Position numbers and translations under genes: made by a program. Positions 1-64,000 of a DNA stretch of 64,000 bases are shown in pieces. This DNA is from Mytilus galloprovincialis (Eukaryota; Mollusca; Bivalvia; Mytilida; Mytilidae): NCBI RefSeq assembly GCF_965363235.1, contig NC_134846.1, forward strand, positions 64,469,121-64,533,120, in the 5' to 3' direction. The notes under the pieces were generated by a model. The model was not told where the DNA came from. It did not search any database and saw only the letters and a program-made list of their open reading frames with translations. Position 1 is the first letter of the stretch. Every line of letters begins with the position of its first letter.

Positions 1-284
1 AATACTTAAAAAGCACGATTTTCATAGTCAAAAGGACTGAGAAGATACGTAGGAATTATTAAATGACCTTTTCAAGCTGTCGCAATTTCTCGTTGTCCTC
101 GAATATAAACCCTTTTCCGTGCGACTTATTTGTCTGTATGTAATATAGAGTTTTGTCATAAAAACGACTTCAAAGATGTACTTTTGTGTATAATGTTTCT
201 TACGACAAAAAGAAAAACCAATAACTCTAGAAATATTTTTAACTATAAATAGAAATATATATGGAAAGCCAAAAAAAAATATTT

Positions 285-3200
285 CAGTCAAAAAATGTCC
301 AAATTTTAGGACAAAGGGCACAGGGTGATGGTGAGAGCCCCCTGATCTCTCAATCTTTCTAATATTTAACAGACATTTACTCAATAGGTAGATACAAACG
401 TGACTAAAAGGACTTTGGGTACACTTCCTGTCTTCTATGTTTACGGAGCGCCCAAAGTGCCAGTTGGATATTCAAAATATATAGCGAAAACCTACCCGAG
501 ACCGCTTAAATGAGGTTGAGACCTCCCTGGTCTTTCAATGTCCCTAAAATTCAACCAAATCATTGACTCTGTATATATAAAGATTGTATTAGATGGAGTT
601 TCCAGAAAAACGTCATCTTCAATATCTACGGAGGGCTAAGATTGTCACTTTTCAGTCAAAAAATGTCCAAATTTTAGGACAAAGGGCACAGGGTGATGGT
701 GAGAGCCCCCTGATCTCTCAATCTTTCTAATATTTAACAGACATTTAGTCAATAGGTAGATACAAACGTGACTAAAAGGACTTTGGGTACACTTCCTGTC
801 TTCTATGTTTACGGAGCGCCCAAAGTGCCAGTTGGATATTCAAAATATATAGCGAAAACCTACCCGAGACCGCTTAAATGAGGTTGAGACCTCCCTGGTC
901 TTTCAATGTCCCTAAAATTCAACCAAATCATTGACTCTGTATATATAAAGATTGTATTAGATGGAGTTTCCAGAAAAACGTCATCTTCAATATCTACGGA
1001 GGGCTAAGATTGTCACTTTTCAGTCAAAAAATGTCCAAATTTTAGGACAAAGGGCACAGGGTGATGGTGAGAGCCCCCTGATCTCTCAATCTTTCTAATA
1101 TTTAACAGACATTTAGTCAATAGGTAGATACAAACGTGACTAAAAGGACTTTGGGTACACTTCCTGTCTTCTATGTTTACGGAGCGCCCAAAGTGCCAGT
1201 TGGATATTCAAAATATATAGCGAAAACCTACCCGAGACCGCTTAAATGAGGTTGAGACCTCCCTGGTCTTTCAATGTCCCTAAAATTCAACCAAATCATT
1301 GACTCTGTATATATAAAGATTGTATTAGATGGAGTTTCCAGAAAAACGTCATCTTCAATATCTACGGAGGGCTAAGATTGTCACTTTTCAGTCAAAAAAT
1401 GTCCAAATTTTAGGACAAAGGGCACAGGGTGATGGTGAGAGCCCCCTGATCTCTCAATCTTTCTAATATTTAACAGACATTTAGTCAATAGGTAGATACA
1501 AACGTGACTAAAAGGACTTTGGGTACACTTCCTGTCTTCTATGTTTACGGAGCGCCCAAAGTGCCAGTTGGATATTCAAAATATATAGCGAAAACCTACC
1601 CGAGACCGCTTAAATGAGGTTGAGACCCCCCTGGTCTTTCAATGTCCCTAAAATTCAACCAAATCATTGACTCTGTATATATAAAGATTGTATTAGATGG
1701 AGTTTCCAGAAAAACGTCATCTTCAATATCTACGGAGGGCTAAGATTGTCACTTTTCAGTCAAAAAATGTCCAAATTTTAGGACAAAGGGCACAGGGTGA
1801 TGGTGAGAGCCCCCTGATCTCTCAATCTTTCTAATATTTAACAGACATTTAGTCAATAGGTAGATACAAACGTGACTAAAAGGACTTTGGGTACACTTCC
1901 TGTCTTCTATGTTTACGGAGCGCCCAAAGTGCCAGTTGGATATTCAAAATATATAGCGAAAACCTACCCGAGACCGCTTAAATGAGGTTGAGACCCCCCT
2001 GGTCTTTCAATGTCCCTAAAATTCAACCAAATCATTGACTCTGTATATATAAAGATTGTATTAGATGGAGTTTCCAGAAAAACGTCATCTTCAATATCTA
2101 CGGAGGGCTAAGATTGTCACTTTTCAGTCAAAAAATGTCCAAATTTTAGGACAAAGGGCACAGGGTGATGGTGAGAGCCCCCTGATCTCTCAATCTTTCT
2201 AATATTTAACAGACATTTAGTCAATAGGTAGATACAAACGTGACTAAAAGGACTTTGGGTACACTTCCTGTCTTCTATGTTTACGGAGCGCCCAAAGTGC
2301 CAGTTGGATATTCAAAATATATAGCGAAAACCTACCCGAGACCGCTTAAATGAGGTTGAGACCCCCCTGGTCTTTCAATGTCCCTAAAATTCAACCAAAT
2401 CATTGACTCTGTATATATAAAGATTGTATTAGATGGAGTTTCCAGAAAAACGTCATCTTCAATATCTACGGAGGGCTAAGATTGTCACTTTTCAGTCAAA
2501 AAATGTCCAAATTTTAGGACAAAGGGCACAGGGTGATGGTGAGAGCCCCCTGATCTCTCAATCTTTCTAATATTTAACAGACATTTAGTCAATAGGTAGA
2601 TACAAACGTGACTAAAAGGACTTTGGGTACACTTCCTGTCTTCTATGTTTACGGAGCGCCCAAAGTGCCAGTTGGATATTCAAAATATATAGCGAAAACC
2701 TACCCGAGACCGCTTAAATGAGGTTGAGACCCCCCTGGTCTTTCAATGTCCCTAAAATTCAACCAAATCATTGACTCTGTATATATAAAGATTGTATTAG
2801 ATGGAGTTTCCAGAAAAACGTCATCTTCAATATCTACGGAGGGCTAAGATTGTCACTTTTCAGTCAAAAAATGTCCAAATTTTAGGACAAAGGGCACAGG
2901 GTGATGGTGAGAGCCCCCTGATCTCTCAATCTTTCTAATATTTAACAGACATTTAGTCAATAGGTAGATACAAACGTGACTAAAAGGACTTTGGGTACAC
3001 TTCCTGTCTTCTATGTTTACGGAGCGCCCAAAGTGCCAGTTGGATATTCAAAATATATAGCGAAAACCTACCCGAGACCGCTTAAATGAGGTTGAGACCC
3101 CCCTGGTCTTTCAATGTCCCTAAAATTCAACCAAATCATTGACTCTGTATATATAAAGATTGTATTAGATGGAGTTTCCAGAAAAACGTCATCTTCAATA

Positions 3201-6200
3201 TCTACGGAGGGCTAAGATTGTCACTTTTCAGTCAAAAAATGTCCAAATTTTAGGACAAAGGGCACAGGCTGATGGTGAGAGCCCCCTGATCTCTCAATCT
3301 TTCTAATATTTAACAGACATTTAGTCAATAGGTAGATACAAACGTGACTAAAAGGACTTTGGGTACACTTCCTGTCTTCTATGTTTACGGAGCGCCCAAA
3401 GTGCCAGTTGGATATTCAAAATATATAGCGAAAACCTACCCGAGACCGCTTAAATGAGGTTGAGACCCCCCTGGTCTTTCAATGTCCCTAAAATTCAACC
3501 AAATCATTGACTCTGTATATATAAAGATTGTATTAGATGGAGTTTCCAGAAAAACGTCATCTTCAATATCTACGGAGGGCTAAGATTGTCACTTTTCAGT
3601 CAAAAAATGTCCAAATTTTAGGACAAAGGGCACAGGGTGATGGTGAGAGCCCCCTGATCTCTCAATCTTTCTAATATTTAACAGACATTTAGTCAATAGG
3701 TAGATACAAACGTGACTAAAAGGACTTTGGGTACACTTCCTGTCTTCTATGTTTACGGAGCGCCCAAAGTGCCAGTTGGATATTCAAAATATATAGCGAA
3801 AACCTACCCGAGACCGCTTAAATGAGGTTGAGACCCCCCTGGTCTTTCAATGTCCCTAAAATTCAACCAAATCATTGACTCTGTATATATAAAGATTGTA
3901 TTAGATGGAGTTTCCAGAAAAACGTCATCTTCAATATCTACGGAGGGCTAAGATTGTCACTTTTCAGTCAAAAAATGTCCAAATTTTAGGACAAAGGGCA
4001 CAGGGTGATGGTGAGAGCCCCCTGATCTCTCAATCTTTCTAATATTTAACAGACATTTAGTCAATAGGTAGATACAAACGTGACTAAAAGGACTTTGGGT
4101 ACACTTCCTGTCTTCTATGTTTACGGAGCGCCCAAAGTGCCAGTTGGATATTCAAAATATATAGCGAAAACCTACCCGAGACCGCTTAAATGAGGTTGAG
4201 ACCCCCCTGGTCTTTCAATGTCCCTAAAATTCAACCAAATCATTGACTCTGTATATATAAAGATTGTATTAGATGGAGTTTCCAGAAAAACGTCATCTTC
4301 AATATCTACGGAGGGCTAAGATTGTCACTTTTCAGTCAAAAAATGTCCAAATTTTAGGACAAAGGGCACAGGGTGATGGTGAGAGCCCCCTGATCTCTCA
4401 ATCTTTCTAATATTTAACAGACATTTAGTCAATAGGTAGATACAAACGTGACTAAAAGGACTTTGGGTACACTTCCTGTCTTCTATGTTTACGGAGCGCC
4501 CAAAGTGCCAGTTGGATATTCAAAATATATAGCGAAAACCTACCCGAGACCGCTTAAATGAGGTTGAGACCCCCCTGGTCTTTCAATGTCCCTAAAATTC
4601 AACCAAATCATTGACTCTGTATATATAAAGATTGTATTAGATGGAGTTTCCAGAAAAACGTCATCTTCAATATCTACGGAGGGCTAAGATTGTCACTTTT
4701 CAGTCAAAAAATGTCCAAATTTTAGGACAAAGGGCACAGGGTGATGGTGAGAGCCCCCTGATCTCTCAATCTTTCTAATATTTAACAGACATTTAGTCAA
4801 TAGGTAGATACAAACGTGACTAAAAGGACTTTGGGTACACTTCCTGTCTTCTATGTTTACGGAGCGCCCAAAGTGCCAGTTGGATATTCAAAATATATAG
4901 CGAAAACCTACCCGAGACCGCTTAAATGAGGTTGAGACCCCCCTGGTCTTTCAATGTCCCTAAAATTCAACCAAATCATTGACTCTGTATATATAAAGAT
5001 TGTATTAGATGGAGTTTCCAGAAAAACGTCATCTTCAATATCTACGGAGGGCTAAGATTGTCACTTTTCAGTCAAAAAATGTCCAAATTTTAGGACAAAG
5101 GGCACAGGGTGATGGTGAGAGCCCCCTGATCTCTCAATCTTTCTAATATTTAACAGACATTTAGTCAATAGGTAGATACAAACGTGACTAAAAGGACTTT
5201 GGGTACACTTCCTGTCTTCTATGTTTACGGAGCGCCCAAAGTGCCAGTTGGATATTCAAAATATATAGCGAAAACCTACCCGAGACCGCTTAAATGAGGT
5301 TGAGACCCCCCTGGTATTTCAATGTCCCTAAAATTCAACCAAATCATTGACTCTGTATATATAAAGATTGTATTAGATGGAGTTTCCAGAAAAACGTCAT
5401 CTTCAATATCTACGGAGGGCTAAGATTGTCACTTTTCAGTCAAAAAATGTCCAAATTTTAGGACAAAGGGCACAGGGTGATGGTGAGAGCCCCCTGATCT
5501 CTCAATCTTTCTAATATTTAACAGACATTTAGTCAATAGGTAGATACAAACGTGACTAAAAGGACTTTGGGTACACTTCCTGTCTTCTATGTTTACGGAG
5601 CGCCCAAAGTGCCAGTTGGATATTCAAAATATATAGCGAAAACCTACCCGAGACCGCTTAAATGAGGTTGAGACCCCCCTGGTCTTTCAATGTCCCTAAA
5701 ATTCAACCAAATCATTGACTCTGTATATATAAAGATTGTATTAGATGGAGTTTCCAGAAAAACGTCATCTTCAATATCTACGGAGGGCTAAGATTGTCAC
5801 TTTTCAGTCAAAAAATGTCCAAATTTTAGGACAAAGGGCACAGGGTGATGGTGAGAGCCCCCTGATCTCTCAATCTTTCTAATATTTAACAGACATTTAG
5901 TCAATAGGTAGATACAAACGTGACTAAAAGGACTTTGGGTACACTTCCTGTCTTCTATGTTTACGGAGCGCCCAAAGTGCCAGTTGGATATTCAAAATAT
6001 ATAGCGAAAACCTACCCGAGACCGCTTAAATGAGGTTGAGACCCCCCTGGTCTTTCAATGTCCCTAAAATTCAACCAAATCATTGACTCTGTATATATAA
6101 AGATTGTATTAGATGGAGTTTCCAGAAAAACGTCATCTTCAATATCTACGGAGGGCTAAGATTGTCACTTTTCAGTCAAAAAATGTCCAAATTTTAGGAC

Positions 6201-9200
6201 AAAGGGCACAGGGTGATGGTGAGAGCCCCCTGATCTCTCAATCTTTCTAATATTTAACAGACATTTAGTCAATAGGTAGATACAAACGTGACTAAAAGGA
6301 CTTTGGGTACACTTCCTGTCTTCTATGTTTACGGAGCGCCCAAAGTGCCAGTTGGATATTCAAAATATATAGCGAAAACCTACCCGAGACCGCTTAAATG
6401 AGGTTGAGACCCCCCTGGTCTTTCAATGTCCCTAAAATTCAACCAAATCATTGACTCTGTATATATAAAGATTGTATTAGATGGAGTTTCCAGAAAAACG
6501 TCATCTTCAATATCTACGGAGGGCTAAGATTGTCACTTTTCAGTCAAAAAATGTCCAAATTTTAGGACAAAGGGCACAGGGTGATGGTGAGAGCCCCCTG
6601 ATCTCTCAATCTTTCTAATATTTAACAGACATTTAGTCAATAGGTAGATACAAACGTGACTAAAAGGACTTTGGGTACACTTCCTGTCTTCTATGTTTAC
6701 GGAGCGCCCAAAGTGCCAGTTGGATATTCAAAATATATAGCGAAAACCTACCCGAGACCGCTTAAATGAGGTTGAGACCCCCCTGGTCTTTCAATGTCCC
6801 TAAAATTCAACCAAATCATTGACTCTGTATATATAAAGATTGTATTAGATGGAGTTTCCAGAAAAACGTCATCTTCAATATCTACGGAGGGCTAAGATTG
6901 TCACTTTTCAGTCAAAAAATGTCCAAATTTTAGGACAAAGGGCACAGGGTGATGGTGAGAGCCCCCTGATCTCTCAATCTTTCTAATATTTAACAGACAT
7001 TTAGTCAATAGGTAGATACAAACGTGACTAAAAGGACTTTGGGTACACTTCCTGTCTTCTATGTTTACGGAGCGCCCAAAGTGCCAGTTGGATATTCAAA
7101 ATATATAGCGAAAACCTACCCGAGACCGCTTAAATGAGGTTGAGACCCCCCTGGTCTTTCAATGTCCCTAAAATTCAACCAAATCATTGACTCTGTATAT
7201 ATAAAGATTGTATTAGATGGAGTTTCCAGAAAAACGTCATCTTCAATATCTACGGAGGGCTAAGATTGTCACTTTTCAGTCAAAAAATGTCCAAATTTTA
7301 GGACAAAGGGCACAGGGTGATGGTGAGAGCCCCCTGATCTCTCAATCTTTCTAATATTTAACAGACATTTAGTCAATAGGTAGATACAAACGTGACTAAA
7401 AGGACTTTGGGTACACTTCCTGTCTTCTATGTTTACGGAGCGCCCAAAGTGCCAGTTGGATATTCAAAATATATAGCGAAAACCTACCCGAGACCGCTTA
7501 AATGAGGTTGAGACCCCCCTGGTCTTTCAATGTCCCTAAAATTCAACCAAATCATTGACTCTGTATATATAAAGATTGTATTAGATGGAGTTTCCAGAAA
7601 AACGTCATCTTCAATATCTACGGAGGGCTAAGATTGTCACTTTTCAGTCAAAAAATGTCCAAATTTTAGGACAAAGGGCACAGGGTGATGGTGAGAGCCC
7701 CCTGATCTCTCAATCTTTCTAATATTTAACAGACATTTAGTCAATAGGTAGATACAAACGTGACTAAAAGGACTTTGGGTACACTTCCTGTCTTCTATGT
7801 TTACGGAGCGCCCAAAGTGCCAGTTGGATATTCAAAATATATAGCGAAAACCTACCCGAGACCGCTTAAATGAGGTTGAGACCCCCCTGGTCTTTCAATG
7901 TCCCTAAAATTCAACCAAATCATTGACTCTGTATATATAAAGATTGTATTAGATGGAGTTTCCAGAAAAACGTCATCTTCAATATCTACGGAGGGCTAAG
8001 ATTGTCACTTTTCAGTCAAAAAATGTCCAAATTTTAGGACAAAGGGCACAGGGTGATGGTGAGAGCCCCCTGATCTCTCAATCTTTCTAATATTTAACAG
8101 ACATTTAGTCAATAGGTAGATACAAACGTGACTAAAAGGACTTTGGGTACACTTTCTGTCTTCTATGTTTACGGAGCGCCCAAAGTGCCAGTTGGATATT
8201 CAAAATATATAGCGAAAACCTACCCGAGACCGCTTAAATGAGGTTGAGACCCCCCTGGTCTTTCAATGTCCCTAAAATTCAACCAAATCATTGACTCTGT
8301 ATATATAAAGATTGTATTAGATGGAGTTTCCAGAAAAACGTCATCTTCAATATCTACGGAGGGCTAAGATTGTCACTTTTCAGTCAAAAAATGTCCAAAT
8401 TTTAGGACAAAGGGCACAGGGTGATGGTGAGAGCCCCCTGATCTCTCAATCTTTCTAATATTTAACAGACATTTAGTCAATAGGTAGATACAAACGTGAC
8501 TAAAAGGACTTTGGGTACACTTCCTGTCTTCTATGTTTACGGAGCGCCCAAAGTGCCAGTTGGATATTCAAAATATATAGCGAAAACCTACCCGAGACCG
8601 CTTAAATGAGGTTGAGACCCCCCTGGTCTTTCAATGTCCCTAAAATTCAACCAAATCATTGACTCTGTATATATAAAGATTGTATTAGATGGAGTTTCCA
8701 GAAAAACGTCATCTTCAATATCTACGGAGGGCTAAGATTGTCACTTTTCAGTCAAAAAATGTCCAAATTTTAGGACAAAGGGCACAGGGTGATGGTGAGA
8801 GCCCCCTGATCTCTCAATCTTTCTAATATTTAACAGACATTTAGTCAATAGGTAGATACAAACGTGACTAAAAGGACTTTGGGTACACTTCCTGTCTTCT
8901 ATGTTTACGGAGCGCCCAAAGTGCCAGTTGGATATTCAAAATATATAGCGAAAACCTACCCGAGACCGCTTAAATGAGGTTGAGACCCCCCTGGTCTTTC
9001 AATGTCCCTAAAATTCAACCAAATCATTGACTCTGTATATATAAAGATTGTATTAGATGGAGTTTCCAGAAAAACGTCATCTTCAATATCTACGGAGGGC
9101 TAAGATTGTCACTTTTCAGTCAAAAAATGTCCAAATTTTAGGACAAAGGGCACAGGGTGATGGTGAGAGCCCCCTGATCTCTCAATCTTTCTAATATTTA

Positions 9201-10480
9201 ACAGACATTTAGTCAATAGGTAGATACAAACGTGACTAAAAGGAATTTGGGTACACTTCCTGTCTTCTATGTTTACGGAGCGCCCAAAGTGCCAGTTGGA
9301 TATTCAAAATATATAGCGAAAACCTACCCGAGACCGCTTAAATGAGGTTGAGACCCCCCTGGTCTTTCAATGTCCCTAAAATTCAACCAAATCATTGACT
9401 CTGTATATATAAAGATTGTATTAGATGGAGTTTCCAGAAAAACGTCATCTTCAATATCTACGGAGGGCTAAGATTGTCACTTTTCAGTCAAAAAATGTCC
9501 AAATTTTAGGACAAAGGGCACAGGGTGATGGTGAGAGCCCCCTGATCTCTCAATCTTTCTAATATTTAACAGACATTTAGTCAATAGGTAGATACAAACG
9601 TGACTAAAAGGACTTTGGGTACACTTCCTGTCTTCTATGTTTACGGAGCGCCCAAAGTGCCAGTTGGATATTCAAAATATATAGCGAAAACCTACCCGAG
9701 ACCGCTTAAATGAGGTTGAGACCCCCCTGGTCTTTCAATGTCCCTAAAATTCAACCAAATCATTGACTCTGTACATATAAAGATTGTATTAGATGGAGTT
9801 TCCAGAAAAACGTCATCTTCAATATCTACGGAGGGCTAAGATTGTCACTTTTCAGTAAAAAAATGTCCAAATTTTAGGACAAAGGGCACAGGGTGATGGT
9901 GAGAGCCCCCTGATCTCTCAATCTTTCTAATATTTAACAGACATTTAGTCAATAGGTAGATACAAACGTGACTAAAAGGACTTTGGGTACACTTCCTGTC
10001 TTCTATGTTTACGGAGCGCCCAAAGTGCCAGTTGGATATTCAAAATATATAGCGAAAACCTACCCGAGACCGCTTAAATGAGGTTGAGACCCCCCTGGTC
10101 TTTCAATGTCCCTAAAATTCAACCAAATCATTGACTCTGTATATATAAAGATTGTATTAGATGGAGTTTCCAGAAAAACGTCATCTTCAATATCTACGGA
10201 GGGCTAAGATTGTCACTTTTCAGTCAAAAAATGTCCAAATTTTAGGACAAAGGGCACAGGGTGATGGTGAGAGCCCCCTGATCTCTCAATCTTTCTAATA
10301 TTTAACAGACATTTAGTCAATAGGTAGATACAAACGTGACTAAAAGGACTTTGGGTACACTTCCTGTCTTCTATGTTTACGGAGCGCCCAAAGTGCCAGT
10401 TGGATATTCAAAATATATAGCGAAAACCTACCCGAGACCGCTTAAATGAGGTTGAGACCCCCCTGGTCTTTCAATGTCTA
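285..10480 (+). repeat. Left-arm tandem array, 368-bp unit, about 27 copies
   Basis: The phrase 'cagtcaaaaaatgtcc' recurs at 285, 653, 1,021, 1,389 and so on to 10,221, an exact 368-bp period over 27 intervals. The units are almost identical by eye: one shared difference separates the first three units (gagacctccc) from the rest (gagacccccc), plus about seven private single-base differences in nearly 10 kb. The array is therefore very recently amplified or homogenised. It has no coding capacity of its own; open frames here are shadows of the repeat. The same unit in opposite orientation makes up 15,295-17,530. Copy number depends on assembly through a near-perfect repeat. Confidence 0.97.
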
Positions 10481-10720
10481 TAAAATTTAATTAAATCATA
10501 GACTCTGTATATATGAAGGTTGTATTAGAAGGATTTCCCAGAATATTGTCATATTCGATATATATATGGAGGGCTTATATTGTCACTTTTCTGCTAATCA
10601 TTATCAGAATTTTAGGACAAAGGGCACAGGGCAATGGTGATAGCCATCTAATCTCTCAATCTTTGTATTACTAAGCAGACATTTAATTAATAGGTAGGCA
10701 GAAATTATAACCTTATGTTG
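10480..10720 (+). repeat. Innermost, diverged unit of the left arm
   Basis: From about 10,480 the array sequence abruptly loses its near-identity but remains alignable to the unit. Its variants, such as 'catattcgatat', 'gggcttatattgtcac' and 'acagggcaatggtga', match the reverse complement of the right-arm units rather than the homogenised left units. It looks like a surviving original unit next to the core. Confidence 0.8.
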
Positions 10721-13700
10721 GAAAGGGCCAACCATATCCCCACTTGGGGTTGTGAGATTTTAAACAAGCAGCTGACCACCGTCTTGACAAAGAGAGAGAC
10801 TGATTGAGCTCGGCAAATTGTGAGATATGGGATGAAAAAAAAACAGGCGCACCGGGTATGATTACCACGAATTTTATATTTTTTTATATGGACGATAGGA
10901 TCGAAAGATCAAAAGCTGGGTCTAAAAACCGTTTAATCGTGGATATTGGTTTTGGGTGAAACAAATTGATTTTATTTTGGATTGTTATAAAGATTAAGAC
11001 ATCGATCCAATAACTATTAATAGCTGGAATTAGTTGTTGAAAACGTCAAAGCCCTGAGTGGTATTGCCAAAATGAATCACCGCCGATGGTACTCCCGGAT
11101 GAGGAAGGATCAGTTGGATCAGTTGATCGGAACGAAGACCAACATTTTTTTAGCGTTGTTCCAACCCTATACTAGGAAGGATATTATCACCCAAGCCAAA
11201 CAGCATGAGTTGATAGAGTTTAGCAGGATGTCGAAAGATCGACTACTGGATAAGTTACAGGAACAGATCAGAGAAGATAGGAAATCATTGGGGATAAAAT
11301 TGAGGTACATCCACTGAAGAAAGCCTTTAAAGATGTATTTACTACCTGAAAGATGACCACTATTATTGACATGGTGGTGCAGACCTTCCTTGAGGTCTCT
11401 CAGATGTCAAGAGTGGAACTTATAGACGATTGGGCATTGAAAGGATAACAAGTCAATGTGATGCTGCACTGTGAAGATTAACCCAACAGGTAAGATGGAT
11501 GATGAGAACGTGGGATACTTTCACTCGGGAAACCAGATTTTCCCTTCAACCACGGACTTGCTTGAAACCCTTGAGAAGGGTAGATTAACCCTTGATTTAG
11601 AATAGATGATAGTGAAGTATACCCGCTGCACATTTCAAACATTGGTGAACAGCGGGAGAGAGAACTCAACTTATTGCTGATCCAAGGCTACATGTGCTTA
11701 AACCACGTTTATAGCAAGGAATTTCTGGAAACCAACAAAGAGTGTTGCGTCAACCACAAGGCAGCCAAGATCAGAGCTGCCCAAAGAAGGGACATACCAG
11801 CTGACTTTTGTCAACAACACCCACCCGATGAGAGTCCCTTTCGTAGTGTACGCGGACTTTGAGTGCTTTGATTTACCGATAAGGTTGAAATCAAAAACGA
11901 TAAGGTTCTGTAGCAATACACAGTTTAATAGAAGTTTAGTATCGCATTATGGCCATGGTGAATTTTTTAAATATGAAAGTTTTTGTACAATGAAATACAT
12001 TTTTAGATAATTGAAGAATAATATAGCCTCCTTAGTGGGGTTATATGAACATTCAGATTGTTTTTAGCATGTTTTATATGGTATGTATCTGTTTGACAGT
12101 CCGTATTTTTCTATCCGTACCACCCATAGGTCCATAAATTATTGTAGTGTTTATCAACAAATATTTATAGCTCGACCTTTTCAATTCAAATTATGGAAAA
12201 ACGAGCAAAAATGCATGTGTGTTTTTTTAACCTTTCGATAGATATATGCCTATAGTTTCAGGAAAGGTACAACTGTTCAAACCAACGCTTAGGGGCGTTC
12301 AAACAAACGCTTACAGGTATTCAAACCTTCACTTAGGAAGGTTCACGTCAACGCTTTAAATAAATGAACGTTTATGAAGATTACAGACCCGAAACAGTGT
12401 GAGGCGCTCGCCAAGGAGTTGCAAGAGATCAAGCGGAAGATTCAAGCCAGTAACATGCAGCATCGCCTGGAGAAGATTGGACTCAACCCTGACCTTTCCA
12501 AGGTGTTAAGCCTGTGGTTGAGGCTCAGCGAGAGGCAGCTTCACCGATCACCTAAACGATCGTTTAACTTCCTGCAGCAGTGACAGCCCTCCAGCCTCCA
12601 CCGCCCAAGTTTGACTACCCACTATCCATTGCACCACCTATAGACACCATCCTCGGACTTCGAGCACAGCAGTATTTGCAGATCAGTAACGATCCTTCGC
12701 CGACCACACCTTTGGATTTCGATCTCTTCATCGGAAGCTAACCAGTTACTTCTGACGACGATGATATTTTCGTGGATGGTGTGAGGTACAAAGGAACCCT
12801 TAACCTCTGGGAACTCATGGTGAAAAAGAAATCAGAATCTTTCGAGTCCGAAGTTTTTAAGACCTTGTCGACTATGCAGAGATCCTGCACAGTTCCGGTG
12901 CATGTATCAAGGCAATTAACCCTCTCGAGAACCCTAAGGCGATAAAGATCTAAGTGGACGAAGATTGTGTCTCACATCTAAAGCAAGATAAGCATTGTAG
13001 CGGACTTCAAACCGTGTTTCTACCCTCCGACTTTGACCAGCTCCTTTTTTGCTTGGATCTGTGCAACACTGCATACCGTGCTGGAAACAATGGTGTGCGC
13101 AACGCGATTATGGCGATCATCGATGCCATAAAGAAAGGTGAACACATCAGCATCAAGGAATATAAGCAACTCCATCGTAATATCCTCAATTAAGAAAGGT
13201 TTTGTTTGAAAGTATGCATACGGTGGTAGAAGTTTTTTTGACACTATCACCAGTATCGCTGGTCGCATGTTCACCTCCTCTGCTGCCAAGACATTGAAAA
13301 GTAGGCCTATGAGCACTGCCACCAATGCAGCCATGATAGGAGTGGTAGGTGGTAGTCGTCAACCATGTCGTTGACAAAGTGACCCGCACTCGAAAACCCA
13401 TTGACCAACGCAGCAAGCCCAATCAACAGCTCAGTGTTAAACGCAGAAAGCCCAACAACTAAACCCAGTTAAACAATTTTATCTCTGGTCGTGGCATCGG
13501 TACCATCCCAACTTCCTCCAATGCTATAAATAAATACATAATGTCTGACATCCTTACAATCACAGAAGGGTTGACCTTCGATGAAAGTCTTCAAAAATAT
13601 TAATACTAGGTTCACGAATTCGAACCTTAAGCCGGCGCCCAACTTACCAACTCTGGAGCGTCACTCCTGCAGACGAAAACAAGATGCAACTGTACAAAAC

Positions 13701-15294
13701 CATCCAGAAAAAATCCACGATCCTCTGTGGATTTCGCATGAGACAGTGTGATTTCATAGTCGTTCTCCAAGCCTCACAGTTTAACTGCCGCCTAGCTGCC
13801 AATAGTGGTCGCGAAAAGCCAAGATATATTATCGTTGCCTTTCAAACCGACAGAGATAATGACAAAACCAATAATGCTTCCGTGTTCAATCGCTGTCGAT
13901 TGCAAAATATCCATGTCACCCTCAAAGCTGAACGCTACTCAGCCGTCGACTTTAATGCCGTTTTTTTTTTCCAGAAAACAAGGTTGCCATAGTGTTCAAG
14001 GAGGATGTAGACTTCAGAAAGAAATTCTACAACATTGACACCCTCCTTAGTAACGGTGATGTCAACCCCTCTGATTTCATTGACATATAGCCGCTGTTGG
14101 TCATCGATGTAAGTCATCAGTCCGAGCGGACATCCAAATTCGAGCGGAATTCGAGCGTTATGTTCCCGCCAACACCGAAGCATTTGCACTTCCAATCTCC
14201 GTAGGAGTCCTAGGCATCCAGTTCGAATCGTTCGGTCAGTAGTTGAACGTCGTGTTTTAATAATTAAATGGACACCACACTGTTGCAGCAAATCGTCCAA
14301 AACACAGACCCAAAACAAGGGTTTTCCATCCTTGTCTCTAGAAACGACAGTCGCATTTTTACTCTGTTCAACCCCCTCCCCCAACTACAATTTAAGGAAT
14401 CGAACACCACATTGGGATTTAAGCGACAGCTCTACACATTTGATCGGGCAACAAATGTTACAAAGAGGGTGAAGACATTGTTAGCATCAAAAGCATCAAC
14501 AGCATCCTGGTGAACAGTGGCATCATCAATAGCAGCTACATACACGGCTCCCAACAGTCCACTATCTGAAGCTTCCCCCCCTGCAATCGATTCCGGGGTA
14601 AAGATCATTCAAACCCCCCAAAAATATGGTGTTCTTACCCGTGATCTTGAGAACCATCAATCGCATGCAGACATACCTCACCAATCCAGACGGCGATCCT
14701 CCACAATCTCCGCAGAGAACATCTCACCATCATCTTCCATCTTCGCGAGGCATGAATAAATAGTCTATTGAAATACGGTTTGAACTTTATAAAAGGTCAA
14801 TCTAAATATTACAGAGAGCAGACAAAAAAGGTTTCCCGGTCACCATTCGTTTATCCCACACAAACCTGCATGGTGAACACAAGATGTTGTTTACCCCGCG
14901 ACAGATTGAAAAGATCACCAAGCTTCTACAAAATGGTTCTAGTGGAAAAAAGCACTAACCAATTGAAGAAAAACATTCAAAAAGAAAGTGGATTCCTATC
15001 CATGTTAGCGGAAAGGGCAATGCGAGCCTTTCCTATGTTGGCGAACACAATTCATGTCAGCATGAGGTGTCGGAGCCCTAAGTTGTCTGTGTGAAATAGC
15101 AATCAACAATGCATTTGGACCTGGATTTTACATCAAAAGGGGTGGTTGTGTGAGCTGTGTGAAGGTGTGTGATAAAGGTCTGTATATTTTCCCTTCAACC
15201 TATAGTGACGGTTTGTATTTTAAACTAGGTCATCGATTCTACTAGGCCTAGGGTTCTGGTCTGATCTGATCTGCAGCAAACAGTCCGATCAAGA
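10720..15294 (+). mobile_element. Decayed Polinton-like core (PolB and structural-gene fragments)
   Basis: This stretch lies between the two inverted arms. Recognisable parts are a short open segment at 11,072-11,317 of unknown role; a segment near 11,828-11,880 with the motif VPFVVYADFEC, typical of the exonuclease I motif of Polinton protein-primed family B DNA polymerases; proline-rich and helical fragments at about 12,370-13,500; and fragments at about 13,690-14,250, 14,268-14,513 and 14,770-15,160 that resemble proteins of the Polinton structural-gene block. All remaining parts point to the plus strand. No integrase, ATPase or full polymerase is visible. The region is broken in many places and old. 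Assignments other than the polymerase motif are tentative. Confidence 0.6.
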
Positions 15295-17530
15295 ACATTC
15301 CACTTTTGATACAATCTTTATATATATGAAATCTATGATTTGGTTGAATTTAATGGAAATTGAAAGACCAGGGGGGTCTCATCCTCATTTAAGCGGTCTC
15401 AGGTAGCTTTTCACTAAATATTTTGAATATCCAGTTGGCACTTTGGGCGCTCCGTAAACATAAAAGACAGGAAGTCTACTCAAGTTTATTTTATTAATGT
15501 GTGCATCTACCTATTTTTTAGCTGAAAAGTGACAATACAAGCCCTCCATAGATATCGAATATGACATTATTCTGGGCAATCCTTCTGATACAACCTTCAT
15601 ATATACAGAGTCTATGATTTACTAAAATTTTGTGGACATTGAAAAACCAGGGGGGTCTCACCCTCATTTAAGCGGTCTCAGGTAGCTTTTCACTATCTAT
15701 TTTGAATATCCAACTGGCACTTTGAGCGCTCCGTAAACATTAAAGACAGGAAGTCTAACCGAAATTCCTTTTAGTCACGTGTGTATCTACCTATTGACTA
15801 AATGTCTGCATAATATTAGAAAGATTGAGCAATTAGGGGGCTCTCACCATTGCCCTGTGCCCTTTGTCCTAAAATTTTGATAATTTTTGGCTGAAAAGTG
15901 ACAATACAAGCCCTCCATAGATATCGAATATGACATTATTCTGGGCAATCCTTCTGATACAACCTTTATATAATCAGGGTCTATGATTTATTTAAATTTT
16001 GTGGACATTGAAAGACCAGGGGGTCTCACCCTCATTTAAGCGGTCTCAGGTAGCTTTTCACTATCTATTTTGAATATCCAACTGGCACTTTGGGCGCTCC
16101 GTTAACATAGAGACAGGAAGTCTACCCAAATTCCTTTTAGTCACGTGTGAATCTACCTATTGACTAAATGTCTGCATAATATTAGAAAGGTTGAACAATT
16201 AGGGGGCTCTCACCATTGCCCTGTGCCCTTTGTCCTAAAATTTTGATAATTTTTAGCTGAAAAGTGACAATACAAGCCCTCCATAGATATCGAATATGAC
16301 ATTATTCTGGATAATCCTTCTGATTCAACCTTTATATATACAGAGTCTATGATTTACTTAAATTTTGTGGACATTGAAAGACCAGGGGGGTCTCAACCTC
16401 ATTTAAGCGGTCTCAGGTAGCTTTTCACTATCTATTTTGAATATCCAACTGGCACTTTGGGCGCTCCGTAAACATTAAAGACAGGAAGTCTATCCAAATT
16501 CCTTTTGGTCACGTGTGTATCTACCTATTGACTAAATGTCTGCATAATATTGAAAAGATTGAGCAATTAGGGGGCTCTCACTATTGCCCTGTGCCTTTTG
16601 TCCTAAAATTTTGATAATTTTTAGCTGAAAAGTGACAATACAAGCCCTCCATAGATATCGAATATGACATTATTCTGGGCAATCCTTCTGATACAACCTT
16701 TATATATACAGAGTCTATGATTTACTTAAATTTTGTGGACATTAAAAGACCAGGGGGGTCTCACCCTCAATTAACGGTCTCAGGTAGCTTTTCACTATCT
16801 ATTTTGAATATCCAACTGGCACTTTGGGCGCTCCGTAAACATAGAGACAGGAAGTCTATCCAAATTCCTTTTAGTCACGTGTGTATCTACCTTTTGACTA
16901 AATGTCTGCATAATATTAGAAAGATTGAGCAATTAGGGGGCTCTCACCATAGCCCTGTGCCCTTTGTCCTAAAATTTTGATAATTTTTAGCTGAAAAGTG
17001 ACAATACAAGCCCTCCATAGATATCGAATATGACATTATTTTGGGCAATCCTTCTGATACAACCTTTATATTTACAGAGTCTATGATTTACTTAAATTTT
17101 GTGGACATTGAAAGACCAGGGGGGTCTCATCCTCATTTAAGCGGTCTCAGGTAGCTTTTCACTATCTATTTTGAATATCCAACTGGCACTTTGGGCGCTC
17201 CGTAAACATTAAAGACAGAAAGTCTATCCAAATTCCTTTTAGTCACGTGTGTATCTACTTATTGACTAAATGCCTGCATAATATTAGAAAGATTAAGCAA
17301 TTAGGGGGCTCTCACCATTGCCCTGTGCCCTTTGTCCTAAAATTTTGATAATTTTTAGCTGAAAAGTGACAATACAAGCCCTCCATAGATATCGAATATG
17401 ACATTATTCTGGGCAATCCTTCTGATACAACCATTATATATACAGAGTCTATGATTTACTTAAATTTTGTGAACATTGAAAGACTAGGGGGTCTCACCCT
17501 CATTTAAGCGGTCTCAGGTAGCTTTTCACT
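15295..17530 (-). repeat. Right-arm tandem array, 368-bp unit, about 6.5 diverged copies
   Basis: The phrase 'accaggggggtctca', or close variants, recurs at about 15,370, 15,648, 16,016, 16,384, 16,752, 17,120 and 17,486. The period is 368 bp except for a shortened first unit of 278 bp. It is the reverse complement of the left-arm unit. Units differ from each other at many positions, unlike the left array, so this array is older or was not homogenised. Confidence 0.95.
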
Positions 17531-17840
17531 ATATATTTCTTTTATGGGCTTTCCATAAATATTTCTATTTATAATCCTAATTGTTTTCTAGAGTAATCGG
17601 TTTTTGTTTTTGTTTTTAAGAAAAATCCTGTATTAAAGTACTGTACCTCTTTGATTTTTTTTTTATTGACATTAATCTATATTACATTTAGACAAATATG
17701 CAAATTAGAAAAGGGTTTATATTCGAGAACAACGAGAATTTGCGACAGCTTGAAGAGGTCATGAAACTATCTCCTACGTATCTTATCAGTTCTTTTAACT
17801 ATAAAAATCATGCTTTTAATGTTATTAAGTATTATTCTTT
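17530..17840 (-). repeat. Outer, non-satellite part of the right inverted arm
   Basis: This stretch matches the reverse complement of 1-284 with scattered mismatches and short gaps. Shared words include 'gggtttatattcga', 'gacaacgagaa' or 'aacaacgagaa', 'cgacagcttga' and 'ctatattacat'. Base 1 of the window pairs with about 17,833, so the arm continues beyond what can be compared. Confidence 0.85.
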
Positions 17841-17866
17841 TTTTATTTTCAACTTAATTTTGAATA

Positions 17867-18166
17867 TCAACCGACTGTTAGCAGCCGGTTGGATATTGAA
17901 TATCGAATATCGAATAACGAACCGGCTGCTAACTTCACACACATTTTTTCTGGACATAGTTTTTCTCTTATTGTATCTATTTCATCACTTTTTACGGAAG
18001 CGGAACTTTCTTCATTTATAATTTCTTCATAAAAATTCTTTACTTCTGTTCCCTCTAAATTTCTATTTACTTTCCTGTTTTCAGTTTTCCTTTTCCTACT
18101 TTTGTCATCACTTGATGCTGAGACAAAACTTATTAACTTGGAATACTCTCCTTTCACCCATTCCAT
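17867..18166 (-). CDS. Unidentified 99-residue open frame next to the element end
   Basis: I do not recognise this protein. The frame starts MEWVKGEYSKL, with an in-frame stop codon two codons upstream. It is hydrophilic and lysine- and glutamate-rich, and carries a basic cluster KSRKRK that could be a nuclear localisation signal. A sequence like a 3' splice site (TTTTTACAG) ends at 18,198 on the minus strand, so it may be an internal or terminal exon rather than a whole gene. Its last 20 or so codons run through a perfect 14-bp inverted repeat (17,877-17,890 and 17,920-17,933), which is not typical of coding sequence. It may be a host exon cut by the insertion, a repeat-derived frame, or chance. 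Confidence 0.25.
   Translation of the reverse strand: MEWVKGEYSKLISFVSASSDDKSRKRKTENRKVNRNLEGTEVKNFYEEIINEESSASVKSDEIDTIREKLCPEKMCVKLAAGSLFDIRYSISNRLLTVG
17877..17933. repeat. Inverted repeat, perfect 14-bp arms
   Basis: GTTAGCAGCCGGTT at 17,877-17,890 is the exact reverse complement of 17,920-17,933. The 29-bp loop contains two repeats of 'gaatatc'. It lies about 40 bp outside the last position where the right arm can be matched to the left window edge, so it could be part of the element terminus or a small foldback element. Confidence 0.85.
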
Positions 18167-18709
18167 CTTTCAGTATTAACCACCTTAACTGCATACCTGT
18201 AAAAAGTATTTAAAAAAAAAAACGTAATTGTGTTATCAGTTATCAAACAATCATCTTCAATGACTCTTTTTTTTTGTCAAGATTCAATGTGATGATCATG
18301 TGATAATGATTTCTGATGACAATACATGTATGTATCACCCACCATAAATTCTTCAAAGTCTGAAATATTTCTGATTACAATACATGTACATTTTTATGTA
18401 TCACCCACCATAAATTCTTCAAAGTCTGGAAGCAATTTTTAATGACCTTTAATAATAAAAGGCTGACAGTCACAAGTAAATGTTTTTAAACTTGATTTTG
18501 ACTCCATACATGTATACCCCTTGATTTTTTTTTAATTTAGAGGCTTATTGTCAAATGCAAAGCATGTTAACAAGTATTTTTTTTATATTAAATAGCTTTT
18601 GTATCAGTGTATGTTGCCATTTATTTCAAAATCATTTTCTACAAATGATAATAAGACCTTATAAGACATGTGTGAAAGTTTGCAAACATATAATAATTTT
18701 AACCAGGTG
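17934..18709. other. Intergenic, low complexity, no gene recognised
   Basis: Apart from the open frame that overlaps its left end, this AT-rich stretch has only a short direct repeat: 'gtatcacccaccataaattcttcaaagtctg' is present near 18,331 and again near 18,397. Confidence 0.6.
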
Positions 18710-20952
18710 CTCCGCAGGGCGCAGCTTTATACGACCGCAGAGGTCGAACCCTGAACAGTTGGGGCAAGTATGGACAAAACATTCAAGCGTGATACAGCTC
18801 TGAATTTGGATTGTGATCAAATTTTTGACATTACATGTTTTTTTTTACACAAAACAAATGTCAAGATTTTACAAATCAATTAAAGATTTCTTCTTATTTA
18901 AATCTAAAATTAAATAGTTGACACAGCATAGGTTTCTGACACAGAATGAATGTGGTCTAATGAACTTAAAAATTTTTTTGCCTTTGAGCAATTCACTATG
19001 CTGTTGAATATTAATCCTCTCAAAAAAATGTTTGAAGAAATTTTCTTTTTATTTATGAAATCTGAAATGAGAAAAATTTAACACCCCCCCCCCCTTTTTT
19101 TCACATCTCGTTTCCCTTTTTCCAAAACTGATATCAATTCAAATTTCTAATGGAGTTTGCAACAATAACTACTCTTTTAAATACATCATAAAATATTAAA
19201 ATGTAAAATAAAGTGCTTGTTATCACTGATTGGTAAAGATTGGTTGGTAGTAAAAGTGAATATACATTGTTTATTGTATAAAACAATAAAAAAAACTTCA
19301 TCAGCAACATTTTATATTGGCAAATTTCCAATGAAGTTATTTACATAAAGTTATTGGCAAATAAAAATAGAAAATGACATCATAGTCATGTCTGGCAAAT
19401 TTCCAACATACATTATCTAAAACATTTTAGATAAGATAAGGAAAAAAAGCTTCATCAGCAACATTTTATATTGGCAAATTTCCAATGAAGTTATTTACAT
19501 AAAGTTATTGGCAAATAAAAATAGAAAATGACATCATAGTCATGTCTGGCAAATTTCCAACATATATTATCAACTACTATTCTATACAAAGAAAGATAAC
19601 TCCAATTGAAAATTAATTGCTATTGCACAATATTGTGCAATTAGATATTTCTTGCTATTGTGCAATACTGTGCAATTGAAAATTTCTTGCTATTGCACAA
19701 TACTTGATATGGAATCCTGATTTGGACCAACTTGAAAACTGGGCCCATAATCAAAAATCAAAGTACATATTTAGATAAAGCATATCAAATAAGCCCAAGA
19801 ATTTATTTTTTGTTAAAATCAAACTTAGTTTAATTTGGACCCTTTGGACCTTAATGTAGACCAATTTGAAAACTGGACCAAAAATTAAGAATCTACATAC
19901 ACAGTTAGATTTGGCATATCAAAGAACCCATTTATTCAATTTTTGAAGAAATCAAACAAAGTTTAATTTTGGACCCCCATTTGGACCAACTTGAAAACTA
20001 GGCCAATAATTAAAAATCTAAGTACATTTTTAAATTCAGCATATCAAAGAACCCCAAGGATTCAATTTTTGTTAAAATCAAACTAAGTTTAATTTTGGAC
20101 CCTTTGGACCTTAATGTAGACCAATTTGAAAACGGGACCAAAAATTAAGAATCTACATACATAGTAAAATTCGGCATATCAAAGAACCCCAATTATTCAA
20201 TTTTTGATGAAATCACACAAAGTTCAATTTTGGACCCTTTGGGCCCCTTATTCCTAAACTGTTAGGACCAAAACTCCCAAAATCAAACCCAACCTTCCTT
20301 TTATGGTCATAAACCTTGTGTTTAAATTTCATAGATTTCTATTTACTTATACTAAAGTTATGCTAAAACCAAAAATAATGCTTAATAGGGCCCCTTTTTG
20401 GCCCCTAATTCATAAACTGTTGTGACCTCAACTCCAAAAATCAATCCCAACCTTCCTTTTGTGGTCATAAACCTTGTGCTAAAATTTCATTGATTTCTAT
20501 TTACTTATACTAAAGTTATTGTGCGAAAACCAAGAATAATGCTTATTTGGGCCCTTTTTTGGCCCTTAATTCCAAAACTGTTGGAACCAAAACCCCCAAA
20601 ATCAATCCCAACCTTCCTTTTGTGGTCATAAACCTTGTGTCAAAATTTCATAGATTTCTATTCACTTAAACTAAAGTTATAGTGCGAAAACCAAGAAAAT
20701 GCTTATTTGGGCCCTTTTTGGCCCCTAATTCCTAAAATGTTGGGACCAAAACTCCCAAAATCAATACCAACCTTCCTTTTGTGGTCATAAACCTTGTGTT
20801 AAAATTTCATAGATTTCCATTCACTTTTACTAAAGTTAGAGTGCGAAAACTAAAAGTATTCGGACGCCGGACGACGACGACGACGACGACGCCGACGCCA
20901 ACGTGATAGCAATATACGACGAAAAATTTTTCAAATTTTGCGGTCGTATAAA
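18710..20952 (+). mobile_element. Mussel dispersed repeat, 'gaccgcagaggtcgaa' family, copy 1
   Basis: The left end holds 'tttatacgaccgca' at about 18,727 and the right end its inverted form 'gcggtcgtataaa' at about 20,940-20,952, giving short terminal inverted repeats. The interior is a series of degenerate repeats of phrases such as 'ttggacccttt', 'aaccttccttttgtggtcataaac' and 'aaaatttcatagatttc', followed by a GAC-rich run at 20,871-20,900. I recognise the family as common in Mytilus. There is no coding capacity, so it is probably a non-autonomous element. A shorter second copy lies at 51,040-51,860. Confidence 0.75.
19296..19573 (+). repeat. Direct repeat of about 125 bp, offset 154 bp
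   Basis: The segment beginning 'cttcatcagcaacatttta' at 19,296 recurs almost unchanged at 19,450, including 'tatttacataaagttattgg' and 'gacatcatagtcatgtctgg'. It is a local tandem duplication inside copy 1 of the mussel repeat. Confidence 0.9.
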
Positions 20953-21540
20953 AACCAGAAAATGAATTAAAAGGGATATGTTGTTACCCTGGAATGTGTT
21001 GTGGAATAAGACGTAGGGTGTGCTTGACTTTAGTGACTCAGCACAAGGTATTTTGGAATTTACAGGTTGCTTAGAATTTTTTGTAAAAAATAAAAACTAG
21101 CACATCATAGAAAAGCAAGTGAGTAATCTATGTTTCAAATTTATAACAAACATCTCTGTAATAAAGTCTGTGGATTTCTATAAAAATCTTAGTTTATTTG
21201 TCACATAAATGTAGTATTCTTTTTCTAATAAATGCATGAAACAATAAATAATAATGATTTGCATCATGTTTCCTCTCGGTACATGTACAAAATGGCCTAC
21301 ATGTATCTCTATTATTCATTATATCTGTAGTTTTGATACAATTGAAGTTTGAAAATTCTGTACAAAAATGGCTACAGAAGCCAGGGGTCATAAACCTTAA
21401 AGGTTTTACCCATGTCATTTTTGGGGCTCTTTATAAATTGCTGTTCACCTTGGGCCTAGGCTCTGTGTTGTAGAAAACAGTTTGACCTACATTGTAAGTC
21501 TTTACTGGTTTGCAGTTCATTGATGTATACCTTTCCTTTT
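20953..21540. other. Intergenic, no gene; partial mussel repeat tail
   Basis: Mostly unique AT-rich sequence. About 21,420-21,510 resembles the mussel repeat tail seen at 55,240-55,365, sharing the word 'aggctctgtgttg' followed by 'tttgacct'. Confidence 0.5.
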
Positions 21541-21559
21541 ACTCTATCTTGATATATAC

Positions 21560-22140
21560 ATATATATCATTAACAGAAAGCTTAATACTAAAATTTATGA
21601 TAAAAGAGATGATTTCTCATTTCCTATCATCAATTATCCATTTTTAGATGGTGACGTTCCTTTGTCACCATCTTACGGTGTTTATAAATCTCAACTTGTA
21701 CAATTCGCTCGTGTATGTAACAATGTTTTAGATTTTAACGAGAGTAATTTATGTATTTCTGAAAATTATTACACCAGGGTTTTCGATATCACAAACTACA
21801 CTATGTAGTCAAAACATTTACTAAATTTTATCATCGGTATAAGGACATCATTCGTAAATATAGCTCAACATGCAGACTTCTTATACGTTCAGGTATTTCA
21901 CATCCAATGTTTTATGGAAATATTCTTTATAAAGCACAAAAATGTCAGTATTCACCTCAGAAGCTAACAAAACCTTAAATAAACTTATTAAGAAGGGATG
22001 TAGTTACTTTACTGTTGTCAGGTCATTAAAGATTGCATATTTTGGCGTTAATATTTATTCACTTATAAATAGGGTCTTTGCATCGGAACTAAACACATTC
22101 ATCATAATAAACCAGTTGTTGGCATGACATGGGTTATGTT
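21560..22140 (+). mobile_element. Retroelement fragment (reverse-transcriptase type, family uncertain)
   Basis: The translated segment near 21,630-21,720 contains FLDGDVPLSPSYGVYKSQL. I associate that motif with the C-terminal part of reverse-transcriptase proteins that are multicopy in bivalves and other invertebrates. Only the end of the coding region is present, and it is broken in a few places. It is probably Penelope-like or a related retroelement, but I cannot fix the family from this piece. The following 22,140-22,740 looks like its 3' tail. Confidence 0.5.
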
Positions 22141-22740
22141 CTTCTCATATATGTATTGATGGTATGATACTAAACCCCTCATGGGGGAGGATTGTGTCTG
22201 ATATTCATATGACGAAGACATAATTTTCAATCAGTTTAATTGAAGTCCGGAGCTGGCATGTCAGTTAACTGCTAGTAGTCTGATGTTATTTATGTATTAT
22301 TGTCATTTTGTTTATTTTCTTTCGCTACATCTTCTGACATCAGACTCGGACTTCTCTTGAATTGAATTTTAATGTGTGTATTGTTATGCGTTTACTTTTC
22401 TGCATTGGCTAGAAGTATGGGGGAGGGTTGAGATCTCACAAACATGTTTAACCCCGGCGCATTTTTGCGCCTGTCCCAAGTCAGGAGCCTCTGGCCTTTG
22501 TTAGTCTTGTATTATTTAACTTTTAGTTTCTTATGTAAAATTTGGAGTTAAGTATGGTGTTCATTACATGTATCACTGAACCAGTATATATTTGTTTAGG
22601 GGCCAGCTGAAGGACGCCTCTGGGTACGAGAATTTTTCATTGCATTGAAGACCTGTTTGTGACCTTCTGCTGTTGTCTGCTCTATGGTCGGGTTGTTGTC
22701 TCTTTGGCACATTCCCCATTTCCATTCTCAATTTTATTTA
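22140..22740 (+). repeat. Mussel retroelement 3' tail repeat
   Basis: Phrases include 'gcgcctgtcccaagtcagga' and 'ttgtctctttggcacattcc'. Related phrases recur at 48,830-49,165 and, in reverse orientation, at 33,310-33,840 and 53,800-53,880. It lies directly downstream of the reverse-transcriptase fragment, so it is plausibly the shared 3' untranslated end of that family. Confidence 0.65.
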
Positions 22741-22783
22741 GCACAATACTAGGACCACCTGAGGTGACTGAGTGAAGCCAGAC

Positions 22784-22918
22784 CAGGAGTCAATTTCACA
22801 AAAAAAAAAACTTTCGACTAATATTGGTCGTAAGTCATGGCCAATTCAGTATACTTACGAGAGAGTTACGACCTATCTTAGCCGTAAGTTTTTTTGTGAA
22901 AAATCAAATCGACTCCAG
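22784..22918. mobile_element. MITE with 'caggagtc' termini, copy 1
   Basis: The left end 'caggagtcaatttcacaaaa' is inverted at the right end as 'ttttgtgaaaaatcaaatcgactcc'-like sequence, giving arms of roughly 25 bp around an interior rich in 'cgtaagt' and 'acttacg'. A second copy sits at 58,917-59,020. It is a short non-autonomous DNA transposon without coding capacity. Confidence 0.75.
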
Positions 22919-22940
22919 CTGACCAACTCAGGAATATGAC

Positions 22941-24565
22941 CAGGGGTTAAAATTTTTTGTAACAGCTAACTAGCCCAAGACTTGTTGGCAGCAGGATTTC
23001 ACTAGCCCTGTTGGAAGAACTGCTAGTCCATCAAAACTGACCTGCTAGCCCTAGTATGCCGTAAAAATCAAGAGTTTGCTGCCTAATACAAAATGTGTGT
23101 CCTTTGTTTTGAAGAAGACATTATACATGTTATACACTGTATTTCATATTTTTTGTTAATCTGCTATTTATTCTGTTGGTGCTTAACCTAATTTAGTTGT
23201 TCCCACATTCAAAGCAGACTTTTTATTTGCGTGCTTGGGGCAATTAACGGCAATTTTTACAGAGCATCGTCTGTTTTTTTCATCACCAACAGCCAACCTT
23301 GCCAGAGGAATAATTGTGTCCTAGTTCTGCCAACTTTTTTTACAGGTAGTAAATATGGTGAGTTTTTGGCCAAATTGTAAAGATCAAATACAAAACAATA
23401 GATCAAAGGCAAATGCTTCCAAATTAGCATGAAAATGTGTGAATCTCGCGATAAAGACTTGGCAGGCTTCCTGTCTTACTTTTTGGACCTTTTGGATTAT
23501 ATCTCTTCATCTTTTATATAAGCTTTGGATTTCAAATAATTTGGCCACGAGCATCACTGAAGAGACATGTATTGTCGAAATGCGCATCTGGTGCAACAAA
23601 ATTGGTACCGTTAATTGTATTACTACCACTGGGTCGATGCCTCTGCTGGTGGACTATTAGTCCCCGAGGGTATCACCAGCCCAGTAGCCAGTACTTCGTT
23701 ACTGGCATGAACATACAAATTTTTTGTGTTATTAAAATTTGCTGTTACAAAATATTATAAATTATTATAAATTAAGGAATGTATCTCCCTCATGCAAAGC
23801 TCTGATTCCTTTTACGGATTTGGCTATACTTTTTGGACCTTTTGGATTATAGCTCTTCATCTTTTATATAAGCTTTGGATTTCAAATATTTTGGCCACGA
23901 GCATCACTGAAGAGACATGTATTGTCGAAATGCGCATCTGGTGCAACAAAATTAGTACCGTTAATTATTAGACACTATAAAAACATTTCCACTTTTCCCA
24001 GTCGTATTTGGCATTTTTTGGGGGGATGAATTGTCAGTCTCATTACCCCCTTCATCTACAGTTTTTCGTTTTGAAACGGATAAAGTTCCTGGGGTTCCCG
24101 TATTAAAATATTTAGAAATATTTTGTTGCATGGTTTCGTGCTCAAGAGCTGTGCGACAAGACAGGTCAATACCGATCAATACATCATACCTCCAAATACC
24201 GTTAATTGAAAATCTTGGCATCAGCAATGTACAATACCCCAGGCCATGGTATGAGAAATCAATATTTAAAGTACTAGAATTGCAATCAACATACGATACC
24301 GAGCAGCAAGAGTTGTTTTTCTATTTTTAAAATATGTACAACAGGACCTGTACAAACCAGTTCAAATTCTTGGAATCCCGGATGACTTAATTGAATCGGA
24401 TTGGCTAACATAGAATAGTGATGAAGGGATTTTCCACTTTCTATATTGGAAACGTCAAGAATTTTGTGTTACTAGTCCGTCGGGCATATCGGGTTACACA
24501 TTTTAACTGCCCGAGGCGTAATTGATCTAGTCCCGGGCGTCGGGCTTGTGGAATTTTTAACCCCT
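22941..24565. mobile_element. DNA transposon, 1.6 kb, with terminal inverted repeats and ATGAC target duplication
   Basis: The left terminus CAGGGGTTAAAATT (22,941) is matched in reverse by AATTTTTAACCCCTG ending at 24,565, and both sides are flanked by ATGAC. Removing the insert restores 'aggaatatgacagttgtt', which exists as an uninterrupted repeat at about 34,597. The CAGGGG start is typical of the hAT superfamily, and a 5-bp duplication would fit the hAT5 group. A minus-strand frame at 23,961-24,227 contains MQQNISKYF, reminiscent of transposase N-termini, but no catalytic domain is visible. It is therefore probably an internally deleted, non-autonomous copy. Confidence 0.8.
23477..23967 (+). 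repeat. Two direct copies of a 140-bp mussel repeat, offset 350 bp
   Basis: 23,477-23,617 and 23,827-23,967 are nearly identical, sharing 'ggccacgagcatcactgaag' and 'cgaaatgcgcatctggtgca'. The unit is a common mussel dispersed repeat. Both copies lie inside the 22,941-24,565 transposon. Confidence 0.9.
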
Positions 24566-24780
24566 GATGACAGTTGTTATCCATTCGTTTGATGTGTTTG
24601 GACTTTTGATTTTGCCTTTTGATTTTTGATTTTCCTTTTTGAATTTTCCTCGGAGTTCAGTATTTTTGTGTTTTTACTTTTCACCTGTTTTGTGTTAACT
24701 GTTATGCTGTTATGATAACTAAGGCAGAACCATAGTTTACGTTGAGATATTGTCTCATTCATGTATACAAACATTTCATT
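24566..24780 (+). repeat. Right part of the repeat split by the transposon
   Basis: Begins 'atgacagttgttatcc' and continues with 'ttttgattttgcc', 'cggagttcagtatttttgtg' and 'ttttacttttcacc'. The same tail family appears at 28,180-28,315, 34,595-34,680 and, inverted, at 40,505-40,575 and 40,660-40,790. Confidence 0.75.
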
Positions 24781-27140
24781 AACGCCTATGACTGATATAT
24801 ATCATAACAAATGGAAATCTTACATGTATGCTGCTGTTAATCTTTAAATTGCAGTTTTCCAAACGTTATCAAAGCGACTTTTATTTACACCGGAAGTGTC
24901 TAATGTAATTTCGGGATCAACAACGGACAAGAAGTGAGCTCGAAAATCCGAACCTTACTTTTCTCAGTCTTTTGTAGATCTTATCCATGACAGGGACTTT
25001 CTATCCTTAACTACAGTATAGAAAGTTCCTGTTTAGGAGTATTTCGTGACTTGAAAAAAAACACCATCCGACGTATTTTACAAGTTTGTACACAGTTTGT
25101 TACTGAATAAGCTTGTTAAGATGCCTGTATAAAGAAAGATGTAAAAATAAAAGGCTTTTTTTATTAGTGGAAGAAGACGTCAAGTCTTCTGAAGACTTAA
25201 GGGGCTGACCATTGGCATTGAGTCTCCGTATGCCGCATTCATTTCGTGTATTACAATTTCAAAACAACTTAGATTCCTGACACCGATTTTTACACATGAT
25301 TAGGCATCTGAATCATTTAATTTGTAAATTATGATTGTAAAACAATCACTATCGTAAATATGACCCTTTTATTTATGTAAATTATTAGATTTCATCTCAT
25401 CCACATGGACGTTATTTGTTTACTTGTAACAGAACTGTAGATATTTGTATTACGCATGCGTGAATTTGGTATCGGGACAACTCGCCCTGTTTACAAGTTC
25501 GCCCTTGAAGTTACGAATTTGCAATCCTGCAGACAAAAAGATTTTGTTTTTATATAAATAAAAAGGATATATAAAGTGTTGTCTTTATTCATGGTTTTCC
25601 TTTGTCATGTGAATTAGATGCCCTTCGTAACATACATGTGAACCTCCCGTTTAGGAGAAAAAACTCCCGTGTATGAAATTTTTCAGACGCCATATTTGAT
25701 CATTTCTTACTACTGTACGGGTGTAATTGACACCTGTGTTAAATTTTACCTGAACATCAAAGAAGATGTATAATTACAAGGCTTCACTTGACAGCTTGGG
25801 TGTCAAACTTACTGGTAATCAACGATGTTTACCTCCGGCTAACTGCCGTTGTGTTATCAAAACGATGTGTATTGGGAATATTGAAATACTTTTTTGTTAC
25901 TTCCCTTTGTTTTATCCTGTTTTCAGTTATTTTGCTTTTAAAAATGTAAATTGTATAAAGACTATAAATGATTAATATTTTAATCAAATAATCATAAAAG
26001 GATGTTGATTAAATGAATTTAAATGATTTTGGACAAATAAAAAAATTAAAATTTATAAATTATTTTAGCAATCTAGACCTCCTTTCAAGGATTAAATTGA
26101 AGTTTATATCAAAATTTTGTTTACAACAAATTTTTCTAATTAAATTACGATGTTGCAAATATACATGTGGAGCTTATTTCTTTCTTATTTGTCTATACAT
26201 TTACAAATGATAAGGAGATGAAGACATTAACAAAAATATAAACAGATAAGATATATAAATATAATGATTCATTTGCTAGCAGTGAACAATCATTTGTCAA
26301 AAACAAAACAAAACAAAACAAGAAACAGATTCTTCTTATTATTTTATTTTATTCAAATAGAGAGGCAATAATGGAACTATAAACATTACAATTTGATGGA
26401 AATTTGAAGAAAAAACACAATTTCTACATCATTTGGTTACATTTATGACAAAATTTATGTCGATAAAAAAACATGATGTTTTGACCATTCAGTACTTAAC
26501 CCTTTCCTCCATAATGCTGCTTTTTGACGCCACCCCTTTACTCCATAATGACGCCTTTTGACGCCTGTGTAGTACCTCAGTTGAAACACTTTGACTACAA
26601 AGTGTCTGCAGTAGACTCAATAAAATTTGTATCCAATATGAAAAGGAATATCATAGGAATATTCTACTTAAATTTATTTAATGAAATATTTGTTTTTTGC
26701 AATGCATTTTAATACTTTAAAGCCTATTTTCAGCATTTTATTGAAAAATTCTATTTTGTGTTCATTTTTTACAGTGGGTTGTGATGATCTTCCAGTTAGG
26801 TTACCCTCATTTGGAGTGTTGTTCCCAACCTGTTAAAGGTCCATCTTTGTGCATAATTCAAAATTGGAAATTTCAACAAGCATCTAATATTCTTAATCTG
26901 GAAAATAAACCCTGGTCTGCTAGCTTCATGTATATTTTTTCTACCGATTTAATATATAACTAGAATCATGCAAACAGACTTAAGGAAAAGGCATGTAAGT
27001 TCATCATACAAATATGACACTTTTTCTAGACAATCCAGATCTTGCAAAATACGTCGCTAAAAATTGTAACCTTTAAAATTGTTGTGCAGTAAAAACCCAT
27101 ATGGGAACTTTCAAAAGTTGGCAGGTATGTAACAAGTCTT
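24781..27140. other. Intergenic, no gene recognised
   Basis: AT-rich. A hairpin with 14-bp arms and one mismatch lies at 24,991-25,031 ('cagggactttctat' against 'atagaaagttcctg'). Near 26,496 the sequence TTAACCCTTTCC resembles a piggyBac-type end, and 'gacgccttttgacgcc' follows, but no opposite end was found. Short open frames here have no recognisable similarity. Confidence 0.5.
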
Positions 27141-27144
27141 ACTA

Positions 27145-27395
27145 TTTTTATGCTCCATTTATGGGCAATATGTTTTCAAGTCTGTCCGTCCGTCCTGCTT
27201 CTGGTTATAAAGTTTATGGTCGAGGTTGTTTTTGATGAAGTTGAAATCCAATCAACTTGAAACTTAGTACACATGTGTTCCTCTTGATATGATCTTCTTA
27301 ATTACTGCCAAATTAAAGATTTTACCTAATTTTCATAGTCAACTGAACATAGAAAATGATTGTACGGATGGGAAATCCATGTACTTATGACCTTT
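27145..27395 (+). repeat. Bivalve dispersed repeat ('tccgtccgtcctgctt')
   Basis: Contains 'tccgtccgtcctgcttctgg', 'gatgaagttgaaatccaatc' and 'aacttgaaacttagtacaca', which I recognise as a repeat widespread in bivalve genomes. No coding capacity and no visible terminal repeats. Confidence 0.6.
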
Positions 27396-27623
27396 TCTTG
27401 TTTGAAGAAAAAAAATACATTTTAACGATAATGGAACAAAGCAGCCTGGGTAAGTGGGGCTGCTTTTATGGTAATTCAAGTTACCTTTTATTCACCTTCT
27501 TCCACTTCAGAGCTATCAGCTCTTTGATTTTTACATCTTTCAAGTTTACTATATTTTATTTTTCATTTACATGTTGTGACGTTACGCACGTTAACTTATT
27601 GCGTCAATACCGTGTAATCAACC

Positions 27624-27766
27624 GTGGCGGATCCAGAAATTTTCATAAGTGGGGGCCCGCTCGAGTCACGCTTCAGTGATTCCCTATATAAATAGCCATT
27701 TTTTTTCCCAAAAAGGGGGGCCCGGGCCCTCTGGGCCCCCTCTAAATCCGCCTCTGATCAACCAGT
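27624..27766. mobile_element. hAT-type MITE, 'ggcggatccag' termini
   Basis: The left end 'gtggcggatccagaaat' and right end 'taaatccgcctctg' form imperfect inverted repeats of the widespread GGCGGATC class. ATCAACC flanks both sides, a likely target-site duplication whose exact length is ambiguous by a base or two. The interior is G/C-rich ('aggggggcccgggccc'). Confidence 0.75.
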
Positions 27767-29800
27767 CCACGGCCTTATAAACAGCTTTTCTATAAAATCA
27801 TAATAGTTAAGTTATATAAAATTTATATCCATAGACTTGACAGGTAAATACTATTCCGAAAAAACTACAAACTGTTTTATCATAATTTACAATAGTTTAA
27901 AATAAGGACAATATGTTGACAAAACGTCAAAAATATGCGTGTCAAACGTAACCGTTGATATCATAGTACACGCATAATAACTTTAGCAGGGGTGATTTTG
28001 TTCTTCAAAACAGTGCTATATATATCCGCGAAAATTCGAATGCATGATATATGCTTAATTATTAAAGTGTACAATATTACTGAATATGCGTTCCTGTAAC
28101 GACCAATGCTATCTTTTGGCAAAAACAAATAGTGTTCATTATGGTCAGATTTAGGAAAATATTAAGTTATCTGTACCAAGTCAGGAAAAATGACAGTTCT
28201 TGTCCGTTCGTTTAAATGATGCGTTTTGTTATTTGATTTTGCCATGTGATTATGGACTTTCCGAATTGATTTTCCTCTGAGTTCAGTATTTTTGTGATTT
28301 TACTTTTTTTATCAAAATTTATAGGTTTTAAAATATAAGATTATATGACATTTCCGTTTGTGCAAATTATGCTCACAAAAGTTCATAGATAGACCATGTC
28401 AAAATCCAATTTTTGCAGCACTCACACCACATATAAAAATGCAACGGCTTCAAGCAAATGTCTTGCAAGATGTCCAATCTCAGATTTTGCCGCTTTTTAC
28501 TAATAAACTGTCATTTTCGACGTTATTTATTGAAAATTTAGATTTGTTGCATGTTAAATAGTTCTTTTTCGTAATTGTACTTTAACTCTACTAAACAGCT
28601 AAATACTTTTTGATATTAATTTGCGTTGTCAAAACGACTTCGTTTTCAAAGAATTGAAATGGGATACAGTGGCACGACTGGTAATATCCACAAGCAGAAC
28701 AGATCAGAACAATCGGTTATGCTTGAGAGGAGTCATTGTCAACATTTCGCAAGGCATTTACAATTCTAAAATCGGAACTTTGACTTCTAATTCAACTGAT
28801 GAAATATTCTAACATATGCTATGCTGTGCCGGGTAAATGCATTTTTTAAGAGACACGTGTGTGGTCTACTGTTGTGCGTGGAATTAAGCTCCTGCAAAAT
28901 CAAACGCCACACGAGAAGACATTCAGCGTGGAAAGAAACATGCAAAAACGAAATTTGAACTTCCAGGTCTGTTACTAAAAACATCTTTCAAGTTTAATGT
29001 AAAATTGTCGACAATTTTTTCACTTAAACAAAGTCATCATATTGATAGATTGATTGTTGTTTCATTAACGTTCAGTGTCAAATATTTCATGCATGTTCAG
29101 GACGAACATAAATACCAGGCTTATCCTTTTGTACGTCAGATGCCCATTTTGTCTACAAAAGATTCATCAGTAACACTCAAGGAATAACATTCCCTGTTTT
29201 ACGGCCGGCTATACAGTATAGATTGGTATACGATCTTCTGATTGTTGAAGGCCGTGTGGTGGCATATAATTGATCTGTACCACTCAATTTTATTTAAAGT
29301 CTGGTGCAAAGTTGTCCTATTGTCAATCATACCTAATCTCAGCATATACATGTATGCCGTGTATACAATACCCGAAAAGTTTATGCGACAGCAATGATAC
29401 TATTTTTGTTTTAGTAATGAATATCATTGACTATATAAGTTATCTTTGAAAAAACTTGATAAAAACCAACGCAACGACTACCAGTATAGCATACATATAG
29501 ATGCCAAATTGTAAGCATGTGGTATAATGTAATTGCTCCTTCTTTGACAAAAAAATAACCTAGTTTAAGATCTGGATGATATCCTTGCCTTTTTTAACTG
29601 CTATAATAGAAAGTATGTCCAATTTTGAAAGAAAGAAGTAAATCGAATCCTGATATAAATCCTATTGTAGTTCTAAATCGCATATCAAAATTAATGGAAA
29701 GACACATATCAGTGCAATTTTATGATTGTTTAAATAGTAAACTGGTTTTGACAGTCAGGATTCAGACATATGCATAAAATCATCATAGATACAATGCCTA
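27767..29800. other. Intergenic, repeat tails, no gene recognised
   Basis: A mussel repeat tail lies at about 28,180-28,315 ('cctctgagttcagtattttt'). About 29,130-29,190 resembles the 'ctacaaaagattcatcagtaac' repeat of mussels. Small frames at 28,358-28,561 and 28,621-28,812 have no recognisable similarity or splice context. Confidence 0.45.
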
Positions 29801-29930
29801 AATTTTATACGACAGACGCGTGCCCACAAAGACTCGCCATGCAGTGACGCTTGCATAAATAAAACCACCAAAAGGCCAAATAAAATACAATGCTTTCAGG
29901 ACATAAAGTTCTGGAAGGTTTTACCAAATA
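29800..29930 (+). repeat. Mussel dispersed repeat fragment ('acgacagacgcgtg')
   Basis: Contains 'acgacagacgcgtgcccaca' and 'aaaggccaaataaaatacaa', a family I recognise as very frequent in mussel sequence. A fragment from the other end of the same kind of repeat appears at about 61,950-62,010. Confidence 0.55.
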
Positions 29931-30309
29931 CCACAATGGTGATCTACTCCAGATGTAGTAACATTCGTGTGTCACTGCACTTACCCAACTCATAAAAGAC
30001 TGCTTAACAAACCACCATGACAAACGAATATTCATAACAAAATCGAGTCCGGAATCATGACTGAAGTTCTATTCTTAGATTTAAAAAGGAATATGATTCG
30101 TTATCTGATCTGGACGTATCTTTACATTGTTCCTTGAGCACTCCGAAAAATTGAGTATTTTGATCAAATAAAAAGTGCAGCGCAACTATTGGGAGCAATT
30201 TCCAATTGGATAATATGGCTTGTGCTATTTGTTTGTTTAATTCCATTAAAAAATATTTTAATTATAAACACATGTATAACATGTACCGATAAAATAACTA
30301 GATGTTGTA

Positions 30310-32209
30310 TTAGAAGCAGTCTATTTCTGGTACTTCATCACCAATGGTCCTAAGTGCTTCTTCATCGATGTCATCACTTATGCCCTTGGTAAACAGTTTG
30401 ATACCTTCAGATTCCAATAATTCCACCTCAGAGTGTGTTTCCTGTTCATTTGTGGATTTCCCGTCTGTGACTAAGATACCAATTTTTTCCATTTTTTTGC
30501 GATATCCTTGTTTGGTTTGAAGTGGAAGAAAAAAAACGGAGTCGTGAGAATATGAACGTATTAATCAGATGTATATATATTTTGTTCTAAAATGTATATC
30601 ATGTTTATTTTAATTATTTTATCATTAATTAACATATCATCCTTTATCATTCAAACCTTTAATCTCCTTATTAATAATTAAAACCGCGTTAAAAATGCAC
30701 CAAACATGCAAATTCAATTTGTCTTAAAATTTATGATTTCATCTTTCTAATATACTAAAATGGGTTGTTCACAATAGCTACAATATTATAATGTTTTACA
30801 AATTATAAAACTTCCAGGCTCGGGATTCACAAAACAAGATTGTTTGTACTAGTTTAAAGACCATTCCGTTTGAATAAAAAATCTGACATGGAAAAACTGC
30901 AAAATAAATGAAATGATGATAATTTTTATTCCATCCTAATTCAATTTTTATATAAAATGACAATCTGCACTGAAGCGAAAATGGTAAGATAAAGGTTTCA
31001 ATGCAATTTTAAGCTGAAAAAAACCCAAAATGTATGAAGATAAGACGGATAACACCATGATAAAACGAAATAAACGAAAAGATAAAGCAACAATCCACTA
31101 AAAAATACATAGAAAATTATAAAAAAACGTAATTGTAAATTTTTTTACAATACAATCCTTTTAAAGTACAAAAAGCTTACCATTTTTCTTGGTGAAACCT
31201 TCAAGTCTTAATACATTTAAACCTTTGAACATATTAGTTAAACCACCCTTCCATCGGATGCTTCTAATGGCTTCTATCAGTTTCTCTTTTTTCTTGTACT
31301 GTTTCAGTGGTATATCCATTTTAGCATCATCCGAAAATGTTATTATTCCGATCTGAGTTTGCTCATGACCCACTTTATTTTTGTTAATTGTTTCAATAAC
31401 ATAGTCCTTGGTCTTTTCAAACCCACTAGGTCCAAGTGATGATGACATATCGAGGACAAAAATGAGATCATATTTGCATGCTGTTCATAGAAAATAAATA
31501 TATATAAATCTATGATTTATTTAGTTGCTTTTCTATTTTTTGTTTGTTAAATATGTACTACCTTCTGCGTATGTGCTTTCAATCGTGCCTGAATCATTGG
31601 TGTTACATCTTCATTATCATACATCCCCAATTTTTCAATATATTTCAGTCAATTTATTTGTACCAAATGAATACCGATATGCCTGTTTTTCACTCTAAAT
31701 AATCATATTTAATATCAACTTTATATATGTATAAAGGTTGTTCGAAATGTTTAAAAGTTTGTTAAGGTATAGATAATTATTAATGTCAGAGTCCTTTCAT
31801 GTTTATGAAATATTGAAAACTGTATTCTATGCACGCTATAATTGATTTGCTTTAAGAAAAAACAATTTTAAATTAAAGAAAGATATATTTTGATTTCACT
31901 ACTCATTGTTGCTAATTTGGTCTTACCTCCGATCCCTTCTTTGCTTTCGCCACTGTTTTTACTCCGACCACCTTTGCTTTCGTCACTGTTTTTACTCCGA
32001 TCACCTTTGCTTTCGCCACTGTTTTTACTCCGACCACCTTTGCTTTCGTCACTGTTTTTACTCCGATCACCTTTGCTTTCGCCACTTTTCCCACTCCGAT
32101 CACCTTTGCTTTGGTTACTGTTTTCACTCAAATCACCTTTGGCATGACAAAGTTTGTTGTTCAATTCTATTGTGATTGCAAACAATAGAAGTATCCACCA
32201 GACTTTCAT
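30310..32209 (-). CDS. Secreted single-VWA-domain protein with 11-residue repeat spacer, complete, 3 exons
   Basis: Exons are 32,209-31,927, 31,480-31,181 and 30,506-30,310. All introns have GT-AG ends and the phases join to 259 codons plus stop. Residues 1-23 are a signal peptide (KVWWILLLFAITIEL). Residues 34-88 are five tandem 11-residue repeats of the type SKGDRSKNSGE, highly charged and probably disordered. Residues 96-258 form one von Willebrand factor A domain with an intact metal-binding (MIDAS) set: D105-x-S107-x-S109 in LDMSSS, T176 in GGLTN and D209 in LVTDG. Cys96 and Cys258 bracket the domain and probably form the usual closing disulfide. Such domains bind collagen, other matrix proteins or receptors. 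In mussels they occur in byssal and shell-matrix proteins and in immune proteins; which applies here cannot be told from sequence. No close neighbour suggests a pathway. Confidence 0.9.
31937..32110 (-). repeat. 33-bp coding minisatellite in exon 1 of the VWA gene
   Basis: About five units of 33 bp encode the SKGDRSKNSGE-type repeats. Units alternate between GDR...SDE and GGR...SGE versions, which suggests duplication of a 66-bp pair. The antisense frames over this stretch are shadows. Confidence 0.9.
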
Positions 32210-33300
32210 TTTCGTCTTATCTAAACATGAGATTTGAAGCTTTGTATATTCTGGCCGACAAACAGTTTTTTACACATAACTTTGTATTAACAGTGCATAT
32301 TTGTGCATTATTCATTATCAATCGTAAATGGGAATTAAAAAAAAGTATTAACAAAAATACCGAACTCTAAGGTTAATTCAAAAAGAGGGAAGTATTTTTT
32401 AAATATTTTCATACTTTCCATAAAAAAAGTGTTAATGGAAATAGGTGTTCAAAGTCATAAAAAAAACCCAACGTACACTCGAAAAAAACAAAAGCAAAAG
32501 GCTCTTCTTCATAATAAAACCTACATTTTTACGTTATTACATGTTAAAAGTGTTTTCAATCGCAAACCCTGCTAATTGAGCATGAACCAGGTTGAAAATA
32601 CATCAAACAGATTTTTTTTTTGAATATTGGAAATTAATTCAAGTTTGATTGTGATATAAATTGAACAAAAAATATCGTAGGGTTCATGTAATGCCATTTT
32701 TACTGAAAATGAAGCATTATATAAAGCATTACTTACATGTAACAAAACAGTTTGTCGCACTGAGTGTTCTTAAAGTATGTTAGTTCATATTTATACTAAC
32801 TTAATGTTTAACTATGTTATCTTAAATGCTGATCATACCATGAACAGATTTCATCAGTATAAATATGGCTGTAACTTTTTTTTATCGAGCACTAATTATT
32901 ATTTAAGAAAAATACGAAATGTTCTTAAAAAAATGCTTATGGATTTCAAGACGAATACAAAGGTCAATGAATATATTGACAACATCATTAAAATATTTGC
33001 ATAGTGTAGCAGCTTTTACAGTTTGTTGTATTTATTGCCATTTTATCTCACGATTTGTTAAGACGTAAGTACTGATGAACCAGATATTTATTATATATCT
33101 AGTACGTATATTTGCTAAAGTACAAGTTCGAACCATTGGGATTGGTTGATTGGCAATTGCTTAACGGAGTTGTGGAAAATACAGATTTTTTTTTTTTTTT
33201 TATCATTACCTTTCAAATTGTATGTAGCGATTTCAAGAAGTGACTGCAGATAAACTACGTATTCATGTTCTTGGATGTTTAAAGGACGCCATTATGATTT
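32210..33300. other. Upstream of the VWA gene, no feature resolved
   Basis: AT-rich sequence that should contain the VWA gene promoter. No convincing TATA box or other motif can be fixed by eye. A homopolymer T tract lies at about 33,186-33,201. Confidence 0.4.
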
Positions 33301-33309
33301 GCAATATAG

Positions 33310-33850
33310 AAGATGTTGTATGATTGCCAATGAGACAACTCTCCACAAGAAACCTAATGACATAGATCATTACAACTATAAGTCATCGTTCGGCTTTTAA
33401 CAATGAGTAAAACTCTTACTTACTATTACTACATAGTCGACGGTAAAAAGCCCCGAAATGACAAATGTGAAACAATTAAAAAAAGAAAAGTAACAGCCTG
33501 ATTTATGTTCAAAATAATGAATGAAAAAAAAGTATAATACTATTAAAAAGTATACAACAACAAACGACAACCTCTAAGTTACAGGCTCCTGACTTACGAC
33601 AGGCACACACAGAATGTGGTGGGGTTAATTAGTTATAAAATAAAATGTTATAAAAGGCCTCCAATATAAAAAATGTAAAACTATTCAAATGAGAAAAAAA
33701 TCTGTCTGATATATGTAAAACACAATAAAAAAATGATATAAAACAACAAAAAACAATCACTGAATTGCAGGATCCTGATATAGGACAGTCATAGATATAA
33801 TGCGGCGGGGTTACTCATGTTTTCTGACGCCACTCCCTCTTAACCTGGAA
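33310..33850 (-). repeat. Mussel repeat tail, minus orientation
   Basis: Contains 'tgattgccaatgagacaact', 'aaaagccccgaaatgacaaa' and 'ggctcctgacttacgacagg', the reverse complement of the tail at 48,830-49,165. A second, partial head-to-tail copy follows to about 33,850 ('tcctgatataggacagtcat'). Confidence 0.75.
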
Positions 33851-33999
33851 CAGAAGTATAACAACACAATATACGAACAAATTATAAAAATCGTTTAAAA
33901 AAGTGTTGACTCATTAGATAGATAATCAATCATATAAAGTTCGCGAATAACATATTGTAACAATATGACCAAAGACAAAAAGCTAGTACCATAAGAAAA

Positions 34000-35220
34000 C
34001 TCACAGAAGCAGGATCTGCATACCCTTTCGAAGCACCCGAAATCACCCCTAGTTTTATAAAGTGGTTCGTGTTGCTTTACTTATAAGTAATGTTCTTGGT
34101 GATTTTTTTCCTTTTTGTGTTTCTTTTTTACATATGACATGACTCTGTACTTATACATCCCGTAATTGTGTTATAATAATTGTTCTATGATAATTTTTGT
34201 ATTGCTATTGCTACATTTCATTTTTGCTAATACATATAAAAAAAAAAGAAGATGTGGTATGATTGCCAATGAGACAACTGTCCACAAGAGACCAAAATGA
34301 TATGCTTTTTCTATATGCCTTTTTTGTATTTCTTTGATACATATGACGTTACTCGGTACTTAACAACCCGCCATTGTCTTATTATTCAAATGTTTGTTTA
34401 TACAGTGATCAAGATAAAAACACAATGTTGACTGCTGTACCCTTATTTTTGAAATTTTTACCCATTATGTCTGTTCACACATCGTTGTTAATATAATGGA
34501 ATTTGATACGCCTGTCATATAAGTGAGAGGTTTGGCTAGCTATACAACCAGGTTAAATCCACCATTTTCTACTTAAAAAAATGCATGTACCAAGTCAGGA
34601 ATATGACAGTTGTTGTCAATTCCTTTGATATGTTTGAGCTTTTGACTTTGCCATTTGAATACGGACTTTCTCTGAGTTAGATTCAAACCAATTACAAATC
34701 CGCTGTTGTCTGATGCTTCATCACTTGATATAACTTATAAACATATCTCAAAGGAGTAACACGACGAGTGTCACATGTGGAGAAGGATCTGCTTATCCTT
34801 CTTACCCTTCCGGAGCACCTGAGATCACACCCAAGTTTTGGTGGGGTTCGTGTTGCTTAGTCTTTAGTTTTCTTTGTAGTGTCATGTGTACTATAATTGT
34901 CTGTTTGTCTTATTTAGCCATGACGTTGTCAGTTTATTTTCGATCCATGAGTTTGGCTGTCCCTGTGGTATTTAACCCTTCTGGAGCACCTGAGATCACC
35001 TCGGTTTTGGTGGGGTTCGTGTTGAAATGTCTTTAGGTATCTTGTTGTGTTCTGTGCGCTGTTGTTTGTCACTTTGTTTTTCTTTTTTTTTTTGCCAAAG
35101 CGTTGTCGGTTTACCTTTTTGAATAATGAGGTTCAATACACCTTTGGTTTCTTTCGCCTTTTTTATTAAGCAATTAAACAAAGCCACTGTGCTGCGAATA
35201 AACATACACTATTTAAGGAC
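34000..35220. repeat. Cluster of mussel dispersed repeats
   Basis: At least four pieces of the 'gagcacctgagatcac...tggggttcgtgtt' family occur, at about 34,030, 34,815, 34,985 and their extensions, plus a 'gattgccaatgagacaactg' piece at 34,260 and the 'gtcaggaatatgacagttgt' tail at 34,595. The uninterrupted tail at 34,595 is the empty-site counterpart of the transposon insertion at 22,941. Confidence 0.65.
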
Positions 35221-38200
35221 CACAGAACGTGAGACATCTGACAATTTTACATTCATAAAATTAAAAATGGAAAGGTTTGGTTACTAGGTCTTATAAAGCG
35301 ATATAATAAAATTGTCGATCTTTTTTGGGGGTAATTTGAATTGTTTTATATCTTTTTATTCAAACTAGGAACATATATATTGTTAGATATTATTTCCCCA
35401 GTGTAAACTGAAATGGTTTGTATATTGAATTGAATGAGAAATTAAAACATAATTTGATCAAAACCCATAAAATATGATTTCATACAGCTGTTGTTCTAAA
35501 TTAAATATGTTTGTAAGAATCTTAAGTTCATACTACAATAAACTGAAGACGATATAATAAGAAACATGATTTAAAAATTATGTTATCAAACCATTTTATG
35601 TTCACATCTTTTTGATTACCTTGAAGTCTTTTTGTACTAAAGTCAACATATTCCCCCTCTAAAATAACGGTATAAAGGTCCATTATGATTCTCATTATTC
35701 ATTTTATATCTTCAAAGATGCTATCTATCTGAATTCAAAATCAATATTCTTTTTGACGTTTTACGTTTATTAAACACCATCACCAAAGAAGTTTTCTCGA
35801 GACATTTCTATGTGTCATGTGAACTATTATTTGTCTGTTTGTCATTTTCATTTTTAGACATGGCGTTGTCATTTTGTTTTAGATCTAAGAGTTTGACTGT
35901 CCCTCTGGTATCTTTCGCCCCTTTTTTTCAGATTTGTCTTGTTTTAAGGGAAGTTGAAATATTTTGGTCTGCAATAACATTAACGCACCATTTTACTGCA
36001 CAAGGTGCACGTTCTGAAAATCAATGTCTCCTCAATGATGGTCAAAATACATGACTTATGTTTAGACAAGTGTGATATTTTAACAGCTAGTAAATCCTTT
36101 ATCATTATTGTTTTACAAACAATACAGGTAAAAGCACAGGCACTTGTTTCAGAAAAAAAATCCTATATATCTTATATTAAGGTTTATGGAGAAACAATTC
36201 AAAGTCAAGTGCCTGCATATGTGTAAAAGTCACTTAATTTGTGTTTAGATTAATTGTTATTGTTACCTGAAAATCATTTTATTGTATACTTATACCTTCC
36301 AATAGTGTCCTGGCACTTTATTCTGTCAGTATTTTCAGAAATGTGTTTCAAACATTACGAAAATAAAGATATATAAAATCAAACTGTTGTCAAACATAAA
36401 ATACCGATTTCAATGTTTTACGTGTTTATGGAATTATCTTCAACAGGTACGCTCGACCAAAAATCAAATTGATTAATTTCTAAGTGTTTAATTAAGACCA
36501 CTTTCAGCACTATTATGCTATTCTATTGCAGTCAGTTTTTAATAGCAAAATCCGAAGTGTCCAATTAAATGTCGATTATTAAAATTACTCCAAACATCAT
36601 ATTAACTTTGAACAATAAAACAAGCAACAAACCGGTGACTACTGATCGGAAAATGTACCCAGGGTTTGACAATCCACTATATATACTTCAATAATGAAGT
36701 GCACAGGACGATCAGAATGACATGGTAAATTTATAAAGGTACTGTTAGAGTTTACTACACATTTCAGATCTCGCCTTTGTAGATTTTTTTTTATTTCGGA
36801 TGCGGGCAGTTCAATTTGTGTACCTCATTATTCGGTTAGCAGGTTCATTCAAAATTGCCAAAGAACACTTGAAAAAAAAGTGAACATTGTTCAAAAACTG
36901 ACGGAATTAATACTTTTTCTATACAGAAAAACGAAGATAAGACAACAACATAACCAATTGATTCCATGTGCTCTGATCCGGTTAGCAGACCCTGTATCAC
37001 AAGTGGCAGACGTCTTGTTATTCAAAATTAATCCATTTTGGTGATACGTCCCGTTCGTAATGTCACAATCGAGGAAAGAAGACGGGATTGTGTTGCGACA
37101 AATTGAACAGTTCAGTAAGTTGGCATTTCCATTATTGTCAACAAAATCATGATGGTGTCCGAAGGGATGATTTCAACATAGCGATTACCACATTTTTAGC
37201 CTGTTGCCTATATTTGTCTCTATTTTCGTTGATTAACGAGATTTGAAGATCGTCAAACTACTGTCGCCTTCATTCAATATCTTTCTTAATAGCAGCAACC
37301 TTGAGTCAATTATTTTTAAAACTATAACAAAATCAAACTATCAATAAATGGCAATTTAGGCAATTGAAGTCAAGTCAACGTCCATGGTTTATTTTAAGTC
37401 GATGAGTATCTTTTACATATAACATAAGCTTTAAGGTACCAGTCTTGTGTTACAACTCAAGTTTCCGGTGCATGTCAAAACATGAAGGGAAACAAAATAG
37501 TGCATTTTTTTCTGATTTTTTTTTCTGAACTCATTTTTTTCTGTTTGATTATAGGTTTATGCTGAATGGAATATATATATATATATATATATATATAGAC
37601 TTTAAAAAAATCTTGGGGGATATCGATCCAGGAAAGTGGAAGGATATCATGTTTACTGGAAGTGTTCGGCCTAGTATAAACAGCAAACAGAAAGTAGAAA
37701 AAAATGTTTTGACTTCAGGTTAATGTAACTTTTTATTCTTCGTGGCATGACCCACTTTTTTTCTCGATTAAATCACAATTTCACATTAGTACATACATGA
37801 TATGAACATGAAATGTTTTTTCTATGTAGCATTTTTTATCTTTTTATTTTCAAAGATCAGCTGTTTTGCATTGACTTTACTATGGAGCAGTCAATTACAA
37901 GACTGCAACCTTAAAGAGCTCGAAAATCGACTACATAAAATAAGTACAGTACACTTTAAATAAAAGACAAAACAAAACACAAAAAATAAGAACAAATACA
38001 CACATACACAAGCATTATCACTCGATGTGATAATAGTGCTTTGATTGCACACATAATTTTAAAATTAAAAAAAAAAACACAAAAAAACATATTCACACTC
38101 AAAACAAATATATTTTTGACTTCTAGGCTGCATTAATATTAGGTTTTATGTTTTAATGATGAACAAACAAAAATGTTTCAACCTTCATTTAATCAATTAT

Positions 38201-38300
38201 CATTAATTTTTTAACTCATATATGTATGCGTCTAGTATTTGTAATTATTATATGTAACATTTCCTTTATGGTGATAATTGGTTTAATAAAGTTTTCGTAT
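35221..38300. other. Intergenic, scattered repeat remnants, no gene recognised
   Basis: About 35,810-35,935 is another 'tggcgttgtcattttgtttt' mussel repeat piece. About 36,475-36,550 resembles the tail half of the tRNA-derived SINE at 54,567-54,822 ('actttcagcactattatgct'). An (AT)n microsatellite lies at 37,570-37,597. Open frames are short and unsupported. Confidence 0.5.
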
Positions 38301-38307
38301 TGAATTA

Positions 38308-38508
38308 TGCAACATGTTTTGCAGTGTTTAGAATAAAATAAATTTTATAATAATTTTATATTACATCAAAAGATTTCTTTTAGTATAAATATGTAGCTAC
38401 AATGACATGTGCAACATGTTTTTCGGTGTTTAGAATAAAATAATTTAATGATAATTTTATATTACATAAAATGATTTCTTATAGTATAAATATGTAGCTA
38501 CAATGACC
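38308..38508 (-). repeat. Tandem duplication of the end of HGSNAT copy A exon 17
   Basis: 38,410-38,508 covers the last codons, stop and start of the 3' UTR of the gene. 38,308-38,406 is a second, slightly diverged copy offset by 102 bp. The duplicate lies downstream of the functional stop, so it would be 3' UTR. Confidence 0.9.
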
Positions 38509-41500
38509 CATAAACTTGCACCGTATAGATCTATTGCAAGTTTACTCGCATGTGTTTCTGGGACGTCCCAGCTAACTGGAAAATTCTTATGCAACAGTTC
38601 GTGTCCCATGTATACCAATATGGCATTCATACCTGAAATAATGGAGGTAATTACAAAGAAAGCTATCACATAGCTGAAAGACAACGTCTAATAAGTTACA
38701 TGCACTTAAAACCACAAATGTACAATAATTAAAAAATATTCAACAACAAAACTTGGATAATAATACAAAACAAAGGTCATCGAAGCAGAAGCTGAACACC
38801 TGGTCAAATAAAGCCATAATTAATTATAAGCTGGCGTTGAACAGTTCTAGACTTTGTGAACTAAAACCATTAAGAGTATGTTGGGAAACTCTAAACATAC
38901 TCTTACTGCTACTAAACGTCATTGCGCTATGAGTAAGGAGAATTTACTTGTGAATGACAAGTTGGTGTCGTATTTTTTTTTAACTTTGTCAAAAACAAGA
39001 TAATTTCGCATCGAATTGATACCTCATCTGGTGTGGCTTCAAATAGCGGTTTATAATTGGGTCTGCAAAGTGTTCACATCCGCTACTGTCAAAAGTTTCA
39101 ATGTTATAATTAAACAAAAATGGTTTTGACAAATTCAAAAGTTATTCCCTATATGTTAAACGATAGGATGAACATGTTTAATAACGTTAGTATGTTTGTA
39201 ACGTAGTATAATTGCTACAATCGGTTCATAACAGGATTTTTTTTTAAAAGTAAAAATTATCATATATATATTAGTGGTTACCTTCTTTATATTTATCCAA
39301 GATTTCGTCCCGTCTGGTGGTTACAGACTTTATGCAACCGATAGGTTAAAATATGATAATTGAATTATTTCCTTTATGTCATACGTACCTGGGTAATAAA
39401 ATGGTGCTCCATTCCATATTTTCCATTCATCTATCATCAAATAGCAAAAGCACAACAGAAGAAATGCAAAACCACCAAGGCAGAACACAAACGATAAAGA
39501 CCTAGAAATAACATTATAATATGAAATGTCTCCTTGTCCAGAAATTAGAGTGTGATGCTTTTCGGGTCCATAGGGGTTGACCACCCTTTAAAGTTATCAT
39601 TTTAAGCCATAAAAATTGTCAAGTTTTTTTTCTTCACATTACTCTTTCTACTCAGCAATATCTATTCTGTTTTCGACAACAACACTCAATAAAAAAATTT
39701 CCTGTATCCGCTCCTGAGATGACAAAATTGTCTTTTCCATATACGTTGTTAATGATAATTATTTTTAATCAAAAAACGTAACTCGTGAGAAACTGCGATA
39801 TGTTCAAATATAGTGTTTGATTTTGTAATAAATATATATGTTTTAATTTTCACGTGATGAAAAAGGAAATATAACACTAGTTTTTGTTACATTTATAACT
39901 AAGTTAATAAATTGACAAAACATTACCATAAGTTTTTGTTGATAGGAATCCATCCATCGTTTTTACTAAATTTACACAAAATTCCTGCTAACAGGCACTG
40001 TAAGGATATAAGAAAAGAACAGATATACATTTTACTGGATATCAAGTTAATGTCTTATAGTTTGCCAACATTGTTTTTTTTTTATTTCGAATATTTACAA
40101 ACTCGTTAGTTTCTGAATTTATCAAGTTATCCACTCTCTGAGTAATTCAAAATTTTAACGTTTGAAAAGGTGTGCGATATTGAAAAACAGCCTAATCAAA
40201 TGCACATGACTTCATACAGATTTTAGGTTTTAAAAATGGTTTTCCCAATAAAACAAACATAAAAACAGTAATGAAGAAATAATGAATGTCATTATAGACA
40301 AGAAATAACAAATCACATTTGTACATAGTAAAGTTACAAGGCTCACCACAGCAAACCCCTTATTTATATGGTTAAGTTGTAAGTTGACCAAAACAATTCC
40401 CTTATGTATATAGTTAAGTTGTAAGGTTGACCAAAACAAATCCCTTATTTATATGGTAAAGTTGCAAGGCTTACCAAAACAAACACCTTACTTATATGTA
40501 AGTTGTAAAATGTAAAATCACAAAAATACGGAACTCAGAGGAAAATCAAATCGGAAAGTCTATGATCACATGGCAAAATCAAAGTTGACAAAAAATTCCT
40601 TGTTTAAATAGTAAAGCTGTAAGGCTTCCCAAAACAAATCCCTTGTTTAAATTTGAAACGGTAAAATCACAAAAATACTGAACTCCGAGGAAAATTCAAA
40701 ACGGAAGTCCCTTACCAAATGGCAAAATCAAATGATAAAACACATCAATGAGTGGACAACAAATGTCATATTCCTGACTATAGGCATTTTCAAATGTAGA
40801 AAATGGTGGATTGAAAGTTGCAAGGTTTACAAAAACAAACCCTTATTTCTATTGTTAAGTTGTAAGGCTTTCCGAAACAATTCCCATATTTACATGGTAA
40901 AGTTGTAAGACTAAGCAAAGCAAATCCCTTATCTATATGGTAAAGATGTAAGGCTTCAAGTTACCAAAATAAATCCCTTATTTACATGGAAAAGTTGTAA
41001 GGCTTACCAAAACAAACCCCTTATTTATATGGTTGAGTTGTAAGGCTTACTAAAATAAATCCGTTATTTACATGCAAAAGTTGAAAGGCTTACCGAAACA
41101 AATTCCTTATCTATAAGATAAAGTAAGACTTACCAAAACAAATCCCTTATTACCATGATAAAGTTGTAAGGCTTACCAAAACAATTCCCCATATACAGAA
41201 TCTCATTACCCTGGCTGATCTGCTTTTGTAGGTACACAGAATTTTGCCTGCCTGAAAAAAAAAAGTTTTTATGATGAAGTTGTATGCAAAAAGTTATAGA
41301 CACTTCAAGAGAGGTGGAAGATACCAGAGGGACATTCAAACTCATAAGTCGGAAATAAAAACGACAACGCCATGGCTAAAAAAGAAAAAAAAAACAACAG
41401 ACAAACAAAACTACACCAAAAACTTGGGGTGGTCTCAGGTGCTCCGAATAAGTAAGCAGATCCTGCTCCACGTGTTGTAACCATTGGTGTATAGCTCATG

Positions 41501-44500
41501 TGAGACCAAACACAGTAATAAGTCTATTTCGGGAAGTCACGCACAAAAAGAGTGTGTTTTTGAAATATGCATCATCAGGTAAAGTCGTGATAAGATTTTT
41601 TAAAAGCCATCTTTTTAAAAGGAGTAGAGCACACACAAAAGTATCTAAACAGAACAATCGGAGTCTTTGAAGTTAAACTTTTTTAGAGGGGTTCAATTAG
41701 TTTTACCAAGCATAAGCACTTAACTTATAATTTGAAAAATAACCCCAATAAATATACCTTTTAAATTACGCAAGCAGCGGAGCATTGGCTATAAACTGGA
41801 TAGTACAAATCACATTTTGACACCGTGCGTGGAAACAGACATTACGAAACTGGTGGTTTCATATCTTAAAAAGCAAGATGCCTAAAGTGTTGTTTTCAAA
41901 TCGTTTTAATCTTAATAGTCATTGGAAATATATTCTTACTTGTAGTCCGAGAAAACATAACACACATGAGGTTAAGGTTCCAAGCAATCCTTCCGGTTCA
42001 TGTGGTAAGTCGTTGTGATAAATTTCCTAATAAAAATAAGTATACGAATAACATGTAAATAAGTATACGAATAACATTTATAAATTTGTACAGAAAAAAA
42101 ACCATAGCCCCCCCCCCCCCAGAAAATCAAATGGTTGCTGCCTAATGTGGTCTGATATTGTCTTGCATTAAGCATACACATAATTGCGAAATATACTGGT
42201 AATATTAAATGAAATTCGTATCGAAACTCGGACTACAAATCTAAAATAACAAGTAAAATCAAGTAATGGTAAGTTTTTAAAATATGACAAAACAAAACTG
42301 TACCTTACATGTAGGAGATCCGTAAATATGCTTTTCTCCGAAAACTTTTCTGTCTATATAACCCGCAGCTCCTCCGGTACAATTATATTGCTTGCCGTAG
42401 TTTTCAAGTCCTCCTGGCCCAAGGTACCCTCTAAATGTTAAAATAGACTTATTTTATCACAAGGTCTTACCTGAGACTACTATATCATATAGTAGTCTCA
42501 GATCTTAAATATTTATATCGAGGCGATATTTTAACACTAAGACAGCTGCACTAAGATACTTGTAAATTATGAAAGAGTAAATCATAAGAACAAGAAACTG
42601 ATTTTAGTGCGTGTAATGTTATATCTTGATATGTTCTAGTGGTTAACGTTGATCGCAGTTATTTTTTTTTTTTTTGTTCATAGTGGTTGTACAAATCAGG
42701 CTTTGGTTTTCCTTTTGAATTGTTTCATATTTTGTCACACCAGGTTCTTCTATTACTTACGACACGTTAATGGTTTTGCTCATTGTTGAAGGGTGAACCA
42801 TGACCTGTATTGTTCCAGTTTTTGCCCTATCATCTAAAAGAATAACTCTTACATTAAAAATCAATTTACATCTCCATTATTTTTTAATTTTTGTTTATGC
42901 GAAATGTATATAAGTTGATCGACATACTTTTCGCAACCGGTATCAACAGGTAGCAGAAAAGTCAGGCATGTATGTACTAATATAAACAAAGAAATAATAA
43001 TCCATTCCGACCAGTAGTCAGTAATATCTTTAAATCTTGTCTCTGTCATCTGAAATATATATGCTTGAAACAGAAGGAAACAACAAAAGCATGCATTTTG
43101 TTCCCCGTCCCAATCTGAGCATGGGGCGTTTCACTGATCTTTTATTCAATATATAAGGCGACACTAAACAGTAAATATTATCTTTATCGACGTATGATAT
43201 TGATTGATTAATTGTAACTTGCTTAACATCCAGCGGCAACGACGACTTTATGCAAATTCAGGAAGAAAACAAAACATATAATAAGGAGGTTTTTCAAGCT
43301 CGAATTGAAGGGCGGGAAATTGGATTTTCAAATGGTTTATGAGATTGTGCTGGATAGGGGAAAATTTACTTTGCAATGCACGAGTAACCTACAGGTCCTC
43401 GGCGTTATTAGAAGAACTTTAAAATGCAGAAAGCTTTGTAGTCACCCTTCTCGAAGCATCTGTCTTAAAGACCCCATTACTACAATTTGTGGCTTCGTAT
43501 TTCTTTATACAACGCAAACAAACGTCCACTCAATGAAAGATTTTACTGCTAGACGGGAAAGGTAAAAAAATTACCATACACCCTACCGAGTCATCTTTTT
43601 TATATATCGATATCAAGCTGTTTCCTTTCTTTACGACAACAACCATAAATCTTTGAAATGGAGCATGATTTTTTCTCTCTTGACAAACACGCTTTTTAAC
43701 AGGTTTTATACGAAACCGGGTACGAGTCACCATGTTTTGCAAATACACATTTTACTTAACACGCTGCAGTATGAAATCATATTTATACTAGATATTGTTG
43801 TATGAAAGTGTGTCTGCAGTAGTTGATAGAAAAACTATGATCTAAGGACTCAAAATATCGACATTTTATAACAATTTATGAAACCTAGTTTAAATTGATT
43901 CGTTGTTCATTTCTGTGTCATTTTGGTCTCTTGTGGAGAGTTTTCGCATTGTCAATCAAACCATATCTTCTTATTTTATAAACATGTACTAGTAGAACAG
44001 CTTACACGATAGAGAATAATAGGCAAAGAAGATAAAGAATACTGAATGAGCAAAATAAAAATTGAGAACACAGAATAATCGGGTACTCAAATGGAAAGAA
44101 TATCTGCAAACATTTAATCAAGTAGCTTCCTCTCCATCCATACCCACAAAGAACTTAATAATAGATTTCAAACAACAAGTTCATTCAAATAGTAATATTT
44201 ACGACATTGTTTACTGTATCCTCTGTTACGGAATAGGGATAATGGGAACACACAAAATAAACAATTAACTTAGTACTTTGCCTCATGTGTGTTTAACTGG
44301 TACATGCATTACCATTGATTATGCAAATTATTTTGACACAACCGTATCCAGGAGTTTAGTACCACACGTGAACACTGTGAACTTAATTACCGTATCCGGG
44401 AGTTTAGCAACAAACATGTGCACTGTGGCTGTAATGAGATAAGTAACAGCAAATCTTTGTAGAACTCCTGGTATTCTTAATTCTGTCATGTCTACAGCTG

Positions 44501-47500
44501 AAAAATCAAATTCAAAAGTATCAATAAAGTTGACATAGGAGTGTACATGTGGTAACAATAGAAGCTACATGTTTTGAATTTGTACATGGAATTTCAAGGG
44601 GATAATTACCGAAGACAGAATACAAATTAAGTTTGTTTTACTTCTGTTATTGGAAATAGTATTGTGACATAAATGAGCCTGCCATCTTTTTCATCTCGAC
44701 AGAAACAACAAAAACACCAATCATATATACATTTGATAATTACAATGTTTGACCATTATTCAAGATACTCAATATTTTCGACAAAAAAAAATCATTGATA
44801 TTTTATTAAATGAACTATAAATTTACTGTATACAAAATTTGGTTAAACAATGTTTTTTAACTTAGTTCTTTGTTGGTTCTTTTTAACTTTTATTCCAGCG
44901 TCACGGTCTTTTGTGTACAAAATTTCAATCCTTGTATCTATGTTGAGTTTTATTTCTTAAAATAATATTCAAAACTTACAAGAACTCCCGTTTGTGTTAA
45001 TAACAAGTCCAAGTATAAAGAGTATACATGATCGTCTTAATATCTTCCAGAAAATTTTGTGCTTTGGTGTTTCATTTCTCAAAAGGCTCGTGAAGGAATA
45101 AATCATAGATGTACCCATGATAAAGACGAACCTACAAAATCGAAAATGACAGTTTTGGTATTATGATAATTTAAGTATCCCACTTGAGGTCTCATTTTAG
45201 TCAATTTAGTCATATCTGAAATAAGATAGTCTTGGTGTTTTAGTTAGTATAGTTTATTCTTTCAATCAATGACAATTTGTTTTGTCCCGTTAAAAAGCTG
45301 CCTGCTTGACCATTTCAGGGTGATTGTAAACAATTTAGAGGATTTTAAAAATATAATCGTTATATACAATGTTGCACAACTTATTTGGTAGACTTTTGAG
45401 TTGCTATCAAAATACATCTATATTATTGGAAGATGTAAAAGAAAACTACCTACCATGGAAAAACTAAATCTGCAACGGTCAATCCGTTCCATTTTGAATG
45501 ACTGAAAAACCAATATCCACCACCGCCATAATTTACGAAAACCATTATTACTATGCTTATTCTGAAACAAAGATGGTAGGTTTATTCAAAGACAACATAC
45601 GTTAACAAGATAGTTCCTTAAACAGTTAAAGAATTGGTTTTCGTTGTTCCGCTATACACCATTATGTTTAATGTGGTCCCATTTATTGAGTTCCTAATCC
45701 GACTATATAAGGGTATATATATACCATGTATACATACGTTGAGATAACCTACAGAATTTCTTGCATTGACCTAAAAACCAACAACCAAAAGTTGTAGGAA
45801 ATATAAAATGACTGGTGAACTTTTGTGTATTATTTTAAAAGGCGACAGTAGTTTACCATTGTTCAAATCTCGTGAATTGATTAGCATGAGACTAATCAAC
45901 GTAACAAACAGATATGGGGTCTATGAGTATTGAATAAGTTTAAATTTGTCCATACCCTCTAAATGTGTCCAATGATTTAAGCCTCTCTTTCTTTGGTTTA
46001 GCATCTGGAGATCCACGTACCCCTTGAAGATTCTGTGTTGCACCATGTTTACCTGATACGTGTATTTCTGTTGATGATGTAAGACTCACTGATGATATCA
46101 AACCACCGTGACTATGTTTCAGTGAACCGTCATGGCTTATCGTGACCTTAATGAAGGTGAAGATATAGGGTTATTTTTTATGATCTTTATTTCACAGACA
46201 ATCGATACTTTATTAGAAAGTACATAGTAATTAAATATGTAATTAGGGTATTTTAATTATTTGGGATTCATTTATATTTTGGCAATATCAAGACTGCAGC
46301 TGTGGGATATTGTGGAAACTCTTGGAATATGTCATTTATAAACAACCGATACTCAATGCCAATATCCGAATTGGAAATTATAGACATTACAACATTCGAT
46401 TGTGTAAGAGTTGTCAAGTTTACCATAGCTAAACTTGACCTGTACGGGACAATTATTACGGAATATTCAGAAAACCACTAGAAGAATATTCTAATGTATA
46501 CCTGAAAATTTAAATGAAACGTTTTACCTGATCAATAAGGGGTTCATTTTCACCGTCGTTTGGGTAGATCTTTCGATATAGTTTATCCCTGAAAAATGTT
46601 AAGATGATGAAGTTAAAATCTAAGTTTTACAATATATTTGACCATTTTTAGAGCTTTTTTTAATACTTAACATTTTTTTTTAAATATTTCAATTCATAAA
46701 TTTAAAACATGCTGAACGTCTAGAACCAATCAATCAGATAAACTGACAAATCTGATTAACACACCAAAAAAATCCTTTTAGTTAATTGTGTTAGAGGTAT
46801 TGGCTATTCATTGTTGTGATGAACGAATTAAACGGACAATTTTTAATTTTAATGTTGAAGTTACTTTAAATTATAAGTCTAACGCACTCACCAACAGTAC
46901 TTTGAGGATAACCACCATAATAAAGCTACAGCAAATAAAATACCAGCTGCTGCATATAGTGCTTTTTGAAGAAAAAAGAACACACAATTGTAAAAAGTAA
47001 AACATATATATTGATAATTTGGGAATAATATCATGAAAAGTCTATCGTGTATGCTAAAGAGCAAACGTAGGACTAGAAAGCCAAATACCTTTAAGGTAAA
47101 CTACATCTTTTTAACGACGATTGTTTTGTGTAAATCTGGAATCGTGATTGTTTTTCTTTATGTTTCTATAATTTTTGAATAATTTGATCATTACAGGTCC
47201 AAGTAAGTATCTGCAAATTTGCAATTTCATCCAAACTTCTTACAAAATACCTTACATTTTGTCACTCGTCTAATATAGTCGTTCGCTGACCTTCAGATGT
47301 TTGTTTTCAGTTTTGTATCATTAAATACTAGTTGTTAGTGTTTTTAGTTCCAATGACTTCGTTTCAATGACTTAATTTCGTTATAGCATGCACGACTGAT
47401 TAAGTTTTTGGTTTCTGATCCCAACCTTGTTAAATAAAAAAGACTGCTCTGTCTTCGCAACGATATCAGATTTATGAAATGATAATGATAAAGAGTCGTT

Positions 47501-49671
47501 ATGTATTATACAAAATACGTCCACACATCATCCAACAAATTGACTAGAATTTTTAAATAGATATAGGAAGATGTGGTATGAGTGCCAATGAGACAACTCT
47601 CCATCCAAGTAACAATTAAAAAAAGTAAACCATTATAGGTCAAGGTACGGCCTCAACACGGAGCCTTGGCTCACACCGAACAGCAAGCTATAAAGGGCCC
47701 CAATTAAAGTATAACAAATGAAAAATCATTAAATAAGAATACCAATGAATGAACTCTTTGGTGAATTCGTTATGAGAACAGTACAGTTATGTTTAGCATC
47801 TCCAGTTGTATTTACATGTATTGTATATGTCCCGTTTTCTTTAAAATGCTTTGAGAAACTGAAAAAAGTCAAAAAGAAGACATGATTAGCAGAAATACTG
47901 TACATTCTTTTAGTACTTTTCTTCTACTAAAAATCTTTGTTTTTCATCTTTGTATACATGTTTTAAACTTAATGTTCCGTAACAATACTATGTCTTTTTT
48001 GATTTTTATCTTTATTTCATAGTAATGTAAAATTTAGTATAATTACCTGCAGTGTTGTATAACCCTAGTGCCATCGTCTTCTGTTATATGAAGATGAGTT
48101 TTCCACCTTGTGTCAACGAACACAGTTTTATTCCTTACATGAATAGCTAATGGGATTGGATTGCACTACAAAATATAAAAAAAAATGTATAAAAGACACA
48201 AGTAGCCTGCAAACTAAATATGTATATGCATCGAAACTCAAGAATTAAACGGGATGACACTGAAAAATTCAAATAAAAATCAAGCGGTTCATGAAAGCCA
48301 ATAATATAAAAGAAAGACAATGAACAAGGTTAAGCAACACAAACTATTTACCTTATAGCATTCATCACTTAGTGATGAAATATTAATGGCGTTGGTCGAT
48401 GTTATGGTAACTTTTGCTTTGTCCATTGGGATGCTGGAATCATCCTGATACTTATTTCCAAATGACAGGCTTTGTACCCCTCCGTCAAACAATGCTATCA
48501 CTAAAAAACATTGAGGTTTTCAGGATTTGTATATTAATTACTGACCAATACTAAAGCAGTTGCAAGACGTGATTGTATATGCATGAAGAACAACACTGCT
48601 TACATAATCTTAGATGCATGATTTTTTATCAGTTGTTAGTTGCTTTAAACTAGCAATCAGTAACTGCGAGTACTCTCAGATCTAAACTTAGTGTCTTTTT
48701 GTTGTTGGGATGTACAAGTACCCGGCCCCGTCCACTTGTATTTGTAGTATTTGTATTTTTATCCATCTGATGAATTAAGCCCTTTCAACTGATTTGTATA
48801 GTTCGTTTTTTATGTTGTACTGTTACACTACTGTCCCAGGTTAGTGAGAGGGTTGGGACCACGCTAACATGTTTAACTCCGCCAAATTCTGTATGTATGT
48901 GCCTGTCCCAAGTCAGGGGCCTGTTGTCGTTTGTTTATGTGTTACATTTTTGTTTTTCGTTCATTTTTAGTACTTAAATTATGCCGTTAGTTTTCACGTT
49001 TGAATTGTTTTACATTGTCATTTCGGGGCTTTTATAGCCGACTATGCGGTTTGGGCTTTGCTCATTGTTGAAGGCCGTAGGATAATCTATACTTTCTATA
49101 AATTATAACTTCTGTGTCATTTTGGTCTCTTGTGGAGAGTTGTCTCATTGGAAATCAAACCACATCTTCTTTTTTTTACACGTTCGATACAGCTGAGATT
49201 ATTTTAGACAATAGCATAATATCTTCATTTCTCGCACATAGCTTGTATAAAACACAAAACACAGATGTACATATTCATGCAAAGAAAAAAGAAGAAAAAT
49301 GTCCCAAGTCTTCAATTACAACAAAAAAACACCAACCTTAAAACTTTATATCATTGGCTACAAGGCGGAAGTTTAACAACTGTAACTCATTTAAAACCGA
49401 ATAGAAACTAAAAATACCACTAAGTGCTTAAATATAATAGAAAAATGATAACGGAAAAGGTGAATGTGCCAAAGAGACAACCCCATCAAAGTCCAGAAAA
49501 AAGCACAATGCCGCTGATGGGTCTTCAACACAGCGAGAAAATCCCGAACTTATCTGCAGGCTTAGCTGTACCCTAAACAAGAACGTGTACTTATTCAGCA
49601 AAAATGGATGTCACACTAAGCTCTGAAACATTTATAGTTAACTTACAGATAAGGATGATTTGACATGTCAT
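38457..49671 (-). CDS. HGSNAT: Heparan-alpha-glucosaminide N-acetyltransferase paralogue A, complete, 17 exons
   Basis: Exons in order: 49,671-49,647; 48,500-48,352; 48,165-48,047; 47,858-47,743; 46,961-46,892; 46,588-46,528; 46,146-45,956; 45,561-45,454; 45,131-44,980; 44,497-44,391; 43,049-42,928; 42,430-42,304; 42,026-41,940; 41,251-41,177; 39,997-39,927; 39,501-39,389; 38,632-38,457. All introns have GT-AG ends and the phases join to 622 codons plus stop, close to the human protein's 635-663. The family moves acetyl from cytosolic acetyl-CoA to the glucosamine of heparan sulfate inside the lysosome (EC 2.3.1.78). Visible hallmarks are a short signal peptide, a lumenal N-terminal domain (about 10-136), a first membrane segment near 137-156, the motif [12 protein letters not shown] with His265 in [11 protein letters not shown] aligning with the human active-site histidine, LGPGG with [12 protein letters not shown], and a hydrophobic C-terminal half. 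The exon 1 start is inferred from the splice-compatible signal peptide and is the least certain part. Confidence 0.93.
40330..41170 (-). repeat. Intron minisatellite built from the exon 14 end and its 5' splice site
   Basis: About 14 units of roughly 43 bp fill intron 14 of HGSNAT copy A. On the gene strand each unit reads approximately GGGATTTGTTTTG-GTAAGCC. The genuine exon 14 end at 41,177 reads GGGGAATTGTTTTG-GTAAGCC and is the first member of the array. At least five units keep GTAAG at the splice position. Two pieces of a mussel repeat tail interrupt the array at about 40,505-40,575 and 40,660-40,790. The matching exon of copy B has no such array. Confidence 0.9.
41310..41480 (-). repeat. 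Mussel dispersed repeat in intron 13 of copy A
   Basis: 'gataccagagggacattcaa', 'aacgacaacgccatggct' and 'ggtggtctcaggtgctccga' are the reverse complement of the repeat pieces at 34,985-35,200 and 35,810-35,935. Confidence 0.7.
42471..42501. repeat. Perfect 15-bp-arm palindrome in intron 11 of copy A
   Basis: CTGAGACTACTATAT and its exact reverse complement ATATAGTAGTCTCAG are separated by one base. It lies 41 bp upstream of the exon 12 acceptor on the gene strand. Its function is unknown. Confidence 0.95.
43915..43985 (+). repeat. Mussel repeat tail fragment in intron 10 of copy A
   Basis: Contains 'tgtgtcattttggtctcttg' followed by 'tggagag' and 'atcaaaccatatcttctt', the terminal phrase of the tail family at 48,830-49,165. 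Confidence 0.7.
44341..44428 (-). repeat. Partial duplication of the exon 10 end of copy A
   Basis: 44,389-44,428 is the 3' end of exon 10 with its donor. 44,341-44,380 is a diverged copy immediately downstream, offset 48 bp. In the copy the donor GTAATT has become GTTGTG, so it no longer offers a consensus site. Confidence 0.85.
47566..47720 (-). repeat. Mussel repeat tail in intron 4 of copy A
   Basis: Contains 'agatgtggtatgagtgccaa', 'acggcctcaacacggagcct' and 'caagctataaagggcccc'. The inverse copy is at 55,240-55,365. It ends about 20 bp from the exon 4 donor. Confidence 0.75.
48830..49165 (+). repeat. Mussel repeat tail in intron 1 of copy A
   Basis: Contains 'gtgcctgtcccaagtcaggg', 'tcatttcggggcttttatag' and ends 'aaccacatcttcttttttt'. 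It is related to 22,440-22,740 and to the inverted copy at 33,310-33,850. Confidence 0.75.
49455..49590 (-). repeat. Mussel dispersed repeat fragment just downstream of exon 1 of copy A
   Basis: Contains 'aatgtgccaaagagacaacc' and 'gggtcttcaacacagcgaga'. The first phrase also occurs at 53,820-53,840 and, inverted, near 22,700. Confidence 0.6.
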
Positions 49672-51039
49672 CTCTATTCTATCAAATATCCATTTGATTG
49701 TTTATAAAGATTTCAACAACTATTATTTCAAATATGATATTCGGACAAATTGCAACCTGATAACGAGAAATAGTTTAACCCTATCAGTAGATAAATCATG
49801 AAAGATAACATATTGTTTTATTAAATATTTGTTTTAATACCTTTTACTAGATTAGACTGAGACATACAAGCGGGACAAGGAATGGCTGGGATGACTGAGG
49901 ATGATCCACTTTAATTTCCAAAGTTGTGCAAGTGTGTGTGTGTGGGTGAGTGAGTTGGTGAAGGTCGGACTACACTTCAGGTCAGAATTTTAATAAAATT
50001 AACGGTCGTAATAGAAAATTGTGTAGTTCATAAATTTCACAAATCCCATAGATATTCTCATTGACTAGGGAAACGTTTTCAATTCTGCTCTACATGTGAA
50101 ACCCATCATATATTGCAGGTACACATCCGATGATAGGTCTCATTGATTAATGATACCCAAGACATATAATAAAACTTACAAATTGATTACTATTCTGGCT
50201 TTCTGTTCTTGAAACCTAGATACAGTAATTTCCCTTTTCAAGGAGGTCGGGATACGAAACACAAGCCCATGAATAGCCTACCAACTGGGAGATAATTATT
50301 CCATTTGAAGGCGCTGCTTGAATGTTGCTGAACAGAAATCGAAAATGCCCAGTCATTGAAATCAACTCTTAGTCTAAAAGCTAACCACATTGTCTATTTC
50401 TATCATTGAGATGGGTATACTTTACATTGACTGTCCCTAGTCAGGAACCGTATGATCAATCAATAGTCTGATAACAAGATGTGTACAATATACACCAATG
50501 AGACAGCAACCAAACATTATATATATCATAAAACAAGAGATGCCTTAAGTCGAAACGCTCACCTGTTAAAAACAAATGTGTAGTTTTGCAATTTATTGTT
50601 GTCATTATTAAAATCAGTTACAAATTTTAGATCATTATCTTGTATCTATTATAATTTTTACAGTTTCTACCTGTTTCTACTTTTTAGTTTTCATGTATAG
50701 AAAACACAAATTAGTAAAATAAAAATCATCATATAAGGGTATTAACTTAAAGAGCCAATTGACAATATAAGTCATATTTTAAAACTTTTTTGTAGATCTT
50801 GCATTGCTTTTCCAGTTTATCTTTATCTTTTATAATATTCAAGATATTAACCAAAAACTGTAAAATTTCTTAAAAATTACCAATTTAGTGGAAGAAACCA
50901 AACAATGGGTTGTTCAGTTTGTCTGAAAAATTCAGGGCTGATAAATTTTGACCTATTAAACATTTTTACCACTTGCCAAATTTGCTGTAAATGCTTTAGT
51001 TTTTGAGATATAAGCCAACAAATTGCTTTCCTGAGGGCA
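49672..51039. other. Upstream flank of HGSNAT copy A, no feature resolved
   Basis: Should hold the copy A promoter. A short upstream frame (ATG GAT ATT TGA) sits about 20 bp before the start codon on the minus strand. A GT-rich run lies at 49,930-49,960. No gene or clear promoter motif can be called. Confidence 0.4.
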
Positions 51040-51862
51040 GCCTAATACGGCCGCAGAGGTTGAACCCTGAACAGCTGGGGCAAATTTGGACACAATATTC
51101 AAGCTTGATACTGCCTTAATTTGGAATGTGATAAAATTTTTGACATAGTATAGATTTCTGACACAAAATTAATGTCAAGATCTTATAAATAAATTGTGCA
51201 TACTGTGCAATTAAAGATTCTTCTTGAAATTTTTCAAAAATTTGAAAAAGAAATTTGAACCCCTAAAAAAAAATTGAAACCCCCCCCCCCCCAAACTTTT
51301 TGAATCCCCCTTTGAGCAATTACCCCCTCCCCACACACTAAATCCTAGCCTTTCCTTTGTAGTATGGGATCTTGTAGTATAATTTCAGAGAGATCCATGC
51401 TCTTAAACACTAGTTATTGTCTAGAAACTAGAAAAATGCTTGTTTTTGGCCCTTTTTGGCCCCTAATTCCTGCATGTTTGGGGCAATTACCCCCAACTCA
51501 ATCACAGCCTTCCTTTTGTGATATGGAACCTTGTGGTACAATGTCAGAGATCCATACAGGTCCACACAAGTTAATGGCCAAAAACTACAAAAATGCTTGT
51601 TTTTGGCGCCTTTTTGGCACTTAATTCCTACTGTTTAGACCATAACCCCCAAAATGAATCCAAACCTTCTAATTGTGGTATGAAACATTGTGGTTTAATT
51701 TCAGAGCAATTGAAATTCTTATACACAAGTTATTATCCTGAAAGTAGAGAAATGCTTGTTTTGGGCCCATTGTGGGCCCCTAATTCCTAAATGGTTGGAA
51801 CCATTATCCCCAAAATCAATACCATTATACGATCCTCAAAAATGTTTTGTGGTCGTATAAAA
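51040..51862 (+). mobile_element. Mussel dispersed repeat, 'gaccgcagaggtcgaa' family, copy 2
   Basis: Starts 'aatacggccgcagaggttga' and 'accctgaacagctggggcaa', and ends 'tgtggtcgtataaaaaca'. It corresponds to 18,727-20,952 with a large internal deletion and contains a poly-C run near 51,280. No coding capacity. Confidence 0.75.
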
Positions 51863-54297
51863 ACATTTAATATTCTATTTGAAGGCATGATGACCATGTT
51901 TGTTGATGGATAAAAAATTATAATACAATTTATACAATAGGTACCAAGGAATATTCAGTAAAGTTTGAAGGTATTTGCTCAGTTTTAGAGGAGTAGATTT
52001 TTAATAGTTTATTACAACCAACGATGGACGCCAAGTGATGGCACAAGCTCACATGACCCTTAAAGGGCCAGTTGATGTAATAAAGGTTATAAGAACATTT
52101 AACCATGACTTTAACTATGACATCTTACACCAATAGCTTATTCCCTGACAGATAAATACAGTAAAGACTTGGAAGAGGGGAAAAAAACTTGTAGCAAGGA
52201 GGTGTTGGTCAGTTTTTAGATATACTAGTACACGTAAATATTGAGACACTGTAAAATTCTGGACATACTTTGATATATAGAGTGAGTTTTTTGTCTTTTT
52301 TTTGAAAATTATTAGATCTATGTAAAATTCATTCATTAAAAAAACTTCTACCCTGAGAAATAAAATAAAGCAATCCAAACAAATAGGATGCAACTATCAA
52401 TTTTACATACTTTGAAAAATAAGAAATTATTTTTGATTTTATAAAATATTTATTATGTAATTTTTTATAGTTATAGATCTATAGAAATAATATACATATT
52501 TCTATATATTAGCACATATGTAAGGCATCACAAATCCTTTCCTTTATGTTTCATAAATACCCTATTAACAAATATATATTGAATTTGATCTTTCCTTGAA
52601 ACTCATTGGAATAACTAATATTTATATCTATGCCCTGTAAAACCAGGTTCAACATACCACTTTCACTCAAATGAATGTACTATTTCAGGAATTAAGACAC
52701 TCCATTCAAAATTGTTGCCCAGAACATTGATTACAATGTCAAAAAGATAACATCATTTGAAAATTTGTAAAAAATAATTGCACAGTGATAATTTAATTAA
52801 AATTATATATATTCTTGAAATACATGAAATAAGTTCAGAACTATAAAATATACATGGAAAACATCAGTTTAACTGTGAATTATTACTCATTAATGATTTG
52901 TAGTTCCCTGAAAATCCAATGCAAATTCCATGAATGGCTATTTTGTGAAGGATTATATAAGTAATCTGTTAACAGAAAAAGAATGAGCCAAAATTAAGTA
53001 TGACATGCTCAAATGAAGCTTGATGCCAGATTTCAGTAAGCTCTGATTTGTACTTCCTGAGAAAAACTCCACCAAAACTTTATGGGACAGACGGGCTGAT
53101 GTGGACCAGTATACCTACTTCTTTTAGAGTGGGTAAAAAATCAACACTTATACATTAAAAATTGCATACATTTTTAAATATAGCACTACAATTTATGGAT
53201 GATTTTATAGGGTTTTTAGGGTTAATTTTTTTTTTCAATTCTCAAATATACATTTTATCTATACACATCCCATGGAAAGGTATTTAGAAATCTCTTTCAT
53301 TCCAACTTTCCTTTGTATCTTTTGAGACATATTTACTATCAGTATGATCAGTTTTTGCATGCATACATATATGTTGCAAAATATAAAGACTTTTAATACT
53401 TACGTGGTATTTTTTTATTTCCTACTTTACAAACACAAGCAAAATACTAATCAATATTATTTACATATGTTTTATTTTATAATATTTTACTTTATTAAAA
53501 TATATTAATCAATATCTATAAAATATAATACCCTCTTATTTTAACAGTCTTTTTTTATTTTGAAATGTAAGCAATTAAAAAATAAAAATCACAAGAAATA
53601 TAAAAAAGTTTGTTATACTAAAGTCACTTAATATAACTGTAATTCACGGGGATACATAAACTATTAAATAAATAACATACATCATAACAAAATACAGTAA
53701 ATCAGAGAAAATGAAAAAAATTACAGGATGATCGTCAATATATGAAAACTAATTTCGTTTTTTAAATAGAATACTGTGGATTCATTATTATTTGTTAGAT
53801 AAAATTGAGAATGGAAATGGGGAATGTGCCAAAGAGACAATAATCCGACCATAGAAAAAAACAACAGCAGAAGGTCACTAATTTTTATGTTTTCATGGGT
53901 ACAGGTTCTGGAGAACCACAAAATCTAAATGTTCAACATATGACAAATTTTCTTTCAGGTTTTACACAGACTTTGGCAAAACCATCATATAACTGATCCA
54001 CGAAAAGGCAAGTTTGGTACCAATGAAAATAAATGAATCCCCAGTTCTCTACAAGATTATATTCAATTCATTCTGCATTATTGTCTGTTATTAAAAAAAA
54101 CAACATAAGTACACACATTAGATTCTGAATTATCAGTACATTGCTGATTATAAAATTACCAACAAAAAACAACCTGAAATGTGTTATGTAAGTAAGCAAA
54201 TCAAAACAAGTATCAACACATCTTTCATAAATTTCAGTTATACAATATTTGTATATATTTTATCAAAAAATTACATTTTTTTATCAAAACATTCATT
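51863..54297. other. Intergenic between the two HGSNAT copies, repeat remnants
   Basis: Fragments of bivalve repeats at about 52,020-52,075 ('gatggacgccaagtgatggc') and 52,890-53,140 ('gacagacgggctgatgtgga'), and a piece at 53,800-53,890 ('gaatgtgccaaagagacaat'). The rest is very AT-rich. It should include the 3' UTR of copy B. No gene seen. Confidence 0.5.
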
Positions 54298-57200
54298 TCA
54301 TATTACAAAGAAGAGATTTTTATGGAAACAGTATAAAGCTACAACAAGCCAGATTGCAGTTCCGTAAACGTCTAGTGCTAACAGACTGCCATGGTGCTGT
54401 GGGACTCTCCAGCTGATAGGGAAGTTATGATGAAATAGTTCATGTCCCATATACAGCAGTATTGAGTTCATACCTGAAAAAATAAACCATATAATATGAA
54501 AACATTTCAAAATAAACAATGATGTTTCATGAAAAATTTGTGTCTTAAGAGGCTTAATCACTTTTCATTGATTGATTGGTTTGGTGTTTAATGCCACTTT
54601 CAACACTATTGTGCTATTTCACATCAATCAGTTTGTATAGGTGGAGGAAGCTGGAGTACCCAGACAGAACAAACAACCTATGGTAGAAAAACTGACAATC
54701 CTAGTCAATTAAGATTGGAGTTGGTTGCACCTATCCCCAGCTGGATTTGAACTCACAACATCAGTGTTGACAGGCTAGTGAAACAGAAGATCAACTACTT
54801 AGACCACTCGGCCACAGAGCTAACAAATTACATTACAAAAGTGCACTTGATCGGACATAACTTCTTAATGACAAAGGGGATTTCAACTCAAAAATATATT
54901 TACAGGAATAAAAATTTCTTTCTTTGGAAAACTTTGCATATTTATAAACAGCTTGATTTCTACCAGTATTTTACTGAAAAACACAATATTATATGATAAT
55001 TATATAATTTATTACAAATATTGGCCAAACATAAATCTCAGTGATAATTACAGTAAGTATTATTTATCAAAACTGGTTTTTATTCATAAATCTATTTTCC
55101 TAGAAAGAGTAAAAAAAGTTATAATTTGTAAGATCTAATTCTCATTTAATATACTGCAGATACCATTCCTGTTAGTCAGAAATCTACTACAAATGCAAAA
55201 ATAATGGAAGGAACTTTTATAAAACATCTAAAATGATGTCTTCTGTGTGAGCCAAGGCTCTGTGTTGAAGACAGTACTTTAACCTATAATGGTTTACTTT
55301 TACAAATTGTGAATTGGATGGAAAGTTGTCTCATTGGCACTCATACCACACCTCAAAATATCTATTGTAGTTCTAATAAAGAATATTCAACGTAGAGACT
55401 TATTTGTCTGTATCATTTAACTAGTGATGTTGATTTGAAGTCTTATTGATGTTAAAATAAATCTTCATTAGTTCATATTGTCTTCATATAAAGCAATGCT
55501 TTGCTTGGATAACAGGACTAGACTAACACATGGCATTTTTTTATCTTTGGATGCAGTGATGTAGGATAACAACAATTCTCTGCTGATTTATGTATTGTGT
55601 GGAAGAGTTGAAAAGTGAATCCCGAGATATTTTACCATTTCTATTCTCAACTTTGATTTAAATTGTATAATTTTTTTTTGACATACTTTGTATCGGTACT
55701 GAATGTTCAACGACCAATCATGATAACAAATAAAAATCCAGAAAATCTGCATCATGACATCACAACTGTGTTTATAACAAATTAATTTAGAAACGTAGAA
55801 TTAGACAGATGAAGCTGGTAAATGCATTGTATGCTTTTAAAGTGATATAAATTTCAAAGTTTAAATAAATACTTTTTAAGTTTGAATTTCATATTTCTGT
55901 TGAGCAAAATTAATTCAAAATTGCTGTTGTCTGAAACAGATAAATCTTAATGTTGGTGCCAATAGGAAAATTTCAAGGGTGTGTTCACAAAGCCTATGGT
56001 GCTTAATCTTTTTACAATTTCTTTTACAGTAGACCAAATAGTGGTACGACCTGGACTGTACCAGCTTAGTGTGCTACATCAGTCTATGGTCAGAAGGTCT
56101 TTTCCAACTTTGGAGTTTTATAGCCAACTTTTTTTGATAAAGGTTGTAGCCATCAGTAAAACATACTGTGTAACCTTTGTAAAAGTTAATTTACATCAGT
56201 ACAAAACAATTTACAGAGATGCTTCTTTTACAAATAAATGTACATGTAACTTAAGTTGAAGTACTCAATGAATTCAGAAGACTATTTATTACACTGGCAA
56301 CACTAAACAAAAGCAGATGATTAAGGAATACAATAGAATCACCACAAAAAGTGGATAATTCGTGTTATTTAGTTTTAAGCAATGCAAGGATATATGCATG
56401 TTATATGATGTATTGTGTATTTAACTTGAGAGATGTGCATGGGGATAACAAAAAAATGTATTTTACTATGAACTGATGAGCTTTTCATATAGTAACAAAG
56501 ATCTTTCTTTCATGCATCTCGTATGTAAAATAACACCAGAACAAAAATCCCCACACATCCATTGGCAGAAGTCGACTGTGTGTCTCGGATACATAAAATC
56601 CAACAGGAAAATAAGTTTGGAATGTCTCATGGAACATGTAAAAGCTGATAGAATTCATTCCTGTGTAAACATTAACCACAATATCATATATTTGTTGTTT
56701 TTTTACATAAAAAAAACAAAAATCATTTTATACAGCTTACCTTGTACAGTATAGAAAAGAAAGGGGAGGGACAAAAGTAACAAATATGTGGGTTACATTA
56801 AATGTAATAAGTGTCTATCAATGTATCAAAATAAGAGTCTTTTATATCTAAATTTGACTTATATGTTTGCTTCTAAAATATCACACACAAGTGTTATAAT
56901 CTTTTTTCTTTTTATGATAAGTATTTTTCTGACAGTGTCTTTTGAAAACATGACCAGAATTATATCAGTGTTTCAAGAAAACTATAAGATTAAGTGGTTA
57001 TATATGTGGCTGAGTGTCTTTTCAATCTGAATTTCACATATATATATGATTGCTTCTAAAATATCATCCAGGTGTAATGTTTTCTCTGCAATCATACCAC
57101 ATCTTCTTTTTTTTATATGATCAGAACTTCTTGTTTCAATAATGTTTTTTGCAGTATTTTTCAGATGTTCATTTATCTGACAATGTCAAATGAATAATGG

Positions 57201-60200
57201 TGAACTCCTTTTTTGCTTACTGCCTATAACATAATGGAAGCAATTCTACCATTGCTTTGAGAACATTACTTGATCTGTAATTATTCCTTTGATGAATTTT
57301 AGAAGAAGATATTAACTATGTAATTACCTGGATAATAAAATGGTGCACCATTCCAGAGTTTCCACTCATCTATCATCAGGTAACAAAATGTTAATAAAAT
57401 AAAGGCAAATCCTCCAGTACAGAATATAAATGACACTGACCTACAAATACAGACATTTATAATGAAATATGTCAAATCAAAGGAGTCAGACGTAACATGT
57501 AACACAAGTGTTGAATGCATGCAAAATTCAAACTAAGTATTACCTAGCAAACCACATTTTAAATAATCATCTGAGTTTGTGAAAAACTTTAATAAGTGTG
57601 AATCACTATTAAATGGTAAAAATACAAGATCTATTAACCTGTCTGAAAAAAATTAAAGAAGGAAAAGCAATTGCAAGTTTTAAATTTTGAGAACCTGATA
57701 CTGTCATATTTTTTGAATAAACAAAAACATCTCAATAATTCCTGAATTTACAGTAGATTTCTATTATTCAGCTTCTATACTTATATGTCAGTAGAACCCA
57801 CCATAAAGCCCATGGACAAACAATTTAAAAAAGATACCCTTTAATGGTGAAAACAATCAGGCCTAGTTCACTTATGCAATTTCTCATATTTTCTATAAAT
57901 TATTACCTTTTCCCCAACATTTTGAAGAGGCCTGGCATAGCTATAAAAAAAATTGCAAACTTACCATAGGTTTTTATTGACCGGAATCCAACCTTCATTT
58001 TTACTAAATTTACAGAGAATTCCTGCTATAAGGCACTGAAAAAAGTATATTGAAAACAAATTATTCTTCATAAATTTAAGCATCAGAATTAATCTTTATG
58101 TAACATGAAAATTTAAATATCCTTTTTAAAATTTGACAGGCTCAATCGTTTCTTAACATAAAGATTTAATAAGATTTACATAAAATTTGACAAAAAAGTC
58201 AAAGACACAAAATATCCTGAATTACATTTTTTTACATTTTTGAATTCCTATAATGGCTATTAATCTGGCTTTGTGAATTATAATATTTTTGCTTGACAAT
58301 ATGATCTTAGTTAGACTTATCATGCTTATTGTAAACATTACCAATGCAAATCCCCATATGAGGAGTCTTTTAACTCTCTGTTGTCTGTTTTTAAATGTCA
58401 TAAAAATTTTCCCTGCCTAAAAAAATAAAAAATATTTCTATAATAAAATAGTATTGTTACACCACAGTGAATACACAAAGTAACATCATCTAAAAAAAAA
58501 ACCCAAAAAACCCATTCAAATCAATGATGCCTATGGCTTCTGAAATATATTCCCTGTCAGTCTTCCTAAAAGTCAAACATTTAAAAAGACTTGTCTAAAT
58601 AAGACTTGAAAATTGACATTTTTATGGATATTTTTTCTGCAATAGCATTGGTTCTAATTCTGTAGGTTGATGACATTTTCTTTAAAATAGTTGTGGGTTT
58701 AATTTTCCTGAGGTATCCTCCTTTATTTGCAGTGCATTTCATATAATTTTTGTTTCAGTTACTAGATTTTTAATAAATGAATAATAGTTTGGTCAAACTC
58801 TACCTATACTGCTCTGAAGTTAATGGAATTCTGCAAGATCACATGTTTTTTTTTTAAATATTTTTCTAATGATTGTTCTACAGTGTCACTTAGAATATAA
58901 TATTTATAATCAATTACAGGAGTCGGTTTCACAAAAAAATTTAGATTGATCGTAAGTATACTGAAATGTTCATGACTTACAACCAATCTTAGTCGTCAGA
59001 TTTTGTGAAATAGATTCCTGGTCTTTTGAAAAGTGAAATAAAGTAACAGATAAACAGAGTTAACATTCAGATTATTATTCAAAGATTTACCTGCAGTCCA
59101 AGGAAACATATAACACATGATGTCAGTGTTCCAAGTAATCCCTCTGGATCATAGGCTATTGTGTTTTTATAGATCTCCTGAAAAATGTTTGAAAAATCAT
59201 TAAATTACGATAGACACATCAATCTCTCAGTATGGTAACTTTTGAATATACCATTAATCAGTAAACAAACATGCAGCATCTTATAGGGTAAGAAAGAAAC
59301 AACTACATGTTGAGAATAAGAGATGGTGGCATTTATTTAGTAATCTGTATTTTGACTTCATTGATTTTTTTTACAATTGCAGAGGATAAATAGGATCAAT
59401 AAAATTGTCTGAGTATTTCAAAAACACAATTTTATGTGGACTGCTGCTATTGCAAAGCAATTTAAAACGAAGGTCCAAAGTAACAGTATTTAGTAAAACA
59501 TCAGACTAATAAAAGTGATCCATCTATCAAATATTATTTGCACATGAAATACAAAATGAAGGTGCTTATACAACTGCAAACCAAATATACTTGACATTGG
59601 TGGGTCCCCTGAAAACTGACCTTATCACAAACTTCAGCAACTTAAAAGTATATTTAAAATATGACGGAACTACTTTTGATTTGGGACTCTAATAGATGTG
59701 ATCTGATCCAAATATTTCTTTGCCTATATATCCATACATAAAGCAAATTATATTAACAATATAAAGTTAATACCTTAGACGTAGGATTTTGATAAATGTG
59801 ATCTAAGCCAAAGATTTTTCTGTCTATATATCCAGAAGCACCACCAGTACAGTTGAAATGACTGCTATTTTCTGATAGTCCTCCTGGTCCTAAATATCCT
59901 CTGAAAAAACATAGAGATATGTATACACTGACTTTGAATAATAGAAAAATCTAAAACTCTGAATTATAGAAGAATCTAAAACTCTGACTTATAGAAGAAT
60001 CTCAAAACCCTCAATAGCAGAATCTAAACTGTGATATAGAAAAATCTAAAACTCTGAATTACAGAAGAATCTAAAACTCTGACTTATAGAAGAATCTCAA
60101 AACTCTCAATAGCAGAATCTAAACTGTGATATAGAAAAAATCTAAAACTCTGAATTATAGAAGAATCTAAAACTCTGAATTATAGAAGAATCTTAAACTC

Positions 60201-63200
60201 TGAATAGCAGAATATAAAACTCTAAATTATAGAATAATCTAAATTCTGAATTATAGAATAATCTTGAATTCTGAATTATAGAAGAATCTTAAACTCTAAA
60301 TTATAGAAGAATCTTCAACTCTGAACAGCAAGATCTAAAACTCTGAACAGCAAGATCTAAAACTCTGAATTATAGAAGAATCTATAGCCCAGAATTAAAG
60401 AAGAATCTAAAATTCTGAATCATAAAAGAATCCTATGAGATTATATGAGAAGTTAAAGTTCTAAGTTATAGAAAAAATCTAAACAAAAATTTAATTTACA
60501 GGCAACAGAAGGATAGATGTGTATCAATGTGCTTTAGTCATTTGTTCTTGAAATATACTTACTTAGGACAGCCAGGAACATCTAGTCCAAACATGAGAAT
60601 ATAATATATTCCAATGAAGAGAAAATTAATTATCCATTCTAAAGGATAATCTGTGATGTCTCTAACTGGATTGGTACGAACGGGCTGAAATGGAAAATGA
60701 GATGAAAGTAAAGAAAGACATGAAAGACATTATAATGATTTAATTAAACATTTAATGGTACACTAAAAAAAAAACTGAAGTGTCATAAGTTTGTTTTATC
60801 ACAACTGCAGAATACATCCCTTAAACATGTAAAATTTCAAAATAGTTAGTGAAAATAAAATGCTAAAATTTCTAAATAGTAAGTGAAAACAATTGTTTAT
60901 GAATTTGGTACATCCAAAGCACTTTTAAGGATTAAACTTCACCAGGAATGCTCAAACCCAAACATTTGAAATTCATATTCAGTATGTGTTAAAACCTTTA
61001 TATATAGAATACATTTTTTACATAATCACATCATAATGAACATATACTGTACTAATTTTTGACTTGATGTCACCACAACTTCACGGTAGACTACTTTAAA
61101 CTAAAACCTTATTCTACTTGAAAGCAACTATAACTTTTACTTGATATCGGAAAGTTTTTATTTTTCTATTGATTGGTAGATTTTTTTTCTAGAGGATGGA
61201 TAGATACACAGACCATAAAACATAATATTTACTACTATTGCAGTCAGGGCATACAAGTGTTATATATCAACTGGGAAGCAAAAATAATATCTTAACAAAT
61301 TGTTTGAAAAGTAATACATATTTGTTAATCTCCATTTTAGTAGATTTTTTATATTAATTGATTTAAAACTTACAGTATTTGGACCATCTTCTAGTTTTGC
61401 AAAGAACATATGTAGAGTGGCTGTTATCAAATAGGTTCCTGCAAATCTTTGTAATACTCCAGGCATACGAAATTTGGTAAGTTCAACAGCTGCAAAACAA
61501 ACATTTATATATATCATACACAAATGTATCTGTATTTACATCCCCCCAAACAGTATCATTAAATGAAAAGAGAATAACAAGTAATGGTTTACACCACAAT
61601 CTATATTTCAAACAGGTAAATATAATTTAACAATATACAATTATTGCCTCAATATGCTGTAAGTTTTCTCAATAGAATTGTTTCATATTTTTCATGTTGG
61701 GGTCCTTTTTGCTTACTAGTAAATTAGTAAGGCTGAAGATAAAAGTAAAGTCCACTAGGGGACAATTGTATTGTTTGTCCCAAGCAAGAAGTTGTCTCCC
61801 TAAACAAGATGTTTTTGCAAAAACAATTAAATACGGTAGTCTGATATATGTAAGATAAAATAAGCGTAGTTGTCCTAGGACCTAAATGCCAATATACTTA
61901 GTCTCCTACTGATTTATGAGACTGTGAAGACACTTAATCTCCAAATTTTATCAAATACACGTCTGGCGTACTAAATTATAACCCTGGTACCTTTGATAAC
62001 TGTTTATCAAATATTTGTTACTTTAGGATTTTATTATTTTTGGTAATAAGTTTAACCTATAATCTAGTTTTAACATATAAAAAAAGATTCTGAAACCACA
62101 TTGAAGAACTTAAATGCCTTATATATCCTTCCTTACCATTGCAGCCCTCAGAGTTGATGACTAATCCCAACACAAACAGTATACAAGATCTCTTAAATAT
62201 CTTCCAGAACATTTTATATTTAGGTGTGTTAGATCTCAGTAAGCTTGTGTAAGAATATGCCATGGATGTTCCCATTATAAATACAAACCTGAAAAAGAGT
62301 AGACATAATATGTAATAACATGGTTTTAAGTCATAGTTCTTATCATTTCTATATTCAATTTTATATAAAAATAGATATAAAAAGCAACTGACAATGATTA
62401 TAACAAAATTGATGAAACTTTAAAACTATCTTTTCAAACATTGAATTTATAAGGCATAAAAAATGTATAAAATGAAGTTCTTTTAAACATGTTACTACTT
62501 TTCTTCTAAATATGCAAATTTCCATGAAAAGATACATGCATTTTTAACTGTTCTACTGAAAAATCAATTGCGATAATTTGACTGTAAGGTGTTTAGTTTA
62601 ATCAATGCAAAATATGTACCAAGATGAACATTACTATAACTTAACTGAAATTTGATGATAAATTTGATAAATCATATTCAAGAATTCCAGTTATAATTCC
62701 ACCTCATGTATTAATGCTGTCTTTTGATTGGATGAAAGACATGGTATTTTTCACAAATTTTCTATTTATTGGGATTTTTTTCTCTGCCGGGGAATTTGTC
62801 CTTAGGGAATTCCATGTGCCGGGGAATTTGCTAGCAAATACCATGGCAGATGGGAAATACCCTAGCAAATACCATGGCAGATGGGGAATACCATGTCTAA
62901 AAATAACTCAATGAATTATTTCTATTCTAATATGACAAATTCATGGTCATTCTAAATATATGGTTTCAGATGAAATATTTAGGATAAAAAGCATCATTAT
63001 TGAATTTGGAGCGAATGACGTAAAAATTCCGCGAATGACGTCATAAATAAAATTCAACGGAACTGAATTGTCAACCGTCACATACAACTGGAATCCACTT
63101 GTATTACGCTTCACTGAAACTGATGAACAAAGTGTAGAAGTCAGCCGAGAACCAGCTTATTATCATAAAAAGGGAGATATATATACAGTCAGTGACTGTA

Positions 63201-64000
63201 CACAAAAAAAATGATAAGAAATGATTATACGGTCAATGCAATTTGACTGCGCAAATAGCACAGCTGCAGTGTATACAAAAATTATACATTTAAGTCGAAA
63301 TTCATATGATACCTGATTATAATAAACTTTCTGAGGTGGAACATTCGGTGGAATTAAACAATTATATCATGCTTACAAGGGGTATTTGCCAAAAATACCG
63401 GTTTCGAGGTAATCAAATTTCCCTCGCCTAACGGCTCTGGAAATTTGTACCTCTCAACCAGTATTTTTGGCAAATACCCCTTGTAAGCATGATATATTTG
63501 TATATTAATCTTTCAATAACATCTATAAACTTAAATTTTCAATAATAACATATGTTCAGTGTATTAAGTTCACAAAAATTTACAGAAATACTGCAAATCT
63601 ATTTTATTTTGTCAGAAATCATTTCCATGGTTTTATAGGAAAACTGTTACTATTTTCTTTAAGATCATGGTTTTAGAATATGTTTGTACAAACTTTTGAA
63701 ATTTGTATGTTTGTTGTATAAGTTCATCTAACTAACTTAAAATCTTAAATTCATGAAATGCAAGAATAAATAATGTAAGAAACAAGGATATAAATTCTGA
63801 GAGCTCAAGATTGGCAAACAATATTATAGTCATGCTGTATTAAAAGCTTTTCAAAGATTAATAGCATACTGTAAATACAGAAATTATTGCAAATTTTTTA
63901 TTAATGTGAATAATGGGAATGGATAACTTTCGCAATAATAAGAACTCTCATTTTGATGTTTGATACATATATCTAGACACAGATTTTTCTGATTTTGCAA
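54298..64000 (-). CDS. HGSNAT: Heparan-alpha-glucosaminide N-acetyltransferase paralogue B, partial (exons 9-17)
   Basis: Exons in order, numbered as in copy A: 62,288-62,137 (9); 61,489-61,374 (10); 60,684-60,563 (11); 59,900-59,774 (12); 59,177-59,091 (13); 58,416-58,342 (14); 58,035-57,965 (15); 57,440-57,328 (16); 54,473-54,298 (17a), with an alternative 17b at 56,660-56,485. Every exon has the length of its copy A partner except exon 10, which has three extra codons. Splice sites and phases are intact. Motifs include [36 protein letters not shown] with [21 protein letters not shown] and GAPFYYPG. Exons 1-8, including the active-site histidine exon, lie beyond the right edge, since 62,289-64,000 contains none of them. 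It is in the same orientation as copy A and about 4.6 kb upstream, so it is a tandem duplicate. Protein divergence between the copies (roughly a quarter to a third of residues in the exons compared) shows the duplication is not recent. Confidence 0.93.
54567..54822 (-). repeat. tRNA-derived SINE in intron 16 of copy B
   Basis: Read on the minus strand the head is GTGGCCGAGTGGTCTAAG (a tRNA Leu/Ser-like A box) and, 60 bp on, GAGTTCAAATCCA (B box, 54,754-54,742). A body with 'ctaattgactaggattgtca' follows, and the end is a TTGATTGA-type tail near 54,567. I recognise this as a common bivalve SINE. A remnant lies at about 36,475-36,550. Confidence 0.85.
55240..55365 (+). repeat. Mussel repeat tail in intron 16 of copy B
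   Basis: 'gtgagccaaggctctgtgtt', 'taatggtttacttttacaaa' and 'gttgtctcattggcactcat' are the reverse complement of 47,566-47,690. Confidence 0.75.
56485..56660 (-). CDS. Alternative terminal exon 17b of HGSNAT copy B
   Basis: Located between exon 16 and exon 17a, this exon has an acceptor (TTTACACAG), the same entry phase, 57 codons plus a TGA stop, and exactly the same 176-nt length as exon 17a. Its protein begins [13 protein letters not shown] and ends KIFVTI, aligning with [13 protein letters not shown]...FFVI of 17a at roughly a third of positions. It would replace the last transmembrane segment and cytosolic tail. An AATAAA lies on the minus strand at 56,290-56,285, about 195 bp past the stop, which would suit a shorter transcript. 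The open frame and splice site argue for a used exon, but no expression evidence is available here. Confidence 0.8.
58917..59020. mobile_element. MITE with 'caggagtc' termini, copy 2
   Basis: The left end 'caggagtcggtttcacaaaa' and right end 'ttttgtgaaatagattcctg' form inverted repeats of about 20 bp. It belongs to the same family as 22,784-22,918 and lies in intron 13 of copy B, about 70 bp from exon 13. Confidence 0.85.
59683..59740 (-). repeat. Partial copy of exon 12 in intron 12 of copy B
   Basis: The stretch repeats the 3' half of exon 12 (59,783-59,840) at an offset of 100 bp, including 'atgtgatct' and 'ctatatatcca'. On the gene strand it still reads like exon coding sequence (GYI, then IFGSDHIY), but it contains a stop and lacks a donor at the matching place. 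Confidence 0.8.
59930..60480. repeat. Minisatellite, about 25-bp unit, in intron 11 of copy B
   Basis: About twenty degenerate units of 'aatctaaaactctgaattatagaag'. Higher-order duplication is visible: the block ending 'aatagcagaatctaaactgtgatatag' occurs twice, near 60,015 and 60,110. No similarity to the adjacent exons was seen. Confidence 0.9.
61880..62010 (+). repeat. Mussel dispersed repeat fragment ('cgtctggcgtactaaatta')
   Basis: Contains 'acacgtctggcgtactaaat' and 'ccctggtacctttgataact', a repeat end that I recognise as common in mussels. Lies in intron 9 of copy B. Confidence 0.6.
62289..64000 (-). other. Part of intron 8 of HGSNAT copy B
   Basis: No exon 8 (TVADLVFPW) is found before the window edge, so this is intron. 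It contains a small tandem duplication at 62,832-62,905 ('ctagcaaataccatggcaga' twice) and the foldback repeat at 63,358-63,502. Confidence 0.7.
63358..63502. mobile_element. Foldback (long inverted-repeat) element
   Basis: Two arms of about 62 bp, at 63,358-63,422 and 63,439-63,501, are inverted copies with only a few mismatches. The outer words are 'atatcatgcttacaaggggt' and 'accccttgtaagcatgatat'. The loop is about 16 bp ('ctcgcctaacggctct'). No coding capacity; probably a MITE or foldback element. Confidence 0.9.

Follow-up and report, generated by a model that had tools for sequence, protein, structure and literature searches.

The window, a stretch of 64,000 nt of the Mytilus galloprovincialis contig NC_134846.1 (forward-strand positions 64,469,121 to 64,533,120), contains two tandem HGSNAT-like genes, as indicated by comparison of their reading frames, here called copies A and B. 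A third HGSNAT-like copy, C, is located on another contig (L019). Copy A was identified via solved HGSNAT structures, and the joined peptide of its exons 12–17 aligned to positions 446–662 of human HGSNAT with an E-value of 3e-69. A search of the genome with the Pfam family HGSNAT_cat gave no match, presumably because the exons are short. Exon numbering is that of an earlier note on this DNA.

Exon 14 of copy A (41177–41251, minus strand) is 75 nt long and encodes 25 aa. It was related by tblastn to the homologous exon of copy B (58342–58416, minus strand), with 56% of the 25 aa matching. Its normal splice partner is exon 15 (39926–39997, minus strand, 24 aa), and the exon 14/15 splice in copy A is supported by homology to human HGSNAT. 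Intron 14 measures 1179 nt in copy A, 306 nt in copy B and 360 nt in copy C. Several other features were observed in the window. A second HGSNAT-like last exon (56488–56727, minus strand) lies between exon 16 of copy B and its other last exon, and is a possible alternative end of copy B. Two 101-bp tandem copies with 91% identity (38308–38507) span the boundary between the last coding exon of copy A and the sequence that follows it, and a 25-bp array of about 21 copies (59931–60432) ends shortly upstream of the acceptor of exon 12 in copy B. Positions 282–10697 are occupied by a large array with a 368-bp unit (28.3 copies, 99% match), and another array of period 368 is found at 15515–17538.

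The 43-bp array at the end of exon 14

A tandem array of 43-bp units spans the exon 14 donor and intron 14 of copy A on the minus strand. The earlier note had described the end of exon 14 with its donor as being repeated about 14 more times, at a spacing of roughly 43 bp, between 40330 and 41251. That the array adjoins and includes the 3' end and the donor of exon 14 was confirmed by TRF and by anchoring the units on the donor motif. The limits had to be corrected, as the array runs from 40324 to 41189 and positions 41190–41251 are the remainder of the exon. Thirteen donor-anchored intronic units and one remnant were recovered, which is close to the number proposed, and the steps between them are indeed 40–49 bp, with the exception of two steps that measure 155 and 201 bp and contain fragments of a dispersed repeat. 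As in a minisatellite, TRF found head-to-tail units of one length, with a period of 43 in 8.7 copies at 40814–41189 and in 4.2 copies at 40331–40508, and a composite repeat of period 149 (40438–40732) between these two blocks. Together with its inserts, the array accounts for 853 nt of the 1179-nt intron.

The units were anchored on the donor motif and read on the minus strand, which is the sense strand of the gene. Unit u0 (41147–41189) is composed of 13 exonic and 30 intronic bases and lies across the authentic donor (GTAAGC, with its G at 41176), so that the array starts at and includes the authentic 5' splice site. The exon-proximal block u1–u8 (40814–41153, minus strand) comprises eight intronic units with donor-like positions at 41133, 41093, 41050, 41007, 40964, 40915, 40872 and 40830, the last unit being shortened by the dispersed repeat. 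Unit u9 (40607–40649, minus strand) is flanked by two dispersed-repeat fragments and displays GGAAG at its donor position (40629). The exon-distal block u10–u13 (40324–40494, minus strand) has donor-like positions at 40474, 40431, 40388 and 40346. The remnant of a further unit (40586–40606, minus strand) reached 6.0 bits, with an E-value of 0.78 by itself. GTAAG is intact in five of the 13 intronic units (u1 at 41133, u2 at 41093, u3 at 41050, u4 at 41007 and u10 at 40474), as the earlier note had stated with its minimum of five. The eight others read GTAAC, CTTAG, GAAAG, GTAAA, GGAAG, GTCAA, GTCAA and GTGAG. GTAAG alone is not strand-specific in intron 14, with eight sense and 12 antisense occurrences; GGTAAG is, with five against none. 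With up to three mismatches allowed, the window holds 13 occurrences of TTGTTTTGGTAAGCC, and all but one of these are in the array (shuffle mean 3.57, largest value 8). For TTGGTAAG, the sense strand of the intron gave four occurrences, where shuffling gave a mean of 0.03.

The reach of the homology into the exon was determined with a profile built from the 13 intronic units, the exon being left out, and scored against a background of 126,052 positions outside 40300–41260 on both strands. The score of the exon A tail peaked at 20.0 for 13 bases and fell with longer tails. Positions outside the array equalling the exon tail numbered five at 10 bases, none of the 126,052 at 13 and none at 15, followed by two at 18, 57 at 22 and 420 at 30 bases. 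A model made from the 13 intronic units only detected the exon-straddling unit with 40.7 bits (E 9.8e-12), in a match covering 41154–41189 or 41155–41189 that starts at 41189, the same base as the limit given by the profile score. The peak at 13 bases and the start of this match define the unit as 13 exonic plus 30 intronic bases. The exon homology of about 22 nt previously claimed was therefore rejected in favour of 13 nt (41177–41189, minus strand), as the score declines beyond position −13 and 57 outside positions are as good at 22 bases against none at 13. Over these 13 exonic bases, 12 are identical to the consensus of the intronic units, and the repeated unit thus includes the exon tail. 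Whether the units align to the end of exon 14 better than to random sequence was the test on which the earlier note had staked its claim; it was run with the model and the profile, and the exon end stood out from the background in both.

A 26-base pattern searched with up to three mismatches in the 1.38 Gb genome gave eight matches, all of them in the array and on its strand, and none with the reversed control. This pattern catches just eight of the 14 array units and its counts can be low, so that diverged copies elsewhere could be missed. All three genome matches of a 204-base query were likewise at the array locus. The array thus appears to be locus-specific, no second place having been found in the one assembly searched. 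The dispersed repeat is no part of the 43-bp unit. Its shortened copy inside the array (40661–40815, plus strand as searched) yielded 3008 first-look candidates in the genome, of which 40 were scored, and nine copies that were fetched share a common start with it and continue past its stop. A second, partial copy of the same repeat (40499–40583, plus strand), 79% identical to 40648–40732, belongs to the period-149 composite; its presence there points to growth of the array after the repeat had been inserted.

Direction of copying and age

The tandem sister gene was said in the earlier note to lack the array, which holds true: the intron of copy B is 306 nt long, against 1179 nt in copy A, and no unit was found in it. 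With the unit model, this intron yielded nothing beyond the match to the exon tail and matches no higher than 1.3 bits. No unit was detected in the 9901 bases around intron 14 of copy C either, where the model produced three matches not exceeding 4.1 bits, all outside intron 14. A further locus carrying an HGSNAT-like last exon (L020) displayed neither an exon 14 nor a unit, its best match reaching 5.7 bits.

Copy B, although it carries no array, ends the homologous exon with a similar coding tail, GGGATTTGCATTG. At 13 bases a single one of the 126,052 outside positions reached the score of the copy B tail, and this one is the tail of copy B itself. At other lengths the signal was less sharp, with 67 positions as good at 10 bases, eight at 15 and 28 at 18. 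With the exon-free model, the exon border of copy B came 17th among the 49 matches with E-values up to 10 (its own being 0.91), behind 15 array matches and one chance match. Random synonymous tails matched as well in 2098 of 20,000 cases for the peptide of copy B and in 152 of 20,000 for that of copy A. Shared coding explains the resemblance of the copy B tail at least in part, given that 2098 of 20,000 synonymous tails equal it. The array accordingly carries coding-derived sequence, which makes exon-to-array the better direction. The consensus of the units (GGA TTT GTT TTG) contains the Phe codon of copy B where exon A has ATT (Ile). From these comparisons, copying from the exon into the array appears the likelier direction, and the origin of the array at the exon border may be regarded as well supported.

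The mean difference between units is 0.23 (range 0.07–0.38), against 0.53 at four-fold sites between copies A and B (30 of 57 differing). These values and the array-free copy B agree with the proposal that the array arose after the two genes had split. Birth after the split would fit the divergences, with the proviso that an array whose units exchange sequence can appear younger than it is; loss of the array in copies B and C, in place of a gain in copy A, is formally conceivable. No clear homology of the intronic half of the unit to intron 14 of copy B or of copy C emerged. When this half was compared with the intron of copy B, shuffles reached the observed score in 45 of 2000 cases for u0, 161 of 2000 for the consensus and 897 of 2000 for u13, and one of seven control introns outscored the copy B intron.

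Predicted strength and decay of the decoy donors

The nearest decoy donor, in u1 (41133, minus strand), reads TTG/GTAAGT, lies 43 nt beyond the true donor and outscores it. Predicted U1 pairing was strongest for u1 (−9.1 kcal/mol), followed by u2 (−8.2) and u13 (−8.1); the true donor, u4 and u10 were at −8.0, and the other eight units at −5.0 kcal/mol or weaker. A position weight matrix (PWM) built from 14 further donors of the two tandem copies gave 6.0 for the true donor, 9.7 for u1, 6.0 for u4 and u10 and lower values for the remaining ten units, the training donors themselves ranging from 5.8 to 11.2; both scoring schemes are small and home-made. By PWM, seven of the 68 intronic GT sites outscore the true donor, and u1 is the sole unit donor among them. 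The six others are 40715 (9.7, in the dispersed repeat), 41153, 40491, 41071, 40985 and 40893. The decoys at 41007 and 40474 are identical to the true site across a 15-base motif. Masking of the decoys by RNA structure was considered and found unsupported, as the predicted local accessibility (probability of being unpaired) was 0.004 at the true donor and 0.000–0.037 at the decoy positions and does not separate them.

Beyond the true donor, the frame of exon 14 meets a TAA that ends 27 nt into the intron. All 11 sites considered (the ten unit donors bearing GT and 40715) would take in this common premature in-frame stop. Site 41153, which is outside these 11, precedes the stop, and the 23-nt extension that it would produce is out of frame.

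Selection on the donor columns of the array found no support. Their mean divergence (0.154) is slightly higher than that of the other columns (0.123), and 31 of the 38 six-column windows have a lower divergence than they do. With the mean divergence of those other columns as the yardstick, 6.8 intact GTAAG would be expected against the five observed in 13 units, and 10.0 intact GT against ten, so that GTAAG is intact no more often than expected under neutral decay. In the column alignment, from which a 6-column insertion was removed, u5 also reads GTAAG, and the true intact count is five of 13. The earlier note had left the choice between neutral growth of a minisatellite from an exon border and a role in tuning splicing. 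In regulated alternative donors, the donor motif would be better kept than the rest of the unit, the products would keep the frame and the arrangement would be conserved in related genes. Here the motif is not better kept, a stop is gained from each of the 11 sites and the array is absent from the introns 14 of copies B and C. A tuning role is thus unsupported, in view of the lack of conservation of the donor columns and of the in-frame stop, and neutral growth is the better supported of the two options; the growth of the array is most simply neutral.

Proposed history, alternatives and known systems

Very probably, the array is a minisatellite that was born at the exon 14/intron 14 border of one HGSNAT-like gene, was interrupted by a dispersed repeat and has been decaying neutrally. 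Its start would have been a tandem duplication of a 43-bp segment across the border, which took the donor and some 30 intronic bases along with 13 bases of the exon. In the first copy, the exon body and a working donor would have been retained, and the mRNA could thus stay normal. Later unequal exchange or slippage may have produced the array of about 14 units, into which the dispersed repeat would have been inserted, a part of it being amplified with the neighbouring unit. The units would then have diverged as neutral sequence, with the consequence that most former donors were damaged. To judge from the reading frame, the spliceosome would mostly use the exon-proximal donor, its choice being guided by position and exon context. 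A certain amount of leakage to the +43 site is likely; transcripts spliced there would contain the premature stop, and nonsense-mediated decay should eliminate them.

Two readings would give the array another origin or another role. The array could be an unrelated intronic satellite or mobile-element repeat adjoining the exon by chance, in a window with many tandem arrays (34 TRF rows) and with pieces of a dispersed repeat inside the array itself. This is highly improbable, considering that the exon-tail match exceeds chance at 13 bases, that the dispersed repeat is separate from the 43-bp unit and that all eight pattern matches and all three matches of the 204-base query in the genome fall in the array, no second unit-bearing place having been found (strongly diverged copies could escape). 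The ladder of decoys could also act as a splicing rheostat, in which competing donors lower the output of copy A through premature stops and the copy number sets the level. Five of 13 decoys keeping GTAAG, a +43 decoy predicted above the true donor by U1 pairing and by PWM, and the stop arising from all 11 sites would suit such a device, as would the donor-bearing VNTR of human ABCA7, the length of which alters exon 19 skipping and expression (PMC5954066). We consider it improbable all the same: the donor columns show no excess conservation, GTAAG and GT being kept no more than expected; the PWM is unspecific, with a unit donor as just one of the seven GT sites above the true donor; accessibility does not set the true donor apart from the decoys; the array is broken by the dispersed repeat; and it is missing from the two other paralogues whose intron 14 can be read.

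A third reading is compatible with the preferred origin at the exon border and regards the array as one instance of a recurrent duplication of exon edges into the downstream intron. It was addressed by a survey of 19 donor and 21 acceptor edges of copies A, B and C (threshold score of 20 or more). A downstream sense copy was detected at four of the 19 donor edges (A 44390, A 41176, B 59773 and C 5230) and an antisense copy at none, and no acceptor edge of the 21 had an upstream duplicate at this threshold, one reaching 18.3, barely below it. The least expected observation is a series in intron 12 of copy C (L019 5247–6355), where the exon 12 tail and donor recur in five decayed copies in sense orientation, at 5247–5333, 5333–5470, 6111–6166, 6169–6255 and 6261–6355. 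They score 29.1–46.5; the highest of 200 shuffles reached 23.3, and the antisense 13.9. GT is kept in all five where the donor would lie, and one of them extends back to the exon start. Copy B has one decayed copy of the exon 12 tail (59674–59754, minus strand; 35.0 against a shuffle maximum of 28.3), and copy A contains a 30-nt duplication of an exon tail across the donor 44390 (44331–44410, minus strand), which is in frame and ends at GTTGTG. Against recurrence, when these genes were tiled into 1337 windows, 147 of the windows had a downstream sense copy too (24 of 1337 an antisense copy), so that the excess at donor edges is not clearly above background. Moreover, no exon 12 duplicate was found in copy A, and the difference between donor and acceptor edges has a p-value of about 0.04 (one-sided, hand arithmetic) in one gene family. 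Recurrence in this family is therefore a tentative proposal, with perhaps a minor chance of being correct, and the wider idea that the 3' ends of exons and their 5' splice sites are repeatedly and independently copied into the next intron as a genome-wide mutational habit is more doubtful still. If recurrent copying were true, it could provide raw material for alternative donors and tandem exons.

Tandem repeats that include exon borders are known from human genes, among them a 31-bp VNTR in CBS (primary report: Lievers 2001). Designated c.1444_1467+7(16_21), it occurs in 16 to 21 copies and is polymorphic in people (PMC2630376). Reading its name, the unit would consist of 24 exonic and seven intronic bases, and exon tail and donor are repeated as one unit as in copy A. 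It differs from the mussel array in these proportions (24 + 7 against 13 + 30 bases) and in that the CBS passages mention no insertion of a dispersed repeat, of which copy A has one. The VNTR in intron 18 of human ABCA7 has a 25-bp unit in about 12 to 427 copies, and the array starts at the exon 18 donor (PMC5954066). Splicing at the donor of the next unit gives an out-of-frame transcript, and retention of one unit, at 2 ± 1% of transcripts, is independent of VNTR length, while longer alleles accompany exon 19 skipping and lower expression (PMC5954066). Like the array of copy A, it begins at an authentic donor and has units carrying a donor. The ABCA7 unit, in contrast to that of copy A with its 13 exonic bases, opens with the two bases of the donor and has no exonic base, and the effects on splicing and expression were measured there.

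Internal tandem repeats at exon–intron boundaries have also been described in duplicated human genes (PMC2812944). Such repeats differ between paralogues, as they do among the HGSNAT-like copies; however, those paralogues are recent and near-identical and some gained novel introns, whereas copy A shows no new intron. In the RdRp gene of potato, an intron was gained through tandem duplication across an intron–exon border (PMC4974935). Duplication across the border copied splice signals, as in copy A; it took place at an acceptor border and created a new intron, in contrast to the multi-copy array at the donor border of copy A. The canine LHX3 repeat was set aside as a precedent, as it is a 7-bp repeat acting through intron length (PMC3223203). 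No mussel array of this kind was met among the literature titles searched, a scope from which most subscription journals were excluded.

The array of copy A belongs to the known exon-border repeats that bear donors, of the type found in CBS and ABCA7, and suggests that such repeats arise in other animals too. It offers a natural and clean test of how the spliceosome chooses among near-identical donors, with a +43 decoy that is predicted to be the stronger one, and the exon 12 series of paralogue C adds a hint of recurrence to this interest.
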